Assembly (NCBI GenBank): GCA_021234155.1
Contig: JAJEKV010000038.1
Span: 11,303,190 to 11,367,189 of the forward strand
Origin: Isoetes taiwanensis
Taxonomy: Eukaryota > Streptophyta > Lycopodiopsida > Isoetales > Isoetaceae
DNA: 64,000 nt
Reading direction: 5' to 3'
Within the stretch, counting starts at the first letter, position 1; the number at the start of each line of letters is the position of its first letter. This document shows positions 1 through 64,000 of this stretch, piece by piece. The notes beneath the pieces were generated by a model, which did not search any database, was not told the DNA's origin, and was given only the letters and a program-made list of their open reading frames with translations. The translations under genes were made by a program, and so were the position numbers.

Positions 1-2640
1 AAACACGACAAGACGCCAGTGCTTGGCCGTTGTGACTTGTTTGATGCCGTCGACGAAAGCGTTAAACTCTGAAAATTTAAAAGGCTGATTGTCGTAACGG
101 CTGTTCTTTAGTTTAAAGCCATAAGGAAGGTCCGCAATCACCAGTGTGAAATCCTGTGGCTTTACTGTCCCAACCAATTTAGTGCAGTCCCCGTGAATGA
201 TGGAAAACAAATTATTTTGATTAAACAAATTAAACTTTTCATAGTCAGAAGGCTCCACATCTAGAGTTCTTCTCTCTGCCAGTGTTCTTTCTTCTCGTGC
301 CAGTCTGACGAGGTGCATGAAACCTTCTGGCAGGTCCTTATTTTTCTTCTTGTTCTGCAAACAAAGGGGAGATTAAGACAGAGACAAGTAAAGTATGATG
401 TGTTTAGTCAGCGTACCCATCCTTCAAAATTTGGTGCGTACTGAAGCATACGCTCGTCGGATGTAGCTATGGGATAAAGCTCCTTGCACCTCTCCCACGT
501 CTCCACGTTGAGTTGCTCCATCAGACATGTCTGGCAGGTGATAACATTTTTTTGGCTAGAAAGAAAACCACAACCTTTTTAGCAGTTGAAAAGAGAAAAC
601 GTGAAGTAAACTATCTTCCTGCCACCTAAAGTTATTCTAGAATACAAGCGCTGTAAACAATATTTTTCTTGTTGCAGCAGTGTATTCCAGAATACACTTT
701 AACTGCAAAGAAGGAGCGAAAGTGTATTCTGGAATACACTTCTACAATGCAACAAGTTAGAGTGTGTATTCGTATCACGTTGGCCGACTCAAAGGAGTAA
801 AAGTGTATTCTGGAATACACTTTTACACTACAAGAAGTGAGAAGGTGTATTCTGGAATACACTTTCGTTCCCTCGAGGGTGAGAAAGCATTTCCAGGAGC
901 ACCAGATTGCTGTTATCTGGAGGAAGTTGTAGAATTCTACAAGTGAAAAGGCAGCAATGATTGTAATGCTTACTTGTGCAACTCCTTCGACATTTCTTCG
1001 AGTGTGAACTCCTTGTCCACCACCTTTTGCGTAAGCCGTTTCTAGTCATTACGGTCGGTGAACCCCCGCATCTCCCTCCGCATGTTGATGGTCATTTCTT
1101 TCTTTGGCACGTCGCTGCCTTTCTTCTTCTCCGACACCTTTCCCTTACTTTTTAGCTCACCGTGCTCAAACATATTAAATATTTCATTTTGGAGCTCCCA
1201 GATCTGCAAACAAAAAAAGAAACTTAGAAGCTAGTTGTACACTAAATCTTATTCTGGAATACGCTTGTAGCCTTACCCGGCCATCCCTCAACGCTTAGTG
1301 AAACCAATTGTCATGACCAATGAGTGATGCCTCGTTTGTTAAGCCTCGTCGTATTTAAGGCAACACTCAATGGCACAAGCTTCTTTAAGTTCAAGGGAGT
1401 ATCGTGGCTTTTTGAGATCCTCTCCGTACTTTTCCTTGAAGATGACATATTCTCTGTGCATGAATCTGATTTTGTCGACAAAGCTCATTTTGTCGGGCCA
1501 TCAGAGTGTTGGCAACGATTTTGGCTTCCTCGTCGGTCAAACCACGATGGATCGCATGGAGAGAACGCACAAGTACCTAGGATTCTTTTTTCTTTGTATA
1601 ATTGCCTCCTTTGCCTTTAAAGTCATGGTGGTTCCCACCCAAAACATAATGCGTATATGTGTCCGCATTTTCTCTATCATACTCTGCAGGAGTTGTGCAC
1701 TGCTCTCTATCAACAAGAACAACAATTGGAGCAACATGTGCATTGGGATTGCTCCGGATTCTGTCCTTGAGGTTCCTTAGATGGTCTGCATATATCTTTC
1801 GAACCTGCAGTGGTCGTTCTCCGGCTTCATTTTTGGAGGAAGCTTCATAGATGTGACCGGCAAATAAATGACACCTTGCACAAATTTGTGCAGGTTAATC
1901 TCTTCCATTTTTTCTGCTGTTTTATCAACCTTTTTTTCTTTGATGGCAATGCCACGTGCTTTGCCTTTCCCCTTCTTCTTCTTGTGTGCATCCTCAGGAG
2001 CATCTTCTGTTTCAATGATAGCCGTTTTTCTTTTCTTAGGCTCTTTAGCAGCTACGGTTTGCCTCTACTTCTTTGACGGTGGTGGAGGTGGCTGCTCTTC
2101 CGAACCTGATGAACTCACGGATGGGCTCGCAGACCGTGATGGACTCCCTGATAAATTCCCTTGATCTTCCTCTTCCCCGTGCTCTGATTCGCTGTGGGGG
2201 AACTCCTCGCTTTGTGTGCTACGAACGACATTGATTATGGACACAAGCGATCTCTTGTTGATACTTGTAAAGTGCCGGTGGATTTACTTTCACCAATCTA
2301 AAATAGGCTTCATCAACATGAATGAAACCTTGGGATGTCGCGAAAGACAGTCTCCCGCGTTGTCCCGACTCCCCAGCTACTTCACTCACAGCTTGAATGG
2401 TTCCCATGCAGACAAATTCTCTGTCATCGTACCTTTTTGAACCAGCACTCCGACAGACATGTAAGAACGTAAGGGTGTTGTACTTTCCAGCTGTACCCCT
2501 TGTGAAGAACCACTGAGTTTGGTAGTTCTCGTAAATCGCAGGCGAAGCAGTATCATCAACCCATCTCTGTGGGTGCGGTTTCTGACCGAGTTTAATGGTC
2601 TTCTTGTGATGTTTTTTGCTGCCATCTTGCCTGTACAAAA
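1..2640 (-). CDS. Large element-borne protein with C-terminal N6/N4 DNA methyltransferase-like domain (partial)
   Basis: Multi-exon gene on the minus strand, cut by the window edge. The first clear exon (about 2640-2219) gives a basic segment followed by an aromatic-rich stretch. A Ser/Pro/Lys-rich linker follows (about 2200-1860, with KKKKGKGKARG), then further exons at about 1740-1320, 1205-970, 545-415 and 355-1. Several joins have good splice signals, such as GGATGG|GTACGC near 421 and a TTGCAG acceptor near 355. The last two exons carry a CQTC motif, then FSIIHGDCTKLVG, then VIADLPYG, then HWRLVVF. This order matches the catalytic half of beta-class N6-adenine/N4-cytosine methyltransferases (GDC...motif IV DPPY, here DLPY), in which the AdoMet motif I comes later, outside this window. 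Two or more in-frame stops (for example TAG near 1045) and frame changes suggest decay. The gene runs divergently from the DUF7869 gene at 3584. Substrate and base specificity cannot be read. Confidence 0.6.
636..870. repeat. Array of AGTGTATTCCGGAATACACT-type palindromes in an intron
   Basis: Four close copies of a near-perfect 20-bp palindrome (AGTGTATTCYRGAATACACT, at about 680, 720, 801 and 844) plus a degenerate one at 636. They lie between two exons of the minus-strand methyltransferase gene. A further degenerate copy is at about 1248. Spacing is irregular (about 40-80 bp), and the sequence between copies is not conserved. Confidence 0.9.
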
Positions 2641-2867
2641 TGTGTGTAAAAACTTCTTTTTAGTGAAAACACTGGCATTAAAACTATTCCAGAATACAAA
2701 ATGACTTGAGAAAATGACAAAAAGAGTACAAAAAGAGGACAAAATAACCAAAACAACAATGCTTCCTTGACCAAAAAACAGGCCAAAACATGTCTAGAAA
2801 GCAGAAAAAACGCCCTAAATTCAAGAAAAAATTCAAAAGAATCGTCCTTTAAAAACCTAAAGTCACT

Positions 2868-3197
2868 AAAGTGTATTCCGGAATACACTTTGGCTTAACC
2901 CTGAAGCCAAAGTGTATTTCGGACGGAATACACTTTGGCTTAACCCTGAAGCCAAAGTGTATTTCGGAATTCCGAAATACACTTTAGGAATACACCACGC
3001 TTTCAAGGCAAAAGTGTATTCGAATACACCGCCTTCCTGTGAATGGCAAAAAGTGTATTCAGGAATACACTTTCCTTGTCACGCTAAAAAGCGAAAGTGT
3101 ATTCCGGAATACACTTTGGCTTCAGGGTGTAAGCCAAAGTGTATTCCGGAATACACTTTCGCCTTCACGCGAAGGCAAAACTGTATTCCAGAATAAG
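2868..3197. repeat. Dense palindrome array between the two divergent genes
   Basis: About eight copies of the GTGTATTC...GAATACAC palindrome in 330 bp, some with different centres: CCGG, CGAATTCCG-like, a direct TTC-GAA join, and CAGG. The arms are conserved while the centre varies, as expected for a dimeric binding site or small hairpins. A half-decayed copy lies at 2686 and another at about 3500. The array sits in the presumed common promoter region of the methyltransferase gene (-) and the DUF7869 gene (+). Confidence 0.9.
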
Positions 3198-3583
3198 AAA
3201 CAAACTAAAAAATGATGGTACGTTGTACTTAGTTGCTCACCTGTCCATGTCTTCTCTATGTGGAACGGAATACAGTCTCTGAATATTATATTCGATATTG
3301 GCGCCGGCTAATTTGAACTCGTGAGATTTGGAATACGAAACTGAAAGGCGCCAAAAATTTCCTTTTAAAGGTGTCCATTCCGTCTTGCTCGTTTTCTATG
3401 TGAAGTGGAATACGTTTGGCCTTACTGTTCTGCTCTAGTGTATTCGGGAATAGCTTTTAGTTTGCCTTTCGCTTAATTGTTGCAGGAACTTCTACTTGTA
3501 CTAGGCGGGCTTGTATTCTGGAATAAGAAAAGAAAAAAGAGAGAAACATTCTCTAAACTCTACATTGTTTTGCAGTTCTTAAG

Positions 3584-6500
3584 ATGACAAACCACTTCGT
3601 CAACAAACTTCCACCACCTTTCGTTGTCTCAAGCTCGTCTAGTTCTGAGGACACACTCGGGACCAACATCTTTTCTTCTGAAGACCGGTATTCTCCGACT
3701 CCTACCTCTACTTCATCGTTCTTGCTTCTTGAAGAGACACCGAGTCCAAAGACGTAAATGCACTTCCACCACCCTTCCAACGGCCACCAAGTCGATGGGG
3801 ACTTGACACCGGGATCTCCTTCCAAAGCATCAATACCGCCGGAGCATGCCGCCACCACCCTTCGTTCCATCCCCGGACCCTGAAGCTCCACAACAAAGGG
3901 TGCTCAAGAACAAGCTACCCCCTTTTGTAGTTTTAAGCCCCTTCGTTGCAAATATACAAGGAACACGAAAACACGTAAGACCGTGAGATTCACTATTTCT
4001 CTCACGGGACTTCACTACAAATGAGGACGACGCTCCAGCATGCACTCCTCTTCACACAACAACGGTTGTGACACATGGATTTGCAGAATTCCAGTCCGCT
4101 CTAAAGGAGATGTTTGCAAGAACTCCTTTTCAAGATGGTACAAGAACAGCTGATGCCACAACCTCTTATGGGCCATCACCATCCTTTAACAACTTCACGT
4201 GGTCTGTTTTCCTCTACAAGCACACCACTCAGGACAGAGGAAGTCACCCCCAGAGTAGAAGTTTCATCAGAAGATGAAGACACCAACGAGGAACAAAGAG
4301 ATTACATGTTCTCCAGCCAATCTTCAAAGAAATTCAAGGTGGATTTTGGTTTGAGGGCTTGCTCCTCTGTAAGAAGAAGAAATCTTATGGATGAACACAA
4401 AATGAGGAGACTTTTGAGAACTAAATGCTGCTCATTGGGTTGCATCAACAGATTTAACATGGCTAAATTACGAGCAGTTAGAGACAACTACAGTTCCATG
4501 ACATTGGCAGACCAGAATGCCTACTTAGCTTATCATGTAAGACCAGACCGCAACACCTTCTTGCACTACATTAACCGTCAAGAAGTTTGCCAGAAATGTT
4601 TTATGGTTGTCCACCGTTTAGGGTCCATCGTAATGTCTAGAATACACAAAAGATCGGACAAAAATCCAAGAATCGATGATCATTGTGGACCAAGAAGAGT
4701 TGTAACCATGCATGCCCTTGCTGCTGTGTCATGGATGGAGAAATATTTTAGAGAAACATGTGAGAAGCTACCTAACAGCAACATGTATCATTTAACTGAT
4801 AACATCACCAAAAAAGATGTTTTTAATGAGTACAAAGAGACTTGCACTCAGCTTCAGCACATCTCTTACTCACACTTCACCAGACTGTGGAAAAGTGAAT
4901 TCGGTCTTGTGAAAATTCCTAGAAAACATAGAATGTCTGTTTGCTCGAGGTGTGCAGAATTAAAGAGTCAACGAGAAACCGCGAAAGACGTGAGGTCGAA
5001 AGAAGTAAGTTCATGTTCTCCAATCTCTCACTTGTTTTCGAGAAAATGCTTTGACCCGATTTCTTCTACGATATTGTGCAATGTAACCTTGCCCTGACAT
5101 CGTGAACAACAAGCGCCAGAGAGAAGAAAGCTTGCCAAGCATAGAAAAAAGCTCTTTGAACGCCCACCGCAATACATGTCATTTGTGATTGATGGAATGG
5201 ACCAAAAAAAACAACTCTACCACATTTCTTTGAACATTCCTAAAGATGTGCGGAGGAATGTTTTGTTAAGGTCCACCTTGTAGGAGCTATGGTCTTCAAA
5301 GGAAGTCTAAGGTGCAAAGTATTTTTGACGTATCCAAACTTGCATGGTGACCCGAACCTCACAATTACAATTCTTAACAAGGTCCTGTGCGAGCAAGAGC
5401 AATTACCACCAGTGCTTTATCTGCAACTTGACAATACTACAAGGGAGAACAAGAATCAAACACTCTTTGCGTACTGTGCCATGTTAGTGGAGCTAGGGAT
5501 CTTTAGAAAAGTGAAGCTCGGTTTCTTACTTGTAGGCCACACTCATGATCAGATTGACCAAATGTTCAGCAGATTTTCTGTGCGCCTTAGAAGGAAGAAG
5601 GCTTTCTGTCTTCCTTCTTTAGTTCGAATTATTGAAGATTCTTACACTCCTACTCCAGTGGTCGATCTTCTTAAAGAGACTGCTGATTTCAGAGAGTTTG
5701 TTTTCTCTCAACGTTCAAACAGAGAACAAGCTGTGAACAAGTTGAATGATCTCACCTTTCAACATCATATCAAGTTCTACTTGAAGGATGGCCAAAGCTT
5801 CTTACAGGGGAAGAAGTATACCACAACTAAGGACTGGAGTCCACCAGAGGGATTACGCTTCCTTAAATATATTCCAGACACTTCCTTCATAGAACGTGTT
5901 GAGCAACTTCCTCTCAAAAATCCAAAGGAGTCCAAGCAGAAGAAAAGTACCCCAGAGTCATCCTTAAAAGCCATTGAAAATGGAATTTCCTCAGGCTTTA
6001 AGTACTTCTTAGAAGAAGATCGGATGTGGTGGAGTAATTTCTTTCTAACGTAAAATTGTTGTACAAAATATAGCTCTAAGACAGGTTGCAAGAACCATTT
6101 CAATGGCCTAACACCTTCCATCAACCCCAAACACCAAGCAGGTCCAAGCAAAGGCTACATTTGCACCGCAATGAAGAAGACGAGGAGGACCGAGTCATGT
6201 ACCTCGGACCAAGACGCAGGAATGAGCCTCAAAGTAATATCACAGAAATTACCAAAGGTATGCTAATTGCTCTTCCGACTGAGGAGGATGACAAAGGTCG
6301 ACCGTTCTGGATAGCAAAAGTGCTTGACATAGTCAAGGAGGAAGGCTTAGTCACTAAACTCAAGATTCATTGGCTTGCAACACGCTCAGAAAATGCTTTT
6401 GAAGGTAGAAATGAGAAGCTAAGGAAAAGGGAGAAAGTCCAAGAAGGTGGGTTGTAGGGACGAGCTGAACCTTAATGACGTGACTATATTGTGCTATGAT

Positions 6501-6815
6501 TTTAAATTGAAATCTGACAATCGCCTACTTTAAGACTATCAATTTGCTTAAAAAAGCTTGTAATTACGAAGAAGATGATGAAGAAGGTGGTGACAATGCT
6601 TCACCGTCTGTTGATAGTGATGAGGAAGATAACTCAAGCACTTCCTCGAGTGACAGTGAAAGAAGTGAAGGTGATGACGATGGCATAAATGAATATGAAG
6701 ACGTCCTGGATCCCTCTCTCATCACTCCTCACACTTTTGCACATAACTGTCTGAGTCTTAGAAAAAAAGATGTAAATTTTGCATGTGAATATGAAGATTC
6801 TATCTTCAAATTTTG
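3584..6815 (+). CDS. DUF7869-family protein, probable DDE/RNase H-fold transposase (with frameshifts)
   Basis: The reading starts at MTNHFVNKLPPPF, a Ser/Pro-rich N-terminus that soon changes frame. The best-kept part is 4114-5007, with a basic segment and Cys pairs (TKCCSLGC, CQKCF), followed by a GAA|GTAAGT donor. The core resumes near 5097 with a first acidic motif (FVIDGMDQKK) and, after a one-base shift near 5275, LYLQLDNTTRENKN and VGHTHDQIDQMFSRFS. These are the hallmark blocks of DUF7869 proteins. Acidic residues at the ends of predicted strands fit an RNase H-like nuclease. The C-terminus (6150-6455) has a chromatin-reader-like segment (RPFWIAKVLDI...KIHWL) and an acidic Ser/Asp tail ending at 6815. 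It is nearly complete and only lightly damaged, so this may be a fairly young copy. Family recognition is firm; the transposase role is inferred. Confidence 0.75.
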
Positions 6816-7046
6816 AGAATACTACAGTTTCGATTCTGGACTTACTTCAATTTTTGTTAAATATTTTATCCTCTCGAAATTAGAGTTTTCTCTTAAAACA
6901 TATTTGCTAAGAAAAGTGACACTTTAAAAAAGTCAATTTTTCGCAAAAAAAAAAAAAATTAGTCATTTGGGGGTCAAAATAGAATTTCATGCATCTTTTT
7001 TTTAACCTCGTTTTACCCCTTTTTTGTAAAAAAAAAAAGGGAATCT

Positions 7047-8060
7047 TTGAGGAATATTCCTTTTGCTCTCGTTTCAATGATTTGCTCCCGTTTAATACGC
7101 AACTTTGTTAAGAGCAATTTGCAGTTGGTGTCTTCCTCTTCCTCTCAAGAGATTATGATCCCTTGTTTGGTCATCTTGTCTGCTTCTTTTTTCTTGGATA
7201 AGAGTGTTAAGTCCAGCTTGCCATTTGTCTTGGAGAGGTCAATGAACCACTCAGCACCCTCATCCATTTCTTCTTCAGGGCATGGAGGTTTAGTGGTTGC
7301 TTTAAGAATAGGCCCTTCATCATCTAAGGTAAGATCATATGATGTTACACCTGGGTCATCTACCCTTGGCCTCTTACCAGGAATAGACCCGAAATTATTA
7401 AGGGTCTTCTTCCTCTTTGGCGCTGCAAAACAAATAAGAAGCTTAAACTAGTTTAAGTCACGCTTGACGTGTTTCTAACTCCTTTTATAGATAATTCTTA
7501 AAGTGATTCACCCTAAGCATAGATCTATATCCTTATTGAACACTACTATACCTAATTATCCCTTCAATACAAACAACCTCCAGTTCACGCTGGGCGTATA
7601 CCCCTCTGCTTGAAACTACAGAAAACTATAGCAAAATTATATTCTAAAAGCCGATATTCAGAGAATTGAAAGAAACTAATATACCTTTATGTTGTAAGAA
7701 AGGAAACCCAATTCATGTAAAGCATAATACTCTCTATATAGTCTGTATTCTGTCGCAAAAAGACAAATTAAATACCTTGAATAGGGGTCTGATCAACATC
7801 CTCTGTAACTTGAGAAGAGCCAGGTTTTGAAATTCCTCGGCCACCGATTGTCGAATCACCTAGTAACAGAGCCGAAAGGCCGCTCGGACAAGCGGTTGAG
7901 CTGCTCGAAGAAAAAGAGATGCCAAGAAATAGCTTTCTACCTGCACGAAAAATTTGAATTTCAAACGAATCCAAAATGGGGTTTCGAAATATTCGTGAAA
8001 CAAAATAATAATGACGAAGATTTAGTTTAAAAAAAACCTGGCCACCGAGATCTTTCATTG
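7047..8060 (-). pseudogene. 5' fragment of the second element family (copy 1a)
   Basis: The stretch 7113-7322 is closely similar, in the same orientation, to 23647-23856, which codes on the minus strand (ends of the exon encoding DEDVEWYLDLAK). The minus-strand reading upstream (7768-8058) gives a short Ser-rich segment and may be the start of the same protein. Similarity to the 23.6-kb copy begins abruptly near 7113, where the element at 1-7100 presumably ends. Stops and small indels are present and no full frame survives. The homology is seen directly; the assignment as a first exon is inference. Confidence 0.5.
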
Positions 8061-8259
8061 ATTACTCTTATTCTGCCTAAATGTAGTTAATCTAATCTTT
8101 CGTCTGATTTGAATTTTTTTCAGCTGCCTGTATTTCGCGAGCGCCTGTGATTTCGAGAACTCGAGACAACTTCCTCATGAATGTCTATAGAAGTCTGCTA
8201 AGCATCTCATTCTTATAACTTCTATAAGATTTTCCGATAATAACTGTCTGAATAGGCAA

Positions 8260-8970
8260 TTGTCCGCAGTATCCGTGATAACCCAAGCGACTCTAGCGAT
8301 TCCCATGTTTGCCAAATCAACACTAAAATAATGTCAGTATAAGAACGTAAGGGGACTAATAGAAAAGGACACTTCTAACAGTCAGAGGAGGACGGAGATT
8401 AAGGGTGGCGAAGAAATTATTTCACGCATAGCTATACTTAATATTGTTCGTCTTGCAGAAGAAATCACGACAGACGTGATTTAATTTATCTTAAGTCTCA
8501 AATTAAATCGCACTAAGCATGCTTTATTTATATTTTATTGTCAGACTAAATCCTGTCGAGCACGATTTAGTTAAGCCTTATAACGCCAAAGTAAATCACG
8601 CCTGGCGCATTTGTGTTGTTGAAATGTATGATATAAGGGTGTGCATGCTTACCATATTTTACTGACTAGATACCATGTTTGATGTTTCAACTTCCCTTGC
8701 GTTTCTAACAAGGTTGTGATGTTCGACCTAAATGAATTTCTTTGTAAGACTTTTGCAAAAAATTTTGCTAGATGAGGCATTTATGTTATTTCGAGTTGGT
8801 ATTTGGTCATCCATGGAACTTCAGAACATCAAGGATACTGTGGAGGCACTGGGGGAAATGGGTAGGCATTGGTTGACCTTTTGGGATCAACATAAATGTG
8901 TGAAGTTCAATAATTCTAAAGATCCAACAGGCAGGCAAGCCTATCTTCATCAAATACTTGAGTAACATGA
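8260..8970 (+). pseudogene. 3' fragment of the second element family with FCP1/NLI (HAD) domain (copy 1b)
   Basis: Plus-strand counterpart of the minus-strand gene end at 20620-19880. Shared stretches include 8275-8440 and the HAD domain: VVMFDLNEFLCKTF (motif I region, about 8714-8755) and then FRVGIWSSME with LTFWDQHKC. An internal deletion near 8755-8770 joins motif I directly to the LDEAF helix, shifting the frame. The usual Gly after DLN in motif I is Glu here. The fragment lies in inverted orientation relative to the 5' fragment at 7047-8060, so this is not a simple gene copy. Non-functional. Confidence 0.65.
8460..8620. repeat. Degenerate CACGCC-GGCGTG palindromes
   Basis: Four weak copies of the palindrome typical of the second element family, for example ATCACGCCTGGCGCAT near 8594 and ATCACGACAGACGTGATT near 8465. 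They are in the same relative place, upstream of the HAD exon, as the copies at 20285-20395. Single related sites occur at about 7463 and 7583. Confidence 0.6.
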
Positions 8971-11900
8971 GGGATGGATAGCCATTTGCGACTCTAGAAG
9001 ACGTTGGATCCAGCAAGCAAAGCTATTATTGACAAAGGTACCAAATTGATTTCAAGTAGGAAAAATTATGTTTGGATAAGGGACAGGGAAGGACCAACCT
9101 GTTGTCTGAGTGCTATGAAATGGAAGAGTTTAATCTTTGTGATGGTGATAAACGGCTAAGGGATGCCAAGAAGCTATCCTTTGAGTAAGACATCCAAGAA
9201 ATGGTTTAGCTTTCGGTTTGGGCTTAAAGGTTCTAATCTTCATTTAGCAGCATCATGCCCATCTAAATCTCTACTGGCTCCACCTTCTCAGTATTGGCTC
9301 CCAATAAACCTACTTAAATTTTTTAACTATTGTGTTTTGCCTCTCCGTTTGCGGAACTGTCCATGATAATAAAGATTTGTTTTATTCGGTTTCTAACTTT
9401 GTAAATTTTGTGAAATTTACAAATGCAGACTCTCCAATTTGGTAGATTTTTTGCTATGAATAAGAAGTTGCTTAACATTCTCATTTAATTACCCTGTTCA
9501 AGTAGTCTTTAACTAACATTAAGCATTGTTTACCTTCAAATTGTCTTTTATATTTTCAACAACCTATTAGCCTTTTCCCTTAGTTTATGGATTACTCAAC
9601 AAATCCGTTTTTTAATGTTTGACATGCATTAATTTTGCTACGAGCTAAGTTTATACTAGGTTCTCATCTGTATTTGCTGGTACATGAATCATACTTCAAT
9701 TTAAATGTATGTAGTATAGATATCTAGATTTACTCAGCCAGTATTCTGTACAAGTGGCTAGAACGGTATTCATGCTTCCACATTTCTTTCTGAGATACCT
9801 CTATTTCTTTCAAATCTGAGTGGCTGCCATACATATTTTCTAGTCATTTTCTGCAAGAAAGGTGTACATTGCCTATCTGTTAATTCTGTCTATAGCAGAT
9901 ATACTCTTAAGATTGAAATACACATATTCACAAGACTTTGCGACAGTAGGGAATAAAGGAATTGCTCCACATGATATTTGTTGCATATTGCTACCATATC
10001 TTGAGTAGTTTATATGGCACTGCATGACACAATCAAAGTACAACAATATTAGAATGAACTGACCTGTATATCTTGGACAAAAATGAACTCGAAAGGTTTA
10101 AGGAGGAAAATTGGTTGTAAAACTTACTCCATTATCCATTATAGAGTTGATGATTGGGAGCCGATTCTCATCTAAATAAACCCAATAGAAAGAAATACTC
10201 TAGCTATCTTGTCCAAATCCTGGAGAAGCCAGAAACTATCCCATGAAAAAAATATCCACAAAATCCAGCTCCAAGTGGATTCTGGAACTGGCAGAGAACC
10301 ATGGACCGAATGATGCCAGCAAATGGAAGATTGGAGCAATGCTTCAAGGATCACAGCGAATTAACTTGGAGAAAAATTTGACAACATTGTATCTTACAGA
10401 TTAAATTATGACATAAAAGACCATTTCTAAGGTGCAAGATAGAATCTTGATGCTAATGCTCCTCAGCCGGTAAAGTAGAACAAGGTTCTTAATCAGAATG
10501 GAACAAACTGATATAGAAATTCTAAAATATATCAAGAGAATCCATGCACAGTGCAACATTATGAGACCAAAGGTATGCACAAGAACAGAATAAACAAAAG
10601 CAAGTTTAAATTCTAAACCAAGTGTTCAAGTCTTACCTTGTTCGCAATAGAAAAATCCTCCAATACAGCTCCACCATAACTGCTGTCGTTACTAATTTAT
10701 ACATGTTCTTCTTGTCCTCATGCTGAGCGTCAGCCAGAAGCCGCTAATTTTCCTTCCCAAAGAGTCTTTGTAATAAACAATGCCAGGACGCAGTTGCCTT
10801 CTGGCAATCTTTTGAATCGAGCTAGGAAGATCACTTATTTTGCCTCTGTTTTAGTAGGCAAGGGGGTTATTATGGTATGTATCAATATTCAAAATGGCCA
10901 TCGGACCGCATTATTGCAGAACCATGCAACAATAGCCTAATCGAGCATATTTAGAAGAAATTTCGCTCACATAAACAAAAACAAGTGATGGAACTTGCTT
11001 AAGGTCCAACATCCTATTACATGGAATGATGCTTATAAAATACAAAGTAAAAGTAGTTCTCCTAAGAAAGACTCACAAAACTGAACTCTGTTGTGGTTTA
11101 CTGGTCAAGATATATGCAACTCAAGAAAGACTCACTGAACTAGGATGGTTTGCGTCAAGATATATGCAAGCATCACGTCATCTCCTATCTCCGGTCCATT
11201 TTTTTGGACTTTTCTAATTTTTTCAACCATCGATTTGGGAAAGATCACATCCAATGGCACAAAACAATGCTACATCAGTTTTTGATGAGGTGGAGGTGCT
11301 ACATGGATAGGCTAGAATTGCAAGAAAGGCTGTAGGCTTGGTTGGGCTGGTGTGCTAAAAAAAAACGTGGCCGTGATTTGTATCGATTTATTTATTTATT
11401 TTTTGTGTTATGGAAGATGATGTTTTTTTTTTTTTTTTTTTAGAACAAAAATTCAAGAAATATGGGCAAGTTCATGAATAATATATGAACTATTAAATAT
11501 AACACAAATCCCATAACACACCAAAACAAAAATATACATTTTTTTTTTCGATTCAATCCGCGGTCATGTTTTTGCTTTTTTATTTTCTTTTCAAACCCAA
11601 AAATACATCTCCATTTTTTTCAAAACGGAACTATGGCTATCAACCCTGAAAATAAAGTGCCTAGACTCCTTTGGAATACAAATCATTGCCATAGCCAGGA
11701 GCTTCAACTTCGGTGCCCTGTTTGTGAGACTGCTTCAAACGACCACCCCAAATGCATGAGGAAGAGATAGATCACGAACTATAATAAAAAAATATAGCAT
11801 GTCGCAAAAAATGGTTGTGGATGTAAAGGCTTTCATTTTATTAGCTTCAACGTCCACCTTTATATAAAGGTTCCTCCTTTATATTATAGTGGTCCACCTT

Positions 11901-12134
11901 TTTCTATTGTAGGCTTGATGTCGTAATAATAACCCTTACATAAGTCCTTAAAACCAATAGTCCATCCAAAAAAAAAAAAAAACCTTTTTTGATTAATTTT
12001 TTTTTCTTTAAACAAAATTTTTGAAAAAAGCATTTGCCAACGTAATGGACCAAGCAAAAGTGTACAATTAATGAAATAGTTGCTTGACATAATATTTGAA
12101 CACCATCTTCAGTGCTCTAAACACGCCTAGTTTT
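8971..12134. other. Non-coding, AT-rich interval
   Basis: No gene is recognised. Reading frames are short and unconserved, and there are several A/T homopolymers (11420-11440, 11960-11975, 11995-12020). I see no transposon ends or RNA gene. It may be decayed repeat or distal laccase upstream DNA. Confidence 0.5.
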
Positions 12135-12270
12135 GGGAAGTCAAATGTCAGTTTCCTAACTGTAGGAGTGAACATTGTAAGATGAAAAATGAGTTTCATA
12201 ATGGGAAGTCAAATGCCAGTTTCCTAGCTGTAGGAGTGGACATTGTAAGATGAAAAATGAGTACCATAAT
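12135..12270. repeat. Two-copy 68-bp tandem repeat
   Basis: GGGAAGTCAAATG(T/C)CAGTTT begins at 12135 and again at 12203. The two 68-bp units differ at only a few bases, so the duplication is recent. It lies about 650 bp upstream of the laccase start. Confidence 0.9.
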
Positions 12271-12837
12271 GGATAACCAGGACTCTAAAAATCGTAGCTT
12301 TACGGAACCATCGTTGTTAGAAATTGAATCTCAAATCCAGAAGAAGATACTTGTTTCTAGGGAGCACATCAACATGAACGGATAACTTCTTTTGAAGTTT
12401 TTACTTGCTTATGCTACACTCAAATAAGTTACTCCAACGTGTGGCTTGAATATTCACATATTGAATATGAAAACGATACGCCCACATGTTACGATGTTAA
12501 TGAAGCCGGATAGGAAGGGACCATGTTTGTCGTGTAGTTTCTAATGGTTGGATGGAGATTGTTGAGATGTTGAGATATGAGCAATATGTCAACATGGTAT
12601 AACTTTGATAAATTAAATAAAGGTAGCTGGCAAAGGCGCGTGCATGGGATGTAGTGTTTTTATCGTCTAGCTTTGTTAAGGCTAAAGAAACTTCCTACAT
12701 CAATTGGAGCTAAGTGGAGCTAAGTCAATTGCTAATTGTCTAGATACCCTTGACTTAGTTAAATCCGCCATGTAAGTTGGCGTGTGCGACTGTTCCATTC
12801 TTAGTAACTTAACTATGGCCCAGTCCATATTTTCTCA

Positions 12838-12845
12838 TATAAATA
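12838..12845 (+). promoter_or_regulatory. Probable TATA box of the laccase gene
   Basis: TATAAATA lies 70 bp upstream of the laccase ATG, a normal plant spacing once a short 5' leader is allowed for. It is the best match in the upstream 300 bp. Confidence 0.65.
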
Positions 12846-12914
12846 GAGTGAGCCTGTTCATGGATCAGCCAATCCACCGCACTCAATACGAAGAAAACAA
12901 GAAAATCGCTAAGT

Positions 12915-15060
12915 ATGAAGATTTCTGGACTCAGAATCGTTTTGCCTCTGCTTCTAGTCTGCCTAAGTTGCTTCCATAGCACAGGCGCAGTTACTCGTTA
13001 CTACAATTTTCAGGTTCAGTCTTTGTACCTTATGTTCCGATGCTACTAACTACTCAGCAGTTTTGATTTCTGATACTTGAATATATTTGAACAGATTGAT
13101 TATGCAAACTACACAGTTGCTTGCCACAGTAAGCAAATCGTAGCAGTAAATGGTCAATCACCAGGACCAACCATTCATATCACTAAAGGCGATAGAGTTA
13201 TTGTGAATGTAACGAATTTGGTTTCACATAATGTGACAATTCACTGGTCAGTTTGTGTTTTGTCATTAAGCTATAACTTAAGTTACTTAAAGAGCTTTTA
13301 AATGACAAAAAAGGACTGTGTGGTCTTTATTGCAGGCATGGAATAAACCAAAGATTTTCATCCTGGGCAGATGGTCCTGCGTATATAACGCAGTGTCCGA
13401 TTCAAACTGGTAGATCCTACATATACAACTTTACTGTGCCAGATCAACAAGGAACTCTGTTTTGGCATGCGCATATATCCTGGCTGAGGGGCACAGTGTA
13501 TGGAGCATTTATCATAGACCCTCCTGCTAATAAAAGGCTTCCGTTTCGAAAGCCTCATGGAGCACACACTTTATTACTTGGTAATAATCAGGGGACTTTT
13601 GCCAAATTAGCATTTCTGGGTTTTATTAGAAGATTTCTGACAGTAAAGTGGCTCCTGATTTTTCAGGGGAATGGTGGAATGAAGATCTTGAGCAGGTTGA
13701 AAATGATGCAAGGATAAATGGAACAGCTCCTGCCTTGTCGAATGCTTACCTGATCAATGGTCATCCTGGTCCCCTCTTCAACTGCTCGGCCCATGGTAAG
13801 TTTAAAGTTACACACAAGCATAATTTAGCAGGCTGAATCCTCATGAATTCGTACTCATATATATGTTTCTACCCTTTTTTTTTCCTTGGCAGACACAGAG
13901 ATTGTACATGTTAAGAAGGGTCGACGACATCTTCTCAGAGTCATCAACAATGCCTTAGAAACAGACCTATTCATTACAGTTGCAAACCACAATCTTACAG
14001 TGGTAGAAACTGATGCATGCTACACAAAGAGGATCACAAATACCAGTTTTCTGATCTCTCCAGGCCAGACCTACAGTTTCCTCCTCACTGCAAATCAACC
14101 AGTAGGCCAATACTACATAGTAATTTCCCCCTTCGAGAGATCTGAAATAAACGGTGTACAAGAAACACCAGCATTAGCAATTCTGAGATACAAAGGAGCA
14201 AATACTTCTTCCAAACCACTTTATCCAGACAACGTGCCAAGCAAAAGGGACACAGGCTTTTTTGACCAATCCCAAAGGGATATAAGGTTCTTAAATTCAA
14301 AGGAATATCCTGCAGAGGTGCCACAGACAGTAGACGTGAATCTGTACTGGGTAGTGTCGCTAAATGTAGAGCCATGCACTGTAACTCCAAGTTCTCGATG
14401 TTTAGGGCCATACAACAGAAGCTTTGCAAGCTCGATAAACAACATTACATTCCAGACACCACAGATATCTCTTTTGGAAGCATACTACCACAATATAAGC
14501 GGAGTTTACACTACAGATTTTCCTGCCTATCCGGCTACTACATATGACTACACAGGGCAGCAGCTTGACGCCAGCAGATTAGCATCAGAAAGGGGTACAA
14601 AGGTGACAGAGATTCCATGCGGTTCCAACGTTCAGCTCATCATCCAAGGTACCATCAATTTCCAGGCTGAAGCCCACCCCTTCCACTTGCATGGTTACGA
14701 CTTCTACGTTGTGGGTTATGGAGAGGGTAACTATGACCCTGCCAAAGACCCTGCTACTTTTAACCTTGTCGACCCTGCTAGAAGAAACACTGGCATGGTC
14801 ACTAAGGCTGGCTGGACTGCTTTGAGATTCAAGGCTGATAACCCAGGTTCGTATCCCTTTGCAAGTTACCTTAATTGCATACATTGCCAGTTTTGTTTGC
14901 TGACAAGTTCTTTTGATTTTGTGGTTTAGGTGTTTGGTTGATGCATTGCCACTTTGATGGACACGTTTCATGGGGAATGGAGACTGCTTTTGTTGTTACC
15001 AATGGTGCCCAAGCAGACCACGTCCTTCCTCCACCACCTCCTGATTTGCCCACTTGCTAG
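12915..15060 (+). CDS. Laccase (multicopper oxidase), six exons, secreted
   Basis: The exons are 12915-13013, 13095-13246, 13336-13580, 13667-13795, 13893-14846 and 14930-15060 (1710 bp, 569 aa), all with GT-AG introns. Exon sizes 152, 245 and 129 are the conserved plant laccase sizes. Residues 1-25 are a signal peptide (hydrophobic VLPLLLVCL core), and the mature chain starts TRYYNF. All four copper motifs are present: HWHG (83-86, split by intron 2), WHAHISW, HPFHLHG and HCHFDGHVSWGM. Many NxT/S glycosylation sites are visible. Plant laccases are apoplastic enzymes that oxidise phenolics and monolignols with O2 during lignification and related reactions; the substrate here is not known. The residue at the axial position of the type 1 copper is Met, where most plant laccases have Leu. 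No stop or frameshift is seen, so this looks like a functional host gene. Ascorbate oxidase is the other multicopper option, but the exon pattern and TRYY start fit laccase. Confidence 0.95.
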
Positions 15061-15236
15061 CATACATGCACTTTGTCAACCATTTTTTTCTACCCTTCGG
15101 ATTGCCAATTGCAATCATATTTTTTCCAATGTCAAAAATCATTCTTTTGCAAAGGATAAGCTGTAAAATTCCAAAAATATTTCAATGTTAAAAATCATTC
15201 TTTACAGAAAAACAATACATTTCAAATGCCAATTAC

Positions 15237-16345
15237 TTGAAACTTCCCTGGGGCTGGGTCTGAATGAAGCAAACAATGGGAAGCCAATCCATTGATAGAG
15301 ATTGCATTAGAGCGTGTTTGGAATCTGAAAGATTTTACCCTCTATCAATTTTACTAAAACTGCCATGTTACATAATATCTAATACAAGAGTAGGTGGCAA
15401 ACAAATATACTAAATAGAAGTGCATTACAAGACAAGATGTTTTATTCATACAAGATATTTCTTGCAAGATGGTCATGGGCCTATTTTCAACTCTCAGTTA
15501 AGTCTTGTAGGTCCTTATTGGGAAGAGATAAATAAAGACACATGTAGTTGTAGCTAGTGGCATACTTTTAACCATAGAACTCTCGTGGTGGTGGCGGCAA
15601 GAATGAGATGATGATAGAAGGTGACAATAAACTATCCCGTTAAAATTTGAAGCCAAGTTTGTTCAAACAAACATTGTTAATAATACTGCATAATTAGGAT
15701 GCACTTAGTTATTTTTTAATATCTGCATATGCTGAATAATGGCATCGTGGCAGTTGAAAGGCTGTTGGTTGTAATTTTAAATGTGAATTCTTTCAACACG
15801 ACAATGTTTTTGTTGAAACTTCTGTAGGGTGTGGGTCTAAATGAAGCAAACAATTAGAAGACAATCCATTGATAGAGATTGCATTAGAGCATGCTTGAAC
15901 TATCAATTTCACTAAAATTGCCATGTTACCTAATACCTAATACAAGAGTAGGTGGCAAACAAATATACTGAATAAAAGTGCATTAATGCAACATAAGATG
16001 GTTTATTCATACAAGTTTGTTCATACAAGATATTTCCTGCAAGAAAGTCGTAGGCCTATTTTTCAACTCAGTTAAGTCTTCTAGGTCCGTATTGGGGAGA
16101 GATAACTAAAGACGCATGTAATTATAGCTGGTGGCATACTTTTAACCATAGAACTCTCGTGGTGGTGGTGGCGACAATGAGATGATGATATAAGGTGACA
16201 ATAATATCCCTTTAAAATTTCAAGCCCAGTTTGTTCAAACACGCATTGTTAGTAATACCACATAATTAGGATGCACTTACTTATCCTTTAATATCAGCAT
16301 ATGCTGAATAATGGCATCGTGGCAGTTGAAAGACTGTTGGTTGCA
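15237..16345. repeat. Tandem duplication of about 575 bp downstream of the laccase
   Basis: 15240-15775 and 15818-16345 are the same sequence with small indels. Both start with GAAACTTC..GGGTCTGAATGAAGC and end with CTGAATAATGGCATCGTGGC. The offset drifts from 578 to 572 bp. No coding content is seen. Confidence 0.85.
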
Positions 16346-16685
16346 ATTTACTAAGAAGAATGATCAGTCGTTTAAAGCAAGGTCATTTTAGAGATAGGTG
16401 GTTTTCAAGCTTCCATGAGACAATTTTCAAACTCCTTGTATTGGTCTATAATTGTTTATGCTTTTTAATATCATTATGAAATGGAGAAATTAGTAGAAAT
16501 AAGTTAAAGACTTTTGTGAGTATCAAAGGGGTAGCTATTGGAAGTTCATGTGTAGTAAACTTTTGCCATGCTTGGTAGATTCTACATTGACCCCTTACAT
16601 AGAAAGAATAAATACAATATGTTGAAAGTCACCCTTTAGCATTTGGCAAGTGTAACAAAAGAAATGAAAGTATAATTATCTTCTT

Positions 16686-16788
16686 AGTTCAATTCTCAAA
16701 ACCAGCAAGCAACTCACGAGGAGTAAAAAACTGAAAGAAAAGCCCCATCTGGGTGTCTCCACTAAATAACACAATGTACAATATGCTG
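16686..16788. repeat. About 100-bp direct repeat, copy 1
   Basis: Nearly identical to 18984-19076, sharing CTCAAAACCAGCAAGCAACT and GCCCCATCTGGGTGTCTCC. The copies are 2.3 kb apart in the same orientation. They could be the edge of a duplicated segment or part of a dispersed element; no PBS or polypurine tract was seen that would make them LTRs. Confidence 0.8.
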
Positions 16789-17081
16789 CGTCTTTGAAAG
16801 TGTAACCAAATTATAGTCGGGATTAAAAAACCTTGCCCTTTTGGGTTTTTGAGGAAAAACCCTAACCATAATAGAAACACTAAACAAAGATCCTTAGCTG
16901 AACACAACTGAGTATGACAACACTTAAATGAGTTGATAATCATGCTTGAAAAACACTGATAGTCATGATTCTCTAATCCTTGAATACACTGATGTTTGAT
17001 TCTCCTACACAAGCTGATAGAGCAGGAACGAGACCTGATTCTCCTACAACACAAGTGATAGAGCAAGCCTGCAACCCAGGG

Positions 17082-17895
17082 TGTTTTTTAGTGGCCCCGG
17101 TAGGTCAGTTGGCCACACATTCACATTTTTTGAAAAATAGCTGGCCATGCTAGAGTAGGATGCAATCTCACCACGATGAAAGGGTAGTAGCCAGTTCAAA
17201 ACACCAACATTACTCTCACTCTATAAGTGGCCAATTTGATATTTGCTAAACCTTTAGACCCATAGGGCGTGGCCATTCAAAATAACACGTGCACAAGCAA
17301 CTTGTTGGGATGGCCATTTAGAACATACAACAGTTTTATTTTTTTTTAGGAGTTTCCAGGCTCTATATTAGCCACTTATTGGAACTTAAGATTGCCACTT
17401 AGGGGGCTCTAAAATTTGTTCAAGTCTAGCCCAAGAAGTCTAATGGTCTTTATAAAAATACAATACTTTTCCTTCTGATGCCTTGGTTCAATTTTTTTTA
17501 TTCGATTTGCAATTTGCATCCCAAATCTTCTCTTCCTCATCCTGCCCGAATTTGCTCTTCATCTTCCCAAATCAAATTAAAGTTAGTTTCTAAATGGTTC
17601 TGCTGAAATTCACCCTACCAAAACCATTTGTGCTTCTGTCTACAAACAACATATTAATTGATCTTACAATAACAGAAGCATAGCATGCATTTGTTTCTGA
17701 TAACTATATAGAGCATCATAGATAGTCATACCAACTGCATATGCTAGATGTATAGATGTGGCCAATTTGATCGTTATGAAAAAAGAAATTAGTTCCATGG
17801 TTTTGCCAATTAAGTTACAATCTCCTGGCATAACAATTTGAAAAATGGCCAGGCCAAACTACAATAAGCAATTTCTCCAAGATAAGTAGTGGCCA
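17082..17895. repeat. Scattered (G/T)GGCCA motifs, subterminal-like
   Basis: About a dozen copies of GTGGCCA, TTGGCCA or GGCCAATTTG lie on one strand over 800 bp (17082, 17108, 17141, 17227, 17270, 17312, 17757, 17841, 17886 and others). Short motifs repeated this way near one end are typical of the subterminal regions of CACTA-type elements. No matching terminal repeat was identified. Confidence 0.45.
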
Positions 17896-18089
17896 ATATT
17901 TTACGCCCCTTCAAATATGTAGGGAGATTAAAAAATACCCTGCTGCAACCACAAATTACGAAGCCATATCAGAAGCTCACGAAATATCAACCTGCACATG
18001 AAATGAGACTATTACATCAACCACATAGCCTAGCATGGAGCTCACAATCTGCAATCCTTCACTAACTCGAGAGCTACAATCTCACAACC

Positions 18090-18325
18090 AACTAAACTAG
18101 GCACGATGGGCCTTTCACAACTAATAACCTAGGCATGAGGGCCTTCAATCTCACAACCAACTACTGGCACGAGGGCCACAAACACACAACCCTCCACTGG
18201 CACAACGAGGGTCTTCCAACACTGGTGCGAGAGCCAAGAATCCACAATCCCATAACAACAATTGGCACAAGGGCCATATGTCACCACCAAGTAAACCAAC
18301 ACGAGGGCCCTTCCCACACATTAGG
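18090..18325. repeat. Degenerate minisatellite around GGCACGAGGGCC
   Basis: Six or so imperfect units built on (T)GGCACGAGGGCC with interspersed CACAACC, about 35-45 bp apart. Short open frames occur on both strands but look incidental. Confidence 0.55.
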
Positions 18326-18936
18326 CATCGACCGAGTAAAGGATATCCAAAGGGTGCGTATACGTAGGTGAAATGTTAGATCGATGAAGTAGCAGCATGG
18401 AACAAGGAGATTAAGGCTTCCATAAAATCGAACAAATCATCATTAAACATCGAAAGGTGGGTGGGTGAGAAGTAGGAGATCAAAGCAGAAGCATAGAGGT
18501 GAAGATGTGCTGATAAAAAGGGAAAGGCCTGGAGTCATAAGGGCCCATCCAGCAAGTCTAGGATTTTATTAAATGATAAACAAGGGATGACGAGTTAGGT
18601 GCACAGATGGAAAAGTAGATTCAAAGAAGAGCAGACGAGAGCAATGCTGACATCAAAAGAATGTAGAGATCAGAGAACATGAGGGGCTTACCACGACCAT
18701 ACTTCCACGATGGCCAAAGGCACAACAGACCCTCAACAAATGCATAACCACCAAGATAAGAATCATATTAAAATGATGAGTAAAAGAGTAAGGTGTGGGG
18801 TGGGCGGATGGGCAAGTAGGCTAAAGGGAGAGCAGACAAGAGGAGAACACAGATGAGCTGATGAAGATGAAAAGGAAAGGGTATATGAAGGAGAGGCATT
18901 GTATCTACCAAGTGAGTCTAACTAACTATTAGCAAT

Positions 18937-18998
18937 GGTTTTGAGAATTACACTTATCTTCTTATCGTGATACGAAGATAAGTTCAATTCTCAAAACC
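18937..18998. repeat. 25-bp inverted repeat with 12-nt loop
   Basis: GGTTTTGAGAATT.CACTTATCTTC pairs with the inverted copy ending at 18998 with two mismatches. The right arm is also the start of the second copy of the direct repeat, which continues to about 19076. At the first copy (16686) only the right arm is present. Confidence 0.85.
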
Positions 18999-19076
18999 AG
19001 CAAGCAACTCACGAGGAGCGAAAAACTGAAAGAAAAGCCCCATCTGGGTGTCTCCACTAAATAACACAATGTACAA
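18984..19076. repeat. About 100-bp direct repeat, copy 2
   Basis: Second copy of the repeat at 16686-16788. Unlike copy 1 it is preceded by an inverted arm that creates a hairpin at 18937-18998. The unique sequence after both copies differs. Confidence 0.8.
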
Positions 19077-20284
19077 CAATTCTGAAAAATAGAGGCAGTA
19101 AGTCTAGGCTTACGAGTTGAAGAGCAGTAAGGTGAGCGAAGGATCTTCTAGCTATAGGCCCTAATCCAAGGCATGGGATACTAGTAATTGTTGAAAAAAG
19201 GAAACCATTGTTGCAAGGATGGGAAAGCATAATTCAATCAGGAATATTGAAGACAACCACCGTACTTGATAGCACCTCATCATAGACCATCATCCAATTA
19301 AATTGGGATTATGTCAACTCCAAAATCATGCCAACCTGCTGTTGTCTTCTAGAGGGTTTTTGTTTTTTTTTTTAATCTTTTTTTTTTGGACTTGATAAAT
19401 ATTAACATAAGGTTGCAATTCACGTGTGTCGTTTCATATGCGAATTAAAATATGCAAAAATGAAGAGCAAGTTGCTAAGATAGATGAGACCAAAATTGAA
19501 CAGCATTTAGATGAAAATATTAGGTTTGATAATAACAGATTGCATTATTTGGGAGGCAATTGCAGACCCGAAATTATCGATACATGACACAAATATCATA
19601 CAAAAATATCATATATTCCAATAAAATATTAAGGGATCAATCTATGTTTTTCCCGTATTAACAAGTTGTGGTTCCATGTCAGCCGTTCTATCCAGTTCTA
19701 GGTGTGAATCTAACATTTCGCGCGCCGCCATCCCCATAACCAGAAAATCATCTGTCGCAAAATTTTTTATTGTAAAAAGGTGGATTCAGGGCCTGCGTTT
19801 GATTGTAGAAGCATTTGAGAGCATCATCATCCACTATGATTATATCATCCTTTTTCTCGATACCAAGTTCGTCCATCATGTTACTCAAGTGTTTGATGAA
19901 GACAGGTTTGCCTGTTGAATCCTTGGGATTAGTAAACTTCACACATTTGTTCTGGTCCCAAAAGGTCAACCAATGTCTGCGCATTTTCCCCAGTGCCTCC
20001 AAAGTATCCTTGATGTTCTTTAGTTCCATGGATGACCAAATACCAACTCGAAATAACCTGAATGCCTCATCTAGTATCTCCTTCAAGTGCGGCCACAGAT
20101 AGATTCACTTGGTGTTTGATTCTACTGGTGTCTGATGAAACTGATCTCTAGCCACTTTATTTTTCAGAAAAGTCTTACAAAGGACTCCGTTTAGGTCGAA
20201 TACCACAACCTTCTTAGAAACGCAAGGCAAGCTGAAACATCAAGCATGTATCTGGTCAACAAGATATGATCAGACAAATAATAC

Positions 20285-20395
20285 AAACGCGTCAGGCGTG
20301 ATTTGAGTGTGACAATGAAATACAATCAAAGCACGCTTGACGCGATTTCATTCAAAGCTAAGATAAATGAAATCACGCGTGGCGCGATTTTAGAT
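20285..20395. repeat. CACGC-GCGTG palindromes next to the HAD exon
   Basis: Three copies (ACGCGTCAGGCGTGATTT, AGCACGCTTGACGCGATTT and ATCACGCGTGGCGCGATTT) in the intron upstream of the HAD exons, of the same family as the array at 22452-22836. Confidence 0.75.
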
Positions 20396-22451
20396 GCAAG
20401 GCCATACCTATCGTCTTCAGTTTTGCTGCCGTCGTCAGCGTCATTCTCCCCTTCGCCACCCTTAATCTCCGTGCTCTTCTGACTGTTAGAATTGTTATTT
20501 TCTATTAGTTCCTCTACGTCCTTCACAACTGACATTATTTTAGTATTGATTTGGCAAACCTGTGAATCACTAGAGTCGCTTGGGTTGCCAATGGCCCCTT
20601 CACTCTCGGTTGCCTTATCAATTAGATCCTTCTTAACCTGTTAATCTATTTTATTGTTGCTTGCATCACCCGCAAGGGAGGCAAGGATATTCCCTATGTT
20701 CGCCTTCATCACATTACTTTGAGCAGCCAGTTTAGCAGCCACTTGGATTGCTTTCCTTATCAAGCTGCGGATTACTAGTTCCCTCACCAGAACCATCGTC
20801 CATTTTTGAATTGGCCAAGTCCACGAGACTTTTGATTGCTGAAGATTTCAGGTTGCCATAAGGGCCTTTAGGAGATTTGGCAAGTACATCCATGAGGAAT
20901 GTTCAAGAAAGTCTTTGGCCTGCTCATCACTCACAAAACATTGACATCTTCTAACACCTATAAGAGCCTCTCGGACAATATAACCTCCAACATGAAGCTC
21001 CAAGCAGGTTGTATCAATTGGAGCAAATGCCTCGACGAGGTAAGCAGCCACAGAGGGGGGAAATCCATTTTTATTTAAGGGGCCCTTCTCCTTAGTTAGT
21101 AGCTCGTACATGATTTCACCACTTAAGAGAGGGTCCCGATCCTCATCCTTTTCTGACTCATCCTGTTCCTAATCCTAATCCTGATCCGTATGATAGAATA
21201 TAGTTGTTAAGTCTGGATCATCTAGAAGAAAACATTCCCATGCACTGCTATTGTCACCCTTGGCCTTAGCATTATCATATTCTTCGTCTGACAACATGGA
21301 TATCATAATAAAGATCACATGTGCCATCTTCCATGATGTTCGCAGCTCATTATCCTTAACATCATATATTAGGCATCCCTCCCTAATAACTTTGAGGCAC
21401 TCCAGATCATGAGCAGTGGATAGTGCATGCAGATGTGAGTCACCCGAAGGACAAACGATGACAATAGTAAAGGACATCTCAATTGTCAATCCTATACAGC
21501 TGGTAAAGAAGATGTTGTAGTCCTTCTAGTTCATGCCCATATCTCCTCTCCCACCACTGCTATATGTTTCTAAGGCAAGTAGTTGATTCTGGCAAGAGAC
21601 CTTTGTACCCAATGGAGACTGAATACTGGACAGTGTCTTCTTCTCCAGTAATCTTCTTCACAAGGGACAATTTTCTTCTCAACTCGGCCAGTACCTTAGG
21701 GGGTAGAGTCTCCTTATGTTTTGCATTTTTTGCCTTCCAATTCTTTAGGAAGTCCTTTGACCAGAATACAAACTTCTTGATGTCATCATTACTGACCTTG
21801 TATTTGTCCAGCAATCCAATTTTAGATAATGCCACATCCCCTGATAGCCTTTGTAACTCAGCTCCTACAGCTAACTTCATTGTACGTACATCCTTCACAT
21901 GGCTACAGCACTCAACGAAGGACATCCTATCCTTAGTGAAAGCACTCTTCTTGTATAAGACTTCCTTCTTCAGGCACTGGTCTAAAACCCAAATGGTCTC
22001 AGTGTCGTCTAGCCCCTGAGTCTTTCTCATCTCTGTCACATTCAAGTCAAAGATGCTTACATCAATAGGAGGCACTCTGCCCATAGTATCTGGCAGCTTC
22101 TTTTGTGCATAAGCATCCCAGAATTCATTCCACTTGAGCCATACTGCCTCCTTACAAAAGACAATCTTATACGAGTTTGTTGGACCTGACCTGCTACATG
22201 TGCTATCAAAAGGATCAGCAATGTCATCACCACCTTTTTTCTTCGATTTTCTTGCAGTCTTCTTCTTCTCCTGTATAATTGTCTACGATAGAGTCCGCTC
22301 CAGCAGCTTGAACGCCTCAGACTTTGACCCGCCCTGTCTGGTGGGTCATGGGTAGCCATATTCCACCCACTGTTGACAGTCGTGGCGCAGTTGCTCCACG
22401 TATGGACTACAATAGTACAGACATTGAATCAGTATCATAGAACAGAAACAT

Positions 22452-22836
22452 GCCGGGCGCGATTTGAATAGAATAGAATTGATCAACATAGAAAGCACGC
22501 CTGGCGTGAAATGAATTAAGCTACTAATGCAATTCACGCCAGGCGTGCTTTTAAAACAAAGCAATAATAGCGAGGCGTGCTTCTAAATCAAATGAATTCA
22601 CGCCAGGCGTGCTTTTACATCAATACAATTCACGCCAGGCGTGCTTTTAAATCAATTGAATTCACGCCAGACATGCTTCTAAATCAATTGAATTCACGCT
22701 AGGCGTGCTTTTAGATCAAAATAATTCACGCCTGGCGTGAATTGTTTTGCTTTAAAATCATGCCTGGCGTGAATTGTTTTGATTTAAAAGCACGCTTGGC
22801 ATGAATTCAATTGATTTAGAAGCACGCCTGAATACT
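22452..22836. repeat. Dense array of CACGCCAGGCGTG palindromes in an intron
   Basis: About thirteen copies in 385 bp, spaced about 30 bp, of the form AATTCACGCCAGGCGTGCTT with TTTAAATCAA linkers. Halfway (about 22735) the outer flanks flip orientation, so the array itself is roughly mirror-symmetric. It lies between two exons of the minus-strand gene. Confidence 0.92.
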
Positions 22837-23879
22837 AAAATAACATCCTTAATGTAGTTACCTCTTATATAGAAATGTCTTTCCCATTTCATTCAAAGTT
22901 GCACTAATCTCAGCCAAATCTGCAGGTGAAGTATTGGCATCCAAGAGTCGACACCTCCTATATGCATAGTGATTGTAGAATACGGTTTGACCTGTTTGTT
23001 CTGCCTGCCTAATGAGGGCCTTTTAATGTCATCATTTAATAATAACTCCTTGACGTTCGTCCAGACAACAGGCTTGTTCAAGATCATATCCTAAGGTAAC
23101 ACATCCGCTGGCATAGGCATTTGACCTGGATTATTAATCATGCTCTGAACAATCTCCATGGCATGTGCTGGATCATATCTTCTGCTAACATAAATGGAGC
23201 TTGGTGAACGGATGAGGGACTTCACATGGATCTGAAAAGTTTCCTTAAGACCCAATGGATAATGGTCAGAGTACTTATTCAGCTTGTTCATGGCCTCTAG
23301 CTGTGCCACCCTGTCTTGTTCATTCTAAAAAACAGAAACCTCCATGCCTTCGACAACTGCAGGTTGAACATCCTTCCCTAGATTTAGGACCCTCCTAGAA
23401 GCTTTCAAGTCAGCTAATTCTCTAGCTTGCTGCAACTAGTGACTTGGTATCGGTTTATTGAACATGCCTCTACGCACAACTGTAACCCCTTGGCAAATAG
23501 ATATTGCGTAACTGCTACATTGGTGGGCCAGCCATACTTAAAACATGTCTCACCATTCACATCTGTCTTCATGAACGTATCCTTGTATGCAATAGCTCTA
23601 CAGTGAGTAAGTCTGAGCAGATATTTCTTCTGCTTATGTGTCATCTCCAAGAGCAATTTGCAGTTGGTGTCGTTCTCTTCCTCACAAGAGATTAGCATCC
23701 CTTGTTTGGTCATCTTGTCTGCTTTTTTTTTTTTTTTTCCGGAGAAGAGCGTTAAGTCGAGCTTGCCATTTATCTTGGCGAGGTCAAGGTACCATTCGAC
23801 ATCCTCATCCATTTCCTCTTCAGGGCACGCAGGGTCAGTGGTTGCTATAAGAATAGCACTACAAGAGAATGATGGCTAA

Positions 23880-24370
23880 ACGTCACAACATTCGTCAGAG
23901 GGTCCAAACATACTGGCCAAATTAATGACTACTCCTATGACGATTAACTTTCTAACGATGAACGTGACGAAACATTTGACGAGTTACATGACTAAAAATG
24001 TGTTTAATAACGTGACTATTAAGCTGACGAGAATTATGACGTTTTGTAATTGACTAAAACACTGACTATTAATCTAACTAATATGTCTGACTAATAGTAT
24101 AACTAAAACTATGACTTGTAAGCTGACTAAATCCTGACTAAAAACATGACTACAAAGTTGACTACTTTGCTGACTAATAAGTTGACGAGAACAATGACCA
24201 TTCATATTTAACTAATATACTGACTAATAAACTGACTCATACATCTGACTAATTGGCTAACTAAGATGCTGACAAGTATGTTGTCTAATTACTGACTAAA
24301 TGATGACTAAAAAGCTGCTACTTATTCTGACTAATAAGTTGACTAAATTTTTTGTATTTGTCAAAACACT
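23880..24370. repeat. Subterminal TGACTAA/TGACGA repeats of CACTA A
   Basis: More than 25 short motifs of the form TGACTAA, TGACTAAT or TGACGA occur in 490 bp just inside the CACTA terminus. In En/Spm such motifs are bound by the TNPA protein. Confidence 0.85.
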
Positions 24371-24772
24371 CGTCATGTAGTAGTTGTACCATTTTTCAAA
24401 AGTACAAATTTGTATATGATGTATTAAGAATATAAAATTTCTCCTTTATCCACTATCATCTCTTTAACTTATCCCAAATGTCTTTCTAGTATGGGGAGAC
24501 CATATATGTTTCACCAACTCCACTGTCGGGGGAAATATATAGGGATCTTAAGTAAATTTTGTGTTTGTTTTTAGATTTTGTTTACCACAATTTGTTTCTC
24601 CTATCATGTAACTTTGAATCAATCAAGAATATATATCATACGAGCATAATGAGATACATACTAAAAAAAGACGTAAATTATGATACATATAAAGCAATTG
24701 AGAATTGAAATGTGATTTTATATGAAATCCTCGTCATCCAAGAAATCATGTTGTATATCATTCCATTCATCG

Positions 24773-27700
24773 TCATCTCTGTAGAAGTAGCCTTCGTCGC
24801 ATATCTGGCATTTGAAGCTCCACGTCTTCTTCCTCTTCAATATAATCTTCAAGTACCACTGGGGAGTGCATTGGTGATCTTAAATCTTCATTGGGTGTTT
24901 GCTCTTGAGCTTCATAATCTTCTACATTTTGTGGCACCACAAATTCCAATTCTCGCTCATGCTCCATATCTTCTTCATGCTCCTCCCCTTCTTCCTCAAG
25001 AATTATATTTGGAATGTGTCGACGTGATGTTGGTTCTGTAGGGATTACGATCCACCATTTATGGTTCTGAGGATTGGCATGGAAAAATACTTGTCGAACT
25101 TGTTGTGGATACACAAATGGTTCACTAACATCTACTAAAACTTGTGTGGGATCGACTTCAAAAAAACCAGATGGATGTGGCCGCATTGTTTGATTTCTTC
25201 CACGGTATAGAGGCTTTAACCATTTCGCTTTTAGAATGGTCTGTCGAAATGAACGAAAATCCACATCAATAATATCAGTAATAACTCCGACATATTCAAG
25301 CTCTCCATCAATAGGGTTATTATCTCTAGCGCTTGCTCGACTCCTTTGGTCAAATGAGGCAATTATTCCAGAATCTTAAGTAACGCGAGCTTTGTCAATG
25401 CTCTCAATTCGGAAATGCTGACCATAAGCCCACATTGAATTATGGAACCTAGCCTGCACATTGAATAAAAGCTCAAATGTTTTATGAATGCAAAACTATA
25501 TAATAGCAATAACAAATCTGGACTTACTGATCTATTACAGCCAAGTGCAATATTGAGGTCATCCTCTTGTATTTTTTCTCCATTGTCTTCAGCCCACCAA
25601 AGCTTTTCAGATAGCCACCAATAGGGCGGAGTATCAGGGAGGGGCCTTAGCTCTGAAGGATATTGTACTCTCCTTTGACGTCCTCGATGGTTCCTTGCAG
25701 CATATGCTCTTCTATCCATATCTCTTTGTGCCTTTTCAACTTTATATAGTTCCACCCACCTAGTAAGACCATCTGCATTGTTCAACACGAATTTGTTGAT
25801 GCCTTCAAACATCTCGTCACTTAACCTTCGCTGCTTACCCTGACCTTGTAAAATTTCACCTTCTAACCAATCAGGAGCCTCCTTCTTCCAAACCTTTGGT
25901 GCATTTGGATCTATTCATGTAGTGGCATCTGTCAAGAAAAATAATGTCTCTTGAATAAGGTGCCCTTCTGCCATACATCCCTCAGGTCTAGCCATCTGGC
26001 GCACAAAGCCTTTTAATACCTTCATATATCTCTCTAAAAAGAACATCCATCTAGAGGGGTTTGGACCCACGAGCAAAATCGCTTGTGGCAAATGCACCAG
26101 AAAATGTACCTGTTGATCACATTAGTATGTATAATTGGCAATGTTTAACTTATTCAACTAGCTCATACCTGAAGATCAAAAAAACTAGTGGGAAATAAGT
26201 ATTCTAGCTGGCATAATATCTCTGCAATCTCTGTTTCCATAGTGGGAATATCAGCAGCTACAATCTCTTTTGAAGACACCCACCTAGAGAAGCTAGCAAG
26301 TCTATAGATGACTTTTCGGATAGAAGGCGTGAGGCAATTCTCTAAGGCACATGGGAGAGTATACTGTAACAAGAAAAAAAATCTAATTAGTCGTGCATAC
26401 AAGTTGTCAATATTGTTCATGCTTACCTGTAAAAAGTTGTGCCAATCATGCGATTTTAAGCCGATAAGATCTCCATCTTTCGTGAATGCCCTTCTTAGGG
26501 AGGAGCCATGACCTGTTGGAGTGCGAAGAGTTTTAATAGAGTTCTTCACTTGTTTGAGTTCGTCCCTTTTCAATACCCAAGGGCCTTGACGAAAGCGAGG
26601 GAGCTTTGCCTTCTTTTATGATAGGCCATAATTCAGATTTGATGTTGTTATCCTTTAGACCATTTCTAGCATTAAGAGTTTCCCAATCTCCTGTAAGATG
26701 TCACCAAAGTGAATGGCTTACATTCTTAAAAATATGCATAGGATCCAAGAGATGTGCAATCTTCAGTTCAGGCCAGTATTCCAACTTGTAAAATATGGAT
26801 AGTTTCTTCATGCCAGGTGGAGGTACAGAACTATTTAGGTCACGATCATTCCATGTTTGCAACCAATCATGTGGAGTTCTTCTTCTAGGTACATGTGATG
26901 TATCACCATGACGAAGCTCATGATCCAATGGTAGATATTTCAGGTTCTAAGTACACATCCATATCCTTCACTTGGTATTTGCCTAAATACAAATCATTCA
27001 AATATAAATTAGGAAACCATAACCTATGTAAAGACAAGTTGCAATGCTATGTAAGGATATTTACCTGGAACTATAAGTGTGAGCATTAAATGGCCTGCCT
27101 TAATTGCCATCCAAGGTGGTATATTGTAGTTTATGACAACAATGGGCCAAACACTATGAGTAGAAGACAATGTGCTAAATGGACATACACCATCCATGCC
27201 TACAGCCAAATGGATGTTCCTAGGCTCATCCTTAAAATGTTTCCATTTGTCTTCTATATGTTTCAATGCCTCGCCATCGGTTGGATACCTCAAGATTCCA
27301 TCATTATAGATTGGCATGTTGTTTTGCATGAAAGTCCAAAAATTTCAATTGATTTTAAGGGAAGGACATTTAAACATAATTTGCAAACGTGGAATGATTG
27401 GCATATGTCTCAAGACTTTTTTTTGGCACTTTAGACTTTGCTTTTTCATCATATCGTGGCTCATTGCACTTGGGACACACATTCATGTCACTATATTCAT
27501 TGTAAAAGAGTATACAATCGTTTGCACATGCATGAATGCACTTGTATTGCAAATCTAGTTCTTGCAAAAGTTGCTTGACGCCCCTCCTTGATTTTGGAAG
27601 ACAATGATCACTTGGTAGTATATAGTCAGCTAGCAAACTGGTAAAACAAAAAAAAAGAAATATCAAGCGAGAAAAAACCAATGAAGAAGGAAAACTTGTA

Positions 27701-28004
27701 AGACGAACCAAATTACTTGCCTGAGAAGATCATCCACACTATTATTGCTTCAATTTGATTTGTGTTGTAGGTTCAGGATGAGTATGCATGCAGCAAGACG
27801 CGAAATCTTTGCATTTGGGTACAGTGGTTTGCTTGTCTCTTTCTCTAGAAGTGTGGTAGGTCTCTCATCGTCATCATCAACATTTGCCTCATTGTTAGAG
27901 TTAGTGGTTGGGAAGTAATTTTGAATAGCTTCCATCAAACCACTCTCAGCATGGAAGCCACTATGAGCAGAGGAGTTTTCATTCCCATCATCGCTTGACT
28001 GCAA
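24773..28004 (-). CDS. TNP2-like transposase of CACTA A
   Basis: Multi-exon gene read from 28004 to 24773. The N-terminus has SKPLYPNAKISRLAACILIL (28004-27750). Next comes CIHACANDCILFYNEY with CPKC (27600-27450), the usual zinc-binding block. The Transposase_21 core follows (27330-27030): GMDGVCPFS and WPIVVINYN. Then KKLSIFYKLEYW with LLDPMHIFKN (26930-26700), a DUF4218 segment with GLKSHDWHNFLQ (26573-26163) and a C-terminal DUF4216-like segment, VFFHANPQNHKWWIVI (25264-24773). Introns are short. The order and content are those of plant CACTA transposases, nuclear enzymes that cut at the CACTA termini. Some joins are uncertain and the copy may carry frameshifts, but large frames are intact. 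Confidence 0.85.
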
Positions 28005-28046
28005 ATTAACAAGTCAATTTTGTTTGTTTGTGGGAGTGGTATATGA

Positions 28047-28626
28047 TTATAAATCTAGGCGGCGCTTCCTTCCATAAGGAACAACAATTGGTTCACCACG
28101 CTTCTTACGTTCTACTCGTCTTGGGGCATCTCTTTTGAAAGGATAGTTGACAAATAGTTCCTCTCCAGGATGGAGGTTGCGTATGGCACAAACTCTCACA
28201 TACGGGCCAACATACCCATTCATGTACATATTCTGTAGTCTCTTCAAATTCGACATTTGTTAATTCAGGATGACCACGAGAGCTATTTATAAGTGCTGCA
28301 ATGTTGCCATGAACACTTGGTCGGCCGTCAATATATATACGTGCACCGCGTGAGGTATGGTCTTCACGATCTCTCTGCTCACTCAAAGATGCCGCATTCA
28401 ATGCCATAGCATAAGTAGACATACTAGGCATAAAAGAAGCAAGTTTATGCCATAAACCCCAAGGATACTTTGGGCCTCCAAACACCATCAACACAGTTGA
28501 GTGTCCATATGGGACCTTCACATGTTCCATTATGTACAAACCCCTTCCAGCTTGTGGTATTTCTATAGAAGGTGCAATCATGTACTTATGGCCCCAATAC
28601 ATAAATTCTTCCATCATTGGAGGCAA
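28047..28626 (-). CDS. SET-domain protein (putative lysine methyltransferase) inside CACTA A
   Basis: The minus-strand frame from 28626 reads AGRGLYIMEHVKVPYG, the opening of a SET domain. Then come ARIYIDGRPS and HGNIAALINSSRG (the position of the NHS motif), and, after a one-base frame change near 28230, YVRVCAIRNLHPGEELFVNY (the GEEL..Y motif). It ends in a basic tail, KKRGEPIVVPYGRKRRLDL, then a stop. The Asn of the NHS motif and the catalytic-region Tyr are kept; the His is Ser. The frame lies just upstream of the TNP2 exons on the same strand. It could be a separate gene, a fused 5' part of the transposase gene, or a captured host fragment. SET proteins methylate lysines, mostly on histones; the substrate here is unknown. 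Confidence 0.75.
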
Positions 28627-28643
28627 TTCCCCTTCCCAACAAC

Positions 28644-29419
28644 CTAGGGTTGATCGAACAAATGGAACAATAGAGGCTCTAAGGTGACGGGGGAGTTATT
28701 CGGCCATGTCATTTTCTGTTTCACATGCATGAGCAAGATTATGCGAGTTTTTCTTAAAATGGCCCTTAATTCCTGAGTCTCTTCTGGACTAGAACTAGTA
28801 CTTCTAGAATAAACCGATGATCCAGACAACATGGGGCTATCTGATGTCTCGACAAGTTCAGGATTTTGGTGAAGCATGTCCAAATACTACGACAATCATA
28901 TATACTACTAAGAGAGGACTAGAATATTGAATAATATAGAAATGCTTAATACACACATCTACCTCATCTTGTCGTGCTTTCAACTCAAGGTCGGATGGTG
29001 GTGGAGCATTTGCCATCAAGCCATACTTCATTTTGTGATTTCGTCTTGTTGTATACATCCTTCTGCTAATGCCTTTGCATTGTTTGCACCAACAGTTGTC
29101 GTATTGCCTGGCAAGTCGCTCCAATAGATCATCTTGACGCCAAGTTTTTGTTGCTTGACTTTTTCTTGATTGGGAGGATGAAGAAGTTTCATTTCTGTGG
29201 GCAAATATAATATCCAGGTTATCAAATAGATGTCCAAATAAAAAAAGAGGCGAGGATAAAGACAGAGATAGAGAACCTTGACATTATTGGGAGCTCATCA
29301 ATAGATGGCACTGAACATTGATGGCTTGACGATGTGGAGTCACTGGGTTGCTCAGAGGTGCTCATTGCGGAGCCACTGGCCTCAGAGGTGCTCATGGCAT
29401 TAAGTCTTGGCGGAGCCAT
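28644..29419 (-). CDS. Ser/Thr-rich upstream exons with a WCKQC motif, CACTA A
   Basis: Minus-strand segments start at MAPPRLNAMSTSEASGS (29419), followed by a repeated STSE run. A second segment has DDLLERLARQYDNCWCKQCK and a basic stretch (29215-28930), and a third is Ser-rich (28883-28644). They probably form the 5' exons of the SET-containing gene. The Cys pair could be part of a zinc site. No family is recognised. Confidence 0.45.
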
Positions 29420-29938
29420 CGGATGCTTAGAGGTGCTCGGACATTAAGCCTTGGCAAAAACCCTATCCCATATAACCCAATATAACAATAGTTAAAAATT
29501 CTGTAATATAACCCAATATAACAATGGTTAAAAATTCTGTAATAGAATGACATTATGACGAATTTCGTGACTACAAAACGTCAAAAAAAAAAAAAACAGG
29601 GGCTTAGCATGTGACGAATTTCTTCCTTCTGTTTCTCTTACCTAATCGTCCGCCAAAAAATCACTGCTATGTTCTTGATGGAGATCAGCATTACCTTCAA
29701 CGAAGCGCCTTGAGTGAGATCGAACCAAGCCAGAGAAGCCTTATAGAGGAAGAGATAGCCGGATAGTAAGGAAGATTGTGCCAGAAACAGAAAGAGGCCC
29801 GGATAAGTAAACATTTTTTACTATTTCTTTTTTTTTTCTTATTATTTACGGTTGTTCTGTGATGCGCCCTCCTTCTGTTTACGGTTTGTTCTGTGATGGA
29901 TGAAGGTTGCAAAGATTACAAAAAATCTGGCTTAAAAA

Positions 29939-30652
29939 TTGAAACGGTCTCCTCTTTCTCCTCGAAATGCAAGGAACAGGAGATTGATATTTGATGGAAT
30001 GCCAAGCACTTTTGAGAACGTGAGAAGGTCTAAGTCCGGCAGGCTAGGTTTGAAAAGAGAGGCTGCAATTTTGGATTTCTTAGCCCTGGTAAAGAACTTG
30101 GTCAGAGAAGACAGCCATTGCTATACAATCTAGGGTGAAAGCATGCTACGGTGTACCACTTTTGGAACCCTCAAAAGTACCTACACTGGGTACTTTTAAA
30201 ACTGGTACTTTCTACTTTTTCTTTCCATTAAAATCAATCTAAAAATTTTGAGTTGAAGGTCAATAACATATCAATCTATAGTATTAGAGGATGACAATAC
30301 TATTAGAGACTAAAATGGATGAATAAACTCTCAAACTTATTGTTTATTGAGACATTAATGCAAGTTCCCAGTACCCAGTGTTGGGTACTTTTCTGGGTAG
30401 TTTTGCACTCCCTAAAAAGAACTTTAGATGGTACACCCTAGCATGCTTTCACCCTCTAATGGCATTAAAATAAAGGAGGACGATTGTTGTTGTGCTTCCC
30501 TTCGTGATCCTCTCAGTACATACTATCTTGTGACCTCTTTTCCTGTACAGTTCCATTTCCACACTTTGAAAGAATTATCTAACTGCTTTATGATAGAGGA
30601 CTTTCTTTATGATTGGAGTGCACAGCTTCTACCAAGGTTTTGATTCGAGATT
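29939..30652 (+). pseudogene. Plus-strand exon split by a MITE
   Basis: 29939-30132 (KRSPLSPRNARNRRLIFDGM...) and 30459-30640 (NGIKIKEDDCCCASLRDP...YDWSAQLLPRF) form two parts of a reading region separated exactly by the inverted-repeat element at 30133-30454. The protein is not recognised. It may be the 5' part of the plus-strand gene of CACTA A that continues at about 30780 and 31509, or a captured host exon. Confidence 0.35.
30133..30454. mobile_element. 322-bp MITE with TCTA target duplication
   Basis: The terminal inverted repeats start GGGTGAAAGCATGCTA and are followed by GGTGTACCA. They are 26 bp with about one mismatch. TCTA flanks both ends (30129-30132 and 30455-30458). Inside are further inverted pieces (GGGTACTTTT and CAGTACCCAGTG). 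No coding capacity. The 4-bp duplication is as read; the superfamily is not assigned. Confidence 0.8.
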
Positions 30653-31174
30653 TTTAATTCTAAGATAATATTGCTTATATGCCCTGCTTTCAGAGGTATA
30701 TATCTGCTGTATTTTAAATTTCGTTCTTAGTTGACAATATTTGCTTATGTTTTTAGTGCGCATAAAGGAGAGTTCAAAGAAGAGGGCGGAAACCTCAATT
30801 AAGGAGTCATGAGGACGTTGAGGAAGACATTCCGCCGGACATGGTAAGATTAGTTGGAGAAATGGACCAAAGTGAGTCGCCGCTTGACAAGCAAATTTTG
30901 CGATATCAAGATTCGCTGCATATATCTAATGGAAAGCGAGCCTCAAGCTCATCTAAAACCAGGGAAAATCAAGGTACTTTGATGAACCACTTCATGTTTT
31001 AAACAAACTTGCTAGGCTATCCTATTATTGTCCGCAAAGGAAAAAATCTACTAGTCGGAAATCCATCAATGCGCCATCGCCTAGTGAGGACTTAAGAAGA
31101 AGATGATAGTGCAAGCCAGAGGAGGACGAGGGAGCCGATCAAGATTATGAGGTTACTTTTTCTCGCCTTCCAAA

Positions 31175-31180
31175 AAAGGA

Positions 31181-31211
<31 letters not shown>

Positions 31212-31430
31212 AAGAAGAAGAAGAGATTTTAACGTCACGCCACAAGGCAGCGTCCTATCGGACATGTGACACTTTACAACACACCCAGATGGGTCCTGCC
31301 CCCACCACTTTACATTGCTGAAGTGGATCCTTCCCCCACCAACTTTACATTGCATGGCCACTTTCACAACGAGGCGTTGAACCCGTGACCTTGGGTATGG
31401 CAGTTTAACGTCTTACCACAGGTAGAGCTT
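31175..31430 (-). mobile_element. tRNA-derived SINE with (CTT)n tail
   Basis: Read on the minus strand from about 31430. The head is tRNA-like, with GTGGTAAGACGTTAAACTG (A box region) and GGTCACGGGTTCAACGCC (B box), the standard internal Pol III promoter. A body of about 170 bp follows and ends TGGCGTGACGTTAAAATC, then a (CTT)n microsatellite (about 48 bp, 31175-31222 on the plus strand as AAG). A 3' fragment with the same ending lies at 62195-62280. SINEs are moved by LINE machinery; a LINE is present at 49.7-52.8 kb, but no shared 3' tail was shown. Confidence 0.75.
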
Positions 31431-31508
31431 ATTTGTTTGTTTGAATGCATTGCTGGACAATAAATTTTATTTTGTGTTATTGTTAATAATCTATTCGTGG
31501 AACATTAG

Positions 31509-31742
31509 GTGACTATGGTCCAAGGAGAGGAGATACATTTAGATGAGAATGGGCAGACATGGAAGACAGCCCTTGGCCATGCAGTGAAAGTTCATTGCAC
31601 AGAGATTGATAAAGATTGGAAGAAGGTGGATGAGAGCTCCAAAAAGAGATTAGTAAGACACATAGAACGTCAATTTGGTAAATGGCTTTTTGCTTATGAC
31701 ATATTGAAGACAGCAGCTCGCATATTTAATCATTGGAAGTAA
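31509..31742 (+). CDS. TNPA-like exon (plant CACTA second protein)
   Basis: Reads VQGEEIHLDENGQTWKTALG...DWKKVDESSKKRLVRHIERQFGKW. This resembles the conserved segment of CACTA-linked TNPA/Transposase_24-type proteins, in which a short beta region precedes a DW..V helix block. Upstream coding traces occur at 30780-30975 (RSHEDVEEDIPPDMVRL). The exon stops 30 bp before the CACTA B terminus. A comparable exon is at 59508-59790. The role as DNA-binding accessory factor comes from the family. Confidence 0.5.
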   Translation: MTMVQGEEIHLDENGQTWKTALGHAVKVHCTEIDKDWKKVDESSKKRLVRHIERQFGKWLFAYDILKTAARIFNHWK

Positions 31743-31784
31743 GCTATTTATGTATTTCATAAGTTGTTTTACACTACTACAAAA

Positions 31785-32240
31785 ATAGGCATAAATGGCA
31801 TGAAGAAATGGCAGAATTTCTTGAATTTGCCATTTGTATCATTGTAATTGGCACACCAAAATACGTGACAAGTATGTGCCATTTAAATGACAATTGCGTT
31901 GCCATTGTTGATCTTATAAATGGCACATAAATTAGTGTCATGCATGTGCCATTTAAGTGTGGTCTATATTTTGCCATTTTAACATGCATAAATGGGTGTC
32001 ATGTAAGTGCCCCATAAGTGCCGCATGTTTGTGCCATTTGCATGCCAACAAATGTCACCTGTTTGAGTGACTTGAATGTGCCATTTATATGCGGGCTTCT
32101 TTTTGCCATTTCGAGCGACGTAAATGGCAAAGTAATAAGTGACACATAAGTGCCGCGTGTTTGTGCCATTTGCATACGAACAAATGACTCTTGTCTAAGT
32201 GACTTCTATTTTCCATTTAGGTGTGATGGAACTTTTGCCA
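31785..32240. repeat. Subterminal AAATGGCA/TGCCATTT repeats of CACTA B
   Basis: At least 15 copies of AAATGGCA or its reverse complement in 450 bp next to the CACTA end. The motif differs from the TGACTAA motif of element A, as expected for distinct CACTA families with their own TNPA-type binder. Confidence 0.88.
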
Positions 32241-32654
32241 TTTGTCGAACACAAATATCATATATACAAATGTTATCTAATCATACACGCAATATGCTTG
32301 TGATTTAAGTGTGACTATAAACACTCCATCCATTGTGGTATAATAGTGCTATATAGCGAAAAAACAGAAGCACTTTCGCTAAGCAGTAACTTCACTTTCT
32401 CCTTTATTTTATAAGATAGGATATTACAATGCTAGAACCTTAAAGTTGAATTGGACTGCACTTGTGATGTCCTCCGAACTACAGAAACTAAATATAGGAT
32501 ATGTCATCATCAATGATCATAAATTAATTTACATTTTCATCGTAAGTATTAGCCCATCTACGAGATGGGTTTCGAAGCACAATAGACCAACCTACGTTAT
32601 GGGGATCATCAAAATAGAAAACCTGCATATATTTAGATGCATAAACATATAATT

Positions 32655-35600
32655 TCACGAAAAATTATTGCAAATAAGAAACTCTAATTGTAGTTTTACC
32701 TGTTGGACATGTTCTGGAAAGACAAAGGGTTGAGAACTTGAATTAGCTTTATATGCAGCTTTTGTAGTGTCCACTAGTTGAAAGCCATACTTGTCAAATT
32801 TTGTTGATGCTCGTTGTCCAATAATATCAGGCCTATACCAATGGCATTGCAAGAGCACCACATGCGATGAACCAAGGCAGACCTATAGAATCATGAAAAA
32901 AGGATTAGTATATTAGTGTACTCGTATATTACAACATATTTACAAGCACTAATAGAACCTGTAAAATCTGTTGAATTTTGCCAAAATATTCTATCTCAGC
33001 TTCAATTGGACGCTTGTCTTTAGCACTACTACGACTCGTAGATTGAAATATTGCGGAAATGCCTAAATCTTGTGTCACTTGCTTTGCATCTAAGTCTTGC
33101 ACTCGTAAATGCCAACCATATGCCCACATACTTTTATAACTTGTAGCATATTCTTCAACTCCAAAAGCAAGATCAAGCAACAACGGATCTACTTGCTCCT
33201 TATTCTGAACCATACGTTGAACTTCAATTTTGAGCCACTCTGGAAAGTTCATAACTTGCTCCCTTGTACGCTATGCCCGCACAAGATACCATGTTGTGAT
33301 TGTTCGTATTTTCTGTTATAAACAAATTGAAAGTTAACTTTCTACATTAAAGCACCCATCGCCATCTAAATTATAAAACTGAAATACTTACAATCTCCAT
33401 GTGTCAATGATGGTTGAATTTGCTAGAATGCATTCATGTGCTTGTTGTTGCAATGATAAATCCAACTTTATCAAAGTACCTTTACCCTCCAAGACCTCGG
33501 GGATGTGTTACGCCTCCAAAACACCATCATATTCACCTAAAAATTCAATATTTCTATCCTCTTTCATGCTAATTAGAGTCATTGCTTCATTAATTATGTA
33601 TCCTTCAAGAATGGATCCCCATTGGATATGCCATGTTATGTAACATATTTTTTGAGATGTTTCAAGAATCTCTCAATGGGGTACATCCATCGCAAGGTCC
33701 ACATGCCCACAAATAGCTAGCTCTTCTACTAGATGTATGATGAGATGCGTCATGATCGTGAACAAAGATGGTGGGAAATGCTTCTCAAGCAAGCATAACA
33801 CATTCACAGCTTCCCCCTTCAAGTTACCCATCTCACTTAAATGAATCTCTTTTGCAGTAATTTGCTTAAACAAAGAACTGAGTCTTAATATTGACATTCT
33901 TTCTCCTTCTTCTAGGCAACCACGTATAGCCAAAGGAAGGAACTGCTGAAGAAGAATATGATAATCATGTGATTTCATAGATTTGAGCTTTCCATTTGCA
34001 ACACATTTTTTGAAGTTAGAGGACAATCCCGTAGGAGGTTTCACACTTTGTATAACAGCAAAGAAAGCTCTTTTTTCTTCTTTTGTAAGGACATATGGAG
34101 CATGAGGTAAAATCACTTTACCATTTTGTGATTGAGGCCAAAGCAACTCTCGAATTCCAATCTCCCTCATGTCTTCTCGTACCTTTTCATTGTCCTTGTC
34201 AGCATCTCCAAGTATTGTCTTAATTATATTTTCTGCAACATTTTTCTCCACGTGCATCACATCCAGTGTGTTTCGAATAAGAAGATGGTAATATGTAATA
34301 GGAAATAAGATAGTTACATGTAAAGCATAAGTTCCTAAGTACATATACAAGCATGACATACCTCCCAATAAGGAAGCTCGTAAAATATAGAAAGACGTTT
34401 CCACCCCGTCCTCTTTGTTGGATCATCATCTGCATCATCAACTTTTCTTTTTTGTTTCAATTCTTTTCGAGATAACTCCAATCTGTCCCATTCTTCCTTT
34501 TCCAGTATCCAGTTTTGTATATCAGTAGGCTTCACAAGATTTGGAGCTGTCCCAACTTCAATTTTCCCGTCAAATGCTTTCATTTTCCGAAAATTATGAT
34601 CAACAGGGAGATATCGGCGATGGCCTGCATAAATGAATCTTTTAAGACTGGTAGACTTGCGAACATGAATATCAGGTCCACAGTGGGGACATGCTCGATA
34701 TCCATGGGTTACACACCCTGCCAACAAACCATATGCAGGAAAATCATGTATAGTCCACATGATCATTGAACGCAAGGTAAATTCCCTCTCCAAAGTTGGC
34801 TTGCTGAAGTCAAATGCCTGTACTCCTTCCCAAAGCTTATGAAACTCTTCCACAATAAGACTCATGTACACATCAATTTTTGAAGAAGGTACCTGTTGTG
34901 GTCCAGGAATCAATAATATCAACATAATAAAATGTGGCTTTGTGGCTAACCATGGTTCAATATTGTAATTGACCAACATAACAGGCCAAGTACTCCAGTT
35001 AGATCTCATTTCGCTAAATGGGCTTACACCATCAAATGCCAAACCAAACCTGATGTTGCGAGGGTCTTCAAAGAAAGTCGCACCACATGTTGCCGATGTG
35101 TCGCCATGCCGGTGAATCAAGACATACCTACAAATGCCATCTCAGATTATACATTGTTGGCATGCCATGTCATGTGTCTTGCCATTGATGGACATTCATA
35201 CAGTTTTAATAGTCGAGGTATGACAGGGAAGTAACGCACAATTTTACGTGCACTAGGTTTGCCTTTTTTGCTCCATCGGCTTTCTTGGCATTTTTCATTA
35301 GGGCAAGACTCAAGATTAGCATACTCCCCTCTGTAAAGAACACAATCATTTGGGCAAGCATGGATAGATTCATATTCCAAACCAAGTTCCTTCATCAACT
35401 TTTGTGCATAATAAGATGAACGTGGCAGTACGTTTCCCTTGGGTAACAATTGTCCTCCCAGAACTTTTAGAAGGTCATCAAGACTAGCATTGGACCATCC
35501 ATGCATAGTCTGCAAATCAAGAATCAAAAGTATAGCAGATAACATGTTCAATGAGCTTCCGTCATATAATGGCTTTAATGGATCACTAGTGCTGTCACAT

Positions 35601-35676
35601 AATGGATCTCCATCCGTTATCTGATCTCCATCAGTTATTTCATCTCCGTCACTTACTGGACTTCCCCTTACATTGC
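32655..35676 (-). pseudogene. TNP2-like transposase of CACTA B, main part (5' exon displaced)
   Basis: From 35676 down: a DGD-rich linker, LKPLYDGSS and SIHACPNDCVLYRGEY with CPNEKC (35551-35147). The Transposase_21 core lies at 35120-34335, with FGLAFDGVSPFSEM, WPVMLVNYN, HDFPAYGLLAGCVTHGYRAC and CPHCG. LDVMHVEKNV and the DUF4218 block follow (34330-33673: MKSHDYHILLQQFLPLAIRG). The C-terminal DUF4216-like exons are 33252-32929 and 32861-32655. Most frames are open. The N-terminal exon sits 12.5 kb upstream because of the inserted element, so the gene cannot be expressed intact unless that insert is spliced out as an intron. Confidence 0.87.
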
Positions 35677-35680
35677 TACA

Positions 35681-35705
35681 AAGTCGTATTTAATTAAAGT
35701 GGGAC
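35681..35705 (+). repeat. Left terminal inverted repeat of the 12.5-kb element
   Basis: 25 bp, AAGTCGTATTTAATTAAAGT then GGGAC, an exact reverse complement of 48142-48166. The target duplication TACA is directly outside. Confidence 0.93.
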
Positions 35706-36589
35706 TCATTCCATTCCCATTTTTTTTTGGAACCCGGTTAATTTACATAAAAAGTAGCACCGCGACCCGAAAACTATCCTTAATTCCAATTTTTGAATAA
35801 AACTCTGAATCCGAGCTTTGCTGCAGTTTTCCCTGGTTCGCGAGTCGAGAACAAAAACAATGCAACTGAAACAAAGGAAATTCATTAAAGTTTAGAACCA
35901 AAGATCTAGTTGAAAAAGAATTTTTATTAATAAATTGAACAGATACAATGTATTTTACATCGGACGCAGAGACCATGGCGGTCTTGCTGTCACTACAGTT
36001 ACATCATCTTGGTAGGTGGTCCACCTTAGGGGATTAACTTGTGGCGCTTCTTCATGCCGTCTATAAGCCTTGGGGGCAACCTGAAGAGTGTGGAATGCCT
36101 CACGTGGAGGTGCCTCTGGAGCTACCGGCCGCCCTCCGTGGATGTTATGCAATGCTTGCATAACGTCCACCCGACTTCTCCACTCGCCTCCCGCAGCCTT
36201 TCATCAAATATGCTCCTTCCCCACCCTTCGTGGATGTTATGCAATGCTTGCAAGATGCTTTGAGCTTGCTGGACTATCTCTTTGTTCTTCGCCTGTTCTT
36301 TATCCCCTGTGGTGTAGCGAAAGCAACCTCGAATTCGCGAGCAACCTTGTCCCAAAGGTAGGGCAAGAGTGTAGCGTGACCGGATCTCGCGCTGAATGGT
36401 ATTTCTTCCGCCTTGAGCTGGATGCGTGGCCGCCCGGAGCTGCAGGTCGGTGTGATGCCCGAGCGGGATCGGGGATGGGCCGGTGTCGGATGCGTGCCTA
36501 AACCACCGGAGCAAGGAGAGTATGATTAACAATCACGGTGCTATTAGTCAAAACGAAGAAAAGAATGTTGAAATCAAATTACAATGGAG

Positions 36590-36965
36590 AACATTCATTC
36601 CATACAACCGCATCCAATGACGGGGAAGTAGTGTCTTTCGACTCGCGAAGTCGAGAAAGGCCCATAAAGTCAAAGTACAACCATTCTCATTAGAATATGG
36701 TTGCATCCAATCACACACGGAAGCATACAAATGCTTTTGTCAACGAGACAACCAAAGATGCCTTTCTCGACTCGCGAAGTCAGAAAGGCCCGTGAAACCC
36801 AATGTACAAGCATTATCATAATAAATGGTGGCTGCATCCAAATACACAATCAAACATACAAATGGTTTCATCAACAGATAGCATGCCTTTCACTCGTGAG
36901 TCGAGAAAGGCATCGAAAACTCAATATACAAGTATATTCATTACAAAATGGTCAATACATGTGTT
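36590..36965. repeat. About 125-bp tandem repeats each carrying the TCGACTCGCGAAGTCGA palindrome
   Basis: Three imperfect units (palindromes at about 36637, 36763 and 36890) share GGTTGCATCCAAT, ATACAAATG and a flanked palindrome CTTTCTCGACTCGCGAAGTC. They lie near the left end of the 12.5-kb element. Confidence 0.85.
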
Positions 36966-37889
36966 CACGCTCGATTACAATATTCACACAATTTGACTAT
37001 CCAAAGCGTGGGTCACTCTTCTTGTTCACCAAAGTATTTGTCGCCCATAGATTTCATGATCGGCTTGCTTTCTCGGATCGGGTTCCGTGGAGGCTCGGAT
37101 AGTTCGTAAGCACATCGGCGACAAGAATGGCAAAGAGGATTCCGCCAAGATGTGATGTGAGTCCGGAAGGACAACCACCTATCCGCCTCATATTCTTCGT
37201 GTCGATATGGCTTAGCAATGATTGTATTTTATGCTGCTATGATAGCACTTGTAGGCTGAGTCATCTATGATCGCGGTTGTGTTTGCCATAGTCCCGAATT
37301 GTTTCATAAACGCCGGCCCAAATTCTTTTCACCATTATAGGCTTCCCTTTGTGATGGTCGGATCGAGGTCCTTCACATGCTCGACCCTTTCGCTTCCCCA
37401 AACGAACTTGAACTTCAAAACTGAAATGCCGAGAACACCAAGAACATTGACAATATTTTTCTTTTGCCATACAAGACCATATGCCCACTTTGAATCCCCC
37501 GCCTGTGCACCATTCAATAATTTCCTTAGCTCTAGGCCCTGATACACTATTTTATGCCTGCTTTTGATTGGGATCGCGAGGTGTTAATCTCGGGACATCT
37601 TTGTCGTGGTATACCGCAGCTAATACTCCATTGACGCCAAATATTACAAGCTTGGTGGGACCAGCTAGATCCCGCTTGGAGTTTGGCTCACCATATTTCC
37701 GGGCTCATCGGGATCCAAATGCGGATCATTATCTTCTCCGGTCCTTTCGGGCTCATATAGTTGTTCTTGCCTCGATTGTCTTTGGGAAGTGCATTCTCCT
37801 CCTCGTGGAAGTGAACCGATGCTTTCCAATGACAATGATCCGAGTCGCTGACATGGAAGGAATTCTGAAATGATGACATCCGCCGAAGG

Positions 37890-37975
37890 AACGAGTTTTT
37901 CGACTCCGCGAGTCGAGAATGAAAAGAAAAGGTATTGAAAGGAACGTTTTCGACTCGCGAAGTCGAGAAACACCG
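37890..37975. repeat. Two TCGACTCGCGAAGTCGA palindromes in an intron
   Basis: Copies at about 37895 and 37948 lie between coding segments of the minus-strand gene, one with a CCGCGAG centre and one perfect. Confidence 0.85.
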
Positions 37976-39689
37976 ATAGAGCAAAGTAAACTCACCTAAA
38001 TCTCGTGTTTTCAATAATGTTTTCGGCAAAGATTTCGTCCAAACCTTCGACATTCTCGCCTCCACGCCTTTGTCTCCCTCGCCCTCGCTGCCTTTATCGC
38101 TTCCATTTGTCTTCCTCCCTTGAAATGCTCATGAAGTGCATCCGTGTATGATCGAATGGTTTCAACCATGTCCTTATTTCCAACCACGGATATAGGTTTC
38201 ATTCCAAACAAAGATAGCCCCCCCGAGAGAACAGCCATTCATGTACCACCGTGATACAATTTGATCTTCCCACCAAGCCGGGTTATGAAGTACTTGATAA
38301 CTCTTGGCCGGATAGGAATTCTATGTATAGGACCGGGTCGCACCATCTTTGCCGACCTTGTCCATCGATGGAACATCCTCCATAAACCCGCCCCTTCCGT
38401 GGTTCCATCCGCCTTTGAGAGATCATGAACTTGTCGAGATAATGATGCTCGCTAGACCACCACTTATCCAGGGGGCAAGTTGATTCAGACCGCTGGTTGG
38501 TCCAGTCGATCACCGATCTTGAAATCAAAACCAAAACTATGTTGGTAAAGCTTGGTGCCTTTTGGTAAGCCAAGTCCCAGACTCATGATCAAGTTCAGAT
38601 ATGGAGTGCATGATCTTGTTGGTGAAGTTAATATCACCTTCCATTGGGAGAATTAGCTTGTCCGATTGCCCTAAGATGCAAAAAGACAAGGAAACCGAAA
38701 GTATCCGTGTCGGTCATGTCCGACACGCCTTGTACCACCGCCTATGTCGCCTTTGTCATAAAAAAGGGTGGGGTCTTCGATCATATTGATGGCAAAATAG
38801 TGCCACGGGTCCAGTGCCGCCTGCACCACCAAATCCCTCAGGTCCCAAAGTAACCGTAAAATGGGGGAGCTATCGTCGCCTTTAAATGGGACCACCCTCA
38901 ATCCAAGCTTCCTCTTCGTAATTGCCATAGCACGCTCGTGGAAAGGAAGGGTTTTGACGCTACGCTTCAGCCTTGGTGTTGATGTAGGGTTGACATAGAC
39001 GGTTCAATTCCTTCATGTCTTCCTCATCAAGGGCAGCCTTTTTTCCTTGTAATAATCAAAATCATGGTATTCATTAGATGCAACATTGCGTAACTCCGTG
39101 ATGCCTTTTCTAACGCAGACGCCGCCGCTTTTAGGACCGTGGCATAATCCTTTGCGCCCCGTGATTTTAGAACTCCCGGTCTTCCTTAGCAGTGATTGTT
39201 CCATCCAAGATTTTGCCTTGTAGTTCAAGCGCTTTTGTCCGTGAGGAGGCCCTCAGATCCTCTTTCATGAACCGCTTGTCAAACAACTTGGGGTCCGCCC
39301 GCTTGAAATTCTCCATTGCCGTCCTTCGCCTTGCCTCTTGTCCATTTAGCCCATATTCAGCCCATTTCTCCTGCATCACTCTCGCTAAGAATGAGGTCAT
39401 ATTGGTCCAGAGAGACTCCCCGCCTTCCTTGGTGTTCTTCTTCTCCTCTTCTTCCTCTCCCTCATCATCTTCCTCGCCCTCCAGCCAGTAACATATATCC
39501 GCATAGTTTCTCAAAGGTCTTCCACTTATCCGAGGGAGCCCCGCTTTTTTAGGACGCCGAGGACAACCCAATGCTTTCCATCGCTGCCTAGCGCGGTATG
39601 ATCCGTCGATAAGGGGCTGCATTCACCAATGTACCAATGTCGAGCATGAAAGTATCTACAAACACCCTAATAAACAAGAATAGTAGTTC

Positions 39690-40070
39690 GGTTTTTCGAC
39701 TCGCGAAGTCGAGAAAGTCCCTTGAATGTCTAATTTTTTTTACTTATTCATTTTCGACTCGCGAAGTCGAGAAAGCTCGCGATCCTTTGATTTTTCAGGA
39801 AGTTACTCGCTTTCGCCATGAAGTCGAGAAACCCCCAAGGAGAATCGGAAATGTTGATGATAGGCTTTCACTCGCCGAAGTCGAGAAAGTCCCTTGAATG
39901 TCTAATTTTTTTTTTTTTCTTGGGTTTTTTCGACTCGCGAGTCGAGAAAGCTCGAGAGATCCTCAAATTTTCTGTAGTTACTCGGCTTTCGACTCAGGAA
40001 GCCGAGAAACCCCAGTGATAATCGGCAAATGTTAAGATGGGCTTTTGACTCGCGAAGTCGAGAATGGAAA
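39690..40070. repeat. Seven-copy palindrome array in the minus-strand gene
   Basis: Copies at about 39694, 39752, 39810, 39866, 39928, 39985 and 40041, spaced about 58 bp. TCCCTTGAATGTCTAATTTT is duplicated with them. The palindrome TTTCGACTCGCGAAGTCGAG is best kept at 39694 and 39752. Confidence 0.9.
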
Positions 40071-41499
40071 GATTCGTAGAGTTAATTACCTTACGTGAAT
40101 GGCACTCGCCGCTATTGTGTTCGGGCAGCATAACGCCGCCAGCGGCTGTTGGCGCTCTCCGCCAAAAGAACTCGCTGACTCTCGCTTGGCATATCTATCC
40201 TGATCCTTTATGCACCTCCTCCTTCTCCGCCTGCAATACTTGAGCCGCCCCTCACCCACGCCGACCGCCTACAACCCGTAACCGGACGCTCTTTTTCCTT
40301 CAGATTCCTCGACTTCCAAGCCGAACAACTCAATTGGCCGACCGCTTAAAAGGTATGACATCCGCAGCATTGATTCAAGAACAGATGTCGCGACCATCGT
40401 TCGTAATCTCCAAAGATGTGTGCCGGATTAAATTCCCTCGCGGGTTGAACAAGACGGCATCTCCCCGGCAAACCTTCACCGCCTAATGTCCAAAGCAAAT
40501 TTTGTGTGATATTCCTAACGGATAATACCGAAGCTAGCCGCTTCCATTTTCTCAGGCTCCTCTCTCGGAAATCCTCGATCCGATCATCCGATCCATTATT
40601 GGAGAGTCAATCATATCTTCGCTATCTTCGCCATCCGATTCCTCCCCAGGTGGTGTCATCTTCCCCATTTTTGTTTTTGGTGGACTTTTTGTGTATGAAC
40701 CACAACTTCATTCCCCATCAGAGTGTTGTAGAGCCTTCAAAGACAAGAGAAGTGAAGCTCCCCGATTGAACGCTTTTCCCCGACTGAAATCTCCATACCA
40801 AGCTCCCCTCGATGTTAGGGTTCCGCCTCCTTCATCCCTTCCGCATCCTTCCACCCAAGGTTTTGATGAATTTAAAGGGCCGGCCTTTTTTTCTGCCTCT
40901 TAGCCTTGCTCATGGAAGAGTGAGAATAATTTGAAACCGCTAATTTTTGGTGCGATAGAACTTACTCTTTTCTCGGCGCCCCTCGACATGTAGTGTTAAA
41001 TGCTTCGAACCGGGCAGTAGATCGAGAGAGCACAACACCGATTTTCTTGTACTTGTCTCCCGAGCTCTTTTCTTGTCCCTTTGGTGTAGAAACAGATCTT
41101 TCTCCTTCCCACTTGTCGATACCTCAACATACCACCAAGAATCGTTGTTTCAAGAAGCTCGCCTCCACCTCGATGACTAAGAATGGAGTTCGCCGCTGAT
41201 CACCAAAGTGAGTCCGAGGTGAATGCCGCAAGAAGAAAGGATGGATCGCTTAAGGTATTCCGACAAAAGAAAACCTCGAGCTCACCTGGGGCGTTTGTCT
41301 TCTTCTTCTTCATGCCGCTGGTAGAAGCATCCTCCCCGCCTCGCTCGCTTGGACGAGTCCGAGTCGCCATGTTCAGATGCCCTCTCATCCTTTTTGACCC
41401 CCTCTCAGAATTAAGTTTCCTCCACAGGGTAGTGAGTTTTAGGACTGCATGTAAAAAGATCGGGCGGTTCTTTAGTTTGAACTTAAGGACATGCAATCA

Positions 41500-42300
41500 T
41501 TTATGAAAAAAGCTGGCTAAGGGTACAAAGACGGCCGGGCTTTAGCCCCCCAAACACTATTTCAAATTTAATCACATCAAGGGACTAAGTGAGCGGAGCG
41601 TAGTTTATCTTCCCCCGCAAGCATTGGGGACCTCGAGTTCTGAGGGGAGCATCGACCGTAGTTTAATTTTCCCGAATGGCGCCACTGACGCGTAAGTCGC
41701 TAACAGCTTTGCATATGTGTTTTTTCCCGACCGCGGCCCCATTGCAAGCGCTTGATTTGATCGATGAGCACGGAGCTAAGGTAGGAAGCGGAGAGGAGCC
41801 GCGCATTACCTGAACTCTACATCCGGCGCCATGGAACGGGATACGCGAGAATCGCAAAGGATACAAGTATTAGATGTAATACACTCTTGAAGAGACCGGA
41901 CGTAAGAAGCAAAACACTCTAGGTGAGGCTGCGGGATCCGCTATACAAGCTGGCCCAAGGAATTACCGCGTGAAGAGGTGAGTTTCAGAGATGCCTATGT
42001 TATTTCGCTTTGTAGAACATGCCGCCTCTGTGGTTTAAATAATGGAACCGGGCCGATAAGCTCGACGGATTCATCGCTTCCCTTGTCCAAAGATTTTTCA
42101 GCTTCGAGAGATGATTTATCTCCGGGTCGAGAGATGCTCTGCAAGGAAACAATGGATCGGGGTTTAATGAACAGCCCGCTTTTAGGTGTCTTTTTTCATG
42201 GTGTTTTCTTTGGAATGTTGTGCATAGATCGTGCTAGGTCTAAGGCCCAGAGATGCGGGTTCAAATGCATCCTCTTGTAGTTAGTCTGAGGTTTCTCCAC
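41500..42300. other. Non-coding stretch between the divergent genes, tRNA-like head near 42230
   Basis: No gene is seen. Around 42228-42270 the sequence GTGCTAGGTCTAAGGCCCAG with GCGGGTTCAAATGC looks like A- and B-box parts of a tRNA-derived SINE head, but no body or tail could be defined. Confidence 0.3.
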
Positions 42301-42304
42301 TCCA

Positions 42305-43560
42305 CCCCAACCACCTCTTCGCAATATTCGAGGAAGATGGTTCAAGGAGAGTGGCTCGCATGTGCTAGAGGCACTTGGGACTAAAAACAGGAGAATACAA
42401 AGTGCAAGAGGTTGTTGTAGAGAATGCAAGCCTTGGCTTCCTCTCTATGGAGCCCCCCGGTGGTTAGTTGTAGAGGCCTCCACCCAGCCCCGAGCCCCTC
42501 CCCTTCGCAATAGGGCCCCGTAAGATGGTTCAAGGAGAGTGACTCGACCGGGTCGAGGCCATCGCTACCATACACGGGAGAATTGGTCGGTTAAGGGATT
42601 CTCGACTTTGGCGAAGTCGAGAATGCGATCGTTGGTCGCCGATTACATTTCGACTCGCAAGTCAAGAATGCCTTGGCCATCCGTAACTCCTGCTAGTACA
42701 CATAACGAGTATGGTTGGTTAAGGCATTCCCGATCATGAGGCGCAGAATGCGCAAAGAAGCTCTATGGTTTCCCGCGCAGAGTGGCTCGACCGGGTGGAG
42801 GCCATCACACCAATAATGTGAGAATTGGTCACAGAGGATTCTCGACCAGCTTAGCCGAGAATGCGATCGTTGGTTTAGCGGTCTACATTCTCTACTCGCA
42901 AGTCGAGAATGCCTTAGCCATCGAACTCGATGGTAGACATGGAGTGCCTGGTAAGGTAAGGCATTCCATCTCGCGAGCCGAGAATGCATACAAATGTGCC
43001 TCGCGGGTTTCCGTGGGTTGTTAAGAGTTGGCCTCGCAGACAAATAAAACAACTTCCCTTCGCAATGTCCGGGAGGAAGATAGAAGGAGAGTTGTTAAGA
43101 CCGCCCACAGCCAGCTCTAGAGTGTAGAGAGTTGGCCGCTTTCACTCACGAAGTCGAAAAGCTGCCAACACTTTGGTTAGCCGCCGAGGGTTCCACTAAT
43201 CGAGCCCATCCCTTCGCAATATTCGACTAAGATGGTTCAAGGAGACGGCCTTTGATTGGGTAGAGGCCATTGCACCACATAATGTGAGAATTAAGCAGAG
43301 TTGGCCCGCAGACAAGGAAACCACTCCTTCGCAATGTCCGAGGAAGATAGAAGGAGAGTGGTTAAGATCGCCCCACAGCCAGCTCTAGAGTGCACTAGAG
43401 TCGGCTTCTACTCACGAAGCCGAAAGCCGCCGCGACCTCGCTGGAAAGAACATCGAGGCCTCCACCGGGCCGGAGCCGCCCTCTTCGCAATATTCGGCGA
43501 GCATGGTTCGGCGAGAGTGGTTCAGATCGGGTGGAGGCACCCGCGACCGCACAAAGGGCC
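42305..43560. repeat. Six-copy tandem-like repeat CTTCGCAATATTCGA..AAGATGGTTCAAGGAGAGTGG with palindromes
   Basis: Copies at about 42312, 42505, 43055, 43213, 43328 and 43482 each contain CTTCGCAAT followed by AAGATGGTTCAAGGAGAGTG. Between them are about eight TCGACTCGCGAAGTCGA-type palindromes with GAGAATGCC flanks (42600, 42647, 42840, 42888, 42965, 43141 and others), and further palindromes run on to about 43735. This is the intergenic region between the two divergent genes of the 12.5-kb element, matching the place of the array at 2868-3197. Confidence 0.85.
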
Positions 43561-43739
43561 ATTGGTGTATCATATTCTCGACTCACGAGTCGAGAAGGCC
43601 GCAAAGCAGGTTGTAAAGAATGTGAAGACATTGGGTAGCTGCGGTAATTCATGAAGTCGAGAATTCACTCGCCAACACCCGTAGTGTATACACTCCTCTC
43701 TCGCGATGAGAAGTTCTCACTCGCGGAGTCGAAGAAGGC

Positions 43740-45600
43740 CCTGACTTCCGCTGGCAAGTCTGGTATTCTCAACTCGCCACTCCCTTCCTCGCATGTTTCC
43801 CCGCAGCGGGATTTTGCCGTGGAGTTAGAAATGGAGATTCGCGGAAGCAATTCCTATTCTTAGTTCTTGCGGGAGAAAGACATTCCTAGTTATGTTCTGT
43901 TAATGCTCGCAATATCTTACTTCCTAACACCAGCCCGATGATTTCTATCTCGGTTGCTTGCTACTACTCTAACCACTATTCTCACTTGTGCCTGCATAAT
44001 GTATTCAATTCAACCACAAGCAAGAAAAAGATAACAAAAAAAAAAAAACAATACAAAGATTAATGAGATTAATGAGAAAAATGAGAAAAATGGAGAACAA
44101 AGGAGAACAAAGTGGAGAACAAAGATTTAAAAATGAGATTAAAAAGGGTATGATATTACAAAACATACCCGAAGATTTGTCGGATGAGGAGGAGGCTTCC
44201 GAAGTTCGCTTTCCATGTGGGTATAGTCGCTGGCAAAGCGTGAATAAGGATTTGTCTGGGTCAGAATTGTATCGTGGATTAATAAGAGCCTCTAACAATG
44301 TAATATAAGTAAAATGCACTAAAGGACTTTACGTAAAACTAAAAAGCAAAGACTAAAAGGGCCTCACTTTCTTCTCAGCAGCGGTAACGCCCGGCCGAAC
44401 AATGAATCTGCGCGAGAACTTGGCGGGCGCCCTGAAGCCGCCCCGATCCCACGACCAAGTCAATCGCCATAAGATGGCCTTGGAATCGCTTCTGTTCGGG
44501 ATCGGGATCGGAAGGGATCGGAAAAAGGGGCTTAAGGAAAACAGGAGAGGAAGAGTGATCGAGAAAACAGGGAGGAAGAATGGTCTGTGGGGGGGAGGAA
44601 GAGGGTGCGCGACTCGGCCGCACCCTCAATGGTTGAAACCTCGTGGAAAAGTGCAATAATAAAACCATTACACGCAGGGCCATGCCCTCCATGACGCAAG
44701 GCGGATGGATAGCCGACGGGCTACTCTGTTTCAGCCTCAAGAGGTGCCACGGGGCCATGACAAGATATGAAAGGGTAGGTTATATGTTTATATATGTTAT
44801 CTTATGTATTTAATAAGGTTTCAATGGTTGAATAGTTTCAATGGTTATATATGGTTACAATGTTTACATATGGTTTAGAATGAGTGTGGTTGTATGTTTT
44901 AATATGGTTATATGATTTTAGTTAATATGGTTGTATGATTTAATATGGTTATATTTAATATGTTTGTATGGTTTTATATGGTTCATATGGTCATATTTGT
45001 GGTGTTTGGGGCTATATGGTTTTAATGTGAGCTTTTTCATTCTGTGGAGCATGTGAGATGAGTAAAATGGAGCCAGGGAAGTCCAAAGGAGGCCATTGCC
45101 CTAGGCTCCAATGGAGGAAGATGGGTTGCCTTTTGTTGCACCCTTGCAACCGCATCTCAAGATTTGCAGAGGGCATAATAACCGCAGCTTGATCCATTTG
45201 ATAGTGTGAATGATGAGAGGTCGGGAGATGAACATCTTGGAGTTGGCATTGTGAAGCTTCTTATCGGGTTGATACAATCATGTCCTGTGGAAGCTCTAGT
45301 GATTGCATTGTGTGCTCGGGGCTGCCGGAGTCCCAAGCTCGCCTGAGATGGCCAATTAGATTTATTACACACAAGAATGGTGATACTCTAGAATGCCCCA
45401 TCGAACTACACACCCCAAGGCCCACCCAAGGCCATGTGGAAGATTTGGTGGTCGATGAGCATCCTTTGATCACAAGGAAGAGACGCTTATGTCTTTCATA
45501 AAAGGCAAACCAAAGGTGCCCAAGAGGCCTAGAAGTGACAAATATTTAGAAAGGATGGAAAGTATGGCACCAACCAAAGAAAAACCCGAGGCAATTAGGG
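43740..45600. other. Low-complexity interval upstream of the DUF7869 gene
   Basis: Contains an A-rich (GAGAAAAATGAG)-type stretch at 44060-44130, small open frames on both strands of doubtful value (such as 44063-44308 and 44758-44375) and an ATGGTT/TATATGG-rich repeat at 44770-45010. The first DUF7869-like coding traces may begin around 45060. No recognisable protein domain. Confidence 0.45.
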
Positions 45601-47940
45601 GACAAGAGTGTTGCAACCTAGATTGCACAAAGGCAAAGACAATGTGGATGACCTCATGCGCATAAGGTCCCAATACATTGGACGCCTTCAAAAAGATAGG
45701 ATTAATTTCATTTACTCCTTATGTAGGAATTCCAAATATGATGAAAACACAGACTGCTTACTATATCAATTGAGGGGCATGAAGGTATGTATGAGAGCAT
45801 TGAGATGGATTCTTGGGGTGAGCAAGTCTTCATTTTACAGACATCGGGAGCAAAGTTAGAAAAGGGCACACTTTGTTCCAACATGGTAATGCACTCACTT
45901 TGAAACCTAGAGCAAATACTCTAAAGGCCATTGGCTTCTTCGAGAGCTTTGTGAGATACATGTCTCAATCTATGCCCCACAAGTCGGAGGTGAACGAAAG
46001 CACGTGCAAAGTAGTGGTGCAAAAGAGTGTTGCCACAACACTATATCCAAAAGGAGTGCCTTAAGGAGGTCAACTCCATCCTAGAAACTACTAGAGGTAG
46101 GCCTCTTTCTCAATCACATTTCAGCAAGTTATGGAGCACTCACTTCTGGACGTGAGTGTCCTACAACACATGCCATTCTCAAAGTGCAACACTTGCATTC
46201 AACTCAAGGATACACTTGCATCAACCGCAATAGAGAAAGAAAGAATGGCAATTAGGGAGCAATTTGCGCATCACCAAAGGGACCAAATATCATGTAGACA
46301 GCTTTGTATTGGCAAAGGAGAACATTTTCTCGAGATGCACCGACAAATTTTTGTGTATAATTCATGATAAGATGGACCAACACAAGACTTTCTTGCCAAA
46401 GCTAGATCCTTTACCCAAGCGCTTGTCAAAACGCCGTCGATGAAAGTAAGTCCAAGGGTGTATTAACACATGGTCATAGAACCGAACATATGGTCATTTT
46501 GTGCTTGATCTATGGAGAGATGATCCAAACTTCCATGTGAGCTCTATTTTCAAGTGCCTCGAGAACACTAGAGAAAGGATCGATAGAAGGGAGGAGGTAT
46601 TCCCTTCAAAGACCCATTTTTGAGGCTTTGATGGATGATCAACCGCTTTGTTACCAAAGGCGATAAAAAGCTCACATCCAAGGTGTCTAGTGAATCAAGG
46701 AGGACTTGGGATGATTTTTTACTTGAGAAATCACCGCCTAAGGAGCTATGTGTGTGGGCTTGGACAACCTGGAAAGAAAACAAGAATAGATGGATGTTTG
46801 GGGCAATGTCATACTTGACAAAGAAGTGGGAGTATTCAAAGTTGTGAAAGTGGGATTCATGATGGTTGGGCATACGATGATGATATAGATGGATTCTTTG
46901 GAACTTTCTCCACCAAGCTCAAGAGAGAAAACATGACCACTCTCCCCGAACTAATGGATGTGTTTGAGAGCTGCATTGACCCCCAACCCAATGGCTTTCT
47001 TTGATGGATGAGGTTGCAGATTGGAAATCATTTGTAGAAGGATACTTGCTAGATGGCAAGGACCAGTTGATGTGACACACAAAGCCACTTCAGTTCAAGT
47101 TTTGGGTTAGGGATGGAATACCAATCATGCAATATAAGTGGAGACCAGGTGACAAGTTGTGGATGCCTGTACAAGGTATCGAAGTTGTGGCAAAGGGTGT
47201 GCTGGTGAAGTTCTCATTCCTAAAGGGCAGCCAAAACCACTACCTCCCTTCAAGATACCAAAGACTCTAGCCAACCGGTGAAGGGCATCAAGGATTACAT
47301 AACGATTGGGATGATGTTCAAATGGAAAGCACACCTCCACTCTTAAGAAAAATCAAATGGACTCCCCTAATCAAGTAACGGGAGAAAGTTGTGACATGCT
47401 TAGAAACCGAATGCCCATGTGGGAGGGAGCTAAGAGACGGTTCTGCCGAGTCAAGATGGGAGGGTTCTCAAGGTGCAAGCACGCCTAAGAATGCTCACTT
47501 GGGTCCCAACAAGGGTTCCAAGTGGTTTTGGGGAAGTAAGGCCTCAAAGCCAAGTGGTTTGATCTTCCCCGAAAGTGGGATCCCTTTGAGGACATCAAGG
47601 AAGGATACTTTGTGCTAGTAAGGCCCGATGATGAGGATCGGCCCAATATGGTTAGGGGTGGCACTCTCCTCGATGTGACCACCACTATGCCCGATGGAGA
47701 GGAGTTGCGTCCCCGGATTCCAAATTCAATATTGGGAGCCCATTGGGAGACACAAGAAGGGCAACTTGAAGGAGCAATACACCGATCGGCCGGGGAGAAG
47801 AAGTGGAGGGCAATTATGCCGACCCTCAAAGGAGGGAATTGGTGGAGTGTGTGGTATGGTCATATCCAAGTTCTCACATTGCAAAAGACAACACACACAA
47901 GATCCCAAGAAAGGAGATGGACAAGGCCATGAGCAACCTC
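45600..47940 (+). pseudogene. DUF7869-family transposase-like gene of the 12.5-kb element, frameshifted
   Basis: Homologous blocks occur in the same order as in the gene at 3584-6815: a CC..C basic segment ending GVSKSSFYRHRE (45608-45856), FSKCNTCIQLKDTL (46190), IHDKMDQHKT with the first acidic motif (about 46355-46385), a degraded LDN block WKENKNRWMFGAMSYLTKK (46770-46830), a VGHTYDDIDGFFGTFSTKL-like block (about 46862-46920), and a C-terminal RPDDEDRP segment with a Trp-rich stretch (47612-47930). At least eight frame changes are needed. The Asp of the LDN motif is lost in the surviving frame. This protein is clearly diverged from the 3584-6815 copy, so two families are represented. Confidence 0.75.
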
Positions 47941-48141
47941 CATGCTATATCATTGTATGAGGGTACATAATATTGAGAAGTTTGAAAACTTTCTCAACTA
48001 GTGGTTTGTAAAATTTATGAGGAAAACAAGTAACCCAATTCGACGTGTGTCATGTGTAATTCTATTCAAGCAATCAATTCAGAAATTTCTTTTATGGTGT
48101 GTGAGTCCCATTTTCAGTCCGAGTCCCAAAATTCAAGATTT

Positions 48142-48166
48142 GTCCCACTTTAATTAAATACGACTT
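48142..48166 (-). repeat. Right terminal inverted repeat of the 12.5-kb element
   Basis: Exact reverse complement of 35681-35705. It is followed by TACA (48167-48170), matching 35677-35680. Confidence 0.93.
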
Positions 48167-48298
48167 TACATGGAAAATCATCCCTAGCAACTTCCAAAGG
48201 TACGTGACTTTTATAATCATTATCAATTATCATGAAGGTAGAACTGTTTGGGACACAGTACCTTCACATCTAATGTCCTACAAAATTGTAATTTTAAA

Positions 48299-48520
48299 TC
48301 AGACGTACGCTAAAAGATAAATAAGTAATTTTAAAGGGTCTCTCACCTCTTTTGAATGTCCACTCCAACCATTACATTTCAGATGTTGATGAATGTCATC
48401 AAGTGACTCCAATTTGTTTCCGTTGCATTTTGTACATGGGCATGCCACAGCTGAAACTCCATCTTTTATAGCTTTGTGCTTTAATTCTTCAAACGTTTGG
48501 GGCTCACCAACACGATCCAT
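48299..48520 (-). pseudogene. First exon of CACTA B transposase (Transpos_assoc-like zinc domain)
   Basis: Reads MDRVGEPQTFEELKHKAIKD, then ACPCTKCNGNKLESLDDIHQ, HLKCNGW. CPCxxCxN....HL..xGF/W is the N-terminal Transpos_assoc domain of plant TNP2 proteins. It is on the same strand as the main TNP2 part at 32655-35676, which lacks this domain, so the two belong together and are separated by the inserted element. Confidence 0.8.
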
Positions 48521-49725
48521 TGAAATTTATTTCTATATATTATTAAGAAATTTAGGTAATTACCAAGTACAACACGTATATCTAGCATTATAACAGGGGG
48601 TTGTTTTTGTATTTTTGTACTTTTTTTCCTAAGGTTTTTATATGATTTGATGATAGTATTCTATGAGACATAGTAATCGGTATATCTAGAGTGCATATAC
48701 GCTCACTTTAATTTTTGTGACAGTTTCCAATGGTTGAATCCATAAATTTTGATATATATTTTTTATAATTTAAGGTTCTATGCTAAGAAAAAGTATTTTT
48801 TCCTTGCTTTACATGCAAGGCTCGAGACCCTTCAACTTAGGGTTTTGTTCTGCTTGGTCCTCTGCCATATTCGATGTGCACCGGGGCATGTATCATGTCG
48901 GGATCAGTAAAGCCTACTTTCTTACCTTGTTGCACGTACCGATGTTATGGTTCTTTGAGGTTGAACCCCATATCCGATTCAATTTCTATAACTATAGAAG
49001 GGGTCAGTAGATGGTTCAGAGCCCCATGAAAAGCAAAAATCCTGGCAGAGGGAAATGGCCTACGAGGTAACGCAGAAGACCGCTTAAAATGATCTCGACT
49101 CGAAAAGGTTGAAACCAGGGATCCGTGGTTTGCGCATAAATGTGGTTTTCTAAGTCTTCCTCGTGATCTCTACCGGATAGCTTGGTTGAACACGAATGGC
49201 CAGCGCATAAGCTTTTCTTATTTGGGTCATGCGCAAAATGCATTTGGAGTAATGTAAATAGTGATATTGATGTATGCTTGATCGCTGATGAGGAAGATCC
49301 AAATAAAGTCGAGCTTGTTGTTCTGGATGTCAGATATCTTGGAAGCTAATGACATGGCAAGTGTTCAGGTCAGTTTTTATTAACAAACAAGATCCTCTAG
49401 TTTCATTAATAAGAAATGCATAGTCTCTTGACAAAGGGTTCTTCCAGGCATTGACTCATGCACGGGTACCAATTGTGAAGTTTACAGAACCATTAAACCA
49501 TTAAGTGGAATATCATGTGTCTACAGGTAACTCCCATGTGACTTGGAAATTGGCAGCATTTTAAAGTTGGAAAAGGGTTTTCACATTGTCAGCCATTGAA
49601 AGAAGGTGGCAGATAGAATCCTTAGGAGTAATAAGCTGCCAGATTGGGGCAAGTAATGTCCAATCAGTATTTTGGAACGTAGCTACTAGTCATCGGATTT
49701 TTGGAGCAATATTAAGGTTACATAA
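48521..49725. other. Interval without recognised gene
   Basis: AT-rich DNA after CACTA B's first exon. A possible remnant lies around 49000-49260, but it matches nothing I recognise. No terminal CACTA repeat found. Confidence 0.4.
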
Positions 49726-52700
49726 AGGAAGGAAGGAAGGAAGGAAGTTACTTTTATCGTCCACGGAGACCAATCGGTCTATGGGACCCAATATTAAAAC
49801 GCAGAAGCGGATTACCGCCTGCGGATTAAAACCCCCCGAGAAGGGTTTTCGAGGGAAAACGCAAAGAATCACCGGCCGACAAATCAGGCTAATCATATAA
49901 AATGCAAAACATCCCAATATATACAAAATCATGCACCACCTCCCGTAGTGCCTAGTCACGGACACCAAAGGGGGCAAAGGTGACTCGCAGGTCCGGGGAC
50001 TCCTCGGATGTATGACCCTGTGGCACGATCGACGGCGGTGTTCATCGAATGCAAGGGCACGGCCCCACCGCATTAAGGAGCCGTGATTCGGCCCGAACCG
50101 ATCAACGCCGGGCAACTCGAAAGTGTGAGACTCATCCTCAACGGCACCCGTTTGACAAGACCGACAGAGCTCGCCCTCGGGCGGGCTCCCCAATCCACCC
50201 GCCTCGCCTCGGAGCGCGAAGATGGTGGGCACTCGTGCTTTAATGGAGGCAATGAGCCCTTTTTCAGTGGGCAACCGGGAACGCAGGAGATTGTGGCCCC
50301 GCTAACACCACGGGGTTGATGTGCTCCTTGTAATGGGCCATTTTGACCGCTTAGAGCAATGGGGTCCCGAGCTTGCCAAGGAAACAAGCATCTAGGTGTA
50401 ATTCAGTCCGCCACGATCGGGTCACGCGCCACCAGACAGATGCGTGATTGTTCGCGACGTTTCCATCTCGGGCGAACCATCGATCTCTCTTACCCTCCAA
50501 CAGCCCTAAGCAGGCCATGGACTCATGGCCACAAGTAAGCCGTGCGGAGCCGAGCATCACCCATAGTAACCACTTTCTTCAAAATAGACAATGTCTATCA
50601 TACGCTTTGAAGCAAGCAAGAATCCGATTTCCCCGCAGCTGTAACTGATAGGGGACAAGGTTTCACCCCTAAGTGCCCGTGCTAAAAATGCCTTCGCGAC
50701 CGCCCAAGTCATTCCGTGTCGCCGAAGAGACGCATCGCCCCAAACTCCCCACCCCGCACGTATGACGTGCTCGACCGCGCCCCTAATGATGTGACCGATG
50801 GCCCCAATCATATAGCTCGCCGGGTGACCGCTGTTCTCACAGATTGCATAAAGCGCCTTCCATTGCTGTCCCGCAAGCGATAGACGCCTCCCGCCAGAGC
50901 GAGGAGGGGAACTCCACCCCTAGGTACTTGTAGGTGGGCGGACGCCTACAGTCCGCCCCCGATATGTGAGTGCAGGAGGCATGGGGTGACGCGGAAGAGG
51001 ATATGAGAACCACCCCGTCTTGGCCGATTGACGCTGCGATGTCTCAGAGCCCCGACAAAATGTGTCTAGGGCATCCGTGAGACCAAGATATCTTCCGGTG
51101 GGCCAAAGAGCCAACATCGCCCGCGAGATAGATGAGTCAAGGATGACCTGGTGCAAAGATGTATGCTATCCCCCCATGCTCGCAAGCCGTGGCTCTAACC
51201 GATCAATGTAGAGGCCAAAAGTGTTCACATGAGAGGGGCAACCCCCGCCGACTCCACTATACGGTAAATGCTTGGTCTGGCCGATCGCAGATCCCGCCAA
51301 AACAACTCTCATACAACCCTGTGATATGGCATTCTCGCACAGCGGGAGCCCCGGTTGTTGTGATTAGCCCACAACTTTTCCGGGGGACCAGATCAAAAGC
51401 CTTTGCTAAGTCCACAAAGCAAACAATATAAGTCCAAAACGTTGCGATTCCTACTGCCTTCAATCGCGCGCCCGTAGCGTGAAAGATATGGTCAATCGCT
51501 GAGTGGGGGTCGAAAGCCCCGCTTCAGGTGGAGGGCTCGTGACATCCGGTCCGCCTCGCCCGGTCAACCGCCGCCGAGAATGCCACCCAACAGCTTTGGC
51601 AAATAATCGAACCGACCATGATCGTCCCAGAATTGGCCCGGACAAGGTGGGTCGCCCGCTTTGTGAATGGGAACAACCGCCAGGGTCCATTGTCGGGAAA
51701 CCCTCCCTGCAATGCTCTGTTGAACAGGGTAGTGAGGACCGCACAAGCGGCTGCCCTGCCCACTTGAGTAACTCCCTACAGATACCATCGGAGGTCACCG
51801 CCTTCCCATTAGCTAGCCGTTGCAGGTGCCCTCCTCAACATCCTCATCCACGAGAACCAATGGGGGCCATCCCGGGTGGGGGTATGGGCGCATTGCCCCC
51901 GGCGGGTCATAGAGCCGCCGCAGGTACTGCTCCCACCGCCCGTGTGATGTCCCCCTCAGAGGGTCGGGCGGGCCTTCAAGCACTGGGCGCTAAAAGGTTC
52001 GAGGATGAGTGTCCAAGAAAGTCGAACATCTCCCCTCGATGCTTGGCAAGGTATCGCTACTTTGTGTCCTTCGGGATGGGCGCGCAGATCGTGGTGGTGG
52101 CTCGCAAGCGGGTACCGGATCCAGGATGTGACGGAGCTGCCGCTATGCTTCTTTACCATCCGCATCAAACCATCGGTTACGCGGGAATGTTGCTGACCTC
52201 GAACGCGACGCGGGGAGGGGGTCCGCCAAAGCACTGGTCCGGCCGCAGATCCGTAATAGCGGGTCACCGGTCTCGGCTCGGCCGCCTAGTGTGGAGGTCC
52301 GGGCAGAATTACCGGGAGGGCGTTCATGAGCATCTGGCAGAAGTCCTCTCACCGCCATAATCGAAGTCTCAACCGAGGACGGCGAGGGGTGGTGTATAGT
52401 GGGGGGTTCCGGGCGCTCGCCAAACCAGTGTCCAAATAAAGTGGGAGGTGATTCGAAGTCGACCTCCCTCATCCCGAAATGCCTTGCTCCACCCGAGACG
52501 ACCGATGAGATGCATATCTTGCGCGAACTACAAGCACATAGTCCACCACACTAGACCCTCCCCCGATTGTCCCTGCTCGCATGTGCACTTGGCGGTGAAT
52601 CGGGCCACCGCGGAAAGGCCATTGCAAATTATCAAGTCAAAAATGCCACATAGCAGAGCAATCGCCAAAGCGAAAGTGACTGCCGCTATCCCACTACAAG

Positions 52701-52800
52701 GGCCAGTTCTTCAAGGGCGAGCGGGCAGGACATCGCCGAGGGGGTCAAGTCGCATGGGCTGCTTACTCCCGTGTCTGCATTGAAATCTCCAAGCATTATG
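49726..52800 (-). mobile_element. Decayed non-LTR retrotransposon (LINE)
   Basis: On the minus strand, from 5' to 3': an endonuclease motif IMLGDFNADTGVSSPCDL (52796-52745), then EGHKVAIPCQ (about 52070). Next, the start of the reverse transcriptase, SDGICRELLKWAGQP with FPDNGPWRLFPF (51790-51660). Then FVDLAKAFDLVPRK (about 51420-51380), GLYIDRLE (about 51200) with the palm YADD region degraded to an AGD-like sequence. Then FSYPLPRHPMPPALTYRG (about 50990), and a C-terminal Cys segment LCRSCQTGAVEDESHTFEL (about 50140). A (GGAA)n run at 49727-49746 lies at its 3' side. Frameshifts are throughout. It appears 5'-truncated near the GDFNAD motif. Confidence 0.8.
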
Positions 52801-53886
52801 CGGTTAAAGAAAAATGTGAGGAAATTGCAAAATTGGAATTTAGAGGAAAGAGTCCAATGTTGGTCATTACACCGCTTTAATGCAGGTCAATTTGTATTTC
52901 TGCGGTCCTCCATATGCCCCTTCCCATGATCATTTACAACCCGCGACTTCTTTTGGCATATTTATGCCATTTAACAATATGGCTCCTTAGTCGAGGCATA
53001 TCCCCAACCATAACATCGGGCCATTTACTAGGCCTAAAATGAGCCGATGAAGATAGCCATGAGCTCAACTTGCATCCGATCATACCGAATGCCATGAATT
53101 TGGCAATTTCCGCGCATGCCGTTGTCCATAATGTGTATCCTCCGATGGCATCTTAGCTTTGTCACATGAATAATTATGCTTTATTGATCAAAAATTGACA
53201 TTTGGGGTTTTTGATGAGAATCATTTCAGTAATGGAAGCAACCTACCAGCTTGTAGGTGAACGATATCTCCCCGTGCATATTATGATCAAGTGGAAACAT
53301 TAAAAGATTATGGCAAACAAAATAATGAAACACTTGGGAGCTAGTCACGCTTTTTTGAGTATTGGGCTTACGGGCACTTAACTATAACCGAAAGCAAAGG
53401 ATTTGGGTTCAAATCGAGGCTTTTCGAGGTTATTTCTCATTTCCATTCAAATGTTTAACTAATATTTACCTCATTATCATGGAAAGTATCATGGTCACCC
53501 ATCGCTCATGAAATATTCAGAGACTTATTATGTCATGTCAAGAACTTTGTGACAATGGGCCAGTGCATTGTATTTCTAGAATAGTTGTGCATTGTTTAGA
53601 GTGGAATAAATGGTGTGTTGCATTTAATCCTTCATGAACTTGATTCTTGTATTGCAATATTCAAATTACTGATAATGAATGAATAATGAATAAGCTATGT
53701 TGTTTTTAATAAACATATCAGTATAATACTTATGCTTGCTTTGTTAGGGCCCGAAGGGCCCAAAATTTTTTTTTATTATAACAACCAACACATAACTACC
53801 ATTAACATTAATTAACACAACCATTACATCCAACACTTTTAAATTAAAACCCCCTTGAAACCCCCTCTAGTTTGGGTGCATATTCA
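52801..53886. other. Non-coding interval, possible SINE-like head near 53380
   Basis: Contains TGCCATTT-like motifs at 52960-53160 that recall the CACTA B subterminal repeats. The segment at 53365-53420 with GGGTTCAAATCGAGGC resembles a Pol III B box. Neither is strong enough to define an element. No gene seen. Confidence 0.3.
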
Positions 53887-54124
53887 CACGGGGGGTGACA
53901 TAGGGCAGCGAGAGCCCCTATAATTATGTTTTGCACGTACAAAATCAACACCATATAGTATATTACCTCAAATCTTATAGTATTTTACAAATCTTGTTAT
54001 ACAGTATAGCAAATTCCATACATCCATACCCCACAAACGAGGAACTTTGTGTACGGTGTAGATTTAGGAATAAGGGGTGAATATGCCTATCCAACAGCTC
54101 TCGTTGCCCGGAGTCACCCCCGTG
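53887..54124. mobile_element. 238-bp inverted-repeat element (MITE-like)
   Basis: The ends CACGGGGGGTGACATAGGGC and its inverted partner GCCCGGAGTCACCCCCGTG form about 31 bp of imperfect terminal inverted repeat, including GCGAGAGC/GCTCTCGT. The interior is AT-rich. No clear target duplication. Confidence 0.6.
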
Positions 54125-54584
54125 TATATATCAAATCTAGTATAAAGTGTAGCAATTTAGGTAAAGCCATTAATCAAAACAATATAATTATCTTGCATCA
54201 ACTCTTCAAAATGTGCTTTTGCCATTAATCTAACTAACTCATCTTCCACAATAATGCATTACTCAAAAACATCTCTAGGTAACTAAATTATCCTTCATGC
54301 GTAAAGTTATGCCCCTAGTCTAAAAATTTTAGATGCACCATAAACAAAATAATAGACTATAGGGATAATCCAAACAGATTTATTTACGAAATGATCTTAA
54401 AAATACTTTTGTGCATAACAACCTACTATGTTCTGTTTATTTGATATTAATGTTGTTTTAACTAAAACTTGAACTATTACCAAGTAAATCATACACAAAA
54501 AACAAAAGAAACAAAAACGAGGGAAAAAAGGAACTTACCCGCGAATGCAAATTTCTTGATCCAAGCTCTATCCCGATCTGAGAA

Positions 54585-54924
54585 ATGCTGAGCAGATTGT
54601 TGGAGATGCACGAAATGGATTCTGACGAGCCTATGGAGCATTCAAGCTCAGAACAAGACAGCGAAGATGACGATTTTCAGATGAGGGAAGGTGCAGACAG
54701 CGAAGATGGAGATGAGGAGAGTCTTGAGGATGAAGTATGTTCCCCAGCTCCAAAACGGCCTATGTTGAAGAGAAAAAAACTTTTTAAAAAGAAGAATATT
54801 AGCATTAGGAAGAGAATTGAGGCATACGATCGTCCATCGACTCAAAAAATCTTGGATAAAAGCATTACAAGAAGCATTCCCATATCTGACACTAGTTTTA
54901 CGCAAAATGTGGAAAATACATGCG
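54585..54924 (+). CDS. Acidic then basic exon, possible 5' exon of a plus-strand element gene
   Basis: Reads MLSRLLEMHEMDSDEPMEHS with a long Asp/Glu/Ser stretch, then KRKKLFKKKN (nuclear-localisation-like), and ends at a consensus donor (TGCG|GTAAGT at 54925). An intron must follow; the inserted element at 55013-55841 lies in it. The protein is not recognised. Its position suggests the first exon of the gene continuing at 58449-60690, but this is not shown. Confidence 0.4.
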
Positions 54925-55012
54925 GTAAGTTGCTTGCAATTCTATTTTTAGAAATGTTTTAAATTTGGTAGATACCTAGTTTGCTTTCGTATGTCTTTCT
55001 GCCTTTTTTTTT

Positions 55013-55841
55013 AGGAAAAATTCTAAAACTACCCCTGTATCTTAATATAATTATCAAACTACCCCTGTATTTACAAAAATTATCAAAATGCCCTTCTTTT
55101 TGTAGCAACGACTATTCTCTTCATGCAGAAGAACATCGCCCCAAAACCGATTCTGTTCTTTCGGCAAAGCATGATCTTGAATCCATTATCTAAAGAGGAT
55201 TAAAGAGAGTTTTTAAAAGGAAGGAGTTTGTCGGAGAAAGCCCTCTTCTCTGAGTGCTTATCCTATCTGCATGTTCTATTTTGAAACAAAACAGGATTAC
55301 AGTTGCCGCAGTGAGAAAAAGTGAGAATAAGAGATAAAATGGGTGGATCCACAAAGGATACTTCATCTGCTGCGTGCCTTTTTGACCAGAATTAAACATG
55401 ACTAACTTGTAACGAGCATTCAAACAATCATCTTCTACGTTTTGTTAAATTCGAATTGGCAAAACCTACACTTACAGGGTATGAAATGGGCTAGAAGAAG
55501 GCCCAATAAAAAACCTTTTCGGCCGTAGAGGAGAATGAGCTCAGAAGAGCGGGCTTTAGTATGTCTTTATTTTTCTCAAGTTTCTGTACTTATGGAACTG
55601 CCGATTTTGCTTACACACTTGGACGATTTGGATATATCTCCAAGGAAGTTAAAGATATTCTATTTTAGAGTTCGTAGCTCACGCTTAAAACTCCCCGATA
55701 CGCTTATGAAGATTGAAATTGTTCTCTGGAGTCAAAATACAGGGAGTCATGTCCAATACAGGAACATTTTAACAAATTCCAAAAATACAAGGGCATTATA
55801 ACAATTTCGAACAAAAAAAAGGGCATTTTTAGAATTTTCCC
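55013..55841. mobile_element. 829-bp element with long TIRs and T-rich 8-9 bp duplication (MULE-like)
   Basis: The ends AGGAAAAATTCTAAAACTAC and, inverted, AGGGAAAATTCTAAAAATGC form about 95-bp imperfect terminal inverted repeats, each with two CCCTGTATTT or GCCCTTTTT units. The element is flanked by T9 and T8, compatible with the 9-bp duplication of Mutator-like elements but not proof in a T-run. The interior (55100-55700) is not repeat-like and may be captured sequence. Confidence 0.6.
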
Positions 55842-57217
55842 TTTTTTTTAAAGAAAATTTGGATGCTCCCTTGAGTTCCCGGTCCATTCTTCACAAATGG
55901 GCATTATTGAAGTGCACAAAGCCTGGCTGGACTTCCTACTTAATTGCTTCTCAGAAGATCTTTGTCCAGAAGCCCTTTGCTTGTGAAATTGATTTATTAC
56001 GGTTGAAAAAATCATAATTCTTGTACATATACATGAAGTCCAAGGTTTCATCAGTTTACATACTTGCACATGCTAGTTTCAAGGAAATCTTTGGATGCAC
56101 ACAACAAAGGAGCATCTCCGGACGCACCAACAAAAAAGGTTTTTTGAATTCTTCTTAATTTGTTTCATTGCATTTGTTGTACAAAGAGGGTAATAGGGAA
56201 TCTAAGAAGGAATGGCAACATCTTGATAAGTCCCCGCTCCTCCTAGTGCCACGGCTTCATACCTTCATTTCCATTTCCATGAAGAGCCCTCGAATGACTC
56301 TTTTCTTTCTAGACTCTTCTTTCTAGACTACAACAGAGTGCTAAGAAGAGCCTTCCGTGACTTTGTCACTTCCATGAAGGATGCAAAAGACTTCACCCCT
56401 TTGTCGCACCACTTTGTACATCAATGGCGCATCGCAAGGGTCATCATTGCTTGGGTTCTTTTGACCTCGCTTATTTAGGATGTAAGGAATCGGGCTTCCT
56501 CGCATGAATTTGGTGAGGTTGATGCATGTTGTCAAACAAGAATGACATCGCCCGTGTGGATATATGAGAAAAAATTGGGACTTTCCAACCAATGAATGTA
56601 GACGCCCTAATCTTGATGGAGGAGCTTGCTCAAAGGCTCTATTTCTTGAAAGAGTTGCTCCATGCGCATGCTTTGGCACATTGGGATGCAAATAAGGTTA
56701 CTTGGAAGGTAACAAAAGTAAAATCTTGAAGAGTTGGAGTAACTTGAAACTTTGTAAAGTAGTGCGTTCCACAAAATAGTTTTGTCCCTGTGTGGTTCAT
56801 TTTGTTGGAAGTGTAAGATGCCAAGTGCATATTTTTGTCTCATGAGTGGAAGGCACGCCCAAATCAAAGCACGCTTGTCACGCTTCAATCGTGAAATGTC
56901 TAATGTCTACCTGTGGTTTTTGAGGTAGTGTATATATACGGGGAATTTCCAAGGCAATGAATATCAAGTTTTTCACTCTCAGATTATGCAATGAAACAAA
57001 ACAACCGCACAACAAGTGTGGCATGTATGTCCCCTTTTAAATATTTATTGCTTTGTGCTCAGATCTCCTTCACAAGTAAGCCGGGTATTCTTGCATCTCG
57101 TAATAGAAGCTCAGTGCCATTCTTGCGATAACCCAAGTTGGACCCTCTTCAACTCATTATGATCACCACAAGTAAAAGCTGATGTTTACAATGCACATCT
57201 CGTTATGAGTAAAGCTG

Positions 57218-57634
57218 ATGTTTACAATGTTTCTATATGAGCTAGACAATTGTTTGAGTGTGGTTGGTATGATAGAAGCAGCTTCAGATACTAAAATCTT
57301 TTCTCATGCTCCTTTCTTAGTGATTTTGAAAGGTTTGCATTCTATCACAAAGATTTTTGAGGACTCAATTATGGATCTGCTCTCATTATTGAAGAAACAT
57401 AGAAGTACTTTGAATTATCTGATTCAGCAATCATGTTGGCTAGATGATGATTACTGGCTTCTCGAGCACAAAGACCTGCTTGACTTTGAGTCAAAAAGGT
57501 ACAATAAAGACATGCAAGGTCTGTTTACCTTCTTGTACAACAGCTTAACAAGAAGCCCTTTATGTTCCTTTCGGAAACTGCATCCTTACAATCATCAAAG
57601 ACCATTTGGGCCTCCTTTAGATTGCCTAATTTAG
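57218..57634 (+). pseudogene. Possible fragment of a HECT-type ubiquitin ligase (UPL-like)
   Basis: A 138-codon frame with LLKKHRSTLNYLIQQS and DYWLLEHKDLLDFESKRYN. This resembles the region just before the HECT domain of plant UPL ligases, where an LL....P.LLDFDNKR motif occurs. No HECT catalytic domain follows. It could be a captured exon inside a transposon. The identification is tentative. Confidence 0.3.
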
Positions 57635-57639
57635 CATTT

Positions 57640-58445
57640 GCTCTATAGTGCAAAGATGCTAAGAGTGTGTCAGATTGTTCCTAGGTCGCATAGTTTTGCA
57701 TTAATGTGGCAAACCGATTTTTGCCCCAATTGCTCGCACATCCTTCCAAAGCCGCAGTGGTATTCCGCATTTTGAGCCGGACAAAACATGCCATTTCCTC
57801 GATTCTCGACACTATAGCCCAAGCTCCTCGGTTGGTAACAAAGTTGAAACATTGTCAGTAAAACTATTCCCCGAATTGCCCGTGGAGATAGCGGTGTTGT
57901 AAACTTAAGAAATAATACTTTCTTGCTATTGTAAAATTGCCTTCAAAGATACCGCATCAGAACTTACTTCTCCTGGTATTTTTTTCGCGGTTTTGCTAGA
58001 CTAGGTCGATTCACGATTCTGATTATTATCACCTTCATAAGATTAAAGTGGAAGTCATAAAAAGTGATCTCTCCATCTTTCGTTATGTGCTAAATATATC
58101 GTGATCTTCAACCCTTTCCAATTTGCAACCGTAACCGTGAGTGCCCATCACGCTTCCCTATCTCATTAAATTAAGTTTCGACATTCCACCATCTTTCATT
58201 CTTGTAAATGCTTCGGCCTACAAGTGATATAAAGTCTAACATCTTCAGGAAATAAGCAGATGTGAGAGACAACAAAATATCAGCAGCTCTCAAGACATTA
58301 AAAAACGTGACCTTATTTGATTTCATTTCTTCATGCTATATTTTCTTAAAATAGGCTATAACAAGAAGACCCTTGCCATACTGAGCATGAAAATCATTCA
58401 ATGTTAAATAAAAATCATGAAATTTTGTATAGTTGATTTGCTGAT
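57640..58445. other. Interval without recognised gene
   Basis: AT-rich, with short frames only. I see no repeat structure or RNA gene. A 60-codon minus-strand frame at 57852-57670 looks incidental. Confidence 0.4.
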
Positions 58446-58448
58446 GTT

Positions 58449-60690
58449 GTGGTTTGTGTGTTTTGGTTAGGGAATGTCAATCTGTCAGAGCGGATTGGTA
58501 GACTCGAACCTCCTCTAAGTGTTGTTCCAGATCAAGGTAAAGGTGCAGATCAAGGTCAAGGTGCAGATCAAGGTCAAGGTGCAGATCAATCTCAACAAGG
58601 TCAGTGGCTTTTAAAGGCAGTTTTAGTAGCTTCTTCCAAAGTACATCTCCAACATACAATGGATAGCAATTTTCATTACCACTCAACATGTTATTTCAAT
58701 GTCGAAACTATATTATTCAATGTACTGTAGCTAAAAAAACACTGTTAAGGTATTTGACATCTTTCCTGTAGCATTATTAACTTCTGTTTCGTCCAACAGC
58801 CCAAGCCCTTTGTTTTTTTATCATGCACTGCTCAACCTAATTGAATGGACATTTTATATCTTCCCTTGTTGCAGATCCGGCCTAGTCGGCCAGATCCTAG
58901 CATCCGAACTATGTCTGGCTCCAATGGTTGGGCCGTTTCCTATCTCTGGATATAGCATGCAACGTTAGGTATGAAAATGCCATACAAAATTTATTACCAT
59001 TAAAGCCATGGTATGATTTTATCTCCTATGCAAAGGACCCAAAATTTTTTTAATTAGAATCATGAGCATTTTCATGGTTTAATAAACAAATACAACCCCA
59101 TGACATCCATGACTGTGTTCTATGGTAAAACCAACCAAAACGCCCCATGATGTCACCTTGAGCAAACTACGAGAAAAATACCACAACCATTGTTTCAAGT
59201 GTGATAACTTGTCTTTTGAGTAAACATTTTCTAAGATACTTTTGAAGGTTCCACAAAAATATATAGACATCCTTTCTTCAAAAGCCCTTTTCATTGCAAA
59301 TTTGACACTTTTGACGAATATGCGAGAAGCAATTGCGTTGAAATTATGCCTCATATAGGATGGTTATAAAGCCAAAATAAAAATGCATGTCCAACTAATA
59401 TCTAAGATTTTGTAGTTCTTTGTATCCCATATAAGATGTTGCAATAATGTTTGTGCAAAGTTTTAATATCCTAGTTAATTTATTATTTTCACTTACTAAC
59501 TTTTTATGTGGAAATTAAACAAAACAAAGGTGAAGATCACCAACCCAACTATGAAAAAGCACGACGGAACCACTTACGAAGATTATCAAATGGTGCCATG
59601 AGGAGAATTTTAAGAGAGGAAAGACCATATGAATTGGAAGTTGATGCTGATATGAACCCTTGTGGTGCCTACAAGAATTATTTTGACAGGAAACTAAATG
59701 TACTTATCAAAAAGCATGTGGACCTATCCATTTCAGACATGAGAAAAATTCCCCAAGGGCAATTAGACCTTGTACGACGAACATTGCAGGTAATTTTAGA
59801 CATTCTAATTAAAAGTGCATAATTTTTCTTTATTTGCCATTAAATAAAATAGAGTCTTCATAGTTTTATATTTTTCTTTTGATTACAATAGTGGTAATTG
59901 TTGTTTTATAAATATAGGATTGGTTTGTAATCCCATGTAACGAAAGTGGGACAAAAAACATTACGGACACGCCTTTCTAAACGTATTAGAGAGGCAAGGA
60001 GGAGTGTATGTGATAAGGTCCGCATGATGCACCAAGAATAATGAAGAGCCAACAAAGCCGATTGATGAAAAAATGATACGTGGTTCAAGTTTCTTGCATA
60101 TATGGAGACAAACGAATACAAAGTATATTATTAATCATATTGTTTCATATTTTTGAAGTATTCCTGATGCAAATATCAAAATTTAATATTCTTCAGAACT
60201 CAAGCAGTCGCAACAAAAAGAACCGAGCTGATCAAAAGCGTACTAACAATACAGGAAGAAGTGGCTATGCTGGTACATACATGTATCTGGTAAAAGTTTA
60301 ATTCCATCAACTTCTATAATGTACTTGGTTAATGTCATGTAAATGCATAAAGTTTCATTCACTTGGTTAAACATTACAGAAAGAAAAGATGCAAAGGTCC
60401 CCAACCACGGCTGAAATTGCAGATGAAGCTCATACCTCTAAAGGGTATGGGAATCTACCAAGGGGAGCCAAGACACTAGACTTGGTAGAGAAATCTAATG
60501 TGAGATTACATCTTCGCTTTATCCATAAAAATTTATTTGAAGTTTTATTTAATTTATTGCTTTCTTCTATGGAGTTTTAGGGTACGCATCCCTCACCATC
60601 ATTCAATGTGAGAAATACATGCAAACGTGTCAAAAAGCCAATTGCTCTTCATGAAACCTTTGAAGAGCCTAGAGAAACTCAAGGATAGAT
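58449..60690 (+). CDS. TNPA-like gene of a CACTA-type element, multi-exon
   Basis: Exon 1 (about 58470-58605) has a short tandem peptide repeat, (ADQGQG)3, before a donor. After a long intron the main exon (59508-59790) reads LRREERPYELE-like sequence with VDADMNPCGAYKNYFDR, KHVDLSISDMRKIPQGQLD and a CAG|GTAATT donor. Further exons: 59918-about 59985 (DWFVIPCNESGT), 60195-60290 (SSRNKKNRADQKR), 60382-60500 and 60581-60690 (PIALHETFEEPRETQG, then stop). The main exon has the same layout as the one at 31509 and as TNPA/Transposase_24-type proteins, which bind subterminal repeats. Such repeats follow at 60960-61100. Exon joins are approximate and one frame break near 59970 is likely. Confidence 0.5.
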
Positions 60691-60954
60691 GTCGGCAAGA
60701 TTTTATAATTACTCGTAATGAGTACATTTTGATGTACTTAACTCTTAAGGTTTAAATCTGTCCATTTTCAACACTCTTTCTATTTCAGTTTTAGTCTGTC
60801 TTACCGTTGTAACAACTACTTTTGTCTTAATAAAATTATTTTGAGTTTTGAGATATAAATCGTCTTCTTGCATTTCTATTATTCTGTCTAGTGTAACAAA
60901 TGTGACTTCGTAAATGGATAGAGTATCTTCACCGCTTCTCGATCAATTGTGGAT

Positions 60955-61105
60955 TATTGACAGTCTGACTATAGCCTCACTACAACCTGACCAAGTAACT
61001 GACTATATGGAAACTAATATTATAACTAATACTCTGACTAAACGTGTTACTAAATATCTGATTAAACGTGTCAGATATATCTTGTGTTTCTTGGCAATTC
61101 TAGTG
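60955..61105. repeat. CACTA-type subterminal TGACTAA repeats
   Basis: About eight motifs (CTGACTATA, CTGACTAAACGTG, CTGATTAAACGTG) lie just 3' of the TNPA-like gene. They are the same core as the array at 23880-24370, in the opposite relative position, as expected for the other end of a related or identical CACTA element. A degraded terminus TTTCTTGGCAATTCTAGTG ends near 61105. Confidence 0.6.
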
Positions 61106-62190
61106 AATATTTAACAACAATTGGGTGAGCACCCTTTGCTTCCATTACCCCGCAAACATTCCCATCATATAAATACGGGAAATCCCCTTTTCCAGCAACT
61201 CTATCACCAAGAAAGTCCCTTTGTCTGACTCAGACCACTTGTGGTGGCCAAGTGTCCGAGCGAAGGACGTGGAGGTGTCATTCGCCCCACGCCTTCTCTG
61301 GGACATCCTATATTGTGGAATCGTACATACATGTTGTCACTTACAACAATATATACAAATAATATGCCACCACAAAGGGTGGCCCTCCATCATCAATACG
61401 AACATCAACATAACGTCAACATAACATACTCAATGCATCATAAATGAGGGTTCTACTCGAGGGTCAGACTCAAAAGGGAATCGACTGACAGTCAAGGTCT
61501 TTGGATAACAACAGACGAAATCATGACAATGGTATTGGCTAGCGTAGAATATTGGCTCGGATAGTCCACTCCATCCGCCCCTCCTGTGCACACTTTGCAA
61601 ATAGGCTGAAAGATGCTATTGCGTAATTGTAGCCTTCTGGAGACGTAATCTCATGGAATCACCCTATGAGACTACTCCAAGTTGCATCTCCCCGATGTCT
61701 GATGAGTAGAAATAGGATAAATCTCTTTCCAGAGCACATGTACAACGGTTCCATAGGTGGGTAGAGGACCCATGTCCATACCCCACTTTAATTCCCCAAC
61801 ATGCATAGGCCTGGTTTACCCGCACTCCACCGAGCCTAGAACGTCCTTTTTTACGGTGCCTGCGACCTAGTGGGTGTCAGACCTATACCCGGCACACATG
61901 CGGTATTGAAGCCTTACAATCAGCCAGGCTCTTACTTACGTATCACCATTGTGTCCGTTGTTTGGTGCTCAATCACATCATAACATCCACAACCAGGTGG
62001 GCTCTTGTGCATAGGCTGCATTTATTGGGATTTATGGGATTCTAGCTAGAAACATCTATAATCCTACTAGCTTTTAGATCTCTACCTTCCCTTATCCCAC
62101 AAGCACAAGAGGTTGCAACAAAGGAACTACCATAAATCATAAATCTATCCATAACTTCGAATAGAGCATCAATATAAGAATCTTCATCTA
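61106..62190. other. Non-coding interval before the SINE/U2 fragments
   Basis: No recognised gene. Reading frames are short, and the composition is more GC-rich than the flanks around 61560-61980. It may be a decayed repeat. Confidence 0.4.
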
Positions 62191-62194
62191 AGCA

Positions 62195-62280
62195 AAGAGG
62201 AAGGATGGATAGATAGATAGATAGATAGATAGATGGTTGTTTTAATGTCACGCCACTAGGCAACATCCAAGTGGAGAGAA
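62195..62280 (-). mobile_element. 3' fragment of the SINE family with (ATCT)n tail
   Basis: On the minus strand, GTTGCCTAGTGGCGTGACAT then TAAAAC followed by (ATCT)n. It matches the 3' end of the SINE at 31175-31430 (TGCCTTGTGGCGTGACGTTA), but the microsatellite tail is different. The head and body are missing. Confidence 0.65.
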
Positions 62281-62287
62281 GATAAAA

Positions 62288-62357
62288 TCATACTCGGCTT
62301 TTTGGCTAAGACCAAGTGCAGTATACTATCGGTATAATAGCTGTTACGGGGCTCCTA
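62288..62357 (+). ncRNA. U2 snRNA-like 5' fragment (probable pseudogene)
   Basis: CTCGGCTTTTTGGCTAAGAC then CAAGTGCAGTATACTATCGG matches the highly conserved U2 5' end (stem-loop I plus branch-point recognition region). The branch-recognition GTAGTA reads GCAGTA here, and similarity fades after about 60 nt. The Sm site and 3' stem-loops are not seen, and there is no obvious USE promoter. A truncated retrocopy is most likely. Confidence 0.6.
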
Positions 62358-62790
62358 ACTTTATTAATCTAATTTATTGTGTCATTTTGTTTAACCCTCC
62401 TGGTTTTCGTTAATGCATGGAACACCATCATTACAACATAGAAGCACTAGCAAGGTCAGGTAGCCTTTCGATTGTATGGTAGAATGATGCTCTCAATTAT
62501 AGAGGGAAATAACTATATGTATGGCATTTCGGCAAGCATGCATTGCTACAATGGATCTTATTCATCCATAGGAAGCCTAACATCAGCCAGCCGAGAAATG
62601 CGTGTTATTGATGCATACCCTAATGGTGTTATTGAATTGTATTTGTATTTGTTATGTACGTAATGCACTGCCCTACTGTATTGTATTTTCCAGCCGTGTA
62701 CTAAAAAATTGTACAAAATACAAATATATGTTCTGAAGAATCCTTCCTTAGTAATCCTTACTCTCAGACGCTGTTTTTGGAGGATCGACT

Positions 62791-63558
62791 ATGGAGATAG
62801 ACGGCCCCTTGGATATTTCTCGGTGGGTTATAATCTATCCCGTTTATATTAATTCGAAGAAGACACTTGCGGAAGGTCGTAGGATCGCGGCATCAAAGGC
62901 TTGCGAAAATCCTACCATTGCAGAAATAGGCGATTGTTGTACACATCTCAAGCTCCGTCATGCGCTTGAGGTTCGTTGGTTTTTGTTGGTTTTATGTTTT
63001 GAGTATTCATGATCCGGCAGTTTATTTAAAATGATCTTTTCTTTGGCAGGAGAAGAAGGCATACTCTAGGGACTTCATGCAGGTTGGGAGAGTGAGAATT
63101 CAGCTTAGACAAGATGATGGTTCTCTTGCCAATTCTGAAATTCCTTCAAGTAAGTTGTGGATTCGTGAAGTTTTAGTAATCAGTTCGGTATCCCACAAGA
63201 GATCAATCAATTCAGCCGCTTTCTGTTATTAGAAGCATATGTATTAGCAATGCCTTGTCTGCAGCAATAGAGTTCGTTAGCTGAAACTAAAGTTAGAAGA
63301 TATTAGGGCTGGCAAGCTTGAAGGGTATGCACATGCTATTGTTTGTTGCAAGAATCAGGAATTAAAGCGTCTTTCTAATTTTGACTATTGTGCCATGGTG
63401 TTTACATGGTTGCTGTTGTTTTTTCAGGAAAGATATTAATGCAAAAGATTGCAGAATTAATTCCCAAGCATCCTGGCCGACAGAAAAAGCCAGAGGCAGC
63501 TACCTCGGCAACTAATGCAGGTGGGAAAAGTGGCAAGGGGAAAGGCAGAAAGAGGTAG
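62791..63558 (+). CDS. SRP19: Signal recognition particle 19 kDa subunit, three exons
   Basis: Exons 62791-62970, 63050-63149 and 63428-63558 (411 bp, 136 aa) with GT-AG introns. Hallmarks are RWVIIYPVYINSKKTLAEGR near the N-terminus, KACENPT, and HALEKKAYSRDFMQVGRVRI across the first splice junction. The tail is Lys/Gly-rich (GGKSGKGKGRKR), typical of eukaryotic SRP19. The protein binds the S domain of SRP RNA and enables SRP54 to join, so it serves co-translational targeting to the ER; assembly takes place in the nucleolus and cytosol. Length is normal for plants. No defects are seen, so this is a working host gene. The start ATG is the first in a clear context after GGATCGACT. Confidence 0.95.
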
Positions 63559-63931
63559 CCTTGAGCATGCTCAATATTACCTTCTAGAGATCTAGATCAA
63601 CGAGAAGCATGTTAAGAATGTGGGGAGTGAGGAATCCCTGGTTATATTTTGTTTGTTAAAACATCATGGCATCATGATTCTAGAAGCACGAGATCGAAAG
63701 GATCATTTGAGTGTTACATGAACCAATTTCTTATAAAATTATACTGTCCCTGTTTGTCTCCTGGGGACGACCATGCTAGGCACAATGTTGAATGATTGAT
63801 TTCTAGGTTGTTTATGCAGTTTTAGCTATGAATCATGTAATCTTTTGAAATGCCCAAGCCAAGATATGTTGGTAGCATTTGATTCTGTGTAAGTTTTGCA
63901 CCTCTGTATGTGTAAGATACTTTGCTGGCAG

Positions 63932-63940
63932 AAATAAAAG
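63932..63940 (+). promoter_or_regulatory. Likely poly(A) signal of SRP19
   Basis: AATAAAAG about 375 bp after the stop codon, following T-rich 3' UTR sequence. It is the only canonical AATAAA in this stretch. Confidence 0.5.
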
Positions 63941-64000
63941 CCGCGTTCACCCTGGTCACTATGTGGCACAAAGCTTGGAGATTGGTAAGGTCGATCTTTG

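Follow-up and report, generated by a model that had tools for sequence, protein, structure and literature searches.

What is a bacterial-type DNA methyltransferase gene doing beside a DUF7869 gene on the opposite strand of a plant genome; do the two belong to one mobile element and, if so, on which DNA would the methyltransferase act? The 64,000-nucleotide stretch of Isoetes taiwanensis DNA analysed here (the window) holds a damaged copy of a plant transposon family that carries such a methyltransferase gene beside a transposase gene. The whole element is a DNA transposon of 8,366 bp; positions 1..7109 of the window are its right 7,109 bp, and the left 1,257 bp lie outside the window (L009:8744-10000, that is, G000:C1043:11301933-11303189). 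We set its limits from the inverted repeats, a 4-bp duplication and a comparison of the interrupted host sequence with an uninterrupted copy at 23.6 kb. The first-pass annotation had ended the element at 6815, which is incorrect: the right inverted repeat ends at 7109 and is followed by the duplication at 7110-7113. The features are:

L009:8744-8767: left terminal inverted repeat AACATGATTGCAAATTAAACGGGA, partner of the right one
1..7109, no strand: right part of the DNA transposon (inverted repeats, 4-bp duplication, empty-site comparison)
1..357, minus: methyltransferase exon with motif IV (IIHGDC...IADLPYG), continuing into L009:9911-10000
418..545, minus: linker exon of the methyltransferase gene (open frame, edges that look splice-like, counterparts in other copies)
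633..859, no strand: non-coding array of five palindromes TATTCNNGAATA, at 633, 683, 725, 806 and 848
974..1203, minus: exon of the methyltransferase gene with one in-frame stop near 1043
1250..1261, no strand: lone palindrome TATTCTGGAATA between matched exons
1330..1482, minus: conserved segment that follows the ParB-like region, FVDKIRFMHREYVIFKEKYGE...
1480..1902, minus: putative ParB-like region, RKIYADHLRNLKDRIRSNP...HYVLGGNH...GLTDEEAKIVAN (crossed by frame breaks in the window copy; an open frame in L010 and L020)
1903..2253, minus: charged linker of the methyltransferase gene
2219..2644, minus: N-terminal domain of the methyltransferase gene, matching no known family
2685..3525, no strand: eight palindromes TATTCNNGAATA between the divergent genes, at 2685, 2874, 3056, 3100, 3142, 3184, 3441 and 3514
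4105..5002, plus: Cys-rich N-terminal DUF7869 exon
5125..5280, plus: start of the DUF7869 catalytic core, with the first Asp in IDGMDQ; frame break at the 3' end
5244..6053, plus: DUF7869 core (PF25273), with the second Asp in LQLDN and the third in GHTHDQID
6080..6816, plus: C-terminal DUF7869 part (6080-6457) and acidic tail (6511-6816); similar sequence ends P0001, the closest relative
7086..7109, minus: right terminal inverted repeat AACAAAGTTGCGTATTAAACGGGA (read inward; end comparison)
7110..7113, no strand: 4-bp target site duplication AAGA

The terminal inverted repeats are ~24 bp long, and 4-bp target duplications flank all seven copies in which both ends were located inside the fetched stretch, the only copies that this count covers (AAGA, AATG, AATT, TTAT, CTAG, TTAA and AAAA). 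Internal look-alikes of the inverted repeats with 6-7 edits (L001, L004, L008, L009, L011, L015, L016 and L019) were not taken as ends; L018 also has 6 edits per side, but both of its repeats are terminal and flanked by matching CTAG, so it was accepted.

The gene pair recurs elsewhere in the genome, as the first reading of this locus had required. Of 11 additional copies retrieved around a DUF7869 gene, 10 have methyltransferase-gene sequence in divergent orientation (the motif-IV exon in 9 of the 11); among the matches listed genome-wide, 36 of the 37 gene pairs no more than 20 kb apart are divergent, the window's pair included, and 21 of these 36 are spaced 4.9-5.9 kb. About 0.5 pairs would be expected by chance (143 x 150 x 40 kb / 1.658 Gb), which rules out a chance pairing of the two genes; judged by comparison of the copies, they travel together. 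A window subfamily lacking the transposase is also ruled out, because C232 (both element ends found) and C1100 (left end only) carry the DUF7869 gene as well. A residual form of coincidence, in which unrelated repeats lie close by chance or fused and then decayed, could appeal to the breakage of both genes in the window copy; set against the orientation and spacing of the pairs and the common ends and duplications, it is scarcely conceivable. One or both genes look broken in most of the copies examined.

The minus-strand gene is far longer than the methyltransferase motif, with matched exons extending to about 2644, and in the window its frame is broken at several points and interrupted by stops, including those near 1043 and 2066. 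The stretch FSIIHGDC...IADLPYG...HWRLVVF is present where it had been described; the pattern GDC...D[LP]PY[GN] has a single occurrence in the six-frame translation of the window, against a mean of 0 in 150 Markov-simulated windows, which rules out a chance occurrence of the motif. Extension to the left of position 1, as had been proposed, recovered the missing AdoMet half with motif X and FSGSG (PF01555, E=5e-16); in three copies the C-terminal exon scores 59.6, 61.4 and 64.3 bits against the curated PF01555 cut-off of 26.7. The motif-IV exon by itself gave no significant match to a methyltransferase family, Pfam included; most of the weak matches it gave are to DNA methyltransferases, and its single-sequence structure model has a pLDDT of 37.6. 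All 15 copies with the motif-IV exon keep D[LI]PY, and FSGSG is intact in 11 of 15. The motifs run IV, X, I along the gene, an order that we take to assign the enzyme to the beta class. In the family, then, the gene reads as a complete beta-class N6A/N4C DNA methyltransferase gene with a putative enzyme as its product. Its catalytic C-terminal half matches CcrM, MboIIA and RsrI (PDB 6pbd, 1g60 and 1eg2); unlike these, the element gene is multi-exon and has an extra N-terminal half.

Searches for closer relatives returned little: the read-through methyltransferase protein had no matches in protein databases and only E values of 0.9-3 against phages (tblastn), where 13 of the 15 matches listed are annotated methyltransferases or methylases; in viral contigs, no match was found for the motif-IV exon and one weak locus for the methyltransferase core. 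The N-terminal domain and the ParB-like region form a single open frame of 473 aa in L020:4054-5472, and the ParB-like identity of 1480..1902 is tentative. PF02195 (ParB N-terminal domain) matches nothing in the source genome at E<=0.001, where 2 candidates were scored, with the same search positive in 10 of 14 control genomes; weak ParB-like PHROG matches were obtained for L020 (phrog_1033, E=0.007; phrog_723, E=0.018) and not for L010, and PF20188 (DUF6551) matches at E=0.003-0.07, with scores that fall short of its cut-off. The region has no match in NCBIfam, no relative in the PDB and nothing relevant among phages, and the N-terminal/ParB-like exon has none in prokaryote contigs.

For the plus-strand gene, the three DUF7869 motifs noticed in the first-pass annotation (DGMDQ, LDNTTRENKN and VGHTHDQID) are in place; its description of the protein as nearly intact was too generous, since its N-terminal part is ragged and its frame breaks near 5244-5280. 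PF25273 matches at E=3e-52 (177.5 bits against a cut-off of 26), the three core Asp are separated by 79 and 41 residues, and the model of P0001 has an RNase H-like integrase core of the DDD type. Predicted fold and conservation support a putative DDD transposase/integrase, and the transposase reading is further borne out by the inverted repeats and target duplications. Foldseek with the transposase model found no PDB match at E<=0.001, the top entries being Argonaute PIWI and other proteins; the same list also has RNase H-like folds, MazF and several BAH domains. The DUF7869 profile retrieved only xylanases from PDB sequences (E 0.03-0.04), and DUF7869 was not found in viral contigs.

The Sola superfamily combines a DDD transposase, 4-bp duplications, inverted repeats of 11-1124 bp and sizes of mostly 2-9 kb (available text of PMC10741241), and Sola elements are known in the moss Physcomitrella (PMC10741241, PMC3627910, likewise). 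Because its duplications, predicted DDD fold and size fit, and with ~24-bp repeats, we group the present element as Sola-like on these features.

Comparison of the copies indicates purifying selection on both genes. Single-pair pN/pS values reach 0.55, 1.11, 0.58 and 0.73, as expected since copies have decayed; medians were confined to pairs with pS 0.1-0.6 (14 of 78, 12 of 77, 13 of 78 and 65 of 78 pairs). An initial dN/dS run gave medians of 0.09-0.12 with many dS values saturated. The trees of the two element halves conflict (AU p<1e-60; L011 and L030 left out, and the DUF7869 rows of C232 and L029 long-branched, probably from frame-break noise), so halves have been exchanged. The history of the methyltransferase half is a separate one and in many cases goes back much further than that of the adjoining transposase half; the methyltransferase half (left repeat, gene and array) and the transposase half (transposase and right repeat) behave as exchangeable modules.

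On what, then, would the methyltransferase act? The TATTCNNGAATA palindromes (their array is also written as a TATTCCGGAATA array) are often 41-42 bp apart, with steps of 44, 42 and 42 bp from 3056 to 3184, and are located in the intergenic space and in non-coding stretches of the methyltransferase gene. The exact motif does not recur in the remaining 57 kb of the window (6851-64000). In 16 of the 16 copies counted, one palindrome type occurs inside the fetched element stretch, and the palindromes avoid coding matches; L019, outside these 16, has no palindromes but is uninformative on this point, being truncated and lacking the methyltransferase half. We favour, with a probability of about 0.72, a Sola-like cut-and-paste transposon of ~8.4 kb with exchangeable halves, whose methyltransferase would bind the palindromes and mark the element in cis. 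Binding would be through the N-terminal or ParB-like part of the protein, on palindromes arrayed at about four-helical-turn spacing; the enzyme would then modify adenine (less likely cytosine N4) of the element. Most likely, this would regulate the two divergent promoters, so that copies stay expressed in the face of host silencing or transposase is held in check. The first reading had proposed self-marking, masking or control of copy number as roles. More specifically, the system could be one of complete self-modification, in which the methyltransferase recognises a private, helically phased array situated in its own introns and between the two genes, is selected, and is swapped as a methyltransferase-plus-array cassette against a nearly constant transposase half; this version is less likely than not.

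The palindromes could instead be host transcription-factor sites or structural repeats unconnected with the methyltransferase protein. Their TTCNNGAA core resembles known stress-response sites; their absence from the rest of the window, their 41-42-bp phasing and their avoidance of coding matches make this unlikely. Alternatively, the methyltransferase could act on transposition, with methylation in the repeats or the transposase region gating transposase binding or coupling excision with replication, in the way that Dam works on bacterial IS10 and IS50. Its gene is linked to the transposase gene and under selection, and the 24-bp repeats have adenines in both strands; however, in the window part and in L010, L012, L018 and L020, the palindromes keep clear of the element ends and sit to the left of the transposase gene, with the sole exception of L020:9526, some 0.4 kb short of the right end, and we regard this alternative as improbable. 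It is less probable still that the methyltransferase is selected for a role unrelated to its own element, whether in trans on the host or rival elements or as defence cargo: the separate history of its half favours such a role, but a palindrome type within the element in every copy counted points to an in-element target.

Under the favoured reading of palindrome binding and marking in cis, the element may have the means to tag itself. The writers of eukaryotic 6mA and 4mC are disputed; this family offers a definite candidate writer, selected and multi-copy, in a plant, with a definite expected target: the palindromes and the element that bears them. Should the marks exist, a transposon would here be writing its own epigenetic state, and exchange of the methyltransferase half would be an unusual route of transposon diversification. 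Against this reading, the palindrome centre is CG, CA or TG in 83, 47 and 45 of 206, respectively, a composition that suggests the copies bear the usual 5mC of the host; any self-marking would thus have failed to keep host methylation away.

A transposon-borne ParB plus methyltransferase gene is already reported in Ectocarpus Sola1, and the plant element adds a variant. Nothing on such elements appears in the accessible portions of PMC12695648 and PMC6431247. As described in the available part of PMC12477816, Sola1-1_Ec32 has a ParB-like plus N4C/N6A DNA methyltransferase gene on the strand opposite the transposase; compared by description only, it is, like our element, a Sola-type transposon with this arrangement, and it differs in size and host (21.5 kb in a brown alga against 8.4 kb in a plant). 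The palindrome array and module exchange seen here are not mentioned for it in that part of the source, which also states, citing Iyer 2011 and Petroll 2025, that similar ParB-methyltransferase proteins occur on green and red algal transposons; by that statement, and again by description only, these are alike to the present element. N4-methylcytosine in bdelloid rotifers, presented as a host epigenetic mark in the text available from PMC8885841, is likewise bacterial-type amino-methylation in a eukaryote, there as a mark of the host and not the work of a transposon gene.

The element interrupts a copy of another minus-strand gene, and its borders were placed by comparing that copy with an uninterrupted relative that the window also contains, at 23.6 kb: the left end is AACATGATTGCAAATTAAACGGGA, the right end, read inward, is AACAAAGTTGCGTATTAAACGGGA, the flanking duplication is AAGA, and the length is 8,366 bp. 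Perfect 4-bp duplications (AATG, AATT, TTAT, CTAG, TTAA, AAAA) flank six more copies for which both ends were located; the remaining copies have one end or none within the fetched stretch, so they are outside this count. Sola transposons, which occur in Physcomitrella among other hosts, have a DDD transposase and 4-bp duplications and are mostly 2–9 kb long (PMC10741241). In these described features, the duplications, the size and the predicted transposase, our element agrees with them. The interrupted gene belongs to a second minus-strand gene family, decayed, that ends in a NIF/FCP1-like phosphatase domain (PF03031, E=1.7e-11); one copy of this family is the insertion site of the element.

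Features of the window outside the element (window positions, strand, description)
19700-23900, with pieces at 7110-8960 and in L009 (the stretch to the left of the window); minus; NIF/FCP1-like gene family, PF03031
13847-14929; plus; fragment of a multicopper oxidase (laccase-like) gene
25000-27830; minus; fragments related to the CACTA element
33673-35689; minus; CACTA (tnp2) element with Transposase_21 and DUF4218
37264-37551; minus; NIF-phosphatase-like fragment, recognized by eye
46030-47190; plus; degenerate remnant of another DUF7869 gene

The motifs quoted in the first-pass annotation are present in the window; the minus-strand string GDC...DLPYG occurs once in the six frames of the 64 kb and in none of 150 simulated windows. 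The motif-IV exon alone gives no significant family match. In the source genome (1.66 Gb, 1,110 contigs; the window is C1043:11303190-11367189), its frame continues to the left of the window through ENLVW, and a further methyltransferase exon there reads YKTN...NHYQKPQKLINHLLDMFSRPGDWVLDAFSGSGTT...VAVDIDKEAVQFIKMRL. The AdoMet-binding half that the annotation had proposed to seek on this side is thus present: the exon (L009:9101-9766) matches PF01555 (N6_N4_Mtase) with E=5.4e-16, as do the corresponding exons of two other copies, L010 and L020 (1.5e-16 and 2.1e-17). A profile built from five copies matches MboIIA, CcrM and RsrI in the PDB. Motif order defines methyltransferase class and, because motif IV precedes X and I, the predicted enzyme is beta class; its D-x-P-Y form presumably leans to adenine (6mA rather than 4mC). 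Separately, a viral contig from IMG/VR (L034, 5001-5144) weakly matches the methyltransferase core (33%). The plus-strand gene matches PF25273 (DUF7869) with E=3e-52. As judged from sequence, the annotation was right about what both genes are.

The gene pair recurs in the genome. Divergent methyltransferase-gene sequence is found in 10 of 11 further stretches fetched around DUF7869 genes, nine with the motif-IV exon and one (L011) with the N-terminal part alone; the eleventh, a truncated copy (L019), is without it. Conversely, two of three stretches fetched around methyltransferase exons (L029, L031) contain a DUF7869 gene, and L030 has none. Genome-wide, we ranked candidates by similarity to the window copy and retained the best 143 of 9,499 for DUF7869 and the best 150 of 2,406 for the methyltransferase; within these two lists at least 37 pairs lie within 20 kb, of which 36 of 37 are divergent (the window's pair included), giving a divergent partner to at least 36 of the 143 and at least 36 of the 150. 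The spacing is 4.9–5.9 kb in 21 of the 36 divergent pairs.

In L020 a single open frame of 473 residues (4054-5472) encodes an N-terminal domain that belongs to no known family, a linker rich in charged residues, and the stretch RPLQVRKIYADHLRNLKDRIRSNP...PLVVLVDR...HYVLGGNHSFKARR...GLTDEEAKIIAN, which we tentatively read as a ParB-like region. L020 weakly matches phrog_1033 and phrog_723, both 'ParB-like partition protein' (E=0.007 and 0.018), and no ParB PHROG was matched by L010; PF20188 gives E-values of 0.003–0.07, under its cut-off; the region has no match in NCBIfam or the PDB, and PF02195 none anywhere in the source genome. The name is kept mainly because a published Ectocarpus gene, on Sola1-1_Ec32, has ParB-like and methyltransferase domains (PMC12477816).

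The first 6,850 bases of the window contain the palindrome TATTCNNGAATA 14 times; the remaining 57 kb lack it. Across 16 copies we counted 206 palindromes, only six of them inside coding matches, which span 45% of the sequence counted; where neighbors are less than 200 bp apart, 73 of 130 distances are 40–43 bp. No palindrome was found in L019, which is outside the 16-copy count. In the five copies with mapped positions they occupy the methyltransferase half and the space between the genes, apart from a single L020 palindrome that lies some 0.4 kb away from the right end. Such a phased array next to a gene whose product has a putative DNA-binding half besides its methyltransferase half suggests that this protein may bind the palindromes. 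At the center, 83 of the 206 palindromes have CG, 47 have CA and 45 have TG, matching the expected outcome of 5mC deamination, so host cytosine methylation has probably reached these copies. A different palindrome, CACGCC-N-GGCGTG, with 32-bp spacing, lies in non-coding stretches of the NIF/FCP1-like gene (22496-22803, 20288-20386), in the same layout.

The two halves of the element differ in their relationships. Between the window copy and copies L014, L015 and L016, pS is 0.10, 0.09 and 0.08 for DUF7869, 0.64, 0.62 and 0.68 for the methyltransferase core, and 0.84, 0.82 and 0.83 for the motif-IV exon. In 250-bp bins against L016, nucleotide identity climbs from 60% to 88% across element positions 5000-5500, with 45–85% to the left and 87–98% to the right. 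Trees of the two halves (14 copies) reject one another (AU p=6e-76 and 1.5e-67). Compared with C232 and C1100, its sister copies, the window copy shows 88–98% identity in 500-bp bins except for the three spanning 3500-4999 (64–79%), which hold the N-terminal domain and the palindrome array and in which the sisters are 79–95% alike. The contrasting pS, identity step, tree conflict and divergent bins together indicate that halves and a central block have been exchanged between elements.

Median pN/pS, from unsaturated pairs only, which are non-independent and include decayed copies that raise the ratio, is 0.24 for the methyltransferase core (range 0.06–0.55; 14/78 pairs), 0.15 for the motif-IV exon (0.09–1.11; 12/77), 0.23 for the ParB-like region (0.04–0.58; 13/78) and 0.14 for DUF7869 (0.08–0.73; 65/78). 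These medians, together with core pN of only 0.05 and 0.04 at the high pS separating the window copy from L014 and L016, show that the methyltransferase has been maintained by selection.

This kind of system is already known from algae. Among the papers listed by our searches, which covered openly available literature and few subscription papers, none treats a comparable land-plant element, the palindrome array or half exchange, although this speaks only weakly for their absence from the literature. Within that scope, what is new is the apparent plant setting, the complete structure of a high-copy element, the signs of selection acting on its methyltransferase, the arrays of palindromes, and the half exchange.

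DUF7869 is named in no paper of the same, largely open literature. In the protein database, the nearest relative of the gene is P0001 (75% identity across 64% of the query), followed by proteins that include those of Ceratopteris, a fern, and Riccia, a liverwort. These named relatives, together with the laccase-like gene and the CACTA elements of the window, point to a plant as the source. The Foldseek matches of the predicted P0001 structure (m2286aa22d6c3) include BAH domains (DNMT1, AIPP3, EBS, polybromo); several of them reach a probability of at least 0.9, but with E-values of 0.065 or worse, and they may concern the C-terminal part of the model.
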